From positions 1,116,001-1,180,000 of the forward strand of contig NZ_JHZY01000002.1 in the NCBI RefSeq assembly GCF_000687915.1: DNA of 64,000 nt. The letters are read 5' to 3'. The notes under the pieces are model-generated. The model worked only from the letters and a program-made list of their open reading frames with translations. It was not told the DNA's origin and ran no database searches. A program made the translations under genes and the position numbers. The stretch is from Leeuwenhoekiella sp. MAR_2009_132 (GTDB lineage: Bacteria > Bacteroidota > Bacteroidia > Flavobacteriales > Flavobacteriaceae). Positions 1-64,000 of the stretch are shown here, piece after piece (within the stretch, counting starts at the first letter, position 1; each line of letters opens with the position of its first letter).

Positions 1-90
1 TTTGCGCTATGTAGATCAATAGCTCGTGATTTTTTACAAAAGCACAAGTTGTTTAAAGTGAATACTGAGATGGAAAATGTATTTGATTAA
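1..90 (+). CDS. C-terminal end of a gene clipped by the window edge
   Basis: The first 90 bases read as an open frame from base 1 and end in TAA at 88-90, giving 29 residues that finish in TEMENVFD. Only the tail is present, so no family can be named. The mix of basic and hydrophobic residues (ARDFLQKHKLFKV) is compatible with a helical end of a soluble protein. It converges on the minus-strand regulator at 265-1947, with about 170 AT-rich bases between the two stops. The call rests on open frame and position alone. Confidence 0.45.
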   Translation, partial: FALCRSIARDFLQKHKLFKVNTEMENVFD

Positions 91-264
91 ATTAATAATC
101 AACTTACACCACAAAAATGAAGAAATAAGATGCTCTTAAAACTGCTCTAAAATATCATATAGAAAAAAGAAGGATTTTTTTTAATTAAAATATTGAATAT
201 CAATTATTTATTAATATAAAGAACCTTTTTTTATATAGAAATTTATACCATGAAATGTGCTTTT

Positions 265-1947
265 TTAGAACTTAAGGCGGGTTTTTTCGAGAAGCATTTG
301 GTCAAAATCTTTCTTATCTAAGAATGATTTATTCCTAATTTTTGTTTTATAGGCATAAATAGAATTTACAGAATAGCCTAAAACCTGGGCTATAATTTCA
401 TTATGTTTAATTCCCAAACGAATTAAAGCGAATATGCGGAGCTCTTTATTTAATAATTGCCCTTTTTTGATTTCTATTTGTTCTTCTTCTTTTAAAAGGG
501 AATTGAATTCATTTATGAAATCAGGAAATAATTTAATAAAAGCTTCATCGAAACTCTGCAAAAGTTTCTTTTTTTCTTTCTTAAGGTCATAAGCCTTAGA
601 AAGGTATTTTATACCTTCCAGATTGTTGCTTTTGAGGTTGTGGTCAATACGCGTTTTGAACTCTTTAAACTTCTCAAAAATATCTGCATCCTGAGTGAAA
701 AAGAAGCCTATATACTCTTCTTTAATCTTATTTGCCTCCAGTAGCAAATCATTCACTCTGTTTAGTTCTCCATTTTTATTATTTATGGTCTCGTTGACCT
801 CAACAATTCGCTCATTTTTGACTTGAAGATCTTTATGCGCTACTAAAAGTGCTCTTCTTGCAAGTTTCAATCTGCGTAATTGAATATAGGTTACAATTGC
901 TAGCATTAATAAAATAGCCAGTAAAACACTCAGCATTATGTTTTGTTGTGATAACCTTTCTCGTTGTTTTTCTACTTGATTAATTATTTGCTCTTCAATG
1001 AGCGGTAAGATTGCGCCCACTCTTATTTTTCGTTGCTGAGCTCCATAAGCTTCGGCATCTTCATTAGCTTTTTTGATAAATACGGAAGCTAATTTTACAT
1101 CTCCTTTTTGGAATAGAAATTCTGCCAGTTGAATCATAGACAGATTCTCTTTCGCAGAGGATTTGATATCTGCTATTGAAGATTGTGAAAGGTATTTTAT
1201 AGCTTTTTCACGATCTCCTAATTGTACATAAATATCTCCTAAAACCGAATTCACTACAGCCTGTGATCGGAGGTCCTGACGCATATCTAATGATGGAATA
1301 AGGTCTTCAAGTGCTTTTTGAAGTTTTCCATATTTATAATTTAGATAGCCTCTCAGCATAATATAATCCCAAGTATCTGGAGTTGCCAGTTCTAAAGACT
1401 TCTGATGGTATTCTTTAGCCTTTTTTCTGTAAAGATTAGAGAAGTAAGTTATAGTACTGTAATCTGCCATATCACTATAACAGCGCCCTAATAGTCCATA
1501 TAAGGAAAAACGTATATCTTCTGGAATGTTGACAAGATCTGTACCATTTAAGTAAGCTAAAGCTTCGCTAAACGCACCGGCAGATACACAAACATTAGCA
1601 AGATCTAAAGTTGTCTCTGCTATGAGCCGCTTATCTCCTAATTTTTGAGCTAGATTTTTTGATTGTATACCATATTTAAAAGCAGAGTCTTGTTTAAATA
1701 TTCGGTATTCAAAAAAAAGGGACCTATTCAGGTCAAACCTGTTTTGTAAAGCTCCAGCTCTTTGTGAAACAAGTTGATGATATAAAGAATCTATTCGTTC
1801 TACTTTAATAGCATCGTATTCAGCAGACTTTTCAATATGCACTAGTAGTTCTGCTAGATCCTCGTTTTGTTGACTAAACCCTATCCAAGACTGAAAAAAG
1901 AAAAACAAAACTAAATTCTGTAAAAATAATTTTCTAGTAATGTTCAT
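265..1947 (-). CDS. TPR membrane regulator with LuxR-like C-terminal HTH (DUF6377-type)
   Basis: A 560-residue protein. It has an N-terminal signal or anchor segment (about 10-25), TPR-like helical repeats (about 80-300), one membrane helix near 340-357 (MLSVLLAILLMLAIVTYIQL), a coiled coil (about 360-410) and a C-terminal region of about 150 residues. The last 70 residues resemble a LuxR/GerE-like helix-turn-helix (LGYSVNSIYAYKTKIRNKS). This is the layout of the DUF6377 proteins common in Bacteroidota, which are thought to sense outside the membrane and bind DNA inside, often near SusC/SusD loci. No such pair is adjacent here, so the target is unknown. The start is the ATG at 1947, with no competing upstream start. 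Confidence 0.8.
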   Translation of the reverse strand: MNITRKLFLQNLVLFFFFQSWIGFSQQNEDLAELLVHIEKSAEYDAIKVERIDSLYHQLVSQRAGALQNRFDLNRSLFFEYRIFKQDSAFKYGIQSKNLAQKLGDKRLIAETTLDLANVCVSAGAFSEALAYLNGTDLVNIPEDIRFSLYGLLGRCYSDMADYSTITYFSNLYRKKAKEYHQKSLELATPDTWDYIMLRGYLNYKYGKLQKALEDLIPSLDMRQDLRSQAVVNSVLGDIYVQLGDREKAIKYLSQSSIADIKSSAKENLSMIQLAEFLFQKGDVKLASVFIKKANEDAEAYGAQQRKIRVGAILPLIEEQIINQVEKQRERLSQQNIMLSVLLAILLMLAIVTYIQLRRLKLARRALLVAHKDLQVKNERIVEVNETINNKNGELNRVNDLLLEANKIKEEYIGFFFTQDADIFEKFKEFKTRIDHNLKSNNLEGIKYLSKAYDLKKEKKKLLQSFDEAFIKLFPDFINEFNSLLKEEEQIEIKKGQLLNKELRIFALIRLGIKHNEIIAQVLGYSVNSIYAYKTKIRNKSFLDKKDFDQMLLEKTRLKF

Positions 1948-2261
1948 ATAAATGGAGTCTCATTAAAATTCAAAACAATATAACAAAAATGCTTTCTAAA
2001 AATTACGTTGAAGTATTATGGGCTTCAATAACACCTAACCATCGTTCAAAGTAAATTAGGTTTGGGTATTAAACTAATTTGAATTATGTTAAAAAAAATC
2101 CAAGATTAGAGCTAAAATACACGGCTTGTCTTTGGAATTAAAAACAGTATTAAAGGACTTCATAAATCTATTTTAACAAACCTAAGAGTGCTATGAGACA
2201 AATTAGATGACTTAAGAAGTGAAATATCGTCGTAGGCACTAAACTGTTTTATACAAACCGC

Positions 2262-2286
2262 TTTTAAAGGCAATAGGCCTTTAAAA
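2262..2286. repeat. Perfect 10-bp inverted repeat in the 1948-2405 intergenic gap
   Basis: TTTTAAAGGC, a five-base loop and GCCTTTAAAA form a perfect hairpin. It lies about 120 bases beyond the stop of the AraC gene (3' side, minus strand) and upstream of the TPR regulator, so it could end the AraC transcript or bind a regulator. No T-tract follows on either strand. The rest of the 458-base gap holds no convincing gene. Confidence 0.4.
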
Positions 2287-2405
2287 CGATCTATTCTAGA
2301 ATCCTAAATAGAGTTTGCAGATGCAGCTCAATAAGTTGTGTCGCAGCTGAATTGACATTATACTTCATATAAACAATCCTTAGAAAGTCCCGCCATCGGT
2401 GGTAT

Positions 2406-3323
2406 TTATTGAATAAAAGATTTTCTAAATTGAAGCGGAGATAATTCTGTTTTTCTTTTGAAGAGCTTATTAAACGATTGAGGATGTGCGAATCCTAAAT
2501 TATAGGCTATTTCATTTACTGATTCTTCTGTGCTTGATAGTTTGAATTTTGCGAGTTCAACTACCTTTTCTTGAATATGTTGCTGAGGACTTTGTCCTGT
2601 AATTCCTTTTAAAAGCTTACTTAAATATTTAGGCGTAATATGAAGCTGTTCAGCTAAAGACTGAACACTAGGCAGACCATTTTTCAGCGAGACATCTGAG
2701 TTAAAATAATCTAATATCAGATATTCAAATCGCTCGACAAGTTTACTATTAATGACTTTTCGGGAAGTAAATTGGCGTTGATAAAAGCGTTCTGAATACT
2801 GAAGTAAAGTTTCTATGTGAGCCGTAATAATATTTTGACTAAATTGATCAATATCAGTTTGATATTCTTTCTTTATTCCATTTAAAATGGGTTCGAATGT
2901 TTCTTCCTCTTCTTCTGAAAGAAATAAAGCTTCATTTATTGAATAATCAAAAAAATCATATTTAGATATTGTTTTAGCCAGAGAAGTATTCCAAATAAAA
3001 TCAGGGTGAATTAATAACATCCATCCTGATCTATCCTCATTAGGACTTGGGTCTGGCTGAATACGAAAAACTTGTTTAGGTGCCACAAAAAACATAATAC
3101 CCTCGTCGCAATCATACTCCTGCTGACCGTAATACATTTTCCCCTGCAGACCACGTTTAATGGCAACAAGATAGAATTCAAGCATCCATCTAGAATCTCG
3201 TTCTTTTTGGGAGATGGTCAAACCAGAATAATTAATAATACTTACCAAAGGATGTTTCGGCGACTCCAGCCCCGATAAAAAATGAAATTCTTCTATCGTT
3301 TTTACCTTGCAAATGTTTTGCAT
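2406..3323 (-). CDS. AraC-family transcriptional regulator
   Basis: A 305-residue protein with a cupin-like N-terminal sensing region (about 1-180) and a C-terminal AraC double helix-turn-helix (about 205-305). The second HTH shows the typical IAYNLGFAHPQSFNKLFKRKT pattern, ending in SPLQFRKS. The family activates or represses nearby metabolic genes in response to small molecules. It lies immediately downstream of an SDR dehydrogenase on the same strand (gap of about 90 bases), so the two may be co-transcribed or functionally linked. The ligand is unknown. The start at 3323 gives a complete N-terminus. Confidence 0.88.
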   Translation of the reverse strand: MQNICKVKTIEEFHFLSGLESPKHPLVSIINYSGLTISQKERDSRWMLEFYLVAIKRGLQGKMYYGQQEYDCDEGIMFFVAPKQVFRIQPDPSPNEDRSGWMLLIHPDFIWNTSLAKTISKYDFFDYSINEALFLSEEEEETFEPILNGIKKEYQTDIDQFSQNIITAHIETLLQYSERFYQRQFTSRKVINSKLVERFEYLILDYFNSDVSLKNGLPSVQSLAEQLHITPKYLSKLLKGITGQSPQQHIQEKVVELAKFKLSSTEESVNEIAYNLGFAHPQSFNKLFKRKTELSPLQFRKSFIQ

Positions 3324-3416
3324 CTGTATACTATTCTTTTTTTAGGATAAAGAGTAAATCTACACATCTAATTTTTACTATTCATAAAAATCAAATCGGG
3401 ATCCATACAAATTAAT

Positions 3417-4139
3417 TTACCAGCTAACTTCCCCTTGTTCTCCATAAAATTTTCCGGAAGTAAAACGCGATGATTCAGTCGCTATTATAACAATAGGGGT
3501 AGCGCCTTCTTCTACAGTTTTTGTTCCCTGATGATCATTAAGATCTGTTGCTGTATATCCTGGTGTTACACTAAAAATTTTGAATTTACTACCTTCTAAT
3601 TCATTTGCAAGCATTACGGTAAAAGCATTAACTGCTGTTTTTGATGCTCCGTAAGCACTCCAAATTTCTAAGTTAGGATCTTTACCTGATGACGAATGAA
3701 TTTCTAAAGATCCAACTTCACTAGAAACATTGATAATGATGGGCTGTTTTGCTTTTTCTAATAATGGTAAGAATTGTTGCGTTACTTCAACAGTACCAAA
3801 GAAATTAGTATCAAATAGATTTCGTAGGGTTTCAATATTAGGTGTAGAAAACTTTTGGGGTTGAACGCCGCTTATACCAGCATTATTGATTAATAGATCT
3901 AGAGAATCGATTTTGGAGGCTAGTTGCGTTTTGGCCTGTTTAATTGATTGGCTGTTTGTCACATCAAGCACGATCCAATTTATACATTTCAAGCCTAACT
4001 TTTCAAGCTTCTCTACAGCTTCCTGTCCCTTACTCTTGGTTCTACAACCTATATAAACCTTGTAACCCAGTTCACCCAGCTGCTTAGCTGTTTCAAATCC
4101 GATCCCTTTATTTCCTCCTGTAATTAATACTGTTTTCAT
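3417..4139 (-). CDS. Short-chain dehydrogenase/reductase (SDR)
   Basis: Classical SDR of about 240 residues. Near the N-terminus is the NAD(P)-binding TGGNKGIG. NNAG follows at about 90-95, then the catalytic NVSS serine and the YGASK active-site Tyr/Lys pair. The arginine in GCRTKSKG just after the second beta strand favours NADP(H). The frame is open for ten codons further upstream, but the methionine at 4139 starts directly at the first Rossmann strand (MKTVLITGG) and is preferred. Substrate cannot be deduced. It precedes the AraC regulator on the same strand. Confidence 0.88.
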   Translation of the reverse strand: MKTVLITGGNKGIGFETAKQLGELGYKVYIGCRTKSKGQEAVEKLEKLGLKCINWIVLDVTNSQSIKQAKTQLASKIDSLDLLINNAGISGVQPQKFSTPNIETLRNLFDTNFFGTVEVTQQFLPLLEKAKQPIIINVSSEVGSLEIHSSSGKDPNLEIWSAYGASKTAVNAFTVMLANELEGSKFKIFSVTPGYTATDLNDHQGTKTVEEGATPIVIIATESSRFTSGKFYGEQGEVSW

Positions 4140-4268
4140 TTTTTGATAAATCTTTAAATTGATTTGCAAATTTATCCGGTATGAAATGCTTAAAAGTAGT
4201 TCAACAGCTCAAGTTTGTAGCCCAATGTAACTTATATGGGTTTGCTATTAACGTGTAAGAGCAAAATC

Positions 4269-5165
4269 CTATCTCAAAAAAGATTGTAAATAAGTTAAAG
4301 CTGAAGTCCAGGTAAGGTTTTCATACCGCCGGTAAGCTAAGTGCTGATGCTGAGTTGAAAACATTGAATACATATATTGACTTTGCTGCCATTTAGCGTA
4401 CAATTCCATTTCCCCGGCAGGATTATCTGCTCTTTGTTTTTTAATGAACACCGCGAAATTTTCCATACTCGATAGTAGCCTAAGATTAAAACTTTTGCCT
4501 GTTAGTTCTTTTACAGAATCCTGCAGCATATTAGGGCTTATTTGAAAACTTGCAATCTGCAAGTCTCTGGGAGCCTCATCGTCCAATGCTACTTCCGCAG
4601 TAAATGCAGCGGTATCATCCATCGTAGTAAAGTCCAGTTTCCAGTCGGCTTTCTCCCCCCAATAACCAATGCTTAGTTCCTTCCGGTTTAATACCGGAGT
4701 ATCGTATTGAAGTATATCTGCAAAAGCACCGTTAAACACGGAAGATGCCTGAATGGAAGTGCTGTCCAGATAGGTTCTGAATACTCGTCTTAGATCAAAG
4801 TTCCGGTTTTTGCCCGGTAATAAATCCGTATAATTGGTACAAAAATCAGAAGGAATAAATCGCTTCACTTTTGCTTTTAGGGCAGCATCTAAGATTCTTT
4901 TTTGTAAATCAACAATCACATCCTCGAGGCCTGACAAAGCGGAAACAACCAGATCTTTCCCTTCGCACGCATCGGCTATTTCTTCGGTACTATTGAGGTC
5001 TACCTTTTGAATAAGTACACCCATTTTGGAAAGTGCTTCTATTTTTTGAGGGGCGGTCGTGGGACGTACTATAGCAGTCACGATGGCCTCTCTGTTTAAC
5101 AGTTCCCGGCATATTCTCATTCCTAAATTACCGGTAGCACCTGCTACTAAAATTGATTTGTTCAT
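4269..5165 (-). CDS. NmrA-like NAD(P)-binding protein (isoflavone-reductase-type)
   Basis: A 298-residue atypical SDR. It opens with the glycine-rich GATGNLG motif, followed by ARG-poor TAIVRPTT, where the arginine is the typical NADP phosphate contact. The central FIPSDF segment is characteristic of the NmrA/phenylcoumaran-benzylic-ether-reductase group. Members reduce aromatic or quinone-like compounds or act as redox sensors. It follows the alpha/beta hydrolase by 17 bases on the same strand, and both lie downstream of a Crp-like regulator, so the three probably form one transcription unit for handling a small organic compound. The exact substrate is unknown. Confidence 0.82.
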   Translation of the reverse strand: MNKSILVAGATGNLGMRICRELLNREAIVTAIVRPTTAPQKIEALSKMGVLIQKVDLNSTEEIADACEGKDLVVSALSGLEDVIVDLQKRILDAALKAKVKRFIPSDFCTNYTDLLPGKNRNFDLRRVFRTYLDSTSIQASSVFNGAFADILQYDTPVLNRKELSIGYWGEKADWKLDFTTMDDTAAFTAEVALDDEAPRDLQIASFQISPNMLQDSVKELTGKSFNLRLLSSMENFAVFIKKQRADNPAGEMELYAKWQQSQYMYSMFSTQHQHLAYRRYENLTWTSALTYLQSFLR

Positions 5166-5182
5166 AATATATCTTCTTATTT

Positions 5183-6103
5183 TTAATTTTCAGTTAAGAA
5201 GTTTACCACCGCTTGAATAACCTGCTCCGGCTGTTCCTCGTACATATAATGGCCGCTATCCAGAATTCCTATAACTTTTAAATTGTTTGCTACGTATGGC
5301 AAAGCCATCTTCATATAATTATAGCTTACATAACTGCCGATGCCTAATACGGGCATTTCCAGTTGCTGATAGGATTTGGAATCGTCTATATCTTTTGCAA
5401 AAGTCTGATACCAGGCATTAGATGCTCTAATGCTCTCGGGATCGTTGTAAACGGCAGCATAAATTTCACGCTCAAATGAACTCATTTTCGTTCCATCTAT
5501 CATCACATATTCAAAAAGGTAATCAAGCAAAAATTGAAAACGTCCTTCCAATAATTTTTCGGGCAACCCTTTAACCTGATTAAACGCCATCCACCAGGGG
5601 TAGGGCATTTTTGCATCCATCTTACTCGCAAAAGTACCTTTGGCCGGTATCAGTGGCATATGCAGCATTCCCTCGCCGGGATGTGCTCCATCCAATACGA
5701 TAAGCTTATCACAAAATTCAGGATAGTTAAAAGCGAAACTCATGGCTACCATTCCGCCTATGTCATGCCCCATCAGATTTACTTTACCAAAACCTAGATG
5801 CTTTACCAATGCTAAAATATCGGTCGCCATAGATTTTTTATCATAACCCGATTCCGGTTTCTCAGAGCTTCCCATTCCTCTAATGTCCACGACAATTACC
5901 TGAAACGATTCTGAGAGTTTCTGGGCAACAGGACGGTAAGAATACCAGGTTTGCGGCCATCCGGGCAGGCAAATCAGCGGTTTTCCCTCACCTCCTGTTA
6001 CATAGTGGAGTTGTACCCCGTTTACGGTAGCATAGTTATTGACAAAGCCAGGCCAATTTTTTATGAGCTCAGCATCCGCATATTGATTTTGCATATTCAT
6101 CAT
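5183..6103 (-). CDS. Alpha/beta hydrolase, epoxide hydrolase/haloalkane dehalogenase type
   Basis: About 306 residues. The oxyanion HG-like segment is in ICLPGWPQTWYSYR. The nucleophile elbow is GHDIGG, so the nucleophile is aspartate, as in epoxide hydrolases and haloalkane dehalogenases rather than serine esterases. A C-terminal DSGHYMYEEQPEQ carries the catalytic histidine. The frame extends to 6178, but that would overlap the end of the upstream crp-like gene. The methionines at 6103, 6100 and 6094 are more plausible because the conserved region begins right after them. It is the middle gene of a crp-hydrolase-NmrA group. Confidence 0.85.
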   Translation of the reverse strand: MMNMQNQYADAELIKNWPGFVNNYATVNGVQLHYVTGGEGKPLICLPGWPQTWYSYRPVAQKLSESFQVIVVDIRGMGSSEKPESGYDKKSMATDILALVKHLGFGKVNLMGHDIGGMVAMSFAFNYPEFCDKLIVLDGAHPGEGMLHMPLIPAKGTFASKMDAKMPYPWWMAFNQVKGLPEKLLEGRFQFLLDYLFEYVMIDGTKMSSFEREIYAAVYNDPESIRASNAWYQTFAKDIDDSKSYQQLEMPVLGIGSYVSYNYMKMALPYVANNLKVIGILDSGHYMYEEQPEQVIQAVVNFLTEN

Positions 6104-6152
6104 TTGTAATTTTAAATTTTTACAAATGTATAACGGTAAAATCCTGTAAAAA

Positions 6153-6166
6153 CTACCAAATGGTAG
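6153..6166. promoter_or_regulatory. Inverted repeat CTACCA-AA-TGGTAG, candidate operator
   Basis: Two perfect 6-base arms separated by two bases lie just after the crp-like stop (6175) and about 50 bases before the hydrolase start. On the minus strand, TACATTTG resembles a Bacteroidota -7 element (TAnnTTTG) and lies between the repeat and the start. That placement suits a regulator site for a promoter internal to the operon. The binding protein is unknown. Confidence 0.35.
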
Positions 6167-6174
6167 GTAATGAA

Positions 6175-6738
6175 TCACTTGATTTCTTTGCGGATTCTGC
6201 TAAGTGCATTTGGAGTGATACCCAGGATAGAGGCTAACTGCTTGATGGGTATTTTTTTTACAAAATCAGAATTTTTGAGTAGTTCGAGGTAGATCTGTTT
6301 GGCAGATAAGGTTTGATAATTCAGGTTTTGATCTACCTGTCTGATACACATCTCTTCCCAAATTTTTCTTCCGAACTCCTGCCAAACCGGAAGCTTCTCG
6401 TATAGCTGATCCATATCAGCCTTACTGATTACCAAAAGTTCTGTGTTTTCTATCGCCTCAATGTTGAAACGCGAAGGTACTTGAGCGTGTAAACTCGATA
6501 TATCGGTAAAAAAGTCATTTTCAAAAAATACCCAGGACGTATGTTGCTCCTCAAATGCTCCGTAATGAAGTCGCAACCCACCAGATTTTATAAAAAAGTA
6601 TTGATTGGCAATTTGTCCTTTTCTTAATACAAGCCCCCCTTTCTTAACTGTTGTATTCTTAAACTTTGAGAGAACTCGTGTTAGGTCGGCTTGGCTAATA
6701 TGCACCCGGGATTTTATAAAGCCTGAAAACTCTTCCAT
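6175..6738 (-). CDS. Crp/Fnr-family transcriptional regulator
   Basis: A 187-residue protein with an N-terminal cyclic-nucleotide-binding-like beta barrel (about 25-125: VLRKGQIANQYFFIKSGGLRLHY and following) and a C-terminal winged helix ending in QLASILGITPNALSRIRKEI. This is the short Bacteroidota type in which the nucleotide-binding pocket is often not conserved. It heads the minus-strand group with the hydrolase and the NmrA-like protein and probably controls them, perhaps through the inverted repeat at 6153-6166. Confidence 0.85.
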   Translation of the reverse strand: MEEFSGFIKSRVHISQADLTRVLSKFKNTTVKKGGLVLRKGQIANQYFFIKSGGLRLHYGAFEEQHTSWVFFENDFFTDISSLHAQVPSRFNIEAIENTELLVISKADMDQLYEKLPVWQEFGRKIWEEMCIRQVDQNLNYQTLSAKQIYLELLKNSDFVKKIPIKQLASILGITPNALSRIRKEIK

Positions 6739-6904
6739 TTATATTTCTTAGAGCTAAACTTGATAATTTAAAAACGGGATTTTAACCGCTAATGAGACCT
6801 TGTCTAAAACCACCTGTGTATTCTTAAAGTTATTGTAGTCGCGAAGCTATCCTATTATATTTAATTACGGAAAGTCTACAAACTTTTTTGAGGTCCTTAA
6901 ATAT

Positions 6905-7195
6905 TTATACCATCCCAAACCTCAAAACCTCGGGTTTCAATCAGGTAATTACAGCTATTTTGTAATTGTGAAATACCCTATCGTTTCCAGGTGTCAGAGT
7001 CATGATTTCCCAGTAGTACGATCTGAATTTCTTATTCAAAGCGTTGTTGATGATCTCGTGCAGCATTTCTTAATACTCAAGTACAGATGGTTTCTGACGC
7101 TATAAGGTCAGCAAATGTGATCTTATCGCGTTTCTGAGATTTACCTTGACTACTGAAGGCAAAAGGTTCCAGAGATCTTTATTTTTCCAAACCGC
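6905..7195 (-). pseudogene. Detached, decayed copy of the 3' end of the HNH endonuclease gene
   Basis: About 290 bases align along their length with the 3' third of the HNH gene at 7867-8180. Shared stretches include CTCAAAACCTCGGGTTTCAA, GTAATTG(T/G)GAAATACCCT and the segment encoding WKN(N/K)DLWNLLPS. The copy has scattered substitutions and small indels that break the frame: WNLLPS continues as VVKVNLRNA instead of AGKVNAQKRD. Similarity stops abruptly near 7195, after which the sequence is unrelated. There is no start codon or upstream portion. It is read as a relic of duplication or of a recombination event between related cassettes. Confidence 0.8.
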
Positions 7196-7345
7196 TTCGC
7201 TATCCCATCCTCCACATCCAGTGCTGCTGCCTATGCTTTTTTTACTAAATACCACAAAAAAAACTGGGCCTGCCCTAAAAAATTAGAGCTTTGTAAATTT
7301 CATAACTATTCTAAAATTTAAGCTAGCTCAAAACCTAAAGATTCC

Positions 7346-7525
7346 TTAATCCTTATGATTGTTTCGCTTTCGTTTCCAAATGATGTAACCTGCAATAAGA
7401 AGTACGGGTAGTATAACATATACAATTAAATCAAAGGGATCTTTGAAATCCACAGGAAGATTATCATCCGGATTTTGAGTGCCCGGAGGTAATTGAAGAA
7501 TTGCTAAAAAGATTTTAATCAACAT
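7346..7525 (-). CDS. Small single-pass membrane protein (59 aa)
   Basis: ATG at 7525 to TAA at 7346 encodes MLIKIFLAILQLPPGTQNPD, then a short acidic linker, then a hydrophobic helix (about 33-50: LIVYVILPVLLIAGYIIW) and a basic tail (KRKRNNHKD). The hydrophobic helix followed by positive charges is a classical one-pass topology with the tail in the cytoplasm. Similar 50-60-residue PPGTQNPDD-type proteins are, as far as I recall, widespread in flavobacteria, but no function is known. It is too short for routine gene calls, yet it has a clean frame and a plausible composition. Confidence 0.6.
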   Translation of the reverse strand: MLIKIFLAILQLPPGTQNPDDNLPVDFKDPFDLIVYVILPVLLIAGYIIWKRKRNNHKD

Positions 7526-7601
7526 AAGTTTAAATTAAATATTTTCAAAATACCGTAGTACTAAAGAAAACACAAACTTAAAAAGAGAAGCTCAAATAAA
7601 A

Positions 7602-7733
7602 CTAATCTCCTTTCTTATGATTATGTTTCTTTAGCGACGGAGTATTTCCTGGAGTGCTTTTATTATCGCGTTGTCGTCGGTCTGGTTTGCCTGTTGAATC
7701 GGCAATACGCTTAGGTCCTGGTTTGATTCCCAT
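7602..7733 (-). CDS. Small basic protein (43 aa)
   Basis: ATG at 7733 to TAG at 7602 encodes a very basic, glycine/proline-rich peptide that begins MGIKPGPKRIADSTGKPDRR and ends KKHNHKKGD. It is hydrophilic, with no membrane segment. It lies directly upstream of the 59-residue membrane protein on the same strand. Its charge would suit nucleic-acid or ribosome binding, but I do not recognise the family. Confidence 0.5.
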   Translation of the reverse strand: MGIKPGPKRIADSTGKPDRRQRDNKSTPGNTPSLKKHNHKKGD

Positions 7734-7866
7734 GATGGTTTTATTTAAGTTATAACATGACCCTATTTAAGGCTTTATTTAAATATACAAAGAGAGAAAT
7801 TCACAAATAACTAAAAAACAAACACTTACCAACAAACATATTAACACTAGAATAGTTTAAATGCCT

Positions 7867-9017
7867 TCAAGGTTTTCTTATATCCCACTCCTCAAAACCT
7901 CGGGTTTCAATCAGATACTTGCAACTGTTTTGTAATTGGGAAATACCCTTTTGTTTCCAGGTGTCAAACCCATGATTCCCTAAAAGAGCCACCTGAATCT
8001 CTTTTTGAAAGCGCTGTTCCTGATTGTGATAAAGCAGTTCCCAATACTCGAGTATATGTTCTTTCTGACGCGCTATAAGGTCAGGAGATGGAATCTTATC
8101 CCGTTTCTGAGCATTCACCTTGCCCGCTGAAGGCAACAGGTTCCAGAGGTCGTTATTTTTCCACACCGAAAATGGAATGACGTGATCTATAGCATAGCTG
8201 GTGATACGTTTCCCGGTCCATACGCAATATACCTGACCTTGGGTGTTGAGTATATCTTGATACAGTTTTTTAGACTCTGCAATATGACGTGCGGTTATCG
8301 GACTTTTTAAAACTTCGTTTAGTACACGATTTACAGAAAGTTCCTGTCCCGAAGCTGTAACCGAAAACTCCGCCCATTTAAACAATATAGCATCTTGCCC
8401 ACCAATAAAACTACCCAATACCTTAAATGCCTCGTAATACTCCAAGGGAATGGTAAAAGAACCGAATTCCGTAATCAGGTACTCCAAATCCAGATGTTGC
8501 GATTTTCTCAGCGGTTTATTTTGATACTCAAATAGGGAATAGTATTCATTAGTGATCGACCGGCCTATATATTTCATAGGCATCTTAGTCACCGTATCCC
8601 GTATTTTTTTAATTAGTTTGAAGAATACATCCTGTAAATCTTCTGGAATCCCTGTAATCTTCAAGTCGTTGTAAAATGCAGAAAAACCACCTCAAGAACA
8701 ATAGCCCTCAATCAATTTCTTAAAGGGTTCACTAAAGGCCAGATTCGCACTCCCGTTAATCTGCGGGATGCTGGTATCTGATTCTAAAATAGTATAATAA
8801 TACAAAAGCCACTTTTCGATAAGTAAGCCTGTAGGGATTTGTACTCGGTCGCCGCTTACAAGAAGATAGGGAGAGTTTTCCTGTATGAGATCAATCACCC
8901 CCCGTAAAGTGCAAACTTATACGTTGTACTTTTACTATCCCGGGCTATAATTTTGCTGATGTTGTAAAAGGTCTGATTGTCCAAAAAAAAGTCTCTGTGG
9001 TTAATGGATTGATAATT
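7867..9017 (-). pseudogene. Broken HNH endonuclease gene (frameshift plus internal stop)
   Basis: Three collinear open pieces on the minus strand form one ancestral protein of about 380 residues. The 5' piece reads NISKIIARDSKSTTYKFAL. It shifts frame at about 8903-8909, where a missing T turns an expected CTTTTACGG (LLRG) into CTTTACGG. The next piece (GVIDLIQENSPYLLV...LIEGYCS) ends at an in-frame TGA (8692-8694) that fits a CGA-to-TGA change. The frame then continues GGFSAFYNDLKITGIPED to 7867. The HNH signature is in the last piece: CVWTGKRI...AIDHVIPFSVWKNNDLWNLLPS...NAQKRDKIP. No ATG is visible for the 5' piece, where TAG at 9018-9020 closes the frame. The last piece alone (265 residues, TTG start at 8664) could still be made, but it lacks the N-terminal helical region. 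The intact family is plausibly an accessory or defence nuclease. Confidence 0.82.
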
Positions 9018-9144
9018 CTATAATAGAATTTTTAATCCTTAATTATTAATGTCAATTCCCATTCATTCTTGAATTAAAACCAATTACTAATTTTCCTTAG
9101 AGATCTACGAACTGTTTATAAATGAATAGTTTGTTTTCAGCTTC

Positions 9145-9969
9145 TTATTTTAGCCTCTCAAGCTTATCTATATACTCATCTATAGAAATATTTGGATTTT
9201 CTTTAAATAGGTTAATAGCCTCTTCGGTACCACCACTAAAAAAAACTTTCATTTGCACTTCAATCATTTCCTTAAAATCGGAAGTTTTTGATAGCTCCAT
9301 AAAGTCTTTAAAATTTGGCACATATTCATTTTTGGGAATTAAGGAAATAAATATTTCGTAATACTTTTTATCAATTTCTCTTAGAACCTCCGTAAAATCT
9401 TTCTGGAGGTAAACATCGATATAATTATTTATTTCTTTTGCCGTTTTTTTACTTATCTGTTTAGCAACAATTCTTAAATACTCTTCAATATCTTTTAAAA
9501 TCTCATCGATTAAAACTTCAGATCCTGTGTTTAAAACTTGATCTTCAAAATTAGGGGTTTTAAAAAAAGGAAGTAAAAATTGTTTTCTTAGAGAATCTAA
9601 TCTTTTTCCTACCCCTTCTAATTGATAGTAGGTAATTGGATCATATTTTTTGAGTTGATTATTTGCTTCATCTAAATCTTTAAAACAATCATCATTTATA
9701 AATTCAGTATTTAGTATTAAGCCAGGTAAATATTTTTTAGGGAGAATTGTTTCTATTTTATCATCAGAAAAAATCCTGCTTAGAGATTCAAGCTTTGTTA
9801 GATAATGCCATACATTTAAGAGGTTGGAAAGGATTGTATTCAATTCCTTTTCTTTCTCAATGTCAATATCCTTTCTCTTGCTTTTTATACCTAAAAAATA
9901 AGTCAAAAAAGCAGCTATAAAAGGGCCAATAAGTGCAACAATTTTAAATGTAGTTTCGATCGTTTTTAT
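9145..9969 (-). CDS. Membrane-anchored helical protein of unknown function
   Basis: The frame encodes 253 residues from a TTG at 9906, but that start cuts into a hydrophobic helix. The frame stays open upstream and reads KTIETTFKIVALIGPFIAAF before joining LTYFLGIKSKRKD, a complete one-pass membrane segment followed by positive charges. No ATG, GTG or TTG precedes it before the TGA; the codon where a methionine would fit is ATA at 9967-9969. Either a rare ATA start is used or the ATG has been lost. The cytoplasmic part is alpha-helical and acidic/basic with no recognisable motif. It lies between the broken HNH gene and the STAND nuclease, all on the minus strand. Confidence 0.6.
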   Translation of the reverse strand: MKTIETTFKIVALIGPFIAAFLTYFLGIKSKRKDIDIEKEKELNTILSNLLNVWHYLTKLESLSRIFSDDKIETILPKKYLPGLILNTEFINDDCFKDLDEANNQLKKYDPITYYQLEGVGKRLDSLRKQFLLPFFKTPNFEDQVLNTGSEVLIDEILKDIEEYLRIVAKQISKKTAKEINNYIDVYLQKDFTEVLREIDKKYYEIFISLIPKNEYVPNFKDFMELSKTSDFKEMIEVQMKVFFSGGTEEAINLFKENPNISIDEYIDKLERLK

Positions 9970-10098
9970 TTTTTTAAATATTAAGACTCGCTTTCTAAAT
10001 CAGAAATACTTTAAACCTATTATTCTTGAATTTTTTTAATTAAATGCCTAATAAACAGAATGGCTACAGGTTATTTGCTAAATTCCATTATCTAATAA

Positions 10099-13000
10099 CT
10101 ATTTTTCAACCTGATCAATCACTTTGTTTGCCGCACCTCTGAATTTTTGAGTTTTGAGCATTTTATCGAATAGAGCTATGGTTTTGTTTAGGTACTTTGG
10201 ATTCTTTACTTCTAAACTAGATAGTGAGTTGTAAATTCCGATCAGGACTTTAACAGGTTCGTCATCATAATAGCCTGCTTGAGAAATATCCGGTTTGTCG
10301 TAGGTGTTCACGTGTCCTAGAATTTCAAGACATTCAACTGGATGTTTTTTGGCACATTTAAGCAGATATTCGAAATAGTAGTGCGGCTCTTTTCTGGCGA
10401 CATTTGATCGGGCGTATTTTTTAAGCAATGGGTAAACCTCTAAGAACATTTCTGGCGTAAGGTCGAAAAATGTAGACGAATACTCTTGTATTACTCTTTG
10501 ATCGGTGGAGTGACGAAACCTCAGAAAGATTTGGCGGCATTTTGCCCGAACACTTTCTTTTTTATCTGCAAGATTTTTGACGGCCATATCGACCAGCTTT
10601 GCTTTTGCTTCATCACTGATTTTAAGCAGTGAGTTTAAAAGTTGATAGCTTCCTTTTTTTTCTTTCAACCATGCTCCGCCCAAAACAACGGCAATTGAAC
10701 CGTGTATGGACTCTATTTTTATTGCTCGTTGGAAGTAGTCGCTAAGCTTATCGAAATTGTTGTTGATTAAGTATTGAACCGACCAGATGGAATGCTTCAT
10801 GATTTCTGGCTCGTTGGTGTTTACCAGTTTTAGAAATATTTCTAGCGTTTTTTGCTCATTGAGGTGCATAAGCATCGCAAGACGTGGCATTATTGCAACG
10901 CGAACACTAAGATTTGGGTCCTCTGCTATTTGGTTAAGTGCTTCAAAAACAAGGTTTTCAAAAGTGGGGTTGAAATAGACCTCACTGATTCTCCCTGCGG
11001 CTGATCCGCGTACACTATTTGCGCCATCCATTAATACGTCATTGCGTATGGTGTTCCCTTCCGGGTCAGGGTGATTCTTGGCAATTTCGATCAAGTATTT
11101 CAGTACTTGCTGATCCAGAATTTTGGCTTCTATGAAGTATGAGGATACCCAAACGAAGTAAAGCGTGTATTCCCGATCAAATGGAATGGACATGGCTTTT
11201 TTGTAAATGCGCTGCACTTCGGTGGGGTTGTATTTCGAATCTTTTAAACCCGTAAGGCCTGCGATTATATATTGGTAGGGTACTTCGTTCTCGTCAATCA
11301 GTTCTTCGATGAAAGGAAAGAAATGTGACCCCTTATTTTGTACCTCTGCCTGAAATGCTCGGGAGTGCTCTGAAAGTGACCCTCTGGAAGATGCTAACTC
11401 GGCTTTATATTCTGCATTATATTTTTTAAATGTTTGCTCCCATTGATCGAATGTCATCTTATCATATGCCGAACTGTCCATTGGCGGACCAACGCCATAT
11501 GTTTTAATCTTATTTGGTTCTTCATCCATGACAGTCTTAAACTTTCTTTGAAGTTCTTGGAAGCTTTTTTTTAGTATTGGTTTTGCCATCACTTCGCTTA
11601 GTGGTAAGGAAGTTAAATAGAGGAATTGATGGTAACCGTACCACTTTAGCCTATGATGTTTTTTCCCGTTTTCATCCTGATAAATATCCAGTTCATATTT
11701 TGATTTAATAGAAAGCAGAATCCTGTCTATTTGATCTTTCTGAGAGTTATCAAAATGTGGATAAACTGTAGTTAATACCTGCCGGAACTGGAATTGAATC
11801 TTATCGTCACCATCCAGTCCATCTTTTTGATGAAATAGCTCCATTAGCTGAAATATATCGTTTACGTAATGGGCGGGGTTTGCCGATAACCCGTAGAACA
11901 ATAATCTTAATATGGTAATGGAATTACTGTTCAGATGATCAGCAAAAAACTGGTCGAACCACGGAGTAGTCTGTTGTGCTTGCTCTTGCACTTTATCTAC
12001 AAGCAGATGATATATAGCGTCGTATCCATGAGAACGGCCATTAAGCTCATAGTTGAACAACCAAAAGCTAAAGTCAATGTATAGTTTTGATTTATCTTCG
12101 CCACTTGTCTTTGCTATAATCTGATTGATAATGTCCAGAGTCAAGTCAAGCGTTTTATTAGTGTCAACCTCGAACATCCTTTTTAATAGTTTTTCGTCTT
12201 GATGTTCAAAATTGGGTTTGTCTTTTCGATCCTTGATTGCTTGAATTTTTTTAAGGCAAATATCCTTGTACTTCTGTTTGACCCAATCAAAATCAAATTT
12301 TAATGCATCCTTGAGTATATTATAGTAACCAAAACTATCAAAACCAGCTTTGACATCATTTTTTTCAAAGAGCTGGAAAGCCGCTGGAATATCCCACTCT
12401 TTAACGTGATAGAGCAAACGTGAAACGAATCTCGCTTTTCCTTTAAATTCAGGACAGTTCAATAGAAAGTCACAAACAGATTGTCTGCTTTTTGGTAATT
12501 GTTTAACTAAAATCTGCCACAACAGGTTTATCTGTGCATCCCATTTTTCAGAGGTATTTTTATAGTGTACAAGGGTTTTGATTTTGTCCACAACCTTATT
12601 CGCTTTTCCCCAATCGCGTTCAGCGAGTTTGTTGTGCCAGCCAATCTTTTGAGTAATCAGCTTATTCAGTTCTCCTTCTCTAATAAGGAATGAAAACCAA
12701 CTATTGCCTGCAACCGATTCTAAAAAAGGCAGTTTCAGCTCTTTGCTTGGTAGAATTCGCGATTTCACAAGCTGCTTTTCCTCTAACGTTGGGGCTTCTT
12801 CAAAACCAAGCAAGTTTAACAGCATTAGCTTAATATGGAAGCGATACTTTGAGGAAAATAGGATAGCATTAAGGGCTTTTATAAATTGAGCGTGATCCTC
12901 TTCGCGCAGAAAACCCAAGATCATTTTCAGGCTGGACCGAATGAAAAGACCTTGATGGTTTTCAAGTATATATCTTGTTACTGAATTTCCATTCTGAACG

Positions 13001-14733
13001 AACTGCTTCGCAAAGACAAAATCAAAAAATGTTTGATGGAAAAACTGGACTTCCTTATCCGTTTCGGTTATGATCCCATTGCTTCTTAAATAGTCGAACT
13101 CGTCTTTGAAAGACAAAGAAAATTGCTTTGCGGGGGTGCTAATTCTCTGCTCTTTGTGCATCTGATCCGCGATGGCAAAGACTAGGCTTGTGCACTTGTC
13201 AGAACAGGTTGGTGATGTAATTGTAACCGTAGTTATTTGTTGAACCCAAAGACTTTCGTACAGGTCATGCAGCGTGGTTATTGATTGAAGGTTCGTTTGG
13301 GAGTCGTACACCTTGCAAAACACATTTAGATGATGTGGCGTTTGCAGAAGGTTGAGCAATTGCCCGGGTAGTTCATTCTCTCTTATTCCGAGCTTTGCAA
13401 GCACTTGCTTAACATCACCCACATTTAATAAATCAACTTTAAAGCTTTTTTGATTTTTATAGAACTTTAGCTCGTTGTCATAATAGAGATCGTAAGCTCT
13501 AACGGAAATAACCACTCTTACTCGATCAATATCAATGAGCTTCCTTACAAGAAGATTGTAGGCATCGAGAAATTCCCTTTTAGCTGATAATGATTGCGAA
13601 AGCGCATCTATCTGGTCAATTAGCACAACTACCCGTTCGCTGGCTTCGCTTAGAGTTCGAACTACTTTTTCAAATGAGTCTCCGAGATCAATTTTATTTT
13701 GCAGTTCATTAATACTTTCAGCATAAAGCCTATCAGCTTTTAAGGCAATTGTAGGTATGCCGGTTTCCTTAAGTCTCAGAAACACATCCTTTATAATAAC
13801 CGTTTTTCCACTTCCAGCACTGCCAACCAGTAAAACTACAGCTTTCTCTTTTTCTCCCAATGGTGATTTAATCCAGTGAAGCAAATCATTCGTTTCTTTT
13901 CTTTTAATGTGCGAATTAGCTACCCCTTCAAAAGAGCTGTTGTAATCCGTTAGGTAGTGGGAGGCATGATCAAATTTTTGCAGAATAACCTGAACTGGAA
14001 TATTGGAAGTGTTTTGGTATTTGCTCTGCTTTTTTAGTTCTTCCATTAGCTTTTCTACTGGCTCCGACTCAACTACCATTTTAACCTCGAAAAAGGTTTT
14101 GATTATTGATTGGAAACCGTTAGAGTTTAGCAACGTGTCTAGGTCTTGTGGAATAACCTTCTTAATTGCTATTGACGCGAGTACTGTTTTTAATTCCTGT
14201 TCAATGTCGTTGTATTTGAGGTGTTTAAGTTCTTCATTGGCATTTATTACAGTTTCTGTCCAGTCTTTTAGTTCTGTCTGTTTTAGTATCTCTCTGTTGA
14301 AGTCATCCAGTAAATCTTTAGCCTTTTCATTGAAACCGTATGAGACGGCAAACCAGTATGTAAAATTCTTAGGGTTGTAAATCAACCGCTTGTCCAAAAG
14401 ATAATGCAGCACAAACTTGATGATCTCCCTTGCACATTCTGGCCTCGAAATTCTGTTGCCGCTATCAATACTATGCTTGCACTGAATCAGCCCAAGTGAG
14501 TTGCCATTCAAATGCAAACTACAATCTCGCCCTCGTTCTCGAACTCCTTGCAGAAGGTTGATTTCGTCATACTTATCTTTCCAGTCTTTTTCAAGTCGCA
14601 GTTTGCCAATTGAGTATAGCAGTTCTTCAAACCTTCGGTGGTCAAGGGCAGAATAAGGGTAGCCTTTATTGGAGGAAGTAGCAGGCCTATTTTTTGCTTC
14701 ACTTATTTCTGGTTGATTGTAAGATAAGGCCAT
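10099..14733 (-). CDS. Nuclease-STAND NTPase with helical-repeat sensor, Avs-like defence protein
   Basis: A 1544-residue protein in three parts. Residues about 30-130 look like a PD-(D/E)XK nuclease: FEELLYSI helix, then GRD (D70) and LIQCK (Q84, K86). Residues about 290-560 form a P-loop NTPase of the STAND/AAA type: Walker A GSAGSGKT (304-311), Walker B VLIDQIDAL (about 370-378), followed by the sensor-like RVVISVRAYDL. The remaining 950 residues are alpha-helical repeats with no enzyme motif, as expected for a target-recognition solenoid. Effector nuclease, STAND ATPase and repeat sensor in this order and of this size match the Avs (AVAST) anti-phage family, which binds phage proteins, oligomerises and cuts DNA. 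I cannot assign a subtype. It stands alone, and its sequence is GC-richer than its neighbours. Confidence 0.72.
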   Translation of the reverse strand: MALSYNQPEISEAKNRPATSSNKGYPYSALDHRRFEELLYSIGKLRLEKDWKDKYDEINLLQGVRERGRDCSLHLNGNSLGLIQCKHSIDSGNRISRPECAREIIKFVLHYLLDKRLIYNPKNFTYWFAVSYGFNEKAKDLLDDFNREILKQTELKDWTETVINANEELKHLKYNDIEQELKTVLASIAIKKVIPQDLDTLLNSNGFQSIIKTFFEVKMVVESEPVEKLMEELKKQSKYQNTSNIPVQVILQKFDHASHYLTDYNSSFEGVANSHIKRKETNDLLHWIKSPLGEKEKAVVLLVGSAGSGKTVIIKDVFLRLKETGIPTIALKADRLYAESINELQNKIDLGDSFEKVVRTLSEASERVVVLIDQIDALSQSLSAKREFLDAYNLLVRKLIDIDRVRVVISVRAYDLYYDNELKFYKNQKSFKVDLLNVGDVKQVLAKLGIRENELPGQLLNLLQTPHHLNVFCKVYDSQTNLQSITTLHDLYESLWVQQITTVTITSPTCSDKCTSLVFAIADQMHKEQRISTPAKQFSLSFKDEFDYLRSNGIITETDKEVQFFHQTFFDFVFAKQFVQNGNSVTRYILENHQGLFIRSSLKMILGFLREEDHAQFIKALNAILFSSKYRFHIKLMLLNLLGFEEAPTLEEKQLVKSRILPSKELKLPFLESVAGNSWFSFLIREGELNKLITQKIGWHNKLAERDWGKANKVVDKIKTLVHYKNTSEKWDAQINLLWQILVKQLPKSRQSVCDFLLNCPEFKGKARFVSRLLYHVKEWDIPAAFQLFEKNDVKAGFDSFGYYNILKDALKFDFDWVKQKYKDICLKKIQAIKDRKDKPNFEHQDEKLLKRMFEVDTNKTLDLTLDIINQIIAKTSGEDKSKLYIDFSFWLFNYELNGRSHGYDAIYHLLVDKVQEQAQQTTPWFDQFFADHLNSNSITILRLLFYGLSANPAHYVNDIFQLMELFHQKDGLDGDDKIQFQFRQVLTTVYPHFDNSQKDQIDRILLSIKSKYELDIYQDENGKKHHRLKWYGYHQFLYLTSLPLSEVMAKPILKKSFQELQRKFKTVMDEEPNKIKTYGVGPPMDSSAYDKMTFDQWEQTFKKYNAEYKAELASSRGSLSEHSRAFQAEVQNKGSHFFPFIEELIDENEVPYQYIIAGLTGLKDSKYNPTEVQRIYKKAMSIPFDREYTLYFVWVSSYFIEAKILDQQVLKYLIEIAKNHPDPEGNTIRNDVLMDGANSVRGSAAGRISEVYFNPTFENLVFEALNQIAEDPNLSVRVAIMPRLAMLMHLNEQKTLEIFLKLVNTNEPEIMKHSIWSVQYLINNNFDKLSDYFQRAIKIESIHGSIAVVLGGAWLKEKKGSYQLLNSLLKISDEAKAKLVDMAVKNLADKKESVRAKCRQIFLRFRHSTDQRVIQEYSSTFFDLTPEMFLEVYPLLKKYARSNVARKEPHYYFEYLLKCAKKHPVECLEILGHVNTYDKPDISQAGYYDDEPVKVLIGIYNSLSSLEVKNPKYLNKTIALFDKMLKTQKFRGAANKVIDQVEK

Positions 14734-14892
14734 AGAGAAAGCTACATGTTTTTTTTAGCTACTATCAGAAGGTTATTAAAATAATGACAATTGATTATTT
14801 CCCGATAATCTACCTAATTTTTCAGGTAATTCGGAACTTGTATTCCTATTTATTAATTGATAACACTAAAATACCACATCCCTACAAACCAT

Positions 14893-14930
14893 ATTAGGTT
14901 TACTTTAATAATTTATAAAGTAAGCCTAAT
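14893..14930. repeat. 15-bp inverted repeat between the STAND nuclease and the HEPN-like gene
   Basis: ATTAGGTTTACTTTA and TAAAGTAAGCCTAAT are complementary apart from one T/G pair and flank an 8-base AT-rich loop. It lies 3' of the HEPN-like gene and 5' of the STAND gene. It could terminate the upstream transcript, although no T-run follows, or mark an element end. The surrounding 281-base gap otherwise holds only the attC-like fragment at 14971-14997. Confidence 0.45.
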
Positions 14931-14970
14931 CTAACAGTCGATTAAGTTAACACGGCGTTCATGCTAGGTC

Positions 14971-14997
14971 GTACCGACCGCACGAACGCTAGTTATT
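14971..14997 (-). repeat. attC-like module, short copy (3' of HEPN-like gene)
   Basis: These 27 bases differ from 16587-16613 at a single position and include ACGAACGCTAGTTATT. They lie 17 bases past the stop of the minus-strand gene at 15015. The outer left half of the longer copies (16518-16617, 18307-18407) is not recognisable here, so this is a shortened or diverged copy. Confidence 0.6.
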
Positions 14998-15014
14998 GTG
15001 AGCAGTTTTTTTCG

Positions 15015-15722
15015 CTATGAATTGAAACCAATCGATACAAGTTTATGTTCAATACAATCACTTTCAGGTATTACATTATTCATTTTTAATATTAACTTGA
15101 AAATTTGCTCTTGTAATAAAATTGATTTTTCAAAATCCAATGAGTTGGCTGAATTCAAAGTTAAATCGATTATTACCTTATTCTTATTAATAACCGAACT
15201 TGCGTCGTTAATTATTAATTGTTGGTCAGGTTTTGATTGAAATCCCATATTGTGTATGGTATTTCTTAAGTAGCAATAAAAGTCAAAAAGTTCTTTGTCC
15301 TTAATATTCAAATTTGAGAAAAATAAGGTTTTATTTGAATTCATTAAATTTTTAAAAGTTGTTGATATTGAGTCAACTTTAATTTTGTTTGTTGAACTTT
15401 CGTAAAATTCAGCAATCTGTCGAATATGGTTTTCTGCCAATGCAAAAAGTTTAATAAAAAATGAATCTTTCAAAAATCCGTCGAACACATATTCGAGTAC
15501 AGGCAAATAAGAATCATCTATGGCAGGATTAATCTTTTCCTTGCAATATTGTAAATCGGAAAGATTTTCAGATAAAATCAGACCTATCATAAAGCTTTCA
15601 CTTATTTGGTAAAATGAATAAGCAGTTACACTTCTAATATCGTCTTGATTCTGATAATTATCATTCTCTTGAATAAAGGTTATCAGTTCTCTTACCAATT
15701 TAGTTTTTGATTCCAAATCCAT
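15015..15722 (-). CDS. HEPN-like alpha-helical protein, unknown function
   Basis: A 235-residue, very AT-rich gene. The protein is almost entirely helical and carries YLRNTIHN (R153 to H157) in its third quarter. This resembles the R-N-x-x-H type signature of HEPN-related proteins, though the spacing is not the canonical Rx4-6H of HEPN RNases, so activity is uncertain. HEPN proteins are frequent in toxin-antitoxin and abortive-infection systems. It is flanked 3' by an attC-like repeat and 5' by the TTTATAAAAATAG repeat, and so looks like a single-gene cassette. Confidence 0.55.
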   Translation of the reverse strand: MDLESKTKLVRELITFIQENDNYQNQDDIRSVTAYSFYQISESFMIGLILSENLSDLQYCKEKINPAIDDSYLPVLEYVFDGFLKDSFFIKLFALAENHIRQIAEFYESSTNKIKVDSISTTFKNLMNSNKTLFFSNLNIKDKELFDFYCYLRNTIHNMGFQSKPDQQLIINDASSVINKNKVIIDLTLNSANSLDFEKSILLQEQIFKLILKMNNVIPESDCIEHKLVSIGFNS

Positions 15723-15734
15723 TTTTTACTTGTT

Positions 15735-15880
15735 ACGGTTTTTGTTCAAAATTGTTCACAACTTGTAATATCAGGTATATCCCCACAAAATCCACAGGAT
15801 ATCAATCTTTTAGCGGTTTGTTTATAAAAATAGGCCATTGTCTTAAAACTATTTTACAGAATCCTGTATTCCCCTCATTC
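15735..15880. repeat. Gene-proximal repeat module, copy 1
   Basis: This is the first of three related segments (others at 18125-18255 and 19065-19190), each lying just 5' of a minus-strand gene. The shared core here is at about 15821-15875: TTTATAAAAATAG, a variable 15-20 bases, then TTTTACAGAATC. It is the most divergent of the three. The constant position upstream of start codons suggests it carries a promoter that travels with the gene, or one half of a recombination module. Confidence 0.55.
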
Positions 15881-16517
15881 AAACTAAAAAAAAGGGGATA
15901 AATCCCATAAAACACCTTTCGTTCAATACTACTTCCAGTTTCCTTCGGGTGTTGTTCGAGAAACACCCCCTTTTACCGAAGCCCTCTCGAAGGAGACCCG
16001 AACTAGACTCGAAGCAAACCCCTCTAAAAATCGAATTGCTATGCGGGAGGAGGCAGTAGTATGTAAAAGGATGCTCCAATATGCAAGACCGTGCAATTGC
16101 GTGCAAGAGCATGCATTTAAAATAGCTTATCGTATTGGGAATTTTAGAAATTGTATTTCTTAAAAAGGTAGCATTACATCCACAACTATTGGATGAGAAC
16201 CGCTACCCTGCCGTTCCCATAGCGTTAGGGTACCGTTACCCTGCCTTTGCTATGCTTTATCCTTGGGTGAAACACCGGTGAACCTCGGGTGAACTTCGGG
16301 TGAACGGAGTTCTGGGAATGTTTAAAATGGAATACTTACAGCACGGTGTGCTCTTGGCAGGTAATTGGGTAAGCTCGTCGTGAAGAACCAACTTTCCCCC
16401 TACCCTACTGCGTGCTGGTTAAGCGAAAGGCATCTTTATCTTACATTTGCTAATATAGCGTATTTATAAGGCCTTGTCAAGAGGTATAGCCCATAGGCTA
16501 AATATATTTTTTTAACT
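15881..16517. other. Long non-coding stretch with short repeats
   Basis: About 640 bases without a credible gene. The open frames seen here have no family-like composition. It contains repeated short words: TACCCTGCC appears twice and GCGTTAGGG once within 16203-16253, echoing the GCGTTAGGG of the attC-like module that follows. It also holds the tandem GGGTGAA run at 16261-16305. It probably represents eroded cassette or repeat material. Confidence 0.4.
16261..16305 (+). repeat. Short tandem repeat, about 11-bp unit (CYTCGGGTGAA)
   Basis: Four imperfect consecutive units, CTTGGGTGAA, CACCGGTGAA, CTCGGGTGAA and CTTCGGGTGAA, follow one another without interruption. It is non-coding and lies in the gap between the HEPN-like and AAA ATPase genes. 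The role is unknown. Confidence 0.55.
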
Positions 16518-16617
16518 AGCAGCGTTAACTCAAACGCTGCATATCTGCCGGAGCGTTAGGGTTCCCGTTATGCAACGGGACCGGCTGTACCGACCGTACG
16601 AACGCTAGTTATTAGGC
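16518..16617 (-). repeat. attC-like recombination-site module, best copy
   Basis: A 100-base module, aligned end to end with 18307-18407, that begins 10 bases after the stop of the minus-strand ATPase gene. Its outer ends are complementary: AACTAGC...GCGTT on the left pairs with AACGCTAGTT on the right, leaving a few unpaired bases in one arm. Inside are AGCGTT/AACGCT and the hairpin CCCGTT-ATGC-AACGGG. Imperfect terminal complementarity with extrahelical bases, AAC...GTT ends and a position at the 3' end of a single gene are the hallmarks of integron attC sites. The strict seven-base core consensus is not met, so it is called attC-like. Confidence 0.6.
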
Positions 16618-16626
16618 AATCGGTTT

Positions 16627-18105
16627 TTATATTTTTTGAATTAGATTTAATGTCATATTTACATATATCTTTAATTCTTCGTCATTGATTAAATCTCCCC
16701 ACGGATTAGTTGGGTCACTATGATGAAAGGACTTAGAATAATCGTTAATATCAATTAATTCATCTAAAACTGGCCTTAGTCTATACATTGCATCTGTCTC
16801 TGAAGATTCTCTAATTTTCTTGATAGCATCTCCTAGCCATTCATTATGTTTTATATGCGTGAAAAACTTAATTCTAATTATTCCTTCAATTATTGGACGA
16901 ATACACCTAATAACATCTCTTTTTTGAATATTTGAATCAACTCCATTTTCGATATAGTTTTTTAAGATACTAATATCTTTAAATATACCAGAAAGGGTTT
17001 CTTCTTCTATGTCTTGTTTTGTGATGACACTTGAATCTTTTGATTTAACTATTTTTAGATTCAGTACATTCTTGCTTCCAAACCTACTGGATAAAGTTTT
17101 TGCGAAATTAATATCGTGTGTTAATACAATAATTTGATTACACTTTTCTCCAAGTCTTTTTAGATGATTTATTGTTGCATTTCTTCTTGAGTAGTCAAAA
17201 CTTGATATTGGATCATCAAAAATGATAATTTTTTTCTCAAGGTTACCAGAGATATTTAATTTAGCTAAGAAAAACGAAAATGCCAAGGCACTTTTATCTC
17301 CTTCGCTTAATGTATATTTTACTGAAGAATAGGTTTTTTTGTCCTTTTCAAAGCCAACGCTGAAACCACTAACATTAAGATAATAAGAGAGAAGTTGTTT
17401 CCCGTGTCTATTGTTACCTGTGAACTTTTTTATTTGTAGATACGGTGTAAAAAAAAGTAATTGCTTATTGATTTCTTCAATATGATTACTGAATATATCT
17501 TTTGTGGATTCTCCAATTTTCTTATTTAGGTCTCTTATTTTCAGACCTCTTTTTTTTACTTCCTCTTTGATAAAGTTTAATTGAATTTTTATTTCAGAAA
17601 TGTCATCACCTGTAAGTTCCTGCTTTTTAAATTTCAATTTATTATTTAATGATTTTCTCTTTTTTTGAAATGTTTTTTGTTCTTGAATTAAGCTAAGAGC
17701 TTCTTTCTTCAATTTAATACCTTCTTCTCCAACAACTATTTCAAATAAATTTGACCTGCTTGAATCTGGTAAAAGAGAACCCGTGATTAAGTTATCCTCA
17801 ACGTAGTGAATATCGAAAACCTCAATATTTTTGTTGGATTTATTCCATTTTCCATCTTTAAATTGAATAATTCCCTCGTCGCTTAATATTTTAATTTTTT
17901 GTTCTTCTTCTGTTCCAAATGTTTGTTTCTTTTTAATAAGTTCATTATTACCTCGTAAAGATTTTAGAATTAAAGATAGAGTAGTCTTTCCATTTCCGTT
18001 ATTTCCGTAAATAACAGTATTGTTGGATAATTCACTAAATGTATTATCAGCATTATAATTTTTATATCTACCAACATTTTTAATTTGAATTATCTTTTTT
18101 ATCAT
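16627..18105 (-). CDS. AAA_13-type ATPase (RloC/PrrC-related ABC-like NTPase)
   Basis: A 492-residue SMC/ABC-like ATPase: Walker A GNNGNGKTT (34-42), a central coiled-coil-prone stretch (about 135-215), the signature LSEGDKSALAF (about 270), Walker B IIIFDDPISSFD (about 295-305) and a histidine switch in VLTHDINF. The C-terminal part has SKSFHHSD, seen at the equivalent place in AAA_13 proteins. Such ATPases partner with or include nucleases in anti-phage systems (RloC anticodon nuclease, Old/PARIS-like ATPases). No separate nuclease domain is visible here, so it may act alone or with a neighbour. It is bracketed by the attC-like module (3') and the gene-proximal repeat (5'), with very AT-rich codon use. 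Confidence 0.75.
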   Translation of the reverse strand: MIKKIIQIKNVGRYKNYNADNTFSELSNNTVIYGNNGNGKTTLSLILKSLRGNNELIKKKQTFGTEEEQKIKILSDEGIIQFKDGKWNKSNKNIEVFDIHYVEDNLITGSLLPDSSRSNLFEIVVGEEGIKLKKEALSLIQEQKTFQKKRKSLNNKLKFKKQELTGDDISEIKIQLNFIKEEVKKRGLKIRDLNKKIGESTKDIFSNHIEEINKQLLFFTPYLQIKKFTGNNRHGKQLLSYYLNVSGFSVGFEKDKKTYSSVKYTLSEGDKSALAFSFFLAKLNISGNLEKKIIIFDDPISSFDYSRRNATINHLKRLGEKCNQIIVLTHDINFAKTLSSRFGSKNVLNLKIVKSKDSSVITKQDIEEETLSGIFKDISILKNYIENGVDSNIQKRDVIRCIRPIIEGIIRIKFFTHIKHNEWLGDAIKKIRESSETDAMYRLRPVLDELIDINDYSKSFHHSDPTNPWGDLINDEELKIYVNMTLNLIQKI

Positions 18106-18124
18106 TTTTGTTATTCTTTGCTAG

Positions 18125-18255
18125 CTTTTTATATCAACACAAAATATATACTTACCCCTTCAAAATTTACAGAATATCAATACTTTAGAGCTGTATTTAT
18201 AAAAATAGACATCTAGATTAAAAGAAGTCTACAGAATCCCGTAAACCCACCCGTT
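18125..18255. repeat. Gene-proximal repeat module, copy 2
   Basis: The segment directly 5' of the AAA ATPase gene. The core at about 18196-18250 reads TTTATAAAAATAGAC, a short variable part, then CTACAGAATCCCGTAAACC. It closely matches the copy at 19065-19190 and more loosely the one at 15735-15880. Together with the attC-like module that begins 50 bases further on, it forms a composite spacer of about 280 bases between cassettes. Confidence 0.6.
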
Positions 18256-18306
18256 CTTATAAATAATCATACAATCTAAAATTTAAGGCTAAATTCATCT
18301 TTTCTC

Positions 18307-18407
18307 AGCAACCTTAACTCAAACGCTACTTATTTGCCGGAGCGTTAGAGTTAACGTTATACAACGGGATAGGTTGTAACGTCCGCAAAGAATCTTAGTT
18401 ATTAGCC
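18307..18407 (-). repeat. attC-like module, copy 3' of the membrane coiled-coil gene
   Basis: Collinear with 16518-16617: both share TTAACTCAAACGCT, then GCCGGAGCGTTAG, CGTTAT(G/A)CAACGGGA and terminal TTAGTTATTAG, with substitutions elsewhere and essentially the same length. The module ends 8 bases before the stop of the minus-strand gene at 18415. It lacks the clean outer AACTAG arm of the better copy, so its fold is weaker. Confidence 0.6.
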
Positions 18408-18414
18408 GCGGTAT

Positions 18415-19023
18415 TTATTCAGGTTTCACCTCTGTAATTTTAACACTTGCTCCTTTTCCCTCAATTTTTGCAATAAATTTATTCTCTAAAACATCTTTAT
18501 ACTTTACCTCAATTTGGTAAGTAGCATCATTTATAGATTTCCCATTTACGGCTCTACCGAATATAAATCTTTCCTTCCCCTTTTCAAGTTCATAGGGTAG
18601 GTGTTTACTATGTAACTCTATTTGGCCTGCAATCAAATTAAAATCAGTTAAAATTGCTGTCTCTCCTTTATTGTTAAGCCAAATTTTTAATTCGCCAGTC
18701 ATACCCATAGTGGTCGCTCCGTTTAGCCATAAATTTGGTCTTACAGATAATTTCATCTTCTTTTCCTCAATCTCCTTTAATTCTTGATAGGCCTGGTCAT
18801 TTTGTTCTGTTAAAAGAGATGTATTTCTAAAAATATCTATTTGTTGACTTAATAAATCATTTTGTTTGTTCAGAGATTCAGCTTGATTTTCGAGAACAGC
18901 AGCTATTGATGTCAACTTATTTATTTGAACCTCTTTATTCTTGTCTCTTTTGAATAACATTAGGAACGCGCCGAATGTTGCAAGAGAACCAATTGCTGCA
19001 CATATTTGAAGAAATAGCTCCAT
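18415..19023 (-). CDS. Membrane-anchored coiled-coil protein, unknown function
   Basis: A 202-residue protein with an N-terminal membrane helix (LFLQICAAIGSLATFGAFLM), a coiled coil of about 65 residues (about 30-95) and a C-terminal beta-rich domain (about 95-200). It has no catalytic motif. N-terminal anchor plus coiled coil plus beta domain occurs in small membrane-associated defence or toxin accessories, but I do not recognise the family. It is a cassette-like gene with repeat modules on both sides, next to the AAA ATPase. Confidence 0.55.
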   Translation of the reverse strand: MELFLQICAAIGSLATFGAFLMLFKRDKNKEVQINKLTSIAAVLENQAESLNKQNDLLSQQIDIFRNTSLLTEQNDQAYQELKEIEEKKMKLSVRPNLWLNGATTMGMTGELKIWLNNKGETAILTDFNLIAGQIELHSKHLPYELEKGKERFIFGRAVNGKSINDATYQIEVKYKDVLENKFIAKIEGKGASVKITEVKPE

Positions 19024-19064
19024 AGTTTATTTTTTAGTTTGAGTGTATTTGTATTGCTGCGAAC

Positions 19065-19190
19065 TAGTTATATCAACATTACGTTATAAAATATAACCTC
19101 ATTATTTTCTGAATTTTAACATTTTATATTTATAAAAATAGACCTTTATCTTAGAAGTAGTTTACAGAATCTCGTAAACCATAAAAATAA
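19065..19190. repeat. Gene-proximal repeat module, copy 3
   Basis: Lies 5' of the membrane coiled-coil gene. The core at 19129-19180 has TATTTATAAAAATAGACC, TTAGAAGTAG and TTTACAGAATC. It is closest to copy 2. No attC-like module follows on this side, so the array seems to end here, before the plus-strand gene at 19309. Confidence 0.6.
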
Positions 19191-19308
19191 AGGCAAAACC
19201 CTCTCAAATCCCCAGAATAGGATATAAAGAGTCCATGAAAACTAATTTTAAAAAACGTATTCAAAAATTTATTAAATTACTGAATATTAATGCGTTAATA
19301 ATTTTAGT

Positions 19309-19767
19309 ATGATTAAAGAACTAACGATGTCCTGTTTATTTATTTTTATAAGTATCAGTACTACATTTAGCCAATATCAGGCTAAAACAGATTTAAAAAA
19401 TAGAGGTATTGCTAAAATCATAGAGAATGATCAGGTTTTAGCAAAATCATTTAGAGAAGAAGCTGTCTATACTATTGAATACTTGAACCAGCTAGAGTTA
19501 GAATTAAAAGGCTATGCCAGTTTTTCGTTTGAAGAGAAAGGGAGTACAGCTGAAAAGATTTATAAATTAGTAAGTGGTAGATTCAAAGAAAAGTCTCCAC
19601 AACCGGTCTCCTTTACTACACTTAAAGGAGTAATTAGGTTTGAGTATGGTCTATCAGAAGCAGACTCCATTGTGGTAAGATTAGCACAATACAACCTAAA
19701 TAAAACTATAGAAGCATATTCGATATATCTTACAAAAGCTAATTTAAAACAACTTTTTGATCAGTAG
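19309..19767 (+). CDS. Small secreted protein, unknown function
   Basis: A 152-residue protein with a signal peptide (MIKELTMSCLFIFISISTTFSQ, likely cleaved after TFSQ) and a helical mature part rich in Glu/Lys. No cysteine or metal-binding motif follows the signal. It has no family I recognise. It is the only plus-strand gene between the cassette region and the SusC operon, and it converges on the small HTH protein at 19779. Confidence 0.55.
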   Translation: MIKELTMSCLFIFISISTTFSQYQAKTDLKNRGIAKIIENDQVLAKSFREEAVYTIEYLNQLELELKGYASFSFEEKGSTAEKIYKLVSGRFKEKSPQPVSFTTLKGVIRFEYGLSEADSIVVRLAQYNLNKTIEAYSIYLTKANLKQLFDQ

Positions 19768-19778
19768 TTAAATAGATT

Positions 19779-20099
19779 TTATTTTTGATTTTTATAAGCC
19801 TGCTTTACTAGTTTACCTTTCCTTTCTTCTTTATATTTTAAAATCTGATTTTCCTCCTCAACGAGTTTAAAAAATTCTGAAAGAGATATTTCAAGAAAAT
19901 CGCAAATAGCAAACAACTTACTGCACGTAACATTATGATCAGTAGAAGTATATCTTTCTAATCCTAAACTTTTACCTATCTCAGTGTAATAGCTATTATT
20001 AAGTTCTAGAAGAGCTTGTTCACCTTTATTTTTGTATAGCCTAGTTATCACTGCTGAGATTGCAGTAGTGAGTTCTGGTATTTTTATTTGTTTACCCAT
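19779..20099 (-). CDS. Small HTH (XRE-like) DNA-binding protein
   Basis: A 106-residue basic protein. Residues about 45-90 (YYTEIGKSLGLERYTSTDHN, then CSKLFAICDFLEISLSEFF) look like a diverged XRE helix-turn-helix with the usual second half that places a short N-terminal recognition helix before ICDFLEISLSEFF. The basic C-terminus (KEERKGKLVKQAYKNQK) would help DNA binding. It is the nearest regulator to the folded RNA at 20.23 kb, which starts about 135 bases upstream of its start. The target is unknown. Confidence 0.6.
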   Translation of the reverse strand: MGKQIKIPELTTAISAVITRLYKNKGEQALLELNNSYYTEIGKSLGLERYTSTDHNVTCSKLFAICDFLEISLSEFFKLVEEENQILKYKEERKGKLVKQAYKNQK

Positions 20100-20233
20100 T
20101 AAAACAAATGGACTAATAAAAAATAACTACCACAATTACACATGTGTAATTGAATTTTATTATATTTGATTTAGAATTATATATTTGCGAAACTTCTTAG
20201 TATAAAATATTAGAAGCATTCGCTTTGAATCTC

Positions 20234-20346
20234 GCATTAGAAAACTGGTAATTTTAATAGTGTACGAGAGGATAAGCATGAATGCCTACGACCCGGGCGT
20301 AGGTTCATGGCTTATTTGTACACAGGTATACCAGTACCTCTAATGC
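20234..20346 (+). ncRNA. Candidate structured RNA: long nested hairpin
   Basis: A 113-base region folds on itself almost without gaps. GCATTAGA (20234-41) pairs with TCTAATGC (20339-46). ACTGGTA (20244-50) pairs with TACCAGT (20329-35). GTGTAC (20260-65) pairs with GTACAC (20318-23). TAAGC (20273-77) pairs with GCTTA (20310-14), and ATGAA (20278-82) with TTCAT (20304-08). CCTACG (20285-90) pairs with CGTAGG (20298-303) around an ACCCGGG loop. One internal loop holds TACGAGAGGA, the same ten bases as the 23S sarcin-ricin loop. No coding frame explains it. It may be a regulatory RNA or a palindromic mobile element; it matches no RNA family I can name. Confidence 0.6.
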
Positions 20347-20399
20347 AGTAAGTTGAGCCACGCCCTTTTTTGTATTCAGGGATTTGCAACACTTCAACT

Positions 20400-20715
20400 T
20401 CCATTTTCAAAGTCGTATTCTTCTCTAAAAGCTTCGTAAAAAAGCATTCCCCCCTACTTTAAAAAGACCATAATGGTCGCCGCTCGTTGTAGCGTAATGT
20501 AAAATTGGGTATGCCTTAGCATCCTTAAATTAAATAAAGTATGACAAACGTGCTAACGGGAGCACACCATTCCGCTAATGCACCCGTGGGTTATGGGTTG
20601 CTTCTCTAGGAAGTAATCTGTAATTGGGTTGGGAGCCGCCGCTGTCTTTGGTCAGTAGCGCGGGCTTATACCGGGTACGGTTTAAGCGCACCGGTGAATT
20701 AGCCATAAAAAAAAA
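20400..20715. other. Non-coding region with several small hairpins upstream of susC-like gene
   Basis: About 315 bases with no credible gene but several perfect short stems: GACCA-TAA-TGGTC near 20466-20478 and GTGCT-AACGGG-AGCAC near 20550-20565. The arms ACCGG...CCGGT near 20680-20695 also pair. The region is richer in GC than the surrounding intergenic DNA. It could be a long 5' leader of the SusC operon or an independent RNA. Confidence 0.4.
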
Positions 20716-20821
20716 GCTGCAGACCTTACGGTCTGTGAAGAAGAGAAACACCCGGTTGTACGGGTATTAAGCTCAAAAACCTTCCCCTACGAGTGGAATC
20801 CCGGGGAAGGCGTGAGCTTAA
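20716..20821 (+). promoter_or_regulatory. Folded 5' leader of the SusC operon
   Basis: Three stems in a row precede the start at 20859: CAGACC-TTAC-GGTCTG, then ACCCG-GTTGTA-CGGGT. The third is AAGCTC...GAGCTT, which encloses CCTTCCCC...GGGGAAGG around a 15-base loop. Such order suggests a cis-acting RNA switch. Read on the minus strand, the first stem is followed after four bases by nine Ts (20707-20715), which looks like an intrinsic terminator for an antisense transcript. The ligand, if any, is unknown; it does not match the cobalamin, TPP or SAM riboswitch cores. Confidence 0.5.
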
Positions 20822-20858
20822 ATAAAACGATTGTTTCATTTATTAACACGACGAAGAT

Positions 20859-23800
20859 ATGAAAATTTTGACTACGCGCCTTACGGGGGCTGCGTGGATA
20901 CTTGTTACCCTATTTTGGGCAACAGGAAATCTACTCTGGGCAGCAATGCCTCAACAACCAATACGCGGTACCGTTACCGATACGCAGCGAAATCCCATAC
21001 CGGGCGTGAGCATCCGACTGCTCAACAGCAACACGGGTACGCAAACCGATCTACAAGGGGTCTTTAGCATTCAAGCACAACCTACTGATACCTTAAGCAT
21101 CAGTTACCTTGGTTTTAAAACCTTGACCCTGCCGGTGGGGAATCAAACCACATTTACTATAGCATTGCAACAAGACGTTACCGCTTTAGGCGAAGTGACC
21201 ATCAATGCGGGGTATTACAACACCACCCGTCGCGAGCAAACGGGGAGTATCGCCCGGGTAACAGCCGAGGAGATCGAGCGGCAACCGGTGACCAATCCGC
21301 TGGCCGCCTTGCAAGGCAGAATGCCGGGGGTATTTATAACACAGAATACCGGAGTTCCCGGTGGAGCATTCCAGATACAAATACGCGGACAGAACAGTCT
21401 GCGAGCAGAGGGTAATGCTCCTTTGTATATTATAGATGGGGTTCCTATTTCTAGTGACGACCTGGGTGACAGCCGTACAGCCGTCGCATTCCCTGGTGGC
21501 GTGAGCCCACTAAATAGTATTGACCCTAATGCAATAGCCAGCATTGAGGTGCTTAAAGATGCCGATGCTACGGCTATTTATGGCTCTCGTGGTGCTAATG
21601 GTGTCGTGCTTATTACGACAAAAAAAGGGAGTTCCGGTTCAACACAATTCAATTTGGGATACCGCTATGGGATTGGTACGGTTCAGAGCCACTTAGAGCT
21701 CTTAAATACCCAGCAATACCTTGAAGTACGACGGGAAGCTTATGCTAATGATGGCATTACCGAGTACCCCGCCAATGCGTATGACGTAAACGGCACCTGG
21801 GATCCCAACCGGTATACAGACTGGCAGGAGGTCATAATTGGTAATAAAGCCAAGTATCTGGATATTAATGGATCGCTATCGGGAGGAACGGAGCACTTAC
21901 AATTCAGACTCGGTGGTAATTATCACAGAGAAACCACGGTGTATCCCGGTGATTATGCCTATAACAAAATAGGTATTCAAACCCGTACCAGTTATATCAG
22001 CAAGGATAACAAATTCAACGCCAGTCTTTCCGGGAATTTTACGTATCAGACTAACAACCTACCGGAGATGGCAACGTTGATGACAAACATTTATCAATTG
22101 CCTCCCAATGCACCGGCCTTATATAAGGCAGATGGAAGCCTTAACTGGGAGGGTGGCACGTGGCAAAATCCATTTGCTTTACTCGAAAACAACTATAATT
22201 CGGATAGTTATAACTTGATAATGAACACCCAGTTGTCCTATCAACTTGTAAAAGGTTTAGAATTAAAGACCAGTTTAGGATATACCAATACGTATTTTTT
22301 GGATCAATATATACAACCCTCCACGAGTGCAAATCCTGCCTTTGGGTACACTCCTGCTCAATCTAGTATTCGCAAAAACCAGCTTATACGCAATTCTTGG
22401 ATACTCGAACCTCAGCTATCCTATACCCTTAATTTCAACGATTTTAAAATTCAAAGTTTAGTAGGAAGCACCTTTCAAAGCAATACGGCTTCTCAACTGC
22501 ACTTATTTGGTCTAGGCTTCTCTAGCAATCGTCTTATTGAAAATTTAAGCGCCGCAGACCGCCAATTCATCAGCACAGACACAGAGACCAACTATAAATA
22601 CATCGCTATATTTGGACGCGTTAACTTTTCCTTACGTAACCGCTATTTTTTAAATCTAACAGCACGAAGAGATGGCTCCAGCCGCTTTGGACCGGGCAAG
22701 CAATTCTCAAATTTTGGAGCTGTGGGTGCTTCTTGGATTTTCTCATCCGAAAATGGAATCAGGGATTTAGCGTTTTTGAGCTTTGGAAAATTAAGAGGAA
22801 GCTACGGCATAACCGGTAATGATCAGATTGGAGATTATCAATACCTCGATACCTACTCCTTGAGTGCTTCCAGTTATAATGAGACCACTGTACTAGAACC
22901 TTCCCGATTATTCAATCCCGATTTCAGTTGGGAGATGAATAAAAAACTGGAATTAGCCTTAGAGACCGGTTTCTTTAAAGACAGGTTGCTTCTTACTGCA
23001 GCCTGGTACCGAAACAGGTCTTCTAATCAATTAGTGGGAATCCCTTTGGCCGGGACCACCGGGTTTTCATCAATTCAGGCCAACTTAGATGCTACCATTG
23101 AGAATCGTGGATGGGAATTTACACTCCAGTCTAAAACTATAAATAAAGCTGATTTCTCTTGGGAAAGTACCTTTAACCTGAGTATCTCCAGAAATGAGTT
23201 ACTGGCATTTCCTGATCTAGAGAGCTCTACCTATTCAAACAGATACGTTATTGGCGAGCCGCTGAATATTCGAAAGACCTATAATTATGAAGGCCTGGAT
23301 CCTGAAACAGGCTTGTATCAATTCACAGATTATAATGAGGATGGCCAATTGACTTTTCAAGATGACCGAGAAGGAATTACAGATCTCAATCCCGTCTATT
23401 ACGGAGGATTCCAAAATAGTCTTCGTTATAAAGGATTTACTCTTGATTTTCTTTTTCAGTTTGTCAAACAGCAAAACTATAATGCGTTGTACTCCCTGGG
23501 ACAGCCGGGTAGGATGGGTAATACAATTCCCGAAGCTTTTGATCGCTGGCAACAGCCCGGTGATCAGTCTACCTATCAGGCCTTTTCAACAGGCGCTAAC
23601 CGCCCCTTGTATTTACGGTACCTCAATTACAATCAAAGTAATGCGATGATTACTGATGCTTCGTATATACGGCTTAAAACCCTGGCCTTATCCTACAGCC
23701 TGCCTGAAAACCTGATACCGGGGGTTAACTGCAGTATTACCGTACAAGGTCAAAATCTGCTCACCATTACCGATTATAAAGGTTTTGATCCGGAATCTAT

Positions 23801-23861
23801 TTACCCCAACAGCTTACCTCCTTTGCAGGTATTTACTACGGGGGTTCAATTAAACTTTTAA
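20859..23861 (+). CDS. SusC/RagA-type TonB-dependent outer-membrane transporter
   Basis: A 1000-residue protein: signal peptide (about 1-30), carboxypeptidase-regulatory-like domain (about 33-115: IRGTVTDTQRNPIPGVSIRL), plug domain (about 125-240, with IQIRGQNSLRAEG and YIIDGVPI), and a large beta barrel ending in an aromatic residue (VQLNF). It forms the channel of a SusCD 'pedal-bin' importer energised by TonB. It has no STN domain, so no direct anti-sigma signalling is expected. It is followed by SusD (gap of 18 bases) and an S9 peptidase. The link to a peptidase and the lack of glycosidases point to peptides rather than glycans as substrate. Confidence 0.92.
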   Translation: MKILTTRLTGAAWILVTLFWATGNLLWAAMPQQPIRGTVTDTQRNPIPGVSIRLLNSNTGTQTDLQGVFSIQAQPTDTLSISYLGFKTLTLPVGNQTTFTIALQQDVTALGEVTINAGYYNTTRREQTGSIARVTAEEIERQPVTNPLAALQGRMPGVFITQNTGVPGGAFQIQIRGQNSLRAEGNAPLYIIDGVPISSDDLGDSRTAVAFPGGVSPLNSIDPNAIASIEVLKDADATAIYGSRGANGVVLITTKKGSSGSTQFNLGYRYGIGTVQSHLELLNTQQYLEVRREAYANDGITEYPANAYDVNGTWDPNRYTDWQEVIIGNKAKYLDINGSLSGGTEHLQFRLGGNYHRETTVYPGDYAYNKIGIQTRTSYISKDNKFNASLSGNFTYQTNNLPEMATLMTNIYQLPPNAPALYKADGSLNWEGGTWQNPFALLENNYNSDSYNLIMNTQLSYQLVKGLELKTSLGYTNTYFLDQYIQPSTSANPAFGYTPAQSSIRKNQLIRNSWILEPQLSYTLNFNDFKIQSLVGSTFQSNTASQLHLFGLGFSSNRLIENLSAADRQFISTDTETNYKYIAIFGRVNFSLRNRYFLNLTARRDGSSRFGPGKQFSNFGAVGASWIFSSENGIRDLAFLSFGKLRGSYGITGNDQIGDYQYLDTYSLSASSYNETTVLEPSRLFNPDFSWEMNKKLELALETGFFKDRLLLTAAWYRNRSSNQLVGIPLAGTTGFSSIQANLDATIENRGWEFTLQSKTINKADFSWESTFNLSISRNELLAFPDLESSTYSNRYVIGEPLNIRKTYNYEGLDPETGLYQFTDYNEDGQLTFQDDREGITDLNPVYYGGFQNSLRYKGFTLDFLFQFVKQQNYNALYSLGQPGRMGNTIPEAFDRWQQPGDQSTYQAFSTGANRPLYLRYLNYNQSNAMITDASYIRLKTLALSYSLPENLIPGVNCSITVQGQNLLTITDYKGFDPESIYPNSLPPLQVFTTGVQLNF

Positions 23862-23879
23862 TTTCTAAACTATAATTTG

Positions 23880-25307
23880 ATGACCACACCTATATCTAAA
23901 ATTATTCGGAACAAATTACGAGAATTCTCTACCAGTAGTATGGCTTTTACAGTCGGTTTGGTTTTGATGCTGAATCTATTAAGTTCTTGTGAACAATTTA
24001 TTGAAGTAGACCTTCCGAATTCACAATTAACGACAGAAGCTGTTTTTACCGAAAAGGCTACTGCAGAGGCTGCATTGCTGGCCATTTATGCACAGATGCG
24101 GGACAGGGGTATTTTGAGAGACCTCTATTACGAAATGGGTCTATATACAGATGAGCTTGAATTTTACGGAAGCTCAACCTCCAGTAAAGAGGCCTTTCAT
24201 AAAAACAACTTGATTCCCTCCCACCCTACAGTTAGCAGCTGGTGGAACACTACGTATACCCAAATCTATGGAGCTAATGCATTGCTCAAAGGACTGGAAG
24301 AATCAGCATTAGATGAAGCGTTTAAAAAGCAGCTTAATGGAGAAGCTCTATTTATTAGAGGTTTAAATCAGTTTTACCTCACCGTTCTCTATGGCGAAGT
24401 ACCTTATGTTACATCTACAGATTATCAGCAAAATACGGTACTGTCAAAAATCCCGATACAAGAAGTTTTCAAAAAGGTTGAAGCGGACTTGACACAGGCC
24501 ATTGCCCTGCTTGATTGGGAATATTCCACGGCAGACCGCACACGGGCAACTAAAGGGGTCGCCTTGGCAGCACTAGCACGGGTATCTCTTTACACGGGTG
24601 ATTGGCAACAGGCGGTTGATGCCACAACTGCGATTATCAACCATTCTGATTTGTATGAATGGGAAACCGATTTGAACAAGGTTTTTCTGAAGGAAAGCAG
24701 GTCTACGCTGTGGCAGTTTTCGCCTAGAGGAGCCGGAGTCAATACCCCGGAAGCAATCTCTTTTATTTTTAATACAGCTCCCCCACCTACGGTTGCCTTA
24801 ACCCCTAACTTGGTCTCTAGTTTTAAGGATGCTGACCAACGCTTAGCACAATGGATTCAGGAGGTGTCTAATGGTTCGCAATCCTATTACCATCCTTTTA
24901 AATACAAAACCCGGGGAAATACCAGTAGTTCTGTAGAGTATTCCATTCTATTTCGAATGGCCGAAGTCTATTTGATTCGCAGTGAGGCCTATGCGCGCCT
25001 GGACCAATTGGAACTTGCTAGCCTCGATTTGAATATCGTACGCGGGCGTGCAGGCTTGACTGATGTGGAGTATAGCACTAAAGAAGAACTGTTAGAACAA
25101 ATACTAATCGAGCGCAGGCACGAACTTTTTACCGAAGCAGGACAGCGCTTTTTTGATCTGAAACGAAGCAATCGTTTAGATGCTGTTTTAGAGCCTTTAA
25201 AAGCGGGTTGGAAACCCACTAACCAACTCCTGCCGCTTCCTGAAAACGAATTGATTATCAACCCAAACCTGGCACCTCAAAACCCAGGCTATCAGTCCGG
25301 CAATTAG
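23880..25307 (+). CDS. SusD/RagB-type outer-membrane substrate-binding lipoprotein
   Basis: The ATG at 23880 is preferred over a TTG one codon upstream; an internal methionine at 23940 also precedes the signal. The lipobox is LLSSC, with cysteine at about residue 37, so the mature protein is lipid-anchored at the outer surface. The TPR-like helical fold of SusD follows, with the conserved RMAEVYLIRSEAYARL and ERRHELFTEAGQRFFDLKR segments in the C-terminal third. It captures the ligand and closes over the SusC barrel encoded just upstream; the S9 peptidase follows after 9 bases. Confidence 0.92.
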   Translation: MTTPISKIIRNKLREFSTSSMAFTVGLVLMLNLLSSCEQFIEVDLPNSQLTTEAVFTEKATAEAALLAIYAQMRDRGILRDLYYEMGLYTDELEFYGSSTSSKEAFHKNNLIPSHPTVSSWWNTTYTQIYGANALLKGLEESALDEAFKKQLNGEALFIRGLNQFYLTVLYGEVPYVTSTDYQQNTVLSKIPIQEVFKKVEADLTQAIALLDWEYSTADRTRATKGVALAALARVSLYTGDWQQAVDATTAIINHSDLYEWETDLNKVFLKESRSTLWQFSPRGAGVNTPEAISFIFNTAPPPTVALTPNLVSSFKDADQRLAQWIQEVSNGSQSYYHPFKYKTRGNTSSSVEYSILFRMAEVYLIRSEAYARLDQLELASLDLNIVRGRAGLTDVEYSTKEELLEQILIERRHELFTEAGQRFFDLKRSNRLDAVLEPLKAGWKPTNQLLPLPENELIINPNLAPQNPGYQSGN

Positions 25308-25316
25308 TCTTAAACT

Positions 25317-27866
25317 ATGCAATTTAAACAGGCACTACTATACATACAGCCAGCAATCCTGATTATCGTTTCAGGATATTCCCTGTGGGCACAGCAGCCC
25401 AAAAGATCTATTCCTCGGGAGGATTATAAACGCTGGTACACGCTGAGTTCGACTTCTTTCTCGGATAATGGCGAATGGATAGGGTATACCAAGTATTATG
25501 ATGAGCAGGAAGATACGCTTGTGATACAAGATACTTATTTAAAGCGCAGGTATAGCTTTGCGGCCGCATCTCTTGGAGGATTCATAAGTTCAAAAGCGGT
25601 AATGATCAATAGTGGTGATCATTCTCTACACGTTGATTTGGAGACCGGAAAGACCATTATACTACCCAATAAGGCGAAGCTTGTGGACGCGATGCCAACA
25701 GGTTGGTATGCCATTTATTATAAAGGTCTCGGAAAATTGATCATTACGAGCACGACTTCAGCCGAAAACTTAACTATTGACGGGCTTATAGCTTACGAAT
25801 ACGCACCCACTGCACGGTCGTTTTTAATTACCCGTCAAGTAGACGGTTCGCAACTACTGGAATTAATTTTACTAGATCGATTACAGGAAGTTGTTCCAAT
25901 TCAAGACCTCAAAGGTTATAAACTGATGGAAACCACTTGGCAGGACAACGGCGAGCGTCTGGCCTATACCCTAGTACCCAAAACAGAGGATTCAGATCCT
26001 GTAGTTTTTGGAAGACTAGCCGTCTACACCTTAAAAACCGGGCAAAAAAAGTGGTTGCCACAGAAATTAGATTCAGCAGAGTTTAAAGGTTATCAACTTA
26101 AACAGGAGTGGCAAAATCCTTTACACTTGGCTTCAGACGGCACTAAAGTAGCCTTTAGCTATAGACGAAAACCCCTACTAGAATCTGATGAAATCCCGGA
26201 AATCTGGCACAGTACAGATCCCTATTTAGTAGCAGGAATGCGCTACCGCATGGGGGGTGCCAACTTAAACCGGGTGGCATTATGGGATTTAAGCACAAAC
26301 GAAATTACAGCAGTTACGAATGATCGCTTTACGGAAGTGGTTTTTGATCCCGGTTTAAACTATGCAGTAGTATACGATCCCAGCTCCTACCGCCCCAGTG
26401 TGCTACAAGAACCACCGATTGACCTCTATTTAAAGAACCTTAAAACCGGAAGCACACAGTTACTGGAAACGTCCTACACGGGGCATAAACTGGATATTGC
26501 ATTTAGTCATCAGGGAAGGTATCTGGCTTACCCGAGCAAAGGAAAAGTAAATATCTATGATCTTTCTGTACGGCAAGATGAGATGCCTGGTCTCTGTATT
26601 GCTCCAGACCAAAACGATTTAGGAACTAGCGAGCTGGTTGCGTGGTATTTGAATGAAGAGTCGGTGCTTTTACAGGGTAAGTTTGACCTTTGGAAACTAA
26701 ATCTAAAAACTCAAGAGCTCAAGGCATTAACTCAGGGTAGAACCTCTGGAATTGTTCACAAACTGATTAAACCCAATCGGGAATGGATGCCAGAAAAAGA
26801 CGATCCACTTTTCTTGGAAATGAGCCGGGACTATGCTCAGGGTTATACGGTAATTAATCCCGGGAAGGAGCCTAAACTGATTACCTTCGGAGCAGATTAT
26901 GTAAAATGGCCTAAGATATCACCTGATTCCAAAACCCTGATTTATTTGTCTGAAGCTTATAATCGCCCTAAGGCTTTGGAGGTATTTCACTTAGGAGCAT
27001 CTAAACCACAGCGCATCTTTCAAAGCAATCCGCAGTATAGGGACTACGAACTTCCGAGGCAAGAACTCATCCACTACACGAATGCGCAAGGTGATAGCCT
27101 TCAAGGGATTTTACGCTATCCTACCGGTTATAATGAAAATAAACACTACCCCATGGTAGTTTATGTGTATGAAAAGCAGAGTCAAACCTTTAATCACTAT
27201 ACCAACCCGGGATTTAACACCACTATTGGATTTAATCCGGCCAATATGGTCAACCGGGGGTATTTTGTATTACAACCCGATATTGCATATAAGCCCGGAG
27301 AAACCGCTTTTTCAGCAACGGATTGTATTCTCGCAGGTACACATAAAGCCTTGCAACAAGTTCAGTCCATCGACCCGCAACGTTTAGGCCTTATAGGGCA
27401 TTCGTTTGGCGGTTTTGAAACCGGTTTTACCGTGACCCAAACTGATCTGTTTACCACGGCTATTTCCGGAGCAGGCATTTACGACAACCCTTCTTTTTAC
27501 TTATTTGTACAAGATCATACTAGTCCTGCTTATTATCAATATGAAGAAGGTCAATTGCGTATGCCCAAAAATCTATTTAATGATTATCAAGGGTATCTGG
27601 AAAATTCAGCACTCTATCATGCACGAGATATGAATACTCCCCTACTCTTATGGTCTGGCCGGGAAGATCATCATGTTGATTTTAACCAGACAATTGATTT
27701 TTATATGGGGTTGAAGCGCCTTCAAAAATCGGTAACCATGTTGCTGTATCCCGGGATGGGTCATTCTGCAAATAAGCCAGAGGACCAAAAGGATCTCAGT
27801 CTAAAAGTAGAACACTGGTTTGATCATTATCTTAAAGGTATTCCTGCCGAAGATTGGATGCGTTAA
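25317..27866 (+). CDS. S9-family (prolyl oligopeptidase-type) serine peptidase
   Basis: An 849-residue protein with signal sequence (about 1-25), a beta-propeller of roughly 550 residues and a C-terminal alpha/beta-hydrolase domain. The triad is visible: GHSFGG (serine near 696), SGREDHHVDF (aspartate near 784) and PGMGHSANKP (histidine near 816). S9 enzymes cleave short peptides, usually after proline or as dipeptides. As the third gene of the SusCD operon it probably trims peptides before or after import through SusCD. A strong terminator follows 20 bases later. Confidence 0.9.
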   Translation: MQFKQALLYIQPAILIIVSGYSLWAQQPKRSIPREDYKRWYTLSSTSFSDNGEWIGYTKYYDEQEDTLVIQDTYLKRRYSFAAASLGGFISSKAVMINSGDHSLHVDLETGKTIILPNKAKLVDAMPTGWYAIYYKGLGKLIITSTTSAENLTIDGLIAYEYAPTARSFLITRQVDGSQLLELILLDRLQEVVPIQDLKGYKLMETTWQDNGERLAYTLVPKTEDSDPVVFGRLAVYTLKTGQKKWLPQKLDSAEFKGYQLKQEWQNPLHLASDGTKVAFSYRRKPLLESDEIPEIWHSTDPYLVAGMRYRMGGANLNRVALWDLSTNEITAVTNDRFTEVVFDPGLNYAVVYDPSSYRPSVLQEPPIDLYLKNLKTGSTQLLETSYTGHKLDIAFSHQGRYLAYPSKGKVNIYDLSVRQDEMPGLCIAPDQNDLGTSELVAWYLNEESVLLQGKFDLWKLNLKTQELKALTQGRTSGIVHKLIKPNREWMPEKDDPLFLEMSRDYAQGYTVINPGKEPKLITFGADYVKWPKISPDSKTLIYLSEAYNRPKALEVFHLGASKPQRIFQSNPQYRDYELPRQELIHYTNAQGDSLQGILRYPTGYNENKHYPMVVYVYEKQSQTFNHYTNPGFNTTIGFNPANMVNRGYFVLQPDIAYKPGETAFSATDCILAGTHKALQQVQSIDPQRLGLIGHSFGGFETGFTVTQTDLFTTAISGAGIYDNPSFYLFVQDHTSPAYYQYEEGQLRMPKNLFNDYQGYLENSALYHARDMNTPLLLWSGREDHHVDFNQTIDFYMGLKRLQKSVTMLLYPGMGHSANKPEDQKDLSLKVEHWFDHYLKGIPAEDWMR

Positions 27867-27886
27867 GTAGTAAGTAATATAAATTA

Positions 27887-27919
27887 GAAAGGTGAACCAA
27901 GAGGTTCACCTTTCTTTTT
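27887..27919 (+). terminator. Intrinsic terminator, bidirectional
   Basis: GAAAGGTGAACC and GGTTCACCTTTC form a perfect 12-bp stem with an AAGA loop, followed by TTTTT. It separates the converging S9 peptidase and DUF6520 genes. On the minus strand the run after the stem is weaker, so it ends mainly the plus-strand SusC-SusD-S9 transcript. Confidence 0.9.
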
Positions 27920-27938
27920 ACACAATCAGTTTATAAAT

Positions 27939-28223
27939 CTACTGATTGGGACGATACAGAACTACTGTACATCTTTGCGCCTCATCTAAACCAAAAATTT
28001 GGGCATTAGCAGGATCAAGATCTACCGTACACAGATTTCCTGTGTTGATCGTGGTACAGATGTCGTGAGGTTCACATTCCATCTGGTTTCCGTTTACGCG
28101 CTCATAACCTTGCTGGTCTGTCGCAAGTTCAGAACGTTCAGCCATTGCCTGTGTGGCAAAGGCACCGGTTAGGGCTACTACAACAGCAAGTGCTCCTAAA
28201 CGTTTTTTTACTTGAATTTTCAT
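27939..28223 (-). CDS. DUF6520-type secreted four-cysteine peptide
   Basis: A 94-residue protein: basic start, hydrophobic core and AMA cleavage site (signal about 1-28), then a mature peptide of about 66 residues with cysteines at 50, 56, 65 and 85. The layout (ATQA..A cleavage region, ECEPHDIC, LCTVD, RCTVVLYRPNQ) is that of the DUF6520 family of flavobacteria. The even cysteine number suggests two disulfides in the periplasm or outside. The next gene on the strand encodes a MauE-type redox membrane protein that could oxidise it. The function is unknown; a signal peptide, toxin or SusCD ligand are all possible. Confidence 0.75.
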   Translation of the reverse strand: MKIQVKKRLGALAVVVALTGAFATQAMAERSELATDQQGYERVNGNQMECEPHDICTTINTGNLCTVDLDPANAQIFGLDEAQRCTVVLYRPNQ

Positions 28224-28300
28224 AATACTAAAATATTAATTAATGATCTACTCTATATTTTAGCAGGTTTTCGATCTTACCCCTGCAATCATGATTATCG

Positions 28301-29794
28301 TTAGTGGGTGACATTCAGTAATGGGTTGAGATCATAAACGACCAGATGCTCTCCAGAAAATCCGTAAAACGCTTTATCGCTTACAAAAAAGCGGGTCAGT
28401 CGCTGCTCCTTTTCCGGGTAAACATAAAAGCTGCTGCGGTAACTGCCGTCTTTCAGACTATACACATCAATGGTTTCGGTCTGCTCCCAGGGTTTGGTCG
28501 GTTCATACCTTCCCTTAACTTTAGAGAGTATATACAATAGGTTATTATGACTGTAGGTAGTTGCATTAACAAGCAAGGAACCGGTAAGTTTATGCTGCCC
28601 GGGTTTAGAGATGGAGTCTATACGCAGTTGCGCTTGTTCCAGTGTATCAAGTGTATGACCCGTATACTGCAGATTTACATCCTGATCCAATACCTGGAAA
28701 CTGTTGCGGTAATTGTAGGTATATACCCAGTGCTCCGTAACGGAGTCATAATTCAAATGCCCGTCTACATCAAAATAGCCATCAACTTGTTTTTCTAAGA
28801 TTCCCGTTAGGAACTGATAGGGTAAAGAATCCTTCAGTTGGATTGATAATAAATCCTGTTGGAGGGTTTGAGGATGATAAGCTCTTGCAACTATTGCCGT
28901 GGTATCCCGAAGTACATACTCATTAAAAGAAATTTTACCATTAAAGTGTTGGTAGCTTTTCCACGCTCCTACATCCCCTCTTAGTACCTGTGAGATTTGT
29001 CCGTCAATCAAATAAAAATAAGGTGGGTTTATCCGCAACTGTACCGCTGTAGAAGGTAAATCGGCTTCGGGAACTTCAATGGTTTTCACCATCAGACTAT
29101 CGGTTACCCGGTTTAATAACCCAATTCTAAGGGGGGTGCGGTAATTACCCAGATAGAAAAATGCAGAATCCTTGCCGGCTAAGTAATAAGATGCACTTTT
29201 TAAATCAATGCTTTTCATTTTTTTAACACCGTGAGAATACCGGCGTATAAATGGGTTTTCGGTGTGCATCAACTGTTCTGAATTCCAAAACAACAGCAGG
29301 ACGCTACTCGTTGATAGCAGCATAATACCTAAAGACAGGGAGATTGAAGTGATACGAGTTCTACTACTCGTTCTGTCGCCTTTACACACCAGAGCGATCA
29401 GGACCAATACAACACAAACCCCATTAAAGATTAAATGTTCCGTCCATCCCAGAGATTCCAAAATTCCCCCGCATGAGCAAGGAACAAAATCAGCATAGTT
29501 GAGGATGATCACTATATAAGCTGTAAAAGCGCTCATCAAACCCAAACTTCCGTATAAACCTACTTTACGTAAACTGGAAAATAGCAACATACTACCTAGC
29601 ACATATTCACTAAGCGGTACTAGCCAAGCCAGCACTCCGGCATAGGCACTTAATAGCGGAGATTGCGCCAGTTGCACCTGAAACTGCTCACAGTCTATAA
29701 GCTTACTCGTTGCCGCATAGACAAAGAGCAGGATATAGAAGTAACAAACCAGATCAATAAAAATGTGTGAATAGTTAGTTTTTTGAGTGCTCAT
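28301..29794 (-). CDS. MauE/DoxX-type redox membrane protein with large C-terminal extracytoplasmic domain
   Basis: A 497-residue protein. The first 170 residues are four or five membrane helices with the MauE-like pattern, including VPCSCGG (C106, C108), a CxC pair suited to thiol-disulfide exchange; MauE is needed for disulfide formation in methylamine dehydrogenase. After a further membrane helix near 150-170, about 320 residues of beta-rich sequence follow (repeated YLAGKDSAFFYLGN, VLRDTTAIVARAY, LDTLEQAQLRIDS), possibly a beta-propeller on the periplasmic face. It lies upstream of the DUF6520 peptide on the same strand and is probably its maturation or transport partner. Confidence 0.75.
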   Translation of the reverse strand: MSTQKTNYSHIFIDLVCYFYILLFVYAATSKLIDCEQFQVQLAQSPLLSAYAGVLAWLVPLSEYVLGSMLLFSSLRKVGLYGSLGLMSAFTAYIVIILNYADFVPCSCGGILESLGWTEHLIFNGVCVVLVLIALVCKGDRTSSRTRITSISLSLGIMLLSTSSVLLLFWNSEQLMHTENPFIRRYSHGVKKMKSIDLKSASYYLAGKDSAFFYLGNYRTPLRIGLLNRVTDSLMVKTIEVPEADLPSTAVQLRINPPYFYLIDGQISQVLRGDVGAWKSYQHFNGKISFNEYVLRDTTAIVARAYHPQTLQQDLLSIQLKDSLPYQFLTGILEKQVDGYFDVDGHLNYDSVTEHWVYTYNYRNSFQVLDQDVNLQYTGHTLDTLEQAQLRIDSISKPGQHKLTGSLLVNATTYSHNNLLYILSKVKGRYEPTKPWEQTETIDVYSLKDGSYRSSFYVYPEKEQRLTRFFVSDKAFYGFSGEHLVVYDLNPLLNVTH

Positions 29795-29878
29795 CCTAAT
29801 TAGTATTAGGTCTCAAAGTTCTAAATACTTGTTGGTTATGGGGTTGCCCCATACGGCCTCAAAATAGTCTAAATAGCC

Positions 29879-30790
29879 CTATTTTAAATTAGTGGAACGA
29901 AACAGACGTGGGGAACTCGAATAAAACTCTTTAAATTTTCTTGAAAAATGGGCTAGGCTTTTATAACCACATTGATTGGAAATAACACTTATAGGGAGTT
30001 CTGTCGTTTTTAATAACAATGCAGCCCGTTCTAAACGTTTTTTATTATGAAATTGATGAATGGTTAATCCATAGGCATTTTTGAATTCCGACTTGAGTTT
30101 CGTTTGATTGGTTTGGTGTAGCAGACCTATTTGTTTTAAAGCGGGTAAAGGTTTATTTAGGTTACGTAAAACGTAAAGTCTTACATTTTTAACCAGAATA
30201 CGATTTGAAGCACTTTTTGATTTTAAGGATTTATAATTTAATTCACCTTGATGCGTATTTGATTTGAGGCTTTGATTTTTAAAATCCTCATATATACTCA
30301 GTACATAGGCTTTCTTTTTATTCTTTTTAAAAAGGATTCCTAGTGTACAATTTGCTCTTAGAATACGATTGTCGGCAGTTTTAAAATCAAGTGAAAAAAG
30401 GTCCTGATTTAATGGTTCACTCATACTACTTTGCAGTTCTTTCTGGAGTAAGGGTATTGAATATTCCGTTAAAAGCTGATTGATGGAAGTATTGATGTTT
30501 TTACGTAATTTTTTATGTCCCAACCTATCTAAAAAGGCAAATGAATAGTTGCTAATTTTACCTTCTTGATCAAAAACCACAAGTACGGGTCTCGTGTTTG
30601 TAGCTAATTGGGATACATTTTCGTAATTGAAATAGGCAACTTCTTCCGCCATTATATTTAATAACTCCCCTAAGGTATCAAGTGCATCCCTACGTCCAGA
30701 AATTTTATGGCGGTATTCAAAATTCCCTCCAGCGATTTCAATAATTTGCTCAAATAGCTGATTAAAGCGTTCCTTGTCATTGCGTTCCAT
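29879..30790 (-). CDS. PAS-like/AraC-family transcriptional regulator
   Basis: A 303-residue protein. A PAS-like region (about 65-165: RPVLVVFDQEGKISNYSFAF, typical of PAS strands) precedes an AraC DNA-binding domain (about 200-303) with ISNQCGYKSLAHFSRKFKEFY in the second HTH. No membrane segment is seen, so the signal is sensed in the cytoplasm. It sits between the MauE-type gene and the STAS-like gene, all on the minus strand, and is the likely regulator of the peptide block and perhaps of the oxoamine-synthase gene across the intergenic region. Confidence 0.8.
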   Translation of the reverse strand: MERNDKERFNQLFEQIIEIAGGNFEYRHKISGRRDALDTLGELLNIMAEEVAYFNYENVSQLATNTRPVLVVFDQEGKISNYSFAFLDRLGHKKLRKNINTSINQLLTEYSIPLLQKELQSSMSEPLNQDLFSLDFKTADNRILRANCTLGILFKKNKKKAYVLSIYEDFKNQSLKSNTHQGELNYKSLKSKSASNRILVKNVRLYVLRNLNKPLPALKQIGLLHQTNQTKLKSEFKNAYGLTIHQFHNKKRLERAALLLKTTELPISVISNQCGYKSLAHFSRKFKEFYSSSPRLFRSTNLK

Positions 30791-30817
30791 AAAATGTAAA
30801 AACTAAAGTGAATACCA

Positions 30818-31186
30818 TCACTTGAATTTTTTCAAGAATTCAAGAGCCTCTATTTTATTCATAAAAATTTGTGTTGGGATTTTCACTGTGGTAGTATGCA
30901 GATACATTCTTAAGATCAATAAAGAATGTTCATCTTTCACTAAAAAAGCCAAGGCTTTAGTCATCAATGAACCTTCTAATGCCAGATAATCTCTAGCTTC
31001 CTTTTGTGCGCTATGGACTTCTCGTAAATCACAGAAAATAGGATAAGCTATTTCATTCTGTAATTCTAAACGCTGATGCACTAAAACTTTAGCGCGTTTA
31101 ATATCAATTAAACATACAGGCTTATAGACGAAAAATAATATTCCGTCTACAATCCACATTTTCGCAAATTCTCCATCCACTACCAT
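30818..31186 (-). CDS. STAS-like (SpoIIAA-type) small protein
   Basis: A 122-residue soluble protein with an alternating beta/alpha pattern (FFVYKP, IFCDLREV, ALAFLVKDEHSLLILRMYL, EALEFLKKF). This resembles the SpoIIAA/STAS-like proteins (DUF7793-type) that accompany AraC regulators in flavobacteria. It has no evident phosphorylatable serine in a DSS motif. The end of this gene is 27 bases from the start of the AraC gene downstream, so the pair is co-transcribed. It probably acts as a signalling partner of the regulator. Confidence 0.6.
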   Translation of the reverse strand: MVVDGEFAKMWIVDGILFFVYKPVCLIDIKRAKVLVHQRLELQNEIAYPIFCDLREVHSAQKEARDYLALEGSLMTKALAFLVKDEHSLLILRMYLHTTTVKIPTQIFMNKIEALEFLKKFK

Positions 31187-31317
31187 CCCGCTAAAGTTTT
31201 GGATTACTCGAATTTATAAAATTCTATTTAATATCAATTTGATCTAAAAGTCATCATACTTCTTCAAAAAGACTTTTTGCTAATTTAATTTGCGAGATTT
31301 TGATTCTATTTGACTTA

Positions 31318-31347
31318 TTGGTCTTAAAACTTGTCTCAAAAGACCAA
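31318..31347. promoter_or_regulatory. Inverted repeat TTGGTCTT-N14-AAGACCAA, candidate operator
   Basis: Two perfect 8-base arms 14 bases apart lie in the divergent region between the STAS-like gene (minus) and the oxoamine-synthase gene (plus), about 70 bases before the latter's start. Symmetry and position suit a dimeric regulator, possibly the AraC-type protein encoded nearby, though AraC sites are more often direct repeats. Confidence 0.45.
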
Positions 31348-31418
31348 CTTATAAAAGCTTAACGCACTGCTTGTGAAATAATATTTAGCTTCAATTAGAC
31401 AATCTAAAACCTATTAAA

Positions 31419-33824
31419 ATGGCTAAAATAAAACACAACAATTTTTTGGACACCGTAGATAATGTTATTGCGGATGCCAAATCGGCTGGAATTATACATC
31501 TGCATGCGGAAGACTCCAGGTTAAGTGGAAGGTATATTACAATCAATGGAATTCAATGCTATCATTTTGGTACCACGGGATATTTAGGTTTAGAGCAGGA
31601 CAGCCGAATTAAAACAGCTGCGGTACAAGCCATATTAAGGTATGGCACGCAGTTTCCACTTTCTAAGACCTATATCGCTCATCCACTGTATGCCCAATTG
31701 GAAGAAAAATTAGAGCTGCTTTTCAATAACCCGGTTATCGTAACCAAAAACAGTACGTTAGGGCACCTGGCCGTGATTCCAACTGTTGTTCGGGATGAGG
31801 ATGCTGTTCTTTTAGATCATCAGGTTCACTGGAGTGTTCAAAACGCAGCTCAACTTTTAAAAGTCCGAGGAATTCCCGTTCATCTCATTCGGCATAACAA
31901 TTTGGAAATGTTAGAATCGCTGCTGAAAAAACTCTCTTCCAAAGTTTCTAAAATCTGGTATATGGCAGACGGGGTTTATTCTATGTATGGCGATTATGCT
32001 CCGGTTAAAGAACTTTTAGCACTTTCTATAAAATACCCCCAACTCCACCTCTACTTCGATGATGTGCATGGAATGAGCTGGAAGGGAAAAAATGGAATGG
32101 GTTATGTGATGAGCCAATTGGAAAGTCTTCCGGAACATGTACTTGTTTTTGGCACCTTGAGTAAAACCTTTGGTGCTTCTGGTTCCGTCTTAGTATGTTC
32201 CAACAAAAAATTATACAATCAGATTAAAAATTTTGGAGGCCCTCTAACCTTCTCGGCACAATTAGAACCCAGTGCTGTAGGTGCTGCTATCGCTTCAGCT
32301 GCTATTCATTTATCGGATGAAATTTATTCTTTACAAGACGAATTAAAACAACGTATTGATTACTTCAACAGGTTGCTATCCAAGACTAAATTACCGCTGA
32401 TCGCTACAAATGACTCTCCTGTATTTTATATCGGAACGGGTCTGCCTGCAACCGGATACCAATTGGTAAAGCGCTTGATGGATGGCGGTTTTTTTGTCAA
32501 TTTAGGGCTGTTTCCTGCTGTACCTGTTAAAAATACCGGAGTGCGCATTACCATTTCCACTCATAATCGTTTTGAAGATATTAAACTTCTTACAGAAGCA
32601 TTAGTTATTCATTACGATAAGGCCTTAGCCGATACGGGCAATTCAACCACCCGAGTAGGCAAGGCGTTTCGAATGAACTTTCAAGAAACACCGCCACTTC
32701 CCATAAAACACGAGGTATTGAGGCTTGAAGAATTTACTCGTATTTCTGAGGTAGATAAATCCCTTTGGAATGATACAGTAGGTAAAAACAATATGATGGA
32801 CTGGGACGGGCTGCAGTTTCTGGAAAATACGTTTCAGGGCCAAGCAGCTCAAGAACACAATTGGAACTTTAAGTACCTACAAATTATGGACGACTTGAAT
32901 CAACCGGTTTTAATGGGTTTTGTGACAGAAAGTTTATGGAAAAACGATATGTTATCCCCACCTGCAGTTTCGAAAAAACTGGAAGAACAACGCGAACAAA
33001 ACCCTTATGCACAAACTTCCCGAGTTTTGGCCTTGGGTTGTTTATTTACAGAAGGAGAACACCTCTATGTTAATTCAAAACATCCACAGGTAAACGAAGC
33101 GCTTGCCTGCTTTTTAGAATACCTAGAGGCCTTAAGTCAAAAGCTGGAAGTATCCCTTACGGTATTACGGGATTTTGATACGGGTTCAATCTGGTCTAAA
33201 ACCTTTCAAAATCAAGGATATATTCCTATTGATATGCCCGACTCGTGTGTCGTATTTGAGTTGGATCAAAAAAACGATGCAGCCTATTCGAACTACCTCT
33301 CTAAACGCTCTCAAAAACACTTTAAAAAAGATATTCAGCCCTATGAAGAGCTTATTAAAATGCAAATCATATCAGCTCCAGGTACTAAAACGATTCAACT
33401 CTTTTATGGACTTTACAAGCAGGTAAAAGCTAAAAATTTTGGTTTGAATACGTTTACCTATCCTTTGGCTGTTTTTCAAAATATGTCCAAACATCCCAAT
33501 TGGGAGTTTATCGTTTTAAAAGCGAAATCTGATGATCGGATTCTGGGAGTGATGTTTTGTTATAAAAATTATTCGGGGACCTATGTGACCAGTTTGATTG
33601 GAATGGATTACAGCTATCTTGAGGCGTTTCAAACCTATCGCCAACTGCTCTATCAATCGATTCTAAGGGCACGACAACTGAAATTTACACAGATTGATTT
33701 TGGGGTAAGTGCCAGCTTTGAAAAAAGAAAACTGGGAGCTACTCTTATCCCCAAACAGGCATTCCTGCAAACCGACGATAACTTTCTTTTGGAACAATTG
33801 GAAATGATGAGAACAAGTAACTAA
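31419..33824 (+). CDS. Alpha-oxoamine synthase fused to a GNAT/FemAB-like acyltransferase
   Basis: An 801-residue two-domain enzyme. Residues about 30-410 are a PLP-dependent alpha-oxoamine synthase (BioF/serine palmitoyltransferase family): stacking histidine in DHQVHW, YFDDVHG (D214/D215/H217) and the PLP lysine in GTLSKTFGASG (K249). Residues about 430-801 resemble GNAT/FemAB-like (PF04339-type) acyltransferases (YLSKRSQKHFKKD, QIDFGVSASFEKRKLGA). Serine palmitoyltransferase-like condensation followed by N-acylation is the logic of sphingolipid and sulfonolipid synthesis in Bacteroidota, so this one polypeptide could catalyse both steps. The amino acid used cannot be told. It is divergent from the peptide/regulator block and 27 codons upstream of RteC. 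Confidence 0.8.
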   Translation: MAKIKHNNFLDTVDNVIADAKSAGIIHLHAEDSRLSGRYITINGIQCYHFGTTGYLGLEQDSRIKTAAVQAILRYGTQFPLSKTYIAHPLYAQLEEKLELLFNNPVIVTKNSTLGHLAVIPTVVRDEDAVLLDHQVHWSVQNAAQLLKVRGIPVHLIRHNNLEMLESLLKKLSSKVSKIWYMADGVYSMYGDYAPVKELLALSIKYPQLHLYFDDVHGMSWKGKNGMGYVMSQLESLPEHVLVFGTLSKTFGASGSVLVCSNKKLYNQIKNFGGPLTFSAQLEPSAVGAAIASAAIHLSDEIYSLQDELKQRIDYFNRLLSKTKLPLIATNDSPVFYIGTGLPATGYQLVKRLMDGGFFVNLGLFPAVPVKNTGVRITISTHNRFEDIKLLTEALVIHYDKALADTGNSTTRVGKAFRMNFQETPPLPIKHEVLRLEEFTRISEVDKSLWNDTVGKNNMMDWDGLQFLENTFQGQAAQEHNWNFKYLQIMDDLNQPVLMGFVTESLWKNDMLSPPAVSKKLEEQREQNPYAQTSRVLALGCLFTEGEHLYVNSKHPQVNEALACFLEYLEALSQKLEVSLTVLRDFDTGSIWSKTFQNQGYIPIDMPDSCVVFELDQKNDAAYSNYLSKRSQKHFKKDIQPYEELIKMQIISAPGTKTIQLFYGLYKQVKAKNFGLNTFTYPLAVFQNMSKHPNWEFIVLKAKSDDRILGVMFCYKNYSGTYVTSLIGMDYSYLEAFQTYRQLLYQSILRARQLKFTQIDFGVSASFEKRKLGATLIPKQAFLQTDDNFLLEQLEMMRTSN

Positions 33825-33931
33825 GTGAATGTAGCGTTGAAAAAGTCAACGTGTTTGATTGTCAACTAATCCATTGCTCTTTGAACATACTTCTCCCTCA
33901 TTATTTATTAACCCGCCTAGTTAATAATACG

Positions 33932-34762
33932 ATGTTTGACACTGAAATACACAACTTTCACACGATGCTAAATACACAGGTATTGTGTATTATAGACCCG
34001 TTAAAAAAGGCAGATGCAGGTATAGAGATTGCTAATACCTCCCTGTCCAAATTAAAAGAACTGGTGGAACAGGAAGATTTTGAAAACGTTCCTGAAGAAA
34101 TTGATTTTTTTAAAAATATCAAGCCTTGTCCGATGAGTTATCTCATCTATTTCTCAGAGATGCGTTCGTGTGAATCGCGAAAACCAAAAGCCGGAGAAAG
34201 CTTTCAACTTCGATTTTTTGAAAAAGAACTGCGCAAGATCAATAAATTTTTTTACCGAAATAATGATTTCGTTCAATATATGGAACAGGGGCATTCCTAT
34301 ATGGACCATCAACTTTTTACACGCAATCACCGCAAAAATTTCCCATTTACTCCAACTATCAATTATTACCAGTATCCCGAGTTTTCGAGTTCTCATGATA
34401 TGCTCTGGGCAAAAATACAAGCGATGTATCGTTTGATCCATTATATCCGGGAAGCTATAGCATCTTTAAAGCCCGGGATGATTGAAAATTTTGCTTCGCA
34501 ACAACATCCCGTACTCTTATGGTCAGGCTCCAAAACAGCTTTGGTCGAATTAATCTATGCATTATATGCCTCTGGAGATCTCAATCACGGTACCTCAGAA
34601 ATAAGTAGTATCGCAGCTTCTTTCGAAGACTTCTTCAACATCAAACTCGACAACATTTACAAAACCTATTCAGAAATCAAAGCACGTAAAAACAGACGTT
34701 CAAAATATCTTGAAAATCTCATAGTGAATTTAGAAGCGAAGATGAATAAGGATGATGAGTAG
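33932..34762 (+). CDS. rteC: RteC-like ICE excision regulator
   Basis: About 276 residues from ATG 33932; the frame is open back to a GTG at 33851, but the family begins at MFDTEIHNF. RteC of CTnDOT-type elements activates the excision (xis) genes. Here the next genes are an excisionase-like HTH protein and replication-type proteins, which fits. The motif-rich middle (YLIYFSEMRSCESRKPKAG, RNHRKNFPFTP) and the C-terminal SKTALVELIYALYASG region are as in RteC proteins. It marks the left portion of the ICE. Confidence 0.85.
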   Translation: MFDTEIHNFHTMLNTQVLCIIDPLKKADAGIEIANTSLSKLKELVEQEDFENVPEEIDFFKNIKPCPMSYLIYFSEMRSCESRKPKAGESFQLRFFEKELRKINKFFYRNNDFVQYMEQGHSYMDHQLFTRNHRKNFPFTPTINYYQYPEFSSSHDMLWAKIQAMYRLIHYIREAIASLKPGMIENFASQQHPVLLWSGSKTALVELIYALYASGDLNHGTSEISSIAASFEDFFNIKLDNIYKTYSEIKARKNRRSKYLENLIVNLEAKMNKDDE

Positions 34763-34950
34763 GCATATTAAAAAAATCCCACCGGTTCGTAACTACGAAA
34801 AATAATTGTTTTATAATATTCCTTAATTTCTGAGGTTAAGAGGATATTTCTAGATACTAACCCCCTGTAAAACCATTCAAATTTCAGGATTTTTAAAAAT
34901 GTTAATTTTTTTCCCACTACGAAAGCCCTTGTGAATAATTCCAATCAAAA

Positions 34951-35033
34951 CCCATCAATTTCGAAGAACGAAAGTCAAACCTTGATGGGGACTATCAAAC
35001 AAAATAACTGAATTCAGATAGTCCCCTTCTTTT
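34951..35033 (+). promoter_or_regulatory. Candidate transcription attenuator (alternative hairpins) before the xis-like gene
   Basis: Two mutually exclusive stems. CCCATCAA (34951-58) pairs with TTGATGGG (34982-89), with an inner TTTCG-AAGAA-CGAAA stem. GGGGACTATC (34987-96) pairs with GATAGTCCCC (35017-26) and is followed by TTCTTTT. The three shared G bases mean only one can form. The second is terminator-like and ends 14 bases before the ATG of the HTH gene. This is the architecture of an antiterminator/terminator switch. Confidence 0.65.
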
Positions 35034-35046
35034 AAACCGATGTCTT

Positions 35047-35316
35047 ATGCCAGCAACACTTATTACCACAGACGATCTTCGCGAATTCAAAATGGAATTA
35101 CTGGAAGATCTTAAAGCCCTTCTTTCCAATCAAGCTCCCGGAAAACTCAAAAAGTATTTAAAGAGTGCTGAAGTAATGAAGTTACTTCAAGTAAGTCCTG
35201 GAACCTTGCAAAACTTGCGCATCAACGGGACACTACCCTATACCAAAGTAGGCGGAATCATTTACTATGATGCTCAGGAAATTCAACACGTGATGGATAC
35301 CAATCGTGTTCAATAA
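35047..35316 (+). CDS. Excisionase-like helix-turn-helix protein
   Basis: An 89-residue protein. The C-terminal half is a MerR-like winged HTH (HTH_17 type): KSAEVMKLLQVSPGTLQNLR, then the wing GTLPYTKVGGIIYY. The N-terminal part is a short helix (DLREFKMELLEDLKALL). Such proteins are Xis-type recombination directionality factors or replication regulators of Bacteroidota conjugative elements. It lies next to RteC, which controls excision genes, and is preceded by the attenuator-like hairpins. Confidence 0.82.
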   Translation: MPATLITTDDLREFKMELLEDLKALLSNQAPGKLKKYLKSAEVMKLLQVSPGTLQNLRINGTLPYTKVGGIIYYDAQEIQHVMDTNRVQ

Positions 35317-35325
35317 AAAGTTCTT

Positions 35326-35991
35326 ATGAATTACATCAAACATCTAAATGCTGTCTTTCAGGCTTTTTATACCGATAATCGGTTGAATACGGCACACATT
35401 AGTCTGTATATGGCAGCATTTCAATTTTGGAACGTAAGTCGGTTTTCACCTCAATTTTATGTCAATCGAGAGGAACTGCGGCGGATGGCTAAAATAGGAT
35501 CCAATCGCACGTATCTGAAATGTATGAGAGATCTTCATACGTGGAAGTATCTCAAATACACCCCTTCCCATAATCCTTTTAAAGGAAGCGAAATTAAGAT
35601 GTACACTTTTGCACCAACTGCTACACCAAGTAGTGCACCAACAACTACACAAACTGGTAGTACAGTAGAGCACCAAGAAGTGAACCCTTATATAAAACAT
35701 GATAAAACAGATAAAAACGATTTAAACAAACCTAAACATGCCAAGGCGGTTTTTGATTTTTTTAAATCTAAAAAATATCCTGTAGAAGAAGCAGCAGCTT
35801 TTTTATTACACTACGATCAGGCAGATTGGTTAACCTCAGGAGGTGAACCAATCCGAAACTGGGAGGCTATTGCGGTACACTGGATGGCTCAAAGTAAAAC
35901 TGCTGATGAAAGAAAAAAAAGAAAGCCAGACGTAAACTTTAACGATCCATTACAGGTCAACAATTTCAAAAACTATGGAGAACCCTTGTAA
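35326..35991 (+). CDS. ICE replication-type HTH protein
   Basis: A 221-residue protein with an N-terminal winged-helix-like region (about 1-100: HLNAVFQAFYTDNRLNTAHI, SLYMAAFQFWNVSRF, FYVNREELRRMAKIGSNRTY) typical of replication-initiator or transcription-factor-like genes beside DnaC-like ATPases in Bacteroidota ICEs. A linker rich in Thr/Pro follows (TATPSSAPTTTQTG). The C-terminal part (VFDFFKSKKYPVEEAAAFLL, NWEAIAVHWM) resembles a DnaD-like loader-interacting segment. Its 3' end overlaps the next gene by 17 bases, so they are translationally coupled. Confidence 0.65.
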   Translation: MNYIKHLNAVFQAFYTDNRLNTAHISLYMAAFQFWNVSRFSPQFYVNREELRRMAKIGSNRTYLKCMRDLHTWKYLKYTPSHNPFKGSEIKMYTFAPTATPSSAPTTTQTGSTVEHQEVNPYIKHDKTDKNDLNKPKHAKAVFDFFKSKKYPVEEAAAFLLHYDQADWLTSGGEPIRNWEAIAVHWMAQSKTADERKKRKPDVNFNDPLQVNNFKNYGEPL

Positions 35992-36631
35992 AATAACCGA
36001 AGGTGGAATTACGTATGAGCTTGGAAAAATGCAAGGCAAGAAAATTATTTATGATTTTCAAAAAATGCTCTTGTTTTTAGATGCCAAAGGAAAACTGCTC
36101 TTTGGAGATCACTTTAAAATTTTTGAGCAAGACCATCCCCTTTTATTCAAACTCTGTAATTATTATATCGCGGATAAAACCAATTGTGAAGCACTGCATA
36201 TCGACCCTAAAAAGGGGTTGATTCTTTCGGGTCCTGTTGGTTGTGGCAAAACCAGTCTTATGAAATTGCTCCGTTATTTGGTGCCTCATCAACGCCAATA
36301 CGAAGTAATACCTTGCCGAAATATCACTTTCAGCTTTAATCATTTGGGCTACAAAGTTATCCAAGAGCATGGGGATGGCCATTTTTATTGCTTTGACGAT
36401 CTGGGAACTGAAGCTATTGGCAGGCATTATGGTAAAGATTGCAATGTGCTTGGAGAAATCATCTGCAATCGCTACGAGCTTTTTCTAAAAACAAGAATCA
36501 AAACGCATATCACAACCAATTTAAATGCCAGTGAACTGGAACAACGCTATGGTTTAAGGGTACGCAGTAGAATGCGGGAGTTATTTAATCTGGTAAATTT
36601 TGAAGAGGGTACTCCAGACAAAAGAATTTAA
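35975..36631 (+). CDS. DnaC/IstB-like AAA+ ATPase
   Basis: A 218-residue AAA+ protein: Walker A GPVGCGKTS (about residue 79-87), Walker B FYCFDDLG (about 135-142) and the arginine-rich sensor YGLRVRSRMREL near the C-terminus. It resembles helicase loaders such as DnaC and the IstB transposition helper. In this context it probably loads DnaB during ICE replication after excision. The gene overlaps the preceding HTH gene and converges on a small secreted peptide gene. Confidence 0.82.
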   Translation: MENPCKITEGGITYELGKMQGKKIIYDFQKMLLFLDAKGKLLFGDHFKIFEQDHPLLFKLCNYYIADKTNCEALHIDPKKGLILSGPVGCGKTSLMKLLRYLVPHQRQYEVIPCRNITFSFNHLGYKVIQEHGDGHFYCFDDLGTEAIGRHYGKDCNVLGEIICNRYELFLKTRIKTHITTNLNASELEQRYGLRVRSRMRELFNLVNFEEGTPDKRI

Positions 36632-36843
36632 TCCTCCCATCCGCAAATTCCCCTACCCATTTCTTTAGCTTTCCCTCTTGTCACTTCGCTAATAGCAGTA
36701 GAGCAGTTACTTAAACCCCTACAATTCTTTTTCAAATGATACTTCTTACTGCTTTTGCCTTTGCAAATATAAACAGTATCCGTAGTTAAAGAGACCGCGC
36801 TTAACGAGCAGACAACTGTAATACCTAAGAGGAAGGATTTCAT
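36628..36843 (-). CDS. Small secreted four-cysteine protein
   Basis: A 71-residue protein with a signal peptide (MKSFLLGITVVCSLSAVSL) and a basic mature part of about 50 residues. Its pattern is VYICKGKSSKKYH, KNCRGLSNCSTAI and GRGICGWE. Related segments recur in Bacteroidota as free-standing small proteins and as tails of secreted nucleases, and may bind metal through the cysteines and histidine. Its role is not known. It sits between the replication genes and the broken amidase fragment. Confidence 0.6.
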   Translation of the reverse strand: MKSFLLGITVVCSLSAVSLTTDTVYICKGKSSKKYHLKKNCRGLSNCSTAISEVTRGKAKEMGRGICGWED

Positions 36844-36894
36844 TTGATTCTAATTGATCGGAAAGATATAGTATTTATTCTAGTATACTTCAAT

Positions 36895-37033
36895 TAGATA
36901 CAAAACCTAATTCCACCAAAACTGCTGGACAAAAATCCTGTAAATCTCTTAGTACTTGAAAATTTGCAAACTTGACTCCCCTACTTTTTTGATGGGTTAA
37001 TTGTATGAATTTCTGTTCTATCATAGGTACTTA
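36895..37033 (-). pseudogene. Detached 3' end of an amidase gene (ICE amidase duplicate)
   Basis: The minus strand reads MIEQKFIQLTHQKSRGVKF, then ANFQVLRDLQDFCPAVLVEL, then GFVSN and a TGA stop. It matches the C-terminus of the complete amidase at 44934-45503 (LEQRIVSLTNQKSRGVKFAN, FQVLRDLKEVCPAVLVELGF) with a few substitutions and a different last few residues. Nothing upstream of the matching part is present. Together with the intact amidase it brackets the phosphodiesterase/SusCD/sigma block, so the fragment marks one side of an insertion or recombination. Confidence 0.78.
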
Positions 37034-37155
37034 CTCTTGTACACTAAGATTGACAAGAACATAAATCATCTTTCAATGTCTTATATGATAGGCACTAAAA
37101 ACGAGGGTTATTTGACCTAGACGCTTAAAGATAATACTCGAGTTAGCCTATATAT

Positions 37156-37193
37156 AAAAAAGGCTGCCTGAATTAACAGGGCAGCCTAAAAAA
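37156..37193 (-). terminator. Intrinsic terminator for the phosphodiesterase operon
   Basis: On the minus strand, AGGCTGCC...GGCAGCCT folds around a loop of about 10 bases and is followed by TTTTTTAT. The plus strand also has an A/T run, so it may work both ways. It lies 18 bases beyond the phosphodiesterase stop and ends the sigma-SusC-SusD-phosphodiesterase transcript. Confidence 0.85.
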
Positions 37194-37211
37194 ACTAAAT
37201 AAACAAACTTA

Positions 37212-38537
37212 CTAGTGCTTTAATAAACCGGGATAAACAGTTCCTGAAGAATCTTTTAATTCCAAGTTTAATAATTTTGCCACAAGTGGTGCTATATCTT
37301 CAAGTTGCATATGTTTAATTTCAATACCACTTTTAAAACCAGCTCCATAGCCAACAAAACCAGTATATATATTATAAAAGTCTGGAAAATAGCCGTGCTT
37401 ACCTCCTACTTTACTTTTCAATAATTCACCATCAGTATCATTATCAAAAGAGAAACCTTCGTTAGCAGAGATAGCTAACTTAACACGGGGATCACTCTGC
37501 ATTTCTCTTAATTGTGACTCTTCAATAATGCGAAACATATTCCGTTGTGCTAAAGGTAAACTGTCTAAAACGGAATGTATCTTCTCTAATATTTTTGGAG
37601 AATTCCCATTTTTCAAATGTAAAAAAGCAGATCCTCCAGTAGAAAAGAAAAAGGCTTTATCTGACAAGCCATGTTCTTTTAACCACAAATTAGCAGAAAT
37701 ACTGGTATGAGTAGTTACAAACCCATGATCACCTGTAACTAGGATAGCCGTTTTTTCAGCTATCCCTGCACGTAAAACGGCATCATAAATTTGCCCCACT
37801 ACTTGATCTGCTCCTGCAATCGCCCGTTCAACCTCAACACCCTCTCGTCCTACACTGTGCTGTGCTCCATCTGTATTAGGCAAATGAATGGTCAATAAAT
37901 TAGGCTGATACTTTTCAATAAGATAAGTAGCCATTCTACCTAAATTTTGGTCCATACGCAGACTACTCAAATTGTATTCCTCCTTTTCCAAAGTTCCTGT
38001 TATTTGTGAAGTAATTTCCTCGAACAAACCCTTAGGATTTGCTGCTTTTGAAGTTGCTCCTCTTCGATCTGAAGCATCTTCAAAAGACCAAATTTCAGGT
38101 ATATTGTAATCGATATACGGATTATTCATGGTGATAGGCCAAGAGATCGAAGCTGTAGAAAGATTTTTTGACTTTGCAACTTCCCAAATAGTTTTACTAG
38201 TTATTTGGTTATAGTCGTAAACCCATCCACTTGGTTGTCCATCATCTCCAATAGTCGTATTATAATAAATCCCATGTTTTTCAGGAAAAACCCCAGTTAC
38301 GAGGGTTGTATGCGAAGGATAAGTTACTGAAGGAAAAATGGTTCGTACCTCATCGGCAAACACGCCCTCTTTAGCAAGCATTTTTATGTTAGGTGTAGGC
38401 CATTTAGCATCGGTATAAAAGTCAGGTCTAAAACCATCTATGCTAATAAGAATTACGTGTTCTACTTCCTGCGCATTAACCGTTCTCATGCTCGTAATTG
38501 CTAGTAGCAACAAAACATATTTTATCGTATTAATCAT
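37212..38537 (-). CDS. Ectonucleotide pyrophosphatase/phosphodiesterase (alkaline phosphatase superfamily)
   Basis: About 441 residues from the methionine at 38537, which starts a signal peptide (MINTIKYVLLLLAITSMRTV); an upstream in-frame start at 38591 would overlap the SusD-like gene. Family motifs: ISIDGFRPDF (metal ligand), PSVTYPSHTTLVTG (nucleophilic threonine), LPNTDGAQHSVG (metal His/Asp) and GDHGFVTTH (metal ligands). ENPP-type enzymes hydrolyse nucleotide and other phosphodiester or pyrophosphate bonds at the cell surface. As the last gene after SusC and SusD, it suggests capture of nucleotides, teichoic-type polymers or dinucleotides. Confidence 0.88.
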   Translation of the reverse strand: MINTIKYVLLLLAITSMRTVNAQEVEHVILISIDGFRPDFYTDAKWPTPNIKMLAKEGVFADEVRTIFPSVTYPSHTTLVTGVFPEKHGIYYNTTIGDDGQPSGWVYDYNQITSKTIWEVAKSKNLSTASISWPITMNNPYIDYNIPEIWSFEDASDRRGATSKAANPKGLFEEITSQITGTLEKEEYNLSSLRMDQNLGRMATYLIEKYQPNLLTIHLPNTDGAQHSVGREGVEVERAIAGADQVVGQIYDAVLRAGIAEKTAILVTGDHGFVTTHTSISANLWLKEHGLSDKAFFFSTGGSAFLHLKNGNSPKILEKIHSVLDSLPLAQRNMFRIIEESQLREMQSDPRVKLAISANEGFSFDNDTDGELLKSKVGGKHGYFPDFYNIYTGFVGYGAGFKSGIEIKHMQLEDIAPLVAKLLNLELKDSSGTVYPGLLKH

Positions 38538-38550
38538 AATTATTTTGTGT

Positions 38551-39954
38551 TTAAAAGAAGGGAATAACAAAAGGAGAGGTTTTATTTGCAACTAGGACTA
38601 TATTTAGATCTACGTCAATAATTACATTTCCTGATTCATCGATTACAAAATTGTCAAGCTTACCACTACCACTAATAAAATCTGGTAGTTGTGATTTTGT
38701 AAAATTGGCTGTTACATTAGGGTTATTTTCTTGCTCTATTTGAGAAATAGGATATTTAATTCCTAAGTCGGTTACTCTTCGACCTTCACTCATAAAAATT
38801 TCCTGCCTTAATCGGTAAACCAAATACAATAGTTCATCAACCGTCTCTTTATTAGAAATGTCAACAGCTTTAACAAGAGTACCTGAAATAGTATGTGCCT
38901 TTATAGGTCCTTCTTGTCTATTCAATACATAACCGTCTTTAAACTCATCATTAGCATCAAATTTGATTTTAACTATAGTTAATGGGTAATCAGTGCGGTT
39001 TCCACCATTTCTAGTTTCATTACTATCATCGATTTCCACTACCGGTCGTGTTGCCACCAAGTCAAGCAAATCAGTTAAAGCTTGTTTGGCTTGTGTTACC
39101 TTATTTTGAGACAGGTAAGCTTCTGCCAGAATAAGATAAGCTTCTTCCGCTTTAACTAGAGTAACAGGCTTCTGATTGGTTTCTGGTGTACCTACGGAAT
39201 AATATTTAGGGTCTAGAAAATCTAACCTTGGCAAGGGCGCCAGACGATTAGGTAACGCGTCGAATGTTGCTGTCTGCATAGTGTTAGATATGCCATTCTG
39301 ACCATCAAATTCAACCTGATAAACCAACTGTGGTGTTTTCAAAGCATCTGTCGCTAGATTTATTGCATTAGTTACATCTCCCAAATCATAATAAACCCGT
39401 GCTTGTAACAGTTTGTAAGCTGCTTGTTTAGCACTTGAAGTTTCTAAAGCATATGCACTCTCAAGATTTGTTAAGGCTAATTGAAACATTTCTTCAGAAG
39501 TAATTACCGTTCCAAGATTAGAAGCCGGTAATCCCGTAAAAAGCTCCCCTCCTAAAACATTGGCATATCCCAAACAGAAATACAGATAAGCCTCATCCTC
39601 AGCTGTTGCTGATTCATCTGAGGGTAGGATCGTTTCAATACCATAAGTAGCCATTTCCCGTAAGGCTTGTACATCGGCCTGTAAGGTATTTACATCAACA
39701 TCTATATAGGAGATTTGAAGCGCATCAAAGACTTTACTGTACTGTGTGTAATTATTAAAATAGTTATCTGAAGTAATGGCAACGTTTATATTTACCGTAT
39801 TTGTTGTAATAGCGAGTTGCCGTTTTAGGCCTGTTACCCAGCTACTAGTCGCATTTGGATTTCCTAAATATACCTCCTCTGTTACGTTTGGATTCTCGAC
39901 ACAGGACGTAAATAAGAAAGCACATAAAATGGTGTTAATTATGTATTTTTTCAT
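38551..39954 (-). CDS. SusD-like outer-membrane lipoprotein
   Basis: A 467-residue protein with lipobox FTSC (cysteine near residue 18) after MKKYIINTILCAFLFTSC. SusD-like features include AEEAYLILAEAYLSQNKV (about 265-282), preceded by TNAINLATDALK. The C-terminal VDELLYLVYRLRQEIFMSEG and RRVTDLGIKYPI correspond to the ERRHELxxEGxRxxDL part of classical SusD. Sequence and size differ clearly from the SusD at 23.9 kb, so the two loci are not recent duplicates. It is coupled to the SusC-like gene 11 bases upstream and to the phosphodiesterase downstream. Confidence 0.88.
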   Translation of the reverse strand: MKKYIINTILCAFLFTSCVENPNVTEEVYLGNPNATSSWVTGLKRQLAITTNTVNINVAITSDNYFNNYTQYSKVFDALQISYIDVDVNTLQADVQALREMATYGIETILPSDESATAEDEAYLYFCLGYANVLGGELFTGLPASNLGTVITSEEMFQLALTNLESAYALETSSAKQAAYKLLQARVYYDLGDVTNAINLATDALKTPQLVYQVEFDGQNGISNTMQTATFDALPNRLAPLPRLDFLDPKYYSVGTPETNQKPVTLVKAEEAYLILAEAYLSQNKVTQAKQALTDLLDLVATRPVVEIDDSNETRNGGNRTDYPLTIVKIKFDANDEFKDGYVLNRQEGPIKAHTISGTLVKAVDISNKETVDELLYLVYRLRQEIFMSEGRRVTDLGIKYPISQIEQENNPNVTANFTKSQLPDFISGSGKLDNFVIDESGNVIIDVDLNIVLVANKTSPFVIPFF

Positions 39955-39965
39955 TTTGGTGAGTT

Positions 39966-42900
39966 TTAAAAATTAATTTTTACTGATCCTAAGAATTGTC
40001 TCGGTGCAGAATATGTAGCATACGAAATACCTCCGGTACTTGCTCCTCCCTGTCCTTGAGCTGCACCACTTATAGTTGCTTCCGGATCAAAAGTAGAAGA
40101 GGTTATATTTATTGGATTTAGAGCTGAAATACTAAACACGATACTTTTATAAAAGCTAGGGCCACTAGGAATCAGGGTATAGCTAGCTCCAATAGTCCTA
40201 ATTTTTAAGAAGTCTGTTTTCTCAACAAATTTGTTTGTAAAGTTGAGCCAATTAGATCTGCCGTTTGCATCAATCTCTCCCTGGGGTATAAAATCTTCAG
40301 AAGCCCCATAATAAAATCGAAACTGTGCATCCCAGTTATGTGCATAACCTCCAGCTTGATAAGATCCGTTTGTGAATAGATTAAAATGCTTGTACGAGAA
40401 ATTTAGACCTACATTTCCAAAAACGTCAGGAATAGTTGATCCTAAAAAAGACTGAGGTGTTGTTTTTTCCAAGGTACCATTTGTATTAAAGGTTCCTAAA
40501 TTACCTCTTAAAAAACCGATAGGATACCCTTCCTGTACCACGGTCTGAAGTGTTCTAGAACTAAACCCGTTAATATTAAAAGCAGGAGCCCCTCCAGAAT
40601 CAATAACCTCGTTGTGTAAGGTATTAAAGGAAGCGTTTATACTTAGGGAAATATCATTAGTTTGAATAGGCACAAAAGTGGTACTTAGTTCAAGACCATA
40701 ATTTTCGATCTCTCCAATATTATAAAGTTGGCTTACCGAATATCCACTAGAAGGAGCTGAAGGAACGTAGAAGAGCGCATCGCTGGTTAAAGATCTATAA
40801 TATCCGGCAGAAAATTTAATCCGATTATTTAACAAGGCTAAGTCCACCCCACCCTCAAAGGTTGTTGTTTTTTCAGGTTTCAAATTAGCGTTACCAGGTT
40901 GTCCAAAGTAAGCTGCTTGATCACCAAGATATCCGTCAAATTGAACCGTCTTTTCATTAGCAAATGCTGGAGGCAAATTTCCAGCTCTACCAAAACTACC
41001 TCTTAATCGAAGGGAGTTTACGAATTCAGAACTATACCAAGGTTCTGAGGAAAGCATATACGATACTCCGGCTTTTGGGTAATATTGAGTCCCTATATTA
41101 TCACCAAAAGAGGGGTTTCTATCTCCTCGAATTCCTAGATCTAAAAACAATTTATCTTTATAGCCTAGATTCTCCTGAACATAAACACCATAATTAAGTA
41201 CTTGAGCTAAATACTCATCACTATCTTTTACCGCAGCATCACTTATCGTTTGGGCACCATCTCTTATGTTTGAACCACTGTATAAAATTTGATGGTCATT
41301 TGTTCTGAAAAATTGCCCCCCTACAGTAGTTATAAAAGAGAAATCATCCACCTCATAGGTATGTTGAGCTGTTAATTCTAAAGTAATTCCAAGATAATTT
41401 CTTTGCACATTTTGTATACTTCCTTCATCAATAACTGCTGTTCCTCTCGTTGCAGATAAATATTCGTTGGTTACTACCACACTTTGATCTTGGGCTCTAT
41501 AATCTATACCTCCTGTAAAACGTATAGATAAGCTTTCGATAGGCTTGTATTTAAAAATTTGGGAAGTCGTAAACCTATTGACAACGATTTGATTGTCCTG
41601 TAAAGATTCTGCATTGGTTACAAACTTTTTAATTACTTCAAATTCCTCTGGAGAAAGTTCATCCAACCTGTTATTAAATCCTGGGCCTGTAATTTTAGAA
41701 GCTCCATCTTCAGCAAACCAGAGTCCTGTGTAACCTCCCTGATTCCCATTTCTATTCCGTTTATATTCGTTATGCACATAAATAAAAGAACTCTCATAAT
41801 CAATTTTATCTGTAAGGGATGCTTTGAAACCAGTGCTAAAGTCTGCCTTTAGGTTATTATTCTGATCTTGAATTTGAACACCCGTACTGTTTCTATAACT
41901 ACCGGAAAACGTATATCTGAAACCAGATTCACTCTTTCCATTTAAGTTTACACGGTATTTTTGATAGAGTCCATTTCTAAATAACAAGTCTTTTGTTTTT
42001 TTGAAATGAAAAAAATCTGCCGTCGGAGTCTCAATGCCGCTTTGTGCCTCTACGGTTACACTCGTACCTCTACTACCTCCTTTTTTAGTAAATATTTGAA
42101 TCACTCCGTTGGCTGCATCTGAACCATATAATGTTGTTGCCGCTCCCCCATTTATATACTCTATTTTATCAATATTATCCATCGGAATATCTGCTATAGC
42201 GCTTATAGCAGCACCTTGGGAAGTTCCTCCTAACTGCATCTGAGTATTTAAATTATCCATCCTAACACCATCTAGATAAATGATAGGTGTGGAACTTAAA
42301 AAAGCTGAATTAACCCCCCTGGCTCTAATGATAGATGTAGCTCCTGCCTGACCTCCTGTTAAGTTAATTTGGGCATTCGGCAATTTTGCTGCTAATTGTT
42401 GATCGATACGTTGTGAAGGGATTTTTTCTAATTCTTCGCTGTCTATTGTAGTGACTTGAGTAGGTAATCGTTTCTTTCTAATATCTGCGCCCTGCCCGGT
42501 AATTACGACCTCGTTTAAACTTTCTGTATTTAGAACAAGTGTAATCTCCAGTTCTTTAGCCAAATCAACAACATCTACAAGTTTAGTTTCATAACCCAAA
42601 TAAGAAATTTTAAGCGTTATTGGGAGGTCTGTAGCAGAAACTTTAAGGCTGAATTTACCATCAAAATCTGAGACAGTACCCTTAGCATGTTGAGTATCTA
42701 AAATGGTAGCTCCGGGAACAGGATTACCACTATCGTCTATCACAAATCCAGAGAGACTAACTTCTTGTTGACTGGAACTCCTTAATTCAGAGGCTATTTC
42801 TTTTACAAGGATCCCATTTTTAGTTACTTTAAAATCTAAGTTAACTTGATTTTTGAGACGTACCAGAACCTCTTCCAAACTGGCATTAGTTACATTAATC

Positions 42901-43130
42901 GTGATTATTTTTTTAAAAATATCGCTATCAGATCTATAAATGAATTTTTTATCTACTTGCTGTTCTATCAGCTCAAAGACCTGTTTTACTTTTGTGTTTT
43001 TTAATTGTAAGTTGATTTTTTGATAACTACTGGAGCTTTCTACAAAGGCTTTATAGCTACCTTTATTAGGCGAAGCGCTTAGCCCAAAAAGACAGCATAG
43101 ACTAAATGCTAGGATTACTATTTTTTTCAT
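39966..43130 (-). CDS. SusC-like TonB-dependent transducer with STN domain
   Basis: A 1054-residue protein. After a signal peptide (about 1-20) comes an STN (secretin/TonB short N-terminal) domain (about 35-110: LKNTKVKQVFELIEQQVDKK, FIYRSDSDIF), the part that contacts FecR-type anti-sigma proteins. Next are a carboxypeptidase-regulatory-like domain (about 125-205), plug (about 220-355, with IIRARGVNSAFLSSTPIIYL) and a beta barrel ending in VKINF. STN plus the neighbouring FecR/sigma pair means transport and transcription are linked. The partner SusD follows. Confidence 0.92.
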   Translation of the reverse strand: MKKIVILAFSLCCLFGLSASPNKGSYKAFVESSSSYQKINLQLKNTKVKQVFELIEQQVDKKFIYRSDSDIFKKIITINVTNASLEEVLVRLKNQVNLDFKVTKNGILVKEIASELRSSSQQEVSLSGFVIDDSGNPVPGATILDTQHAKGTVSDFDGKFSLKVSATDLPITLKISYLGYETKLVDVVDLAKELEITLVLNTESLNEVVITGQGADIRKKRLPTQVTTIDSEELEKIPSQRIDQQLAAKLPNAQINLTGGQAGATSIIRARGVNSAFLSSTPIIYLDGVRMDNLNTQMQLGGTSQGAAISAIADIPMDNIDKIEYINGGAATTLYGSDAANGVIQIFTKKGGSRGTSVTVEAQSGIETPTADFFHFKKTKDLLFRNGLYQKYRVNLNGKSESGFRYTFSGSYRNSTGVQIQDQNNNLKADFSTGFKASLTDKIDYESSFIYVHNEYKRNRNGNQGGYTGLWFAEDGASKITGPGFNNRLDELSPEEFEVIKKFVTNAESLQDNQIVVNRFTTSQIFKYKPIESLSIRFTGGIDYRAQDQSVVVTNEYLSATRGTAVIDEGSIQNVQRNYLGITLELTAQHTYEVDDFSFITTVGGQFFRTNDHQILYSGSNIRDGAQTISDAAVKDSDEYLAQVLNYGVYVQENLGYKDKLFLDLGIRGDRNPSFGDNIGTQYYPKAGVSYMLSSEPWYSSEFVNSLRLRGSFGRAGNLPPAFANEKTVQFDGYLGDQAAYFGQPGNANLKPEKTTTFEGGVDLALLNNRIKFSAGYYRSLTSDALFYVPSAPSSGYSVSQLYNIGEIENYGLELSTTFVPIQTNDISLSINASFNTLHNEVIDSGGAPAFNINGFSSRTLQTVVQEGYPIGFLRGNLGTFNTNGTLEKTTPQSFLGSTIPDVFGNVGLNFSYKHFNLFTNGSYQAGGYAHNWDAQFRFYYGASEDFIPQGEIDANGRSNWLNFTNKFVEKTDFLKIRTIGASYTLIPSGPSFYKSIVFSISALNPINITSSTFDPEATISGAAQGQGGASTGGISYATYSAPRQFLGSVKINF

Positions 43131-43203
43131 AAAGAGTTATTTTAAAACGTGTTTAGTTTGACCAACTCATTTGGAGAGGTCTCTTCTTTACTATTTTTTA
43201 GTT

Positions 43204-43797
43204 TTATAAATTTAGGGTTATGACTTTTTTACTGATAAGTCGGAGTGCAGTAGCAATATGATTTTCAACAGTTCGGGGAGAGATTCCCTTTAGTTCTGAT
43301 ATTTCTTTATATTTCAAACCGTCTACGCGACTCATTTCAAAAATCTCTCTGGATTTTTTAGGGATCTCCTTCAGGATTTGGGATAAGGCTCGTTGATATA
43401 CTATCTTTTGCTCCTGATCGATTACCTCTTCTTCAAAGCTTGGGTGCACTTTAAAGACTAATTGATTTTCGTTTTTATCTTCTAAATAGTGTTTGTGTTT
43501 TACATACGTACTCTTTTTAATTAGTTGGTTTCGGGCTATTACATACATGTAGGATTTAGGATTATTAATAGTTCTAAGCGTTTCTCGTTTATTCCACAAG
43601 AGCATGAATACATCAGAAATTTGCTCTTCAATGATCATTTGATCCTTTTCAAAGAGGTTCCCGAAAACACACAAACGATCATAGTATTTATTGAATAAAA
43701 GTTCTAAGGCTTTATACTCATTTTGACTTATTCGTTCAAACAAATGCCGATCTTCGGATAGGGATTTATCATCTGCCTTATTTTTCAAATCAATCAT
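43204..43797 (-). CDS. ECF sigma factor of RNA polymerase
   Basis: A 197-residue sigma-70-like protein: region 2 (about 25-95: ALELLFNKYYDRLCVFGNLF...YVIARNQLI) and region 4 (about 135-190: ILKEIPKKSREIFEMSRVDG, LKYKEISELKGISPRTVENH). It lacks regions 1 and 3, as for the ECF group common with SusC/FecR loci. The start overlaps the stop of the FecR gene upstream by 8 bases (ATGATTGA), a translational coupling. Usually the sigma gene precedes fecR; here fecR comes first. Confidence 0.9.
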   Translation of the reverse strand: MIDLKNKADDKSLSEDRHLFERISQNEYKALELLFNKYYDRLCVFGNLFEKDQMIIEEQISDVFMLLWNKRETLRTINNPKSYMYVIARNQLIKKSTYVKHKHYLEDKNENQLVFKVHPSFEEEVIDQEQKIVYQRALSQILKEIPKKSREIFEMSRVDGLKYKEISELKGISPRTVENHIATALRLISKKVITLNL

Positions 43798-44749
43798 TCT
43801 GTATAGACTTAATTAAATAGCTTTCACTAGCCTTATGGAAGGTCACCTGAACATTGGTAATGAATTCTAAAGAGGTAATAAACTCTTCTAACTTTTGGTC
43901 TTTGAACGCTCCGGTAATACGCTGGTGCTCAATCTGAGGATCCTCTATTACAAAATGAACACCATAAAAGCTGTTGATTTTTGATAAAGCCTCCTTAAAG
44001 GTTAGATTCTCTAATATGAGCAAGTTATCAATCCAAGAAAATTCATTTTCCACATTGAAATTGCGCTTTATTACCTTATTATTTGAAGTGTCTAGAAGTA
44101 ATTGTTCCTTAGGATAAAGCGTAATTTTATCGTTATTTTCGTTGAGTAACACTTCTACCTTTCCTTCCTTAAGAGATATTTTCTTTTGATCGGTGCGGGT
44201 ATTGACACAAAAAGATGTTCCTAGAACTTTTACATCAAACCCATTATTATGAACTATAAAAGGATGATCTGCATCTTTAGCAACTTTGAAATACGCCTCT
44301 CCTTTTAAAGTCACTTCTCTAACCTCCCCAAAAGTTATTGGATATTCAATGCTGCTTTCAGCATTCAGAATGACTTCACTACTATCAGGGAGCATCACCC
44401 GTACGCGTTCATTCTTTGCTGCAATGATTTGGTTGGTATATAAAAAACTGTTTTCATAATAGAAAAAGCACCCTATTAAAACCAATAATATAGCAGCAGT
44501 GCTAAGAATAACTTTTCCAATTCTTAAAGTTTTAATTCGATCTGATAGTGAATTTTGAGGCGGTTTAGTTACATTATAACAAGTATTTTCAATAGGATAT
44601 AAACTCCAAATTTTCTTATAATTTTCGAATAGAAGAAGTAGCTCTTCGTCTAAAGAGAGTTCTATCTCAAATACAAGCCTATCCTCAGGCCCCATCTCCC
44701 CGGTAAGGTATCGTGTACATTTAAGTTCCTTTTGGGTATTCTCATTCAT
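43790..44749 (-). CDS. FecR-type anti-sigma factor
   Basis: About 319 residues from ATG 44749; the frame also opens 22 codons earlier with no good start. The N-terminal cytoplasmic region (about 1-70) binds the sigma factor. One membrane helix follows (ILSTAAILLVLIGCFFYY), then the FecR periplasmic domain (VRVMLPDSSEVILNAESSIE, YPITFGEVREVTLKGEAYFK) and a C-terminal secretin/STN-like part that contacts the SusC-like STN domain. It is first in the operon fecR-sigma-susC-susD-phosphodiesterase. Confidence 0.9.
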   Translation of the reverse strand: MNENTQKELKCTRYLTGEMGPEDRLVFEIELSLDEELLLLFENYKKIWSLYPIENTCYNVTKPPQNSLSDRIKTLRIGKVILSTAAILLVLIGCFFYYENSFLYTNQIIAAKNERVRVMLPDSSEVILNAESSIEYPITFGEVREVTLKGEAYFKVAKDADHPFIVHNNGFDVKVLGTSFCVNTRTDQKKISLKEGKVEVLLNENNDKITLYPKEQLLLDTSNNKVIKRNFNVENEFSWIDNLLILENLTFKEALSKINSFYGVHFVIEDPQIEHQRITGAFKDQKLEEFITSLEFITNVQVTFHKASESYLIKSIQND

Positions 44750-44933
44750 ATAAAGACTGCCTTTATTATAAAGAGTAGTAAAAAGAAAAAATCCCCTATT
44801 CAGAGATGTCACCAAATTGTAAAATAAAAATCAACCTGCTTAACATACATTTAATACGCACTAAGGAACTTGAATAAAGAGAGGTTACTAAGTCTACAAA
44901 TCATAGGTTTCAAAAAGATACTTAACCTCAATT

Positions 44934-45503
44934 TTAGTGGATACTAGATATACTACAGGTGTCTATAAAACCCAATTCCACCAAAACTGCCGGACAAACC
45001 TCTTTTAGATCTCGCAATACCTGAAAGTTTGCAAATTTGACACCTCTACTTTTTTGATTGGTTAAAGAAACTATCCGCTGTTCCAATAGGTGACCCAGCC
45101 AAATGGATTGTTTTAAATATGGGTTTTCTTGGTTATACGCATATACCTCTACTCCGCTTGCTTTTTTATCAGGTGCATCATTAAAATGCAAAGAGATAAA
45201 TAAATCTGCTTGAAGTCTTTTGGTTAATCGGGTACGAGCTCCCAGGGACATCAAGGTATCTGTATATCGGGTTAAGAAGTATTCTGCCGGTCTACCGTCA
45301 TAACTTGATTTTGAGTGTGCCAGAAGCTTACCCAACTCCAATACTAAATCTTTTTCTAAAATGCCGTTTGTACCCACCGCACCGCTATCGCTTCCTCCGT
45401 GCCCAGGATCAATTACAATTCGTAGAGGTCTCTGGTTTTCCTGAGCAAAAAACAAGCAAAATTTAAATAGCAGAAAGAGAAATAGGACGGTTTGGAGCTT
45501 CAT
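44934..45503 (-). CDS. N-acetylmuramoyl-L-alanine amidase of the ICE
   Basis: About 189 residues from ATG 45503, which begins a signal peptide (MKLQTVLFLFLLFKFCLFFA). Upstream in-frame starts to 45587 give no signal and are rejected. The amidase_3 motifs are present: IDPGHGGSDSG (zinc His), ILEKDLVLELG (zinc Glu), FISLHFNDAP (zinc His) and VLVELGFI (catalytic Glu). It opens peptidoglycan so the conjugation apparatus can be built. The C-terminus IDTCSISSIH is abrupt and shorter than typical family members, which suggests the 3' end was altered by the neighbouring insertion; the fragment at 36895-37033 ends differently. It diverges from the tra operon. Confidence 0.88.
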   Translation of the reverse strand: MKLQTVLFLFLLFKFCLFFAQENQRPLRIVIDPGHGGSDSGAVGTNGILEKDLVLELGKLLAHSKSSYDGRPAEYFLTRYTDTLMSLGARTRLTKRLQADLFISLHFNDAPDKKASGVEVYAYNQENPYLKQSIWLGHLLEQRIVSLTNQKSRGVKFANFQVLRDLKEVCPAVLVELGFIDTCSISSIH

Positions 45504-45697
45504 TTTGGATTCTTGTTTTAGAGTTATCAACAGCATCTCATTGAAATTCAATAGGATTTGGAGCTTTTTAATTTCAAATAAATACAATACTATTTAAATA
45601 ATATTTTATTCACAATATACTGATTATCAATTATATATAACCAAATATATGTATTTTTCAGAGAGTTCAATCAGTCATTAATTAAAAACAAACTCTT

Positions 45698-45985
45698 ATG
45701 AAAAAATCAAGCTACTTCGCAGGGATGCTTCTATTAGTTTCCACCTCACTCTTTGCACAAATTGGAGGTATTGAAGACTCTGTAAATGATGTTTCTGAAA
45801 CAATCAGAAATGTATTTCCCATAATACTAGGGATAATCTTTCTGGTAGGTTTCCTGTTTAATGCGGGACATTTTTTTGGAGAAAATGCCGATCTCAAAAA
45901 AGGGATTACCCGGGTACTGGTCTTTGTACTTATAGCAGGAGGTGTCGTAGGCATCTTTACCTACCTCATAGGCATTGTAGTATAA
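45698..45985 (+). CDS. traE: Conjugative transfer protein TraE (VirB2-like pilin, DUF4134)
   Basis: A 95-residue protein: signal peptide (MKKSSYFAGMLLLVSTSLFA), then two hydrophobic helices (VFPIILGIIFLVGFLFNAGH and VLVFVLIAGGVVGIFTYLIG) joined by a short charged loop with a lysine pair. This is the layout of the Bacteroidota TraE family, equivalent to the VirB2 pilin of type IV secretion. It is the first gene of the tra operon, 37 bases before TraF. Confidence 0.85.
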   Translation: MKKSSYFAGMLLLVSTSLFAQIGGIEDSVNDVSETIRNVFPIILGIIFLVGFLFNAGHFFGENADLKKGITRVLVFVLIAGGVVGIFTYLIGIVV

Positions 45986-46022
45986 GTCGGTAAGCGACCT
46001 TGATCAATTAATAATCAAGTTT

Positions 46023-46307
46023 ATGAAGAAGTATGGAATCTATAAAAATATTAGGAAAAGGGCGGTCATTTTTGGACTGCCTATTTCCTTGTTTGCATTA
46101 TTGATGTGTGTGGTGATCTGTTCGCTGTTGGTACTTATTTTTTCCTTCAGCTTTGCACTAGTTATCGGAGTGTTTTTCGCTAATGCAGTACTCTATTTCG
46201 CTTTAACCCGCATCGCTTCTAAAGCATTACTTCTTCCGTTTAAAAGTTCTTTTCCTTCTCTTATCAGTAACAAAAGAAATTCCAATCTCAATTATGGAAA
46301 CGATTAA
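46023..46307 (+). CDS. traF: Conjugative transfer protein TraF (VirB3-like, DUF4133)
   Basis: A 94-residue protein with two membrane helices (about 20-45: LPISLFALLMCVVICSLLVL, and about 47-70). It has a short basic N-terminus (MKKYGIYKNIRKRAVIFG) typical of VirB3-type inner-membrane components that partner the VirB4 ATPase. Its 3' end overlaps the TraG start by 14 bases, indicating translational coupling. Confidence 0.82.
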   Translation: MKKYGIYKNIRKRAVIFGLPISLFALLMCVVICSLLVLIFSFSFALVIGVFFANAVLYFALTRIASKALLLPFKSSFPSLISNKRNSNLNYGND

Positions 46308-48699
46308 CCTTTCACTAAAAAACCCCATAATGGCCATTGATGGGCACCTCCTTTTTAGTAGCAACGGCAATGTCATACTTTGCTATGAAACTGCGTTGCC
46401 TGAAATCTATTCCCTTTCAGAAAACGACTTTGAAGACTTGCATTCAGCTTGGTTTCAAGCATTAAAATCCTTACCTACCGGATGTGTAGTTCATAAGCAA
46501 GATGTCTATCAAAAAAAAATCTACGACTCCGATCAGCTCTCCCGTTCCACGTTTCTAGAAAAAGCAACCCACAAACATTTTAAAGGCAGGGAGTATCTGC
46601 AGCATACGAGCTATTTGTTTTTCATTCTTACCAAAAACCGAACCCATGGAAAATACGTCAACCCTTTTAAAAAAATCAGCAAAACCCTTCCTACAACTCT
46701 GGATGATGCTGTACGCTCTTTTAGCGCAGCTGTTGAAGATGCTGTTTCGTATATAAATAACACTCGTAAAATAGCGCTCAACCCCCTAACCCCAAATCAA
46801 ATTGCCCAGCTTACGAATTCCTATTTTAATGGTTTTAATAATATTATGGATACCGATATCCTCCTTGACAAAAATCAAGTAAAAATTGGAAAATACTATT
46901 TTGATGCCCTAGCCGTCAACAGTGAACTCTGCTTTGGTCAACATGTGCAGAGTAGTAAAATTAATGAGCGCTTTACAAGCGACGATTTTAAGTTTCATCA
47001 AGGGTTCATCGATGGCTTGGGATTAACACTCCATGAAAATCACATCGTCAATCAGATTCTCTATCTGGATGATAAACACAAATGGCGCAAAATACTAGAC
47101 AAGAAAGTGGAAGAACTCCACAAGAGCTCCAATTTTGGATCTCAAAATAAGGTGGTACTGGGTAAAGTTCAGCAGATCCTCGAGCAGATCAATACCGATG
47201 AAAATTCCCGGGTTATTCGTGGACATCTCAATGTGATTTATTGGGATCAAGAGCAGCGTAAGCTTGATCAGATCGCCTCTAAAATCAAAACTGAATTCAA
47301 AGAGTTGGATATCACACCCTACTACCCTGGAGGAGAAGAACGCAAACATTACCTTCTCAATAGTTATTGTGGCTATTCTTCACATTTCTCAGATGCAGAT
47401 CTCTATGTAACTGATTTAAAACACGCGCTTTGTTTACTAATTAACAATACGAATTACCAATCGGACACGACCGGAATCATCTTCAATGATCGCGAGCATA
47501 ATATTCCGGTTTTAAAAGATGTTTGGGATGAAAAAAAGAAACGAATCAAGGCGCGTAATTTTGCAATTTTCGCACCTACCGGTGAAGGAAAATCCTTTTT
47601 AGCTAATAATATTTTACGGCAATATTTTGAATCTGGTGTTCGTCTGGTCATTATCGATTTGGGGGGATCCTATACCAAGTTTGCTAAACTCTATCCCGAT
47701 ACACATACGGTATTGCGCTATGAAAGCGGTAAAAATTTAGGTATTAATCCCTTTTACATTAGCAATTCAAAAGATCTCACTACGGAACGTCTGGAAGATC
47801 TTTCCGTATTCCTTTTTGAATTGATGGCTTCTGGTTTAAAAGTGACCAAAGCACAATCGGTATCGTTGAAAAAGATACTGGTTTACTACTACAACTGCAT
47901 CTCCATAAACCATTCGCTCGATAGCTTTTATTCCTTTATAGAGCAGCATCAAAAGGAGCTTTTAGAGCACCTAAAGATCCATCCGGACTACTTCAACATT
48001 ACGGGTTTTTTACATGTGATGTCGGAGTATGTTGGAGAGGGGCTCTACAGTTATTTATTTGAGCTATCGGAAGACCAGACGTACAAGATAGAAGACAAAC
48101 GGCTCCTTATTTTTGAGCTCGATGAGGTGAAAGATAATAAAGAACTCCTGTCGGTGATGCTTAAGCTGATCAAAACAGCCATTCAACGAACCATCTGGAG
48201 AAACAAAGCTGAAAAAGGAATTATTCTCTTCGATGAGTTTGCCAAACAACTGAAGTTTGAGAATGTATTGGAAAGTGTTGAATTCTACTATCAAGCTATT
48301 CGCAAGCAAAATGGCGCTATCGGCATCATCCTGCAGTCGATCAATCAACTTCCTGATACTGCCACATCTTCTAGCATACTTGAAAACACGCAGGTTATCT
48401 ATAGTTTGAATAATGAAAAGGGTTATAGCGAACTAGTCAAAAGACTCCACCTTTCCAGCCATGATTTAAACCAGCTAAAATCCATAAAGAATAACTTAAG
48501 TGGCGCGCGCAAGTACACCGAAATCTTCATCAAAATAGGAAAAGAGAGTAACATTTTCAGGTTGGAAGTTCCTCCAGAAGTCTATGCCGCTTACCTGACG
48601 GACGGATCCGAAAATGAAGCCATAATGAGCCTTTATCAAAAGACCCAGAATATGGAAGAAACCATTAAACAATTCATCAATCTAAATCGAACCTTATGA
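46294..48699 (+). CDS. traG: TraG-family conjugative ATPase (VirB4)
   Basis: An 801-residue motor ATPase of the type IV secretion system. The N-terminal half (about 1-410) binds the inner-membrane complex. The C-terminal half carries Walker A FAPTGEGKSFL (near 427), Walker B IILFDEFAKQL (near 645) and the nearby IGIILQSINQLPD, corresponding to the VirB4 motif. It energises pilus assembly and DNA transfer. It overlaps traF and is followed by the VirB5-like gene with a 4-base overlap. Confidence 0.9.
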   Translation: METINLSLKNPIMAIDGHLLFSSNGNVILCYETALPEIYSLSENDFEDLHSAWFQALKSLPTGCVVHKQDVYQKKIYDSDQLSRSTFLEKATHKHFKGREYLQHTSYLFFILTKNRTHGKYVNPFKKISKTLPTTLDDAVRSFSAAVEDAVSYINNTRKIALNPLTPNQIAQLTNSYFNGFNNIMDTDILLDKNQVKIGKYYFDALAVNSELCFGQHVQSSKINERFTSDDFKFHQGFIDGLGLTLHENHIVNQILYLDDKHKWRKILDKKVEELHKSSNFGSQNKVVLGKVQQILEQINTDENSRVIRGHLNVIYWDQEQRKLDQIASKIKTEFKELDITPYYPGGEERKHYLLNSYCGYSSHFSDADLYVTDLKHALCLLINNTNYQSDTTGIIFNDREHNIPVLKDVWDEKKKRIKARNFAIFAPTGEGKSFLANNILRQYFESGVRLVIIDLGGSYTKFAKLYPDTHTVLRYESGKNLGINPFYISNSKDLTTERLEDLSVFLFELMASGLKVTKAQSVSLKKILVYYYNCISINHSLDSFYSFIEQHQKELLEHLKIHPDYFNITGFLHVMSEYVGEGLYSYLFELSEDQTYKIEDKRLLIFELDEVKDNKELLSVMLKLIKTAIQRTIWRNKAEKGIILFDEFAKQLKFENVLESVEFYYQAIRKQNGAIGIILQSINQLPDTATSSSILENTQVIYSLNNEKGYSELVKRLHLSSHDLNQLKSIKNNLSGARKYTEIFIKIGKESNIFRLEVPPEVYAAYLTDGSENEAIMSLYQKTQNMEETIKQFINLNRTL

Positions 48700-49283
48700 A
48701 AACAACAATCCGAACCTTATTCTTTGCTTTACCGATTACCATGAGCCTTTTAATGCCTGCAGGCGCTGTCTGCCAGGGGATGCCAGTTTATGACAACACC
48801 AATTTTGTAAGCCTGGTAAAATCCCTTGTAGAATCTGCAAAGCAAACCACCCAACTTCTCAAGACCGTGGAGTTTCTGAAACAGCAGAAAGAAAATTTAG
48901 AAAAAGTAACTAACGTCGTCAAACAACTAAAGGCGGTTAAAGAAATAGGACGTAACAACTCCAGACTTATTCAGGTAATGCAGACCGATCTAAAAGCCAT
49001 TTTAGACTCACCGTATATTAAACCTGAAGAAGTAACCCGGGTTACAAACTCCTTCAACAGTATCGTTGAAAATTCACTAGCCACGATGGACTTTATCGAT
49101 GAGATCCTTTCCAGCAATTATTTAAAAATGTCTGATGCAGACCGGGCGCGTATTCTCAAAGAAAAAGAAGCGCAATCCAATGAAATGGTAGCGGAGATCA
49201 ATCTAAAGACCAAACGGTATCGGGATATCATTTCCTTTCGAAAAATGCAGGATAAGATCAATAATCGAGAAACAGGGTATTAG
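48696..49283 (+). CDS. Conjugative transfer periplasmic protein (VirB5/TrbJ-like)
   Basis: A 195-residue protein with a signal peptide (MKTTIRTLFFALPITMSLLM, with PAGAVCQG after it). The mature protein is a helical, coiled-coil-like rod (NFVSLVKSLVESAKQTTQLL, VEFLKQQKENLEKVTNVVKQ). Helical secreted proteins at this position of T4SS operons are VirB5/TrbJ-type minor pilus components. The function follows from position and fold; no motif confirms it. It overlaps traG by 4 bases and is followed by TraJ after 2 bases. Confidence 0.7.
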   Translation: MKTTIRTLFFALPITMSLLMPAGAVCQGMPVYDNTNFVSLVKSLVESAKQTTQLLKTVEFLKQQKENLEKVTNVVKQLKAVKEIGRNNSRLIQVMQTDLKAILDSPYIKPEEVTRVTNSFNSIVENSLATMDFIDEILSSNYLKMSDADRARILKEKEAQSNEMVAEINLKTKRYRDIISFRKMQDKINNRETGY

Positions 49284-49285
49284 TA

Positions 49286-50128
49286 ATGACTAGTCAGATA
49301 CTATTAGGAATCGGTTTGGAGTATGTGGATACTATTTTTGAAACCATCAAATACAGTGAATTTTCACGGTATACCTTAACGGGAATGAAAACCCTTGCGG
49401 TACTGTTCTTTCTGGTAAACGTTCTTAAAAAATACAATGAAGGAATTGCAGATCGCGATGGATATACCTGGGGATTAAGTCCCGGAGCGTTGGCCATGAA
49501 TTTTGCGGTGGTACTTCTGGTGATTTTTTCAACTCAGGTTCTAGGATTCTTTGACAACCTATTGGTCGCCGTAGAATCTCAATACCGAGATACTGCTCCT
49601 GCCCTGCTCCCTTTACAAATGCAGGATATTCCTATTGAAGAAGAAGTAGGTATGTTTGAAGCTGCCAAAGCCGCTATGGCTTTGTTATATGAAGCCCTGG
49701 TCACACCGCTGTTTGGGTTTAAAATCTTTGCCTTTATCGGAAGTATACTACTCTGGATTCTCGACCTATTCATTTACCCGTTGTTTCTGGCAGAGCGTTT
49801 CTTTTTGCTTGGGATCATGCAGGCCTTTTTCCCCTTGATTATCAGCCTTTCGGTATTTGAGAAGTTTCGCAGCTTGGCGTATACCTTTTTTAAACTGTAC
49901 GCTGCGGTCTATATGCTGGTACCGGCATTTTTTCTGGTCAATGTATTTGTCAATGCTATCTATACCGAGATAAATGACCATATCTGGGTCAACCTGTTTG
50001 GAACTGATTATGGTCAGGGATTTTTCGCTCCGGTGGTTCAATTGGGCTCTGTAGGGTTTATAGTATTTCTCAAATTCAAACTCTACCGCCGGGCCACTTC
50101 CTTTACGATCCGACTATTCACCGCCTAA
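49286..50128 (+). CDS. traJ: Conjugative transfer protein TraJ (VirB6/TrbL-like)
   Basis: A 280-residue polytopic membrane protein with at least five hydrophobic helices (about 35-50, 70-90, 145-180, 195-215, 225-245). It includes KIFAFIGSILLWILDLFIYP and FFLLGIMQAFFPLIISLSVF. This is the VirB6-like layout of Bacteroidota TraJ, which forms the DNA path across the inner membrane. It is tightly spaced within the operon. Confidence 0.85.
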   Translation: MTSQILLGIGLEYVDTIFETIKYSEFSRYTLTGMKTLAVLFFLVNVLKKYNEGIADRDGYTWGLSPGALAMNFAVVLLVIFSTQVLGFFDNLLVAVESQYRDTAPALLPLQMQDIPIEEEVGMFEAAKAAMALLYEALVTPLFGFKIFAFIGSILLWILDLFIYPLFLAERFFLLGIMQAFFPLIISLSVFEKFRSLAYTFFKLYAAVYMLVPAFFLVNVFVNAIYTEINDHIWVNLFGTDYGQGFFAPVVQLGSVGFIVFLKFKLYRRATSFTIRLFTA

Positions 50129-50138
50129 TTTAAAAACT

Positions 50139-50756
50139 ATGAAAACACCCTATACCACTATCTATTCGGTTTTAAAACTCAACAGGTTTATTGTCCTTGC
50201 TGTTATTGTTTTTGCTACCCTATCGAGCGTCTTTTCTGGTTGGGTGGCTTATAACATCCACCAGAAATCCCTGAACACCGCATTCGCCATAAGCACTACA
50301 GGAGAAGTCATTCCTTTAAAACTTGTTTCCCAGAAGGAAAACTTTAAAGTAGAAGCTCTGGCACATCTGGAGCTTTTCCACACCTACTTCTACAATATTG
50401 ATGCAAGTAATTACGAGCGCAACTTAAAAAAGGCGCTTTGGCTAGGGAACAGCTCTGTAGATAATATTTATAGACAGAAAAGAGCTGACGGGGTTTATAA
50501 TCGCTTGATTCAATATTCTCTGGTTCAAAAAGTGTTACGTATTGAATCTACACTTGATCTGGACACCAAACCGAATCGATTTAAAACAACGGTCTTCTTT
50601 GAAATCAACCGCGGATCAATAATCGACACCTATGAATTAACGACCACCGGAAACCTGATCGAGGTTGACCGCAACTTCCCCAACAATCCCCATGGGCTGC
50701 TGATTACAGATTACTTTGAAAACAGCCTTCGAAAAATCACTAATGAAAGCCTGTAA
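50139..50756 (+). CDS. traK: Conjugative transfer protein TraK (VirB8-like)
   Basis: A 205-residue protein: cytoplasmic N-terminus, one membrane helix (about 20-42: FIVLAVIVFATLSSVFSGWV) and a periplasmic domain with the pattern of Bacteroidota TraK/VirB8 (HLELFHTYFYNIDASNYERN, YRQKRADGVYNRLIQYSLVQ). VirB8 nucleates the assembly of the core complex. The end of the gene overlaps the longer possible start of TraM. Confidence 0.85.
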   Translation: MKTPYTTIYSVLKLNRFIVLAVIVFATLSSVFSGWVAYNIHQKSLNTAFAISTTGEVIPLKLVSQKENFKVEALAHLELFHTYFYNIDASNYERNLKKALWLGNSSVDNIYRQKRADGVYNRLIQYSLVQKVLRIESTLDLDTKPNRFKTTVFFEINRGSIIDTYELTTTGNLIEVDRNFPNNPHGLLITDYFENSLRKITNESL

Positions 50757-50778
50757 CGGGCATTTAAAACAAGCACCC

Positions 50779-51699
50779 ATGAAAGTTGAAAAAAATAAAA
50801 TCGTATTTGCTGCAGTACTTGCGGTAATCCTTCTTTTTCTAATCTCGTATGCTATGCTGCTTACGGATAAAAGTTCTGAAGAAAAACAACTGAAAGAAAC
50901 GTTAATTCCAGAGCTACAAACAGACCAAAAACAATACAATTCCAAGCTTGATGCATTAAATGATTTAAAGGAAGTTCGTGAAACTACGGCTCCGAGTATT
51001 TATGATGAAAGGCTTTTGGATTCCTTAGGCTATTTTGATTCGGATTATCCGGAGAAAGAAAAAAGGCGCATTGTGGATAGTATTTATGCAACAAGTAGCG
51101 TGGCCTCTTCTTCAAAAACGCCAACAAAGAGCACTCCTGCGGAACATACTGAAACGCTACCTTCCATTGATTCTACCACCAGAGATCAAGAACGAAAAGT
51201 AGCTGTTCAGGAACTCGGATTAGCACACCAGCTATTCTTTGCTGCCAATCCTACAGTAAACCCCAATTTCGTTACTGATTCTCCAAATTCGCATATTATT
51301 GCAGTAGTTGATGGTACTCAAGTAGTCAAAGCAAATTCCAGACTTCAGATGCGACTATCGGAAGATGCTTATATCTCAGGGAAAACCATCCTTAAGAATA
51401 CACCTGTGTATGGTTTTGTAAGCTTCCAAGCCAACCGGGCGATGATTGCTATTGAAACCATCAACCACGCTCCTACCTCATTAAAAGCCTATGATTTTCA
51501 AGATGGAAATGAAGGAATCTATATCGAAAATAATTTTAGAGCGGAGGCGACCCGTGAAGTCTTTGATGATGTGATACAGGACATCAATATTCCCAGTCTC
51601 CCTCAAGTGAGTGGAATCACTCAGGTACTTAGGCGTACGAATCGAAACGTAAAAGTTACGGTACTCAATAATTATAAACTGCTTTTAAAAGCGAACTAA
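50779..51699 (+). CDS. traM: Conjugative transfer protein TraM (VirB10-like)
   Basis: About 306 residues from ATG 50779. Earlier in-frame starts at 50716 and 50743 lie inside the traK coding region, but the family begins at MKVEKNKIVF. One membrane helix (about 12-32) is followed by a long periplasmic segment (about 60-140, Ser/Thr/Pro-rich, SSSKTPTKSTPAEHTETLPS). The C-terminal TraM domain (about 185-306) includes IIAVVDGTQVVKANSRLQMR. Its role is the VirB10-type scaffold that spans the envelope. If the start at 50743 is used, a 14-base overlap with traK results. Confidence 0.8.
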   Translation: MKVEKNKIVFAAVLAVILLFLISYAMLLTDKSSEEKQLKETLIPELQTDQKQYNSKLDALNDLKEVRETTAPSIYDERLLDSLGYFDSDYPEKEKRRIVDSIYATSSVASSSKTPTKSTPAEHTETLPSIDSTTRDQERKVAVQELGLAHQLFFAANPTVNPNFVTDSPNSHIIAVVDGTQVVKANSRLQMRLSEDAYISGKTILKNTPVYGFVSFQANRAMIAIETINHAPTSLKAYDFQDGNEGIYIENNFRAEATREVFDDVIQDINIPSLPQVSGITQVLRRTNRNVKVTVLNNYKLLLKAN

Positions 51700-51709
51700 T
51701 CCAAACGTT

Positions 51710-52561
51710 ATGAAAACGCTATTTATTTTTTTCAATACCCTCTTCGTACTTCATTTTGGAGTTGTAAACGCTAAAGATCATTCATCAGGCGCTGCATTTG
51801 TTTTGGATACCATTTATGCCAATGATTATACTAATGTCGCCTTATTTTTCCCCAAACCCATCCGTCAGGGAATTACCGGTTCGGAACATTTTATTTTTAC
51901 GTTCAATCGGGAGCGTGGTCAGCCCTTGGGACTGTTGCAAGCCAAACCCGGTACCGAAAGTAACTTGCTAGTTATCACCACCGATGGATTGATTTACTCC
52001 TATATTATTAAATACAAATCAGAACTTACCAGACTCAATTATTTTGTTAAACCTGAAGCAAGTATAGGTAATGAGCTGCAATCTCGAGAACTTCTTACAC
52101 CCATAGCCGTAGATCCTGTTCCGGAAGTTAGGCTTTCCCGTTTTGAACGTATAAGCGCAAAATTACTCCAACGAAAACAGCGCTTAGGGCATTTAAAACA
52201 GCGTCGGTATGGTATGCTATTAAGCGTTAAAAATATCGTGTTTAAGGATGAAGAATTGTATTTCGTGATGGAGCTTGAAACTAAATCCGGATTGGATTAT
52301 GATGTCAATTTTCTAAATATTACGGTAGAATCCCGTAGTAAAGGCAAGCGTAAATCCTCACAGCGTGTTTTAAAAAAACCAAAACTAACCTATCAATTAC
52401 CTGAAAAAATCAAAAAAGGAGAGCAAGCACACTTTGTTTACGTTTTGCCCAAATTCTCTTTGAGTTCTGATCAAAGGATATTGGTTCAACTCAATGAAAA
52501 AAATGGAGAACGCAATTTAGAACTGAAGATTTCACATCGGTTTATTAATAATCCTAATTGA
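51710..52561 (+). CDS. traN: Conjugative transfer protein TraN (VirB9-like, DUF4138)
   Basis: A 283-residue protein with signal peptide (MKTLFIFFNTLFVLHFGVVN) and a beta-rich TraN/DUF4138 domain, the outer-membrane-side core component that pairs with TraM. Characteristic stretches are NVALFFPKPIRQGITGSEHF and FTFNRERGQPLGLLQAKPGT near the N-terminus, and KKGEQAHFVYVLPKFSLSSD near the end. It is the last gene seen in this operon; no TraL/O/P/Q-like genes follow here, and HipA is convergent. Confidence 0.83.
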   Translation: MKTLFIFFNTLFVLHFGVVNAKDHSSGAAFVLDTIYANDYTNVALFFPKPIRQGITGSEHFIFTFNRERGQPLGLLQAKPGTESNLLVITTDGLIYSYIIKYKSELTRLNYFVKPEASIGNELQSRELLTPIAVDPVPEVRLSRFERISAKLLQRKQRLGHLKQRRYGMLLSVKNIVFKDEELYFVMELETKSGLDYDVNFLNITVESRSKGKRKSSQRVLKKPKLTYQLPEKIKKGEQAHFVYVLPKFSLSSDQRILVQLNEKNGERNLELKISHRFINNPN

Positions 52562-52584
52562 TACATTTTCCTCCTGATGAAAGA

Positions 52585-53838
52585 CTAGTCAAGGTTGAAA
52601 GCACCAGCCATTAATTCGATTTCCGGGTTTTTGATTCCTATTTTATGTGCTATACTTTTCCAATCCTTCACTACACCGAGCACTTCCTCAAGAATGGTAT
52701 TCATTTCATTTTCGCTTAAGCGAAAATATTCCCCAACACTTTTAGCTAAATCAAAGTCTAAGGAATTATCATCCATATCTATATTTAGTGATAGGCCATC
52801 TTTTTCAATAGAAGGATTTAAATCATAAGCAGGAGCTAAAACCCATCCTTTTTGAGTCAATATAAAACCGTGATTTCGCAAATGATCATCCGTATTAGAA
52901 ATTGCTATGTTAAATACGATACGCCTCCATAGCTGATGTAAATTAGCCTTTACATCAGTACCATAATTTTCTATAAACTCTACAATTTCAAGATAACTCG
53001 GTGCTGATACTCTAATGATATCTTCTGTATTTCCAGTCATCGTCATCGCTGAAGCAAAATGAATACGCTTTCCATTAGCTCTATCAAATCGTTTGGTAAG
53101 AAATGTATGATATTCACCATTAATTTTTTCTATTTTAGAATCTGCCATGTGTATCCCAGAAGCAATGGCTAGTTGATAGGCTAAAAACTCCCAAGCGGCT
53201 TTATCGATGGTATCTGTTTTTGAAGGAAATTTAGCGATCCATAAACTCTTTTGAGCATCAAGTATATTAGCTTTTGGTCTTGCGCCTCCTAAAGAGGAAC
53301 CAGGTGCAATTAAGATTGCTATCCACTTTCGAATGACATCACTTTGTTCCTCATTCTCTAACTGATTTACTGCTTCCTGTAGCTCGCCAAGCGATGACCA
53401 CGGTGGTGTTGGGCTGAAGGTATCATTATCTAAGAAATCACCATCTAATTCCGTTTTAAAGCGTAACGCACCCATTCGACTTTCATCAAAAACTCCAAGT
53501 AAATAATCTATTTCGTAAAGTGTTCTGGCTTTTTCGTTATTCGCTCTAGCATCTTGAGCAGCTCTTCGTTTCATCAACGTCTTACCCCAGGTATCTGGCA
53601 TACTATCCAAAAATATCCCGAAATTCTCTTTGTTCGCTGGATACTGTGGCCCGGAATAAAAAGCGATGTCTGGATCTAATATGCGTTGGTCGTCTGTTTT
53701 TAACCAATCCTTGTCATATTCAAAACTGAATGCTTTTTTTCCTTTGGCAAAGTGAGCAGAAAGTACACCAACTAAGGTTGGTTTCCCTAAAGACTTCCAA
53801 TCTGCAAATACGTATATATCAAATTTTCCGGTTGCCAT
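52585..53838 (-). CDS. hipA: HipA-family serine/threonine kinase toxin
   Basis: A 417-residue protein with HipA N-terminal (about 1-110) and kinase domains. Kinase motifs: glycine-rich SSLGGARPKA, the catalytic-loop NTDDHLRNHGF, and the metal-binding APAYDLNP. In E. coli HipA phosphorylates glutamyl-tRNA synthetase and induces persistence; whether this relative has the same target is not known. The HTH partner gene lies immediately upstream (6 bases), so this is a complete toxin-antitoxin pair. Sitting between tra and the coupling-protein gene, it probably stabilises the ICE. Confidence 0.88.
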   Translation of the reverse strand: MATGKFDIYVFADWKSLGKPTLVGVLSAHFAKGKKAFSFEYDKDWLKTDDQRILDPDIAFYSGPQYPANKENFGIFLDSMPDTWGKTLMKRRAAQDARANNEKARTLYEIDYLLGVFDESRMGALRFKTELDGDFLDNDTFSPTPPWSSLGELQEAVNQLENEEQSDVIRKWIAILIAPGSSLGGARPKANILDAQKSLWIAKFPSKTDTIDKAAWEFLAYQLAIASGIHMADSKIEKINGEYHTFLTKRFDRANGKRIHFASAMTMTGNTEDIIRVSAPSYLEIVEFIENYGTDVKANLHQLWRRIVFNIAISNTDDHLRNHGFILTQKGWVLAPAYDLNPSIEKDGLSLNIDMDDNSLDFDLAKSVGEYFRLSENEMNTILEEVLGVVKDWKSIAHKIGIKNPEIELMAGAFNLD

Positions 53839-53843
53839 AGTCT

Positions 53844-54131
53844 TTATAATAAATCAAGATCCTGCAGTTTCCTTCCGAATTCATCATCCACTGCCAGTTT
53901 CAAAAAATCATCTTGAAGATTGAGTACCCTAAATACATTGAAATACAAACCAATCGCCACCGCAGGATCCCCTTTTTCAATTCGATACAGGGTAGCCCTA
54001 TGAATACCCGCACGTTCAGAAACTTGCTCGGTAGTAAGCTTTCTTCGCTTACGGGCAAGCTTTACATTTTCCCCGATTTGCTCAAAAATCTTAAGATATT
54101 TCGGAAGAACTATAGCCTTCTTAGAATTCAT
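53844..54131 (-). CDS. hipB: HipB-like HTH antitoxin
   Basis: A 95-residue XRE-family protein with a clear helix-turn-helix (TEQVSERAGIHRATLYRIEKG, about 38-58) and a short C-terminal extension (LKLAVDDEFGRKLQDLDLL) that would contact HipA. It represses the hipBA operon and neutralises the kinase. The spacing of 6 bases to hipA supports one operon. Its start is the ATG at 54131. Confidence 0.85.
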   Translation of the reverse strand: MNSKKAIVLPKYLKIFEQIGENVKLARKRRKLTTEQVSERAGIHRATLYRIEKGDPAVAIGLYFNVFRVLNLQDDFLKLAVDDEFGRKLQDLDLL

Positions 54132-54205
54132 AATGTTGCTTATTTACGACAAATATATCATTTTAGATATAAATAAGCGACAATATCTGTTAATTACTGT
54201 ATGTA

Positions 54206-55786
54206 CTAATTAAATATAGCCCTTGCTTCCTCATAAATACGTTCAAAATTAGCCTTTAAATCAGATTCAGAAAATGCATTCATTTGTTCTGGAAGCTCGC
54301 GCTGAATCTTTGCCAATTGAAACTGCACTTTTTTATCCGTTCCATCGGCATAGGTAATAAACTCCCCTTGCTTCAATCGAAAGAAAACATCCGCTCTAAT
54401 TTTAGGGATTTCCTTTTCTCCCGTGGTAACTCGAGTGTCAAAATCAAGATTACGTCCACGGCTCACACTTTTTGTAGGATCCTTGATAATCTCAAAAAAG
54501 CGCTCGTAATATTTTGCGGTGTCTGGGTCATTGACCTTTCCAAAAAACTGATAGGATAAATTACTCAATATCGCCTTGCTGGCCTTATCTCCGTACATCA
54601 TATCGTTTTGAATTTTATCCTGCATCACGTAAACTGTGGACACATTATAGCTGCGAAGTGTCGCTGGAATACGATGCATATTCAACAAGCGTAGGGTAGG
54701 TGCTTCTTCCATCAACAGAAAAGAAGGTTCTGAATTCCGGACACTCATTTGTTTGATTATAGTGTGTATTATAGTGGCAATAACTGGTGCATAGGAAGTC
54801 TCAAATTTCGGATTGTTCACTACCGAAATCACACACGGATTTTCTTTATTATTGATATTGAGTGGCACGTCATCTGCAGACAGTGCCATAAAAACCCGCT
54901 GGGTACTGATGCGTTTTAGGGCATTGGCCAAGGTGCTTTTCACACCAGCAGTTTGCCGTTCTGAATCTTTACCACTAATAAAAGCATCTGCCATAGCTCT
55001 GGATGTCGTATTGGTCTCCAAAAACTGAATCAGACTATCTGTATCCAGATATTGGTAAATGGCAATCAAATGGGGAAGCGTACAAAATTGGGGGTAGGTA
55101 GTTTTGAGTTTCCAGATTAGCCCACCGATCAACCCTTCTGCTGCATCATTGAAAAATTTAGTCGTTCCGGTTGTACCCGATTCCCGTTGCTCTAGTAGAT
55201 TTTCAATCAATACCCGAGATACCTCGTTTACGCTCTCCTCATGCTCCAAATACCTAGGCGCAATAGGATTGACCCTGTGGATGATGCTATCGAAGGAAAT
55301 AACTTTAAATGGGATTAAACTACTCTTAAAAAGTGGATACGCCATTTCGGTTAATTCAAAGTCTTTATAATCGTGAATGATGCCGCAAAACCCTTCTTTG
55401 CGGAAGTGCTTTAAGAATCCGTACACGACGCTTTCGGTTTTTCCGCTTCCTGCAGAGCCAATGACCGATGCACCCCGCTTGATGTTGTCAAGCTTAAAAT
55501 TTCCTTTGGTAGTTTTGAAATTAACTTGATAGCGTCCTTCACTATTTTTTGGAGCTTCTGTTTTATGTAAGAAAACGTACAACGCCGTATTGATCAGTAG
55601 TAGTGGGCAGACCGCATGCAGCACCACTAAAACCAAATCGTTCCATTGCAGTAAAAAATACGCCAGTATACACAACACAATACTATTTAGAGCAAATGCA
55701 TACCGTGATATTTGGTAGCATCCATAAAATAACATGCTGGTTAAACCAATGATAAAAAGAGCGGTAAAAAGGGCATCTATGTACAT
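54206..55786 (-). CDS. Type IV coupling protein (VirD4-like)
   Basis: A 526-residue protein: N-terminal membrane helices (about 5-25, 30-65), then a RecA-like ATPase with Walker A GSAGSGKTES (about 110-117) and Walker B SFLLMEEAPTL (near 365). It has the VirD4/TraG-type segment VMQDKIQNDMMYG. It delivers the relaxase-DNA complex to the transfer channel. It is immediately followed on the same strand by the relaxase and mobilisation genes, all downstream of the candidate oriT. Confidence 0.88.
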   Translation of the reverse strand: MYIDALFTALFIIGLTSMLFYGCYQISRYAFALNSIVLCILAYFLLQWNDLVLVVLHAVCPLLLINTALYVFLHKTEAPKNSEGRYQVNFKTTKGNFKLDNIKRGASVIGSAGSGKTESVVYGFLKHFRKEGFCGIIHDYKDFELTEMAYPLFKSSLIPFKVISFDSIIHRVNPIAPRYLEHEESVNEVSRVLIENLLEQRESGTTGTTKFFNDAAEGLIGGLIWKLKTTYPQFCTLPHLIAIYQYLDTDSLIQFLETNTTSRAMADAFISGKDSERQTAGVKSTLANALKRISTQRVFMALSADDVPLNINNKENPCVISVVNNPKFETSYAPVIATIIHTIIKQMSVRNSEPSFLLMEEAPTLRLLNMHRIPATLRSYNVSTVYVMQDKIQNDMMYGDKASKAILSNLSYQFFGKVNDPDTAKYYERFFEIIKDPTKSVSRGRNLDFDTRVTTGEKEIPKIRADVFFRLKQGEFITYADGTDKKVQFQLAKIQRELPEQMNAFSESDLKANFERIYEEARAIFN

Positions 55787-55796
55787 CCTATTTGTC

Positions 55797-56828
55797 TTAA
55801 ATACCGATTGAACTTGATTTGATAGCCACCTCTAAACCCTTTCGGAGTCGGTTAAAAATTTTCATAGCCAGTTGAGCTTGCGTGACTGGAATGCTTGGCA
55901 GCATGGGAACACCGCTTTCTTTTATCATTTTAAAAGCAATTGCCTTTTCATTGGTAGGCAGTTTCATCAGCGTGGCAAAATAGATTTTGGGATTCTTTAT
56001 AAAGTTTTTCCGGGCTTTGTAGGTCTCCGCGAAGTTTCGTTGATAGCCAAACGTTTTGTCAAAGGTCTTTTCTGCACGTTCAAAAAACAGGTCCCGGTCA
56101 AAGCCTCTTTTTACGGTCTTACCGTGCATCTCTACTTGCGATGCCTTGTGCTTACTCCCGGGAGAAAGACTAAAGGTATTGGACGCATCCTTTCTACTTA
56201 CAATGATGTGAATATGACTTTGGTTTCCTGCCTTGGGCATCCCCTGAACAATTCGCTTCCCATCTTGCTGGTGTGGAGCTTCCCTTTCCAATTGCTCCAG
56301 TTTATTCCGTAGTAACTTAATGTTACCTTCCCTAATGCCTTCTTGAATCCTTCTGATTTCTGTATTGAGCTGGAGTATTTTGGTAGCATAAGGCTGGTTG
56401 GCTTTAATCTGCCAATCCGTCCCCTTGAACGTTCTTTGGTGTTCGATTTTCGCATAATATTTAATAGCATCAATGGTAATCTGCTTGCCATTGATCTCCC
56501 GATTGAAGGAGGCCACATAATCCTTCATCAGTTCACGCGTGTATTTTTTTAAATCTTCACTACTGTTCTGTAAACGGCTCAGTTCGTATTTAGAAGGACT
56601 GACTGTAATCGAATAGAACTTAGGCTCCGTCTTTTTTAGTTTAGCTCCGTTGTTATCGATTTCGGTGGTGACTTCTTCGGCAGTTATTTTATCAGCATAT
56701 TGATTAAAAAAGTACTCATGGTCTTGTAGATTCAACCCTTGATTTTCCTTCTCCAGATAGCCCACAAAATCCCCTGAACTTTGCGAATAGTTGTTTCCTA
56801 ATTTTTGAGGGGTGATGGTTATGTACAT
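55797..56828 (-). CDS. Conjugative relaxase (MobB-type, DUF5712-like)
   Basis: A 343-residue protein. The central HIHIIVSRKD supplies the HxH metal-binding histidines of relaxases, with nearby YATKILQLNTEIRRIQEG and KPKAGNQ-type residues. The N-terminal part (MYITITPQKLGNNYSQSSGD, FVGYLEKENQG) begins with a tyrosine-rich stretch, but the catalytic tyrosine cannot be pinpointed. Such proteins nick oriT and lead the DNA strand. It lies 11 bases after the BfmA/BtgA gene and 10 bases before the coupling-protein gene. Confidence 0.8.
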   Translation of the reverse strand: MYITITPQKLGNNYSQSSGDFVGYLEKENQGLNLQDHEYFFNQYADKITAEEVTTEIDNNGAKLKKTEPKFYSITVSPSKYELSRLQNSSEDLKKYTRELMKDYVASFNREINGKQITIDAIKYYAKIEHQRTFKGTDWQIKANQPYATKILQLNTEIRRIQEGIREGNIKLLRNKLEQLEREAPHQQDGKRIVQGMPKAGNQSHIHIIVSRKDASNTFSLSPGSKHKASQVEMHGKTVKRGFDRDLFFERAEKTFDKTFGYQRNFAETYKARKNFIKNPKIYFATLMKLPTNEKAIAFKMIKESGVPMLPSIPVTQAQLAMKIFNRLRKGLEVAIKSSSIGI

Positions 56829-56839
56829 AGCTCAAAAAA

Positions 56840-57220
56840 TTAGCGTTCGTTATTCCCTTTTTCCTTTTCAACAAAACGTACTTGCTTCTTTTCCTCGCTG
56901 TTTTTCTTTTCTAAAATCAAGGGTTTCTTTTGGGGTTGCTCTACTTGAAAAAGCGATTCTAACATGGCTACCGTTGGTTTGGATTGCGTCTTTTCAATAT
57001 CCCGCATTATGGCAATAACGGCATTGATGCGTTTCTTTAAATTTGCTTCGATAGTTCTTCCTGTAGGTCCCAGTCTTTCCTTTGGAGAGATCTCATTGTA
57101 GAAAAAAAAATCAAGCATTGAATCCATAGCCTGAGTATGTGTTTTGAAATGCGCTTTTGAAAATTTCTGAAACCGTTTGGCTGTGGCTCGTTTAAGACGG
57201 ATGGTGATAAAAGTGTCCAT
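56840..57220 (-). CDS. BfmA/BtgA-family mobilisation protein
   Basis: A 126-residue basic protein resembling BfmA/BtgA: N-terminal ribbon-helix-helix-like MDTFITIRLKRATAKRFQKF, then KTHTQAMDSMLDFFFYNEIS, an alpha-helical middle (TIEANLKKRINAVIAIMRDI) and a Lys/Glu-rich tail. These proteins bind oriT and assist the relaxase. It is transcribed first of the mob genes, and the candidate oriT lies directly upstream. Confidence 0.83.
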   Translation of the reverse strand: MDTFITIRLKRATAKRFQKFSKAHFKTHTQAMDSMLDFFFYNEISPKERLGPTGRTIEANLKKRINAVIAIMRDIEKTQSKPTVAMLESLFQVEQPQKKPLILEKKNSEEKKQVRFVEKEKGNNER

Positions 57221-57241
57221 TTGACTTTCCTTTTTAGTGAG

Positions 57242-57424
57242 TTTGACGTAAATCCATCCCTATTTACAGGCATTACAAAGGCATTTGACGTAAATCGCAA
57301 CTATTCAGTTGATTTTCATATTTATAAAACACTGATGTGTAGTATTTTATAAATAGTATAAGGACCATAACAGCGCGTAGCGTGTTACCCTCTTGCTAGT
57401 CCTTTTCGTTCGCCCCGGGCGAAC
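57242..57424. other. Candidate oriT region
   Basis: Upstream of the mobilisation genes. It contains direct repeats of TTTGACGTAAATC at 57242-57254 and 57284-57296. An 11-bp inverted repeat follows (TATTTATAAAA at 57319-29 and TTTTATAAATA at 57345-55). The near-perfect palindrome GTTCGCCC-C-GGGCGAAC lies at 57408-57424. Clustered direct and inverted repeats beside bfmA/relaxase genes are typical of oriT. No nick consensus could be recognised, so the exact site is unknown. Confidence 0.45.
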
Positions 57425-57609
57425 AAAAATTCCATACAAGCTGACCTAAAGTCAATTGCCTTTTTCAGGGATTTTTATCCCTTTGCTTAAATAAATGATG
57501 GATACAGCTACCAGCGAAAGTCAAAAATAAGGATAGCTATATGTATTTTAATCGCTGTAATTCAGCATTCTAAAGATACACTTTTTTGGATAAAATCTAA
57601 TTTTTAGCC

Positions 57610-57636
57610 AAAAAAAAGACCTCTGCTTTAGAGGTC
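57610..57636 (-). terminator. Intrinsic terminator of the radC operon
   Basis: On the minus strand, GACCTCT-AAAGC-AGAGGTC is followed by nine Ts (57610-57618). It lies about 22 bases beyond the RadC stop and ends the ssb-DUF6876-radC transcript before the mob region. Confidence 0.9.
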
Positions 57637-57658
57637 CTTTCAATTGTATATTTTGAGT

Positions 57659-58108
57659 TTATAAAATTCCTTCATCTGCAAAACTGTAGTATTCCCCATC
57701 GGGATTCAGGATTAAATGATCTAAAATTTTAAGGTCTAAAACTTCTGCTGCCGTTTTAATTTTACGGGTAATGTTTCGATCTGCCTGACTCGGTTTTAAG
57801 GTACCACTAGGATGGTTGTGCGCTAAAATTAACGCCACAGATAAGGACTTTAAAGCCACTGCAAAAAGCAAGCGCATGTCTACCAAAGTACCGGTGATTC
57901 CTCCCTGTGAAATTTGATAAATCCCTTTGATTTGATTGCTGTTATTTAACAGTAGAATTTTAAATGATTCATACACTGCAATGGTGTCGTTATTCCAGTT
58001 TTCAAAGAGTACTTCTGCAGCGGTACGTGAAGAACTCACCCTGGGCCAATTTACAGCCTTAACCCGATGCACATAGCTTATTTTTATTTCGTTGATACCT
58101 GATTCCAT
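57659..58108 (-). CDS. RadC-like JAB/JAMM protein
   Basis: About 149 residues from ATG 58108; a GTG at 58135 would overlap the DUF6876 gene and is not preferred. It has the RadC JAMM metal-binding core HNHPSGTLKPSQAD (about residues 107-120), preceded by LLNNSNQIKGIYQISQGGIT. RadC-like proteins are frequent ICE cargo linked to anti-restriction or DNA metabolism, and their biochemistry is unclear. It is the last gene of a minus-strand run with ssb and a DUF6876 gene. Confidence 0.85.
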   Translation of the reverse strand: MESGINEIKISYVHRVKAVNWPRVSSSRTAAEVLFENWNNDTIAVYESFKILLLNNSNQIKGIYQISQGGITGTLVDMRLLFAVALKSLSVALILAHNHPSGTLKPSQADRNITRKIKTAAEVLDLKILDHLILNPDGEYYSFADEGIL

Positions 58109-58124
58109 AGTACTGATTTTAGTA

Positions 58125-58505
58125 TTAATATTCACTGGGAAGCATCAACGTATCCTGTACAAAGAACAGCCGAAGTTCATCCAATGGCAAGTCTGTAAAT
58201 TCATAATCCTGTTGATACAGTATGGTTCCATTTCCATCACCATAGGTGATTTGTGCTTCTGTATTTTGTTTTTGCTGCAGCTCTTCTGATAAGCGATTAA
58301 AATAGATTACCAAGAACGAACTTTTAGAACGTAGCCTTTTAGCGATCACCATCACATCGGTTACTAACCAATAGCAGTTGGCAGCTTCGGCTAAATACTT
58401 AACGCCTTCGGTATATCTGGTCTTAAACATCGGGATCGTATATAAGATTTCACTTCCACAAAATCTGTGTAGCTGTTCTATAATTTGATTACTTTGTGTG
58501 CTCAT
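58125..58505 (-). CDS. DUF6876-type ICE protein
   Basis: A 126-residue soluble protein resembling the DUF6876 proteins of Bacteroidota ICEs, with LHRFCGSEILYTIPMFKTRY and AANCYWLVTDVMVIAKRLRS near the N-terminus. The function is unknown. These genes travel with ssb and radC in ICEs, and the position here between the two supports that. There are no membrane segments or catalytic motifs. It ends 17 bases before the RadC start. Confidence 0.7.
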   Translation of the reverse strand: MSTQSNQIIEQLHRFCGSEILYTIPMFKTRYTEGVKYLAEAANCYWLVTDVMVIAKRLRSKSSFLVIYFNRLSEELQQKQNTEAQITYGDGNGTILYQQDYEFTDLPLDELRLFFVQDTLMLPSEY

Positions 58506-58530
58506 TTTATTAAAATTTAAAGTGGATTTA

Positions 58531-58567
58531 AGAGGGCGCTACTTCTCAAGGGAACGCCCTCTTTTTT
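58531..58567. terminator. Hairpin between ssb and the DUF6876 gene
   Basis: AGAGGGCG and CGCCCTCT form a perfect 8-bp stem, followed on the plus strand by TTTTTT. On the minus strand, in the direction of the ssb gene, the stem is not followed by Ts. It may reduce read-through from ssb or stop plus-strand transcripts. Confidence 0.55.
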
Positions 58568-58575
58568 AATTAGTT

Positions 58576-58920
58576 TTACGCATTGGATTTAGATCCCAGC
58601 AAGAGAATTTCACTGGCTTCTACTTCGGTTACATAGCGTTTGATGCCGTCTTTATCCTCATAGCTTCGGGATTTAAGTTTACCGCTTAAGGCGAGCTCTT
58701 TACCTTTTGGAGCGTAGCTTTCGATGAGTTCTGCAGTCTTTCCCCAGGCTACAACCGTATGCCATTGGGTGTCCTGGACCTTCTCCCCTTTTTCACTTTT
58801 GTAGTATTCATTGGTAGCCAATGAAAAACGAGCTACTTTTTTTCCGCTCTCTAGCGTGGTTAGGGTAGGTTCCTGTCCTACGTTTCCAATTAACTGAACT
58901 TGATTTCTAATCGTACTCAT
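58576..58920 (-). CDS. ssb: Single-stranded DNA-binding protein
   Basis: A 114-residue OB-fold protein with the family start MSTIRNQVQLIGNVGQEPTL, then TTLESGKKVARFSLATNEYY and TQWHTVVAWGKTAELIESYA. It has no long acidic C-terminal tail, so it is the short ICE-type SSB rather than the chromosomal replication SSB. It coats the transferred single strand or assists ICE replication. It heads the ssb-DUF6876-radC group. Confidence 0.92.
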   Translation of the reverse strand: MSTIRNQVQLIGNVGQEPTLTTLESGKKVARFSLATNEYYKSEKGEKVQDTQWHTVVAWGKTAELIESYAPKGKELALSGKLKSRSYEDKDGIKRYVTEVEASEILLLGSKSNA

Positions 58921-58931
58921 AACAGTAGTAT

Positions 58932-59084
58932 TTAAAGATTAATTAAAATGCTGCCTAAACTATTCAGACAGTTGACCTGTATCTTTTTAAAAATTGATTT
59001 ACTTATTTTATCCTGAGCGTTTTCCTTTTTTGTTTTAGATCGTTTTGATCCCGCTTCTTTTTGGATGTTTTGAATTGAGTTCAT
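58932..59084 (-). CDS. Small basic ORF upstream of ssb
   Basis: ATG 59084 to TAA 58932 encodes 50 residues with a Lys/Ser-rich N-terminal half (MNSIQNIQKEAGSKRSKTKK) and a more hydrophobic end (FKKIQVNCLNSLGSILINL). It lies 12 bases before the ssb start on the same strand, so it could be co-transcribed. I do not recognise a family, and a chance frame in an AT-rich leader remains possible. Confidence 0.4.
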   Translation of the reverse strand: MNSIQNIQKEAGSKRSKTKKENAQDKISKSIFKKIQVNCLNSLGSILINL

Positions 59085-59433
59085 AGTGCTTTATTTTGAT
59101 TTACTTCCCTTAGTGCCTATCGCTGTTCCCTTTTTTTGTTGCTGATACATCTTCAAGAGTTTGAATTAGGTAGGACATATAAAAGCGCGTATGCAAGCGG
59201 TTATGCTGTCCGTCTAACTTCAAACTATTGGTATTTTGCTTTCAAAAAAAGAGAAGGATAGCGATGCTACCTTGAGGGAATTCAAAGGGAGAGATGGGAA
59301 GTTTTAAAACTCAAGAAGTGGGAACAAATACTAAATGAAAATCCCCCTAAAGCAGACTTCATTTACAATTTAACGATACAATGAAGCGCATCTTACCTGT
59401 CCAGAAGTTTATGGACGGGTAACATAAACGTAT
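59085..59433. other. Non-coding region between small ORF and tandem repeats
   Basis: About 350 bases with no convincing gene or strong hairpin. It is AT-rich and precedes the 222-bp tandem repeats. Some short words (GGGAACG, AAGCGCATC) do not form a clear element. Confidence 0.3.
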
Positions 59434-59953
59434 TGGAGATTGTGTCCAAGGCCTGCCTAGGGAAGCTCTTTTCCCGTAATGAAGCTTTCGCGAAATGTAG
59501 TGGGAATGTGCTTGCCGGGATTACGGTAGAGAATCATTTTAGATTAGTAGAATTTAAAGCGGACTTGACTTTGAAGGTGTAGCTTAAAATGAAATTTGGC
59601 CGCTTCTCAATTTTTATTGGGATAAAGCGGTCAAGTGAAATGGAAAATGGAAGCTTTGAAGTTTTGTCCAAGATCTGCCTAGAGAAGCTCTTTTCCGGTA
59701 ATGAAGCTTTTGCGAAATGCAGAGGGAAATTGCTGACCGGATTATGATTGAGGATCATTTTAGTTTAGTAGAATTTAAAGCGGACTTGACTTTAAAGGTG
59801 TAGCTTGAAATAGAGTTTGGACGCTTCTCAATTTTTATTGGGATAAAGCGGTCAAGTGAAATGGAAAACGGAATCTTTGAAATTGTGTCCAAGACCTTAG
59901 TCGGGAATCTTTTTTCCCGCAATGAAGCTTTTGTGTAATGTAGTGGAAATGGG
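59434..59953. repeat. 222-bp tandem direct repeat, about 2.3 copies
   Basis: The first two units are nearly the same length (59434-59655 and 59656-59876), followed by the first 75 bases of a third. Markers such as GTCCAAG recur at 59444, 59666 and 59887, giving a period of 221-222 bases. Each complete unit contains GAATTTAAAGCGGACTTGAC and an internal hairpin (CCGCTTCTCAAT...ATTGGGATAAAGCGG). There is no coding potential. The position between the integrase side and ssb suits a structural role such as integrase-arm sites, replication start or a partition site. Confidence 0.85.
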
Positions 59954-59971
59954 ATGAGTGATTAGTACTAC

Positions 59972-60340
59972 TTACCTTCTCATATATTCCTGCCACTGAA
60001 CAATAAGGTATTTGTCTTTACCTGACTTTTTAAGATCTAAGAATCCATAATCGTAAACAAATAGATACACGTCCCCTTTTGAATTCTTCCAGTAATGGGT
60101 GAAAAAATTCGGATTAAACCCATCATTTAAAAGTGCTGCTTTTTGAACCGTAGTAAATCCTTGATAGTTATAGGTTTTTAATAGTTTACGATTGGTCTTC
60201 AGCTGTCGGTCTACTTCCATGTAAAAAATCTCTTTTTCCTGCCTAATTTCGTACTGATTAATCGACTTGCATTTAGTAGAACAAAACTTCTTATCTGATC
60301 TTCCTTTTATTGGAGATTCACAAACGGGACACATTTTCAT
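59972..60340 (-). CDS. Small zinc-ribbon protein next to the integrase
   Basis: About 122 residues from ATG 60340; a GTG at 60349 is an alternative. The N-terminus has CPVCESPIKGRSDKKFCSTK with two CxxC-type knuckles, and the C-terminal part (VYLFVYDYGFLDLKKSG) is beta/alpha. Zinc-ribbon proteins of this form are common beside integrases of Bacteroidota ICEs. It converges away from, and is divergently arranged with, the integrase (gap of about 70 bases), so a shared promoter region is likely. Confidence 0.65.
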   Translation of the reverse strand: MKMCPVCESPIKGRSDKKFCSTKCKSINQYEIRQEKEIFYMEVDRQLKTNRKLLKTYNYQGFTTVQKAALLNDGFNPNFFTHYWKNSKGDVYLFVYDYGFLDLKKSGKDKYLIVQWQEYMRR

Positions 60341-60413
60341 ATTAAGCACCTCTAAACGTATATTATACGACTAATATACCTCTTATATTCTGATTCCGTT
60401 GTAGTATTGAATT

Positions 60414-61541
60414 ATGAGTTCGCCTAAAAATATTACGCTATACAATCTTATGATTAATGATCAGAAAATGATTGGTATTAAGTTTGCGCCAGATAAGGTT
60501 ATACAAGCGCTTATAAAAAGCCTCGATACACCAAAATGGAGTTCAAAACACAATTTAGCTTATATCCCCAATACCAAAGACAATCTAGCCCAAGTCTACA
60601 ATACGTTTAAAGGAGTTGCCTGGATCAATTACAATCGGTTTTTAACCAATAAACCTATTAACACAAGTAATGAAAAAGTAGATGTGGATTGGTTTCGTAA
60701 GAGAACGCTTCCTGAAAATTATCGTCGTTGTCCTGAAGAATACTTACTCAAGTTAGAACTTAAGAGATATGCCAAAAATACGGTGCGTACCTATGTGCTT
60801 TTTTTTGAACACTTTATAAATTACCACAACGATAAAGATTTGCATGCGTTAAATGAGACGCATATTCGCGCGTACTTACAAAGACTCATTCGTCAGGATA
60901 AGTCAAACTCCTACCTCAATCAGGTCATTAACTCCATAAAGTTTTATTATGAAGTTGTATTAGGTATGCCCAACCGATTTTATGAAATAGAACGTCCTAG
61001 AAAAGAACATAAACTCCCCCAAGTCATTTCAAAAGAAGAAGTCATATCTCTAATAGCTCACACTAATAATTTAAAACATAAATGTATTGTAGAATTAATC
61101 TATGGTTCTGGTTTACGAAGAAGTGAGTTATTGAATTTAAAGATTGAAGATATAGACAGCAAACGAATGCTTGTAAGGGTAAAACAGGCTAAAGGAAGTA
61201 AGGATAGGCTAACCCTATTATCTCAGAATGCATTATTAGATTTGCGAAACTATTATAAAAGCTGGAAACCTAAAGAGTATCTTTTTGAAGGTCAAAGAGG
61301 AGGTCAATATAGCGGACAAGCCGTTGTCAATATTGTAAAAAATGCTTCTTTAAAAGCTCGAATTAAGGTTTCTGTAACCCCGCATACGTTGAGACATAGC
61401 TTTGCTACACATCTACTTGAAGCCGGTGTTGATCTGAGACAGATACAAGTATTATTAGGACATCAATCAACCAAAACCACCGAAATTTACACGCACGTGG
61501 CCACAAATACTTTTAAAACAATAAAAAATCCCTTAGATTAG
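60414..61541 (+). CDS. int: Tyrosine recombinase (integrase) of XerCD/IntI-like type
   Basis: A 375-residue integrase. The N-terminal approximately 100 residues (NITLYNLMINDQKMIGIKFA) are an extra arm-type region; a SAM-like core-binding domain covers about 105-195; the catalytic domain covers about 200-365. Catalytic residues: R235 (GSGLRRSELL), K260, H324 and R327 (TPHTLRHSFATHLL), H350 (LLGHQ) and Y359 (TEIYTHV). The C-terminal tail IKNPLD resembles the SPLD end of integron integrases, but the family-specific insert before the third motif is absent. It probably excises and integrates the ICE. Confidence 0.9.
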   Translation: MSSPKNITLYNLMINDQKMIGIKFAPDKVIQALIKSLDTPKWSSKHNLAYIPNTKDNLAQVYNTFKGVAWINYNRFLTNKPINTSNEKVDVDWFRKRTLPENYRRCPEEYLLKLELKRYAKNTVRTYVLFFEHFINYHNDKDLHALNETHIRAYLQRLIRQDKSNSYLNQVINSIKFYYEVVLGMPNRFYEIERPRKEHKLPQVISKEEVISLIAHTNNLKHKCIVELIYGSGLRRSELLNLKIEDIDSKRMLVRVKQAKGSKDRLTLLSQNALLDLRNYYKSWKPKEYLFEGQRGGQYSGQAVVNIVKNASLKARIKVSVTPHTLRHSFATHLLEAGVDLRQIQVLLGHQSTKTTEIYTHVATNTFKTIKNPLD

Positions 61542-61560
61542 TACTTTAACTAAAATGGAT

Positions 61561-61582
61561 ATAACACAACTTGTTGTGTTAT
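61561..61582. repeat. Perfect 10-bp palindrome downstream of the integrase
   Basis: ATAACACAAC and GTTGTGTTAT are perfectly complementary around TT, 19 bases after the integrase stop. It is followed at 61586 by GTACGTTGTACGTA. These words resemble the left arm of the attC-like element at 62195-62303 in inverted order. It may be a recombination site or a terminator without a T-run. Confidence 0.45.
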
Positions 61583-61624
61583 CCGTACGTTGTACGTAAT
61601 ATTAAAACTGACTAATATTTTACT

Positions 61625-62176
61625 ATGAGTATAAAATTTGAAGTATATAATAGAGAAACTGAGAAAATACTTTATTTAAAAAATAATTCAAATCAAAATA
61701 TAGGAAGAATAAGTCCAAAATATATTAATTGGAGTTTTAAGAATACTGATTATTTAATATATTCAGAAATGGTTGCAAAAGCTTTATTTATTGGTGAAGA
61801 ATATATTTTAATTCAACATAGAGGAAAAACTTTTCGTCCGAATATAGATTATATTAATTTATATGACTTTTATTGTAATATAAAGTACAAAATTGAACCT
61901 CCAATATTGAAAACTAAAGAGTTAAATCCTGATAATAAAAACTTTAAGAGCAGTTTTAGCGGATTTAATAGATTAGAGAGAAAAAATGAAAATTCACCAT
62001 ATGAAATTTCAATTGATGATCAAGATTATGTTTTAGTTTGCTTATATGATGATATTCACTGTTCTCATTCGCCAGAATTAGATGACCGAGGTGGAAAATT
62101 ACACGAACTTCAAGCACTAAATATTAGAACAGGGAAGTTCCACGACAGCTGGTGTAAATTCTATGGTAGGCTATAA
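61625..62176 (+). CDS. AT-rich single-gene cassette, unknown function
   Basis: A 183-residue protein with no motif I recognise. The middle is polar and basic (about 95-130) and the last third has YVLVCLYDDIHCSHSPELDD, RGGKLHELQALN. Base composition is much more AT-rich than the integrase. It is bracketed by the palindrome after the integrase and by the attC-like fold at 62195-62303, so it looks like a captured cassette. Confidence 0.5.
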   Translation: MSIKFEVYNRETEKILYLKNNSNQNIGRISPKYINWSFKNTDYLIYSEMVAKALFIGEEYILIQHRGKTFRPNIDYINLYDFYCNIKYKIEPPILKTKELNPDNKNFKSSFSGFNRLERKNENSPYEISIDDQDYVLVCLYDDIHCSHSPELDDRGGKLHELQALNIRTGKFHDSWCKFYGRL

Positions 62177-62194
62177 AATACTACGTACAACAAC

Positions 62195-62303
62195 GTATAA
62201 CAACAATTGCGGCTTTGTGTCCTGCGGACACAACCGCGCAAGCATAAAAGTCGATAATTTTAGCTATCTTAGTTTTCAACCAATCCGCAACTGATTGTTA
62301 TAC
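62195..62303 (+). repeat. attC-like fold at the 3' end of the cassette gene
   Basis: The ends are complementary: GTATAACAA (62195-62203) with TTGTTATAC (62295-62303), then TTGCGG with CCGCAA inside. An internal perfect hairpin TTGTGTCC-TGC-GGACACAA follows. Terminal arms with unpaired bases, AAC/GTT-like ends and a position right after a single gene fit attC architecture. It belongs to a different sequence type from the modules at 16.5 and 18.3 kb. Strict core consensus is not met. Confidence 0.5.
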
Positions 62304-62424
62304 AATACCGTTACCCACAAGCTGAAAACCAGCCGCATATTTTAGCACTTTCGGTTTTTCCCAACACATAAATCCAACGCTCTAAAAACCAAAAGAGCTA
62401 AAACTTTCCCAAAATTCGTAATTA

Positions 62425-62439
62425 TGTATTTAAGTATTT
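62425..62439. promoter_or_regulatory. Repeated word upstream of arsR-type gene, candidate operator
   Basis: TGTATTTAAGTATTT occurs here, about 70 bases before the ArsR start, and again unchanged at 63905-63919 before the next gene. An identical 15-base word at two promoters of one metal-response locus is best explained as a site for the ArsR-type repressor. Confidence 0.5.
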
Positions 62440-62508
62440 GCTTATATACGTAATTAATTATATGTTTGTACGACAAAGCAAATAACTTTAATAAAAATAT
62501 ATACACAA

Positions 62509-62880
62509 ATGAAATTAGAAATAACCTGTACAAGAGCGGAAGCCAACCATAAGCAGTTACAAAACTGTATGGAGGCATTGGATAATATGGAAGGGAGTTT
62601 TCAAAAAATGACAAAACTTTTATCAATTGCAGGAAGCGATGTAAGATTGAGAATTCTTTATTTATTGAATTTAGAAAATGAACTATGTCCTTGTGATTTA
62701 GCTGATATACTAAAAATGAGTGTTCCTGCGATCTCACAACATATACGTAAAATCAAAGATGCAGGAATAATCAATTCAAGACGAGATGGTCAAACACTTT
62801 ATTATTCATTAAATAAAGATGAAACAGAGATATTTATTAGCATTTTTAAATCTATCGAATTAATTAGAAAAACAGCATAA
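62509..62880 (+). CDS. ArsR/SmtB-family metal-responsive repressor
   Basis: A 123-residue protein with the ArsR winged-helix signature (LLSIAGSDVRLRILYLLNLE, then ELCPCDLADILKMSVPAISQ and HIRKIKDAGI). Cysteines in ELCPCDL are placed as in As/Hg/Sb-sensing relatives (ELCVCDL). The N-terminal ITCTRAEANHK adds a further cysteine. It represses the downstream mer-type genes until the metal binds. The ATG at 62509 is the start. Confidence 0.88.
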   Translation: MKLEITCTRAEANHKQLQNCMEALDNMEGSFQKMTKLLSIAGSDVRLRILYLLNLENELCPCDLADILKMSVPAISQHIRKIKDAGIINSRRDGQTLYYSLNKDETEIFISIFKSIELIRKTA

Positions 62881-62891
62881 TTTATAAAGAA

Positions 62892-63488
62892 ATGAAAACA
62901 GAAAAAACATCAAAAAATGCAGCATACACAGGTTTATTTGCTGCTGTAGCAGCATCATCTTGTTGCATACCACCTGTTATAGCATTAATAGCTGGCGTTG
63001 GAGGAAGTGCATCTGCACTATCTTGGATGGAACCTTTTAGACCCTATTTAATAGGTTTAGCTGTAATAGCTATTGGCTATGCTTGGTATGCTTACTTAAA
63101 ACCCAAAAAAGCCGATGACTGTTGCGAAGTTGATGCAAAACCAAAATGGTATCAAACCAAAGGCTTTTTAATAGGCATTACATTGTTTGCAGCTATTTCA
63201 ATTAGCTTTCCTTATTATTCTCATATATTTTATCCAGATAACAAAAAAGAGGTTATTGTCGTAAATCAATCAGACATTCAAACTGTAAATTTTGATGTAA
63301 AAGGTATGACTTGCGCTTCTTGTGAAGAACACGTTAAGCACGCTGTTAACGAATTAGAAGGTATTGTTAATGTAGCTGCTTCTTATGAGAAAGCTAATGC
63401 CGAAGTGGAGTTTGACAATACAAAAACATCTAAAGAAGATATAGAAAAAGCTATAAATTCAACGGGTTATAAAGTTATTAATAAATAA
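62892..63488 (+). CDS. merT: MerT-like mercury transporter fused to a MerP-like HMA domain
   Basis: A 198-residue protein. Helices with AASSCCIPP (paired cysteines in the first membrane helix, as in MerT), then ADDCCE (second pair) and further hydrophobic segments. A C-terminal heavy-metal-associated domain follows (GMTCASC near residue 137). MerT moves Hg(II) across the inner membrane; fusing an HMA domain is the merTP variant. The gene follows arsR by 11 bases. The metal could also be another thiophilic one. Confidence 0.85.
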   Translation: MKTEKTSKNAAYTGLFAAVAASSCCIPPVIALIAGVGGSASALSWMEPFRPYLIGLAVIAIGYAWYAYLKPKKADDCCEVDAKPKWYQTKGFLIGITLFAAISISFPYYSHIFYPDNKKEVIVVNQSDIQTVNFDVKGMTCASCEEHVKHAVNELEGIVNVAASYEKANAEVEFDNTKTSKEDIEKAINSTGYKVINK

Positions 63489-63499
63489 AAATAAATCTT

Positions 63500-63850
63500 A
63501 TGAAAAAATTATTAGTTATATCAGGATTATTCCTTTTATTATTTTCATTTAATGCACAAGCACAATCGTGTTGTTTGCCGAAAAATGACAAAAAGGTAGA
63601 GAAAGCCAATATCAATATGCAAGAAACTAAAACAGTTACTTTAAAAGTTACAGGCATGACTTGTATGTCTTGTTCAAACCATGTAATGAAGGCTTTAGAA
63701 AAAGTAGAGGGAGTTATAGAACCGTTGGTCGAGTATAAAGAGGATAGAGCGGTTGTGACTTTCAATCCAAAGTTAACTACAGTAGAAGCCATTATTGAAG
63801 CCATTAATAAAACACCTTATAAGGCAAGTTTGATGGAGCCAAAAAGCTAG
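63500..63850 (+). CDS. merP: Secreted MerP-like HMA protein
   Basis: A 116-residue protein: signal peptide (MKKLLVISGLFLLLFSFNAQ), then AQSCCLPKND, and an HMA domain with GMTCMSC (about 52-58) and a typical end (EAINKTPYKASL). It would bind Hg(II) in the periplasm and hand it to the transporter. The extra CC pair near the mature N-terminus is not found in classical MerP. It ends 11 bases after the previous gene's start spacing and precedes a terminator. Confidence 0.82.
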   Translation: MKKLLVISGLFLLLFSFNAQAQSCCLPKNDKKVEKANINMQETKTVTLKVTGMTCMSCSNHVMKALEKVEGVIEPLVEYKEDRAVVTFNPKLTTVEAIIEAINKTPYKASLMEPKS

Positions 63851-63873
63851 GGAAACTAAAGTCGCAAAAAAAG

Positions 63874-63899
63874 TTGGGGTATAATACCTCAATTTTTTT
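63874..63899 (+). terminator. Intrinsic terminator after the mer genes
   Basis: TTGGGGTA and TACCTCAA pair (one G-T) around a TAA loop and are followed by a run of Ts. It ends the arsR-merT-merP transcript, and the next gene at 63938 begins its own unit. Confidence 0.8.
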
Positions 63900-63904
63900 C
63901 AAAC

Positions 63905-63919
63905 TGTATTTAAGTATTT
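63905..63919. promoter_or_regulatory. Second copy of the TGTATTTAAGTATTT word
   Basis: Identical to 62425-62439. It lies 19 bases before the ATG at 63938 and overlaps the palindrome ATTTAATTAAAT. A shared operator for ArsR-type control of the next gene is likely. Confidence 0.5.
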
Positions 63920-63937
63920 AATTAAATAATTGTTCTA

Positions 63938-64000
63938 ATGAAACAGTCAAAGAAGGAAGTTTTCAATCCGGACCACTTGGATTGTTGCATAGAGATTGGC
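63938..64000 (+). CDS. N-terminus of a gene running off the window
   Basis: ATG 63938 begins 21 codons encoding MKQSKKEVFNPDHLDCCIEI. The CC pair suggests a metal-related protein, consistent with the mer-type operon and the preceding operator-like word. The family cannot be assigned from 21 residues. Confidence 0.5.
   Translation, partial: MKQSKKEVFNPDHLDCCIEIG

Follow-up and report, generated by a model that had tools for sequence, protein, structure and literature searches.

Gene content of the locus

The window (the whole 64,000-nucleotide stretch of Leeuwenhoekiella sp. MAR_2009_132 DNA that was analyzed) carries a plus-strand operon for a SusC/RagA TonB-dependent transporter (20859..23861; TIGR04056, 724 bits), a SusD lipoprotein (23877..25307; Pfam SusD-like_3 and SusD_RagB) and an S9 peptidase (25317..27866; Pfam Peptidase_S9, E = 1.8e-26; GHSFGG motif, with a Sec-type signal recognized by eye). 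Convergent with it is a minus-strand block encoding a DUF6520 precursor peptide (27939..28223), a MauE membrane domain with a fused beta-propeller (28301..29794), a HAMP/PAS-like AraC regulator (29879..30790), and a DUF7793 protein (30818..31186). Divergent from that block lies an alpha-oxoamine synthase fused to an acetyltransferase-like domain (31419..33824, plus strand). All open reading frames named in an earlier note on this DNA, including the opposed operon and block, are present where it placed them and match the families named, with the protein called STAS-like matching Pfam DUF7793 (136.5 bits) instead.

The earlier note had also put the system next to an integrative and conjugative element (ICE); the ICE context holds, but the block sits among the ICE genes, not beside them. 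It is followed directly by RteC, of the ICE excision regulator family (33851..34762, plus strand; 214.7 bits, over the Pfam cut-off), then by an HTH_17-type protein and two conserved ICE genes (35047..36631, plus strand; clusters c2, c5, and c8), with TraG, TraK, TraN, the MobB relaxase, and MobC at 46-57 kb of the window. TraG and MobB exceed their cut-offs, and TraK, TraN, and MobC are significant at scores below the NCBIfam cut-offs. With the tyrosine recombinase found ~12 kb to the left of the window (in L149), these genes appear from their sequences to form a CTnDOT-like ICE set. Combined-term searches of the open-access PMC literature on ICEs found no match; the accessible part of a Riemerella ICE paper names a TonB-dependent receptor as cargo, and no SusD or MauE (PMC6491836).

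Conservation of the unit

Loci were retrieved by the MauE protein alone, and most of those of the best 80 of 159 relatives, which span several Bacteroidota families, have MauE-DUF6520 convergent with a SusC-SusD-enzyme operon (DUF6520 in 78/80, SusD in 77/80, SusC in 76/80, and S9 in 75/80). Labels for DUF6520, SusCD, S9, and the propeller in fetched loci come from our own profiles built on these loci, and from Pfam only where cited; in L007 and L069 the peptide was lost to overlapping ORFs or truncation. Among 100 genomes of the family, the unit is complete at 20 of the 25 DUF6520 matches above the Pfam cut-off, and the MauE gene is present in L121 and L124, though masked by mechanical ORF choice. 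Of 30 DUF6520 rows, three that lay below the cut-off (L140, L143, and L144) were dropped, having no unit and no re-detected peptide. Co-localization of the unit genes is far above chance. Random distribution, which the earlier note would have taken as refutation, was thus not borne out in the 80 loci and 100 genomes: the unit is a real, conserved gene set. The window's genome holds a second copy with an M16 peptidase in place of S9; copy 1 lies among ICE genes, and copy 2 is flanked by a recombinase remnant on one side and an rteC-tra block on the other. No ICE marker was seen within the stretch examined in 40 of 106 loci. PADLOC returned no defense family among the six unit proteins submitted to it.

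Peptide cysteines and the MauE beta-propeller

The window peptide belongs to DUF6520 (PF20130; 35.6 bits, gathering cut-off 25.4). Its four cysteines (C50, C56, C65, and C85) are invariant in peptides only 19-37% identical to it, the sequence being otherwise fast-evolving. Used as a protein query, the window peptide retrieved only six close relatives, all unnamed DUF6520. Its predicted structure (pLDDT 75.5) had no PDB match at E < 0.001; it matched no solved fold, and no toxin-like fold was found. Searches of the open-access PMC literature for DUF6520, and for NVEALA with Bacteroid, found nothing. From sequence, DUF6520 is probably a small, secreted cysteine peptide; as the unit showed no gene for release from the cell and SusCD is an importer, the peptide may remain periplasmic.

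The neighboring protein, earlier described as MauE-type with a CxC and an extra domain, is indeed MauE (PF07291; 103.5 bits, cut-off 27), and the extra domain (residues ~185-497) is now a predicted beta-propeller. The CxC (C106-S-C108 in the window) is invariant across 35 MauE proteins. The libraries searched gave no named role for the MauE-propeller combination, and MauE together with SusC returned only unrelated titles in the open-access PMC literature. The family sample of 27 peptides comprises 14 with four cysteines, 12 with two, and one with five. A propeller lies on or beside MauE at all 14 four-Cys peptides; among the two-Cys peptides, nine have a MauE without the propeller, one (L129) is an exception that carries it, and two are uninformative, while the five-Cys peptide has no MauE nearby. 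In the MauE-fetched set (best 80 of 159 relatives), which was selected for a fused propeller, 79/79 peptides have four cysteines. Because cysteine number matches the presence of the propeller, the proposed link between MauE and the peptide is supported. The MauE membrane protein probably oxidizes the peptide.

SusCD and the enzyme of the operon

The peptide diverges more in step with SusC than with MauE: the partial rank correlation between peptide and SusC given MauE was 0.32 in 18 loci and 0.35 in 73 loci (0/500 permutations as high), and that between peptide and MauE given SusC only 0.11 and 0.18, respectively, in a test that carries no phylogeny correction and concerns linked genes inherited together. 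On this ground SusCD may be the importer of the peptide; the co-divergence moderately supports the peptide-SusCD part of the earlier proposal that SusCD imports peptides. Oligopeptide uptake by SusCD with a peptidase is an established theme, for which P. gingivalis is cited in the accessible part of PMC9723704.

The S9 peptidase, also proposed as part of the system, is frequent (75/80 MauE-fetched loci) but not essential, being replaced in other loci by M16, met-zincin, redoxin, or amidohydrolase. Every recurrent enzyme class other than S9 is found with two-Cys peptides in some loci and four-Cys peptides in others, a pattern that speaks against a tight specificity of enzyme for peptide. In NCBIfam, the named model closest to the S9 protein is that of the lasso isopeptidase (Atxe2, NF033523), at 87.8 bits where the cut-off is 400; AtxE2 itself matches the window protein only at E = 7.8e-6, and other S9 peptidases match better.

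A conserved RNA upstream of SusC

R1 (20193..20369, plus strand) is a conserved, bistable structured RNA upstream of SusC, its 3' end a terminator-like stem and U-run; fold counts for R1 use structures from single members, which favors these over slid controls. Before it stands a promoter-like stretch, TA..TTTGCG (20151..20192, plus strand), conserved in the R1 alignment and presumably a Bacteroidota promoter motif, and a small HTH protein (19779..20099, minus strand), which falls in cluster c1 (33 loci) and matches Pfam HTH_26 under the cut-off, is divergent from the RNA. Rfam gave no match across 19700-21000 (the only models reported at E up to 5 were two eukaryotic ones at chance level). 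We found 42 R1 matches, six of which were not fetched. In whole-locus searches, the region before SusC (n = 100) holds R1 alone in 55 cases, an ECF-sigma/FecR pair alone in 25, both in two, and neither in 18. R1 thus mostly stands in for the ECF-sigma/FecR pair, strict mutual exclusion being ruled out by the two loci with both (L122 and L126). An sRNA, Rfp18, is named in the accessible part of PMC9723704.

Five loci have R1 upstream of sigma and dCas12f genes, and 17 of 21 R1-bearing genomes are without that dCas12f at E 1e-30. The dCas12f-sigma system (PDB 9n9c and 9n9q) is one of RNA-guided transcription by nuclease-dead Cas12f with a sigma factor. Own-genome guides match R1 next to a 5' G at 17/18 positions in G094 and 16/18 in G063, figures that are match counts only, with controls that mostly contained guides; the counts reach at most 12/18 in the window's genome (G000) and 11/18 in G031. 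The R1 segment of the window that corresponds to dCas12f guides of other genomes (20297..20317, plus strand) has no second copy or guide match within three mismatches in the window's genome. The idea that each locus holds a nearby duplicated target of R1 was rejected, as no consistent match was found.

Regulators, oxoamine synthase, and 21-bp repeats

Of the PAS/AraC regulator proposed earlier, the AraC HTH stands and the PAS domain is matched weakly, at E = 0.15 for the window's own protein and at 0.004-0.05 for two of three orthologs; two of three orthologs have a HAMP match. The divergent oxoamine synthase-acyltransferase is confirmed as an AOS-type PLP enzyme, its C-terminus a weak Acetyltransf_6 just under the cut-off (21.2 vs. 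22). It falls far below the NCBIfam model of CqsA-type autoinducer synthases (NF005526; 64.1 bits, cut-off 428), and CqsA in the PDB (E = 2.6e-12) ranks after BioF and SPT. The enzyme occurs in only 9/80 MauE-fetched loci (best 80 of 159 relatives), and all 11 copies in the 100 genomes adjoin DUF7793, which places it on the regulatory side and leaves modification or anchoring of the peptide by a lipid enzyme unsupported.

A 21-bp direct repeat recurs in 17 AOS-DUF7793 intergenic regions (31310..31346, plus strand, in the window, with a weak score of 19.1); its summed score is 530 vs. 173 +/- 14 in shuffles that preserve base composition only and start from the same seed motif. In 2.2 Mb, 41 sites fall outside long ORFs, and 29 of these lie in the AOS-DUF7793 gap or just upstream of MauE. 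The diverged repeat upstream of MauE in the window (29844..29880, plus strand) shares its position with repeats in other loci, and was found by pattern alone, the pattern yielding 1.3 chance matches per window.

Discussion

The module is visible in its gene families and their order, the ICE setting, the cysteines and their match with the propeller, the co-divergence, the repeats, and the RNA. Its best explanation, to which we give a probability of roughly 0.4, is an ICE-borne module that makes and takes up one peptide and has a regulatory arm. From these data we infer how secretion, oxidation, uptake, and signaling might proceed. DUF6520 would be exported by Sec, after which MauE, a membrane protein with a CxC, would oxidize its cysteines in the periplasm; a propeller on MauE or next to it would be required for peptides with four cysteines (two disulfides) and not for those with two. 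The convergently encoded SusCD transporter would have the peptide as its ligand or cargo, and the operon's enzyme (S9, M16, met-zincin, redoxin, or amidohydrolase) would cut or reduce the imported material. Switching of the module would fall to the AraC/DUF7793/oxoamine-synthase block or, at other loci, to a two-component system, and since the regulator block sits beside rteC, the module probably reports a signal to the ICE.

The peptide might instead assist SusCD or the enzyme in the periplasm, as a plug, chaperone, or inhibitor, with the operon importing foreign peptides as food and serving as an ICE fitness gene. Oligopeptide uptake by SusCD and a peptidase is indeed established (accessible part of PMC9723704), enzyme classes exchange freely, and the unit shows no exporter; however, invariant cysteines in a fast-evolving sequence and their match with the propeller suggest a dedicated product, and a plain nutrient importer would not usually have regulators and rteC next to it, so that we regard this account as somewhat unlikely. 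A microcin-like antagonist of ICE-free cells, with SusCD and the enzyme giving the producer immunity by uptake and inactivation as in lasso isopeptidase systems, would fit the isopeptidase model as best named relative, and an arms race would fit the fast-changing peptides and their multiple copies (seven DUF6520 matches in G094). It is nevertheless quite improbable, given that no toxin-like fold was found, no exporter or immunity gene was seen, a redoxin or zincin takes the place of S9 in several loci, and the S9 protein scores under the isopeptidase cut-off and is closer to other S9 peptidases. That the two halves recombine would be expected if unrelated peptide-MauE and SusCD-enzyme cassettes merely hitch-hiked on the ICE at a cargo hot spot adjoining rteC, but the convergent layout is kept in loci without an ICE marker in the stretch examined (40 of 106) and across several families of Bacteroidota, and peptide divergence tracks SusC, making this very unlikely.

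The reading of one peptide made and taken up can be extended to an improbable one, in which Bacteroidota ICEs would have a peptide pheromone circuit of their own: a disulfide peptide matured by MauE-propeller would be released, read through SusCD and the enzyme, and relayed by AraC/oxoamine-synthase or two-component regulators to rteC, tuning transfer to the number of ICE carriers. The bistable terminator RNA, mostly replacing the ECF sigma, would hold the uptake arm, and in some genomes a chromosomal dCas12f-sigma would start transcription inside the RNA and bypass the terminator.

A conserved unit in ~100 loci gives one testable context for the MauE-propeller and for DUF6520 and DUF7793, which the Pfam listing gives as families of unknown function. 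Should a dedicated SusCD prove to carry the peptide, this would offer a first handle on communication or competition through peptides by Bacteroidota mobile elements. R1 is a widespread candidate for controlling SusCD genes and offers RNA-guided sigma factors a natural set of targets.

Several known systems resemble parts of the module. SusCD/RagAB peptide-uptake operons likewise join SusC, SusD, and a secreted peptidase, whereas here they are linked to a cysteine peptide and MauE, with R1 before SusC in 55/100. In lasso loci the isopeptidase gene adjoins those for a TonB-dependent receptor and a small peptide. The AtxE2 loci share with ours an S9-type hydrolase in such a setting, but our S9 protein is far under the isopeptidase cut-off, the enzyme is exchangeable, and no lasso synthesis genes were seen. 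Methylamine dehydrogenase maturation involves MauE, the disulfide-rich MauA, and the propeller MauB, and here too MauE, a beta-propeller, and a small cysteine-rich partner co-occur. With dCas12f-sigmaE (PDB 9n9c, 9n9q) the likeness lies in R1 upstream of sigma/dCas12f genes in five loci and in guides matching R1 in two genomes, the difference in that most R1 genomes are without that dCas12f and the window's own guides fit its R1 poorly. CTnDOT regulation has an RteA/RteB/RteC layout, and our locus likewise has regulators directly beside rteC, then HTH_17-type and conserved genes, but AraC/DUF7793/AOS, or a TPR kinase with response regulators, replaces RteAB, and peptide genes are attached.

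Gene content and setting

The SusC-SusD-S9 peptidase operon (SusC as first gene, 20859-23861; SusD, 23877-25307; S9 peptidase, 25317-27866; all plus strand) faces a minus-strand block whose members are DUF6520 (27939-28223), a MauE protein that carries an extra domain (28301-29794), an AraC regulator (29879-30790), and DUF7793 (30818-31186). An alpha-oxoamine synthase whose tail resembles an acetyltransferase (31419-33824, plus strand) is divergent from DUF7793, and RteC, of the ICE excision regulator family (33851-34762, plus strand), comes directly after it with the same orientation. The SusC, SusD, S9, DUF6520, MauE, AraC, and oxoamine synthase genes named in the earlier note are thus present; its PAS/AraC regulator stands as AraC, the PAS match being weak, and its STAS regulator is the DUF7793 gene, for which STAS membership is not supported. 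The block had been placed next to an integrative-conjugative element (ICE). The ICE link holds, and because TraG, TraK, TraN, MobC, and MobB relaxase genes lie at 46-57 kb of the window and a tyrosine recombinase lies ~12 kb to the left of the window, we place the block on the ICE itself. The same ICE carries a second SusC-SusD operon, this one with a phosphodiesterase (37212-44815), accompanied by FecR/sigma cluster genes (c3/c4), in which the SusC STN domain falls below the cut-off. An AAA_13-type ATPase at 16627-18105 matched PADLOC candidate defense models PDC-S06 (E = 2.5e-41), and a 1544-aa protein near it has a weak PDC-M54A match.

Pfam DUF6520 has two matches in the window's genome. 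The second copy (L003) consists of oxoamine synthase, DUF7793, AraC, a short propeller-less MauE, and DUF6520, facing an M16 peptidase, SusD, and SusC. It is flanked by a recombinase remnant on one side and by an rteC-tra block ~25 kb past SusC on the other; a type I restriction-like cluster, assigned by eye, lies between this SusC and the rteC-tra block.

Co-localization of peptide, MauE, and SusCD

Counting across genomes bore out the proposed co-localization. Among 80 loci retrieved by the MauE protein alone (the best 80 of 159 relatives), DUF6520 was found in 78, SusD in 77, SusC in 76, and S9 in 75; RteC lay inside the fetched stretch in 34, DUF7793 in 11, and oxoamine synthase in 9. As an independent sample, Pfam DUF6520 was searched over 100 Flavobacteriaceae genomes, giving 30 rows in 16 genomes (25 above the cut-off), and inspection of all 30 neighborhoods re-detected 27 peptides. 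MauE or its propeller was within 2.5 kb of 24 of these 27, an opposite-strand SusD was within 3.3 kb of 24, and both were found for 20 of the 25 over-cut-off peptides. The other five were at contig ends (L122 and L139), had a transposase interposed (L135), were a second copy in the same locus (L129), or lacked MauE (L138); no unit was found at three sub-threshold rows (L140, L143, and L144). Twelve of the 25 over-cut-off peptides had RteC within 8 kb, in a sample of 100 genomes with no more than 44 RteC matches even when fragments are counted.

When pairwise distances were ranked, with kinship ignored throughout, those of the peptide correlated with those of SusC in 18 usable of 27 mixed loci (r = 0.35) and in 73 of 80 S9-type loci (r = 0.52), also given MauE (0.32 and 0.35, respectively; 0 of 500 permutations as high), the values for peptide and MauE given SusC being 0.11 and 0.18. 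Peptide divergence following SusC given MauE favors the peptide as a putative ligand of SusCD. We weigh at a probability of roughly 0.4 an ICE-borne system of peptide maturation and uptake, in which the peptide would be the SusCD ligand and which would be linked to ICE control.

Other parts of the unit are interchangeable. Besides S9, the SusCD operon may have M16, met-zincin (DUF4953), or AhpC-TSA/redoxin as its enzyme, and in one case it has an amidohydrolase. The regulatory position is taken by AraC/DUF7793/oxoamine synthase, by a TPR histidine kinase together with response regulators, or by AraC-type proteins of larger or smaller size. M16, zincin, and redoxin are each found with two-Cys and with four-Cys peptides, which argues against a tight fit between peptide and enzyme. 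That the SusCD operon imports foreign peptides, the small peptide acting as its helper, seems to us unlikely; that the peptide is an antagonist accompanied by self-protection is improbable, and mere clustering of cargo is more improbable still.

A structured RNA upstream of SusC

In front of SusC lies non-coding DNA that usually spans 0.1-2 kb up to the next gene. This SusC leader contains a conserved block of ~215 nt (20151-20377) that begins like a promoter and has two folds in competition with each other: a rod (both-sided pair changes in 71 cells vs. 32.6 ± 4.1 shuffled) and a terminator-like stem with a U-run (33 vs. 20.4 ± 4.2). This RNA, R1, has no match in Rfam. Its covariance model scores more than 80 bits in 58 of the 110 loci fetched and has 42 matches in 21 of the 100 genomes, the window's genome contributing three; a search of the whole window returned 20194-20367 only. 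Among 100 SusC upstream regions, 55 had R1 without an ECF/FecR pair near SusC, 25 the pair without R1, 18 neither, and 2 both; in these two R1 is placed farther upstream, and the L126 copy immediately precedes the sigma gene. These counts weaken a side result, the mutual exclusion of R1 and the pair, and leave the odds of the explanations of the unit unmoved. R1 and SusC are separated by another 480 nt of non-coding DNA that also folds (20380-20858); L021 shares parts of it at 81-90% identity, and the second copy (L145) shares the leader as a whole at 74%. The fold z-score for 20200-20858 is -4.2. By eye, the R1 motif GAAAACTGGT also occurs beside the DUF7793 start codon, antisense to the DUF7793 message, in L123, L126, L127, L128, L130, and L132.

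We examined 20 R1 copies outside the loci described above. Five precede a sigma gene together with a gene whose product matches PDB 9n9c, "Nuclease-deactivated Cas12f" (E = 3e-194 in L163; the L161 sigma matches 9n9q RpoE, 8e-62), 12 are accompanied by a small HTH gene in divergent orientation, two have SusC downstream, and some lack any co-directional gene inside 1 kb. Guide-RNA-like repeats lie downstream of dCas12f. In G094, the guide GCGTGGGCTCTCTTAT matches R1 ahead of the SusC of a DUF6520 unit in that genome (L136) at 17 of 18 positions, and a G063 guide matches R1 ahead of a SusC at 16 of 18, both with a 5' G; the best matches are 12/18 in the window's genome and 11/18 in G031, and three further guides, from the window's genome and G094, are unlike R1. 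No other copy of the R1 segment of the window exists in its genome at up to three mismatches. Transcription that started inside R1, beyond the terminator's first half, would evade that terminator. dCas12f occurs in four of the 100 genomes, every one with R1, and 17 R1 genomes are without it, so that dCas12f alone does not account for R1. The window's genome has one dCas12f-sigma locus with three tandem guide-RNA-like repeats (L161, C4:103000-105700) and a second dCas12f at C4:1401731; no targets were found for them.

A 21-bp repeat and the oxoamine synthase

The oxoamine-synthase/DUF7793 intergenic region contains a direct repeat, TTGTCTNNNNGGGATT, whose period is exactly 21 bp. Its summed score over 17 regions is 530 (vs. 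173 ± 14 in base-composition shuffles; other periods, 228-341), and the score of the single region exceeds 24 in 15 of the 17, the exceptions being L021 (9.2) and the window (19.1). Of 44 sites over threshold in 2.2 Mb of loci, 41 are outside long ORFs, and 29 of these 41 fall either in that intergenic region or a short way upstream of MauE; only a loose pattern picked up the second site in the window (29844). The repeat looks like a putative AraC-type operator. In L129 (14238-17906), five copies surround an extra outer-membrane beta-barrel gene (OMP_b-brl_3), and an additional five-Cys peptide is in the same region.

The oxoamine synthase sits with the regulators. Its 11 copies in 9 of the 100 genomes each adjoin a high-scoring DUF7793 (>130 bits), which accounts for all 11 such matches in the sample, and RteC is within 0.3 kb of 8 of the 11; the other 15 DUF7793 matches score <50 bits, none adjoining an oxoamine synthase. 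Its product is possibly a diffusible signal. The enzyme falls under the cut-off for all NCBIfam enzyme models listed, and is closest to BioF and serine palmitoyltransferase.
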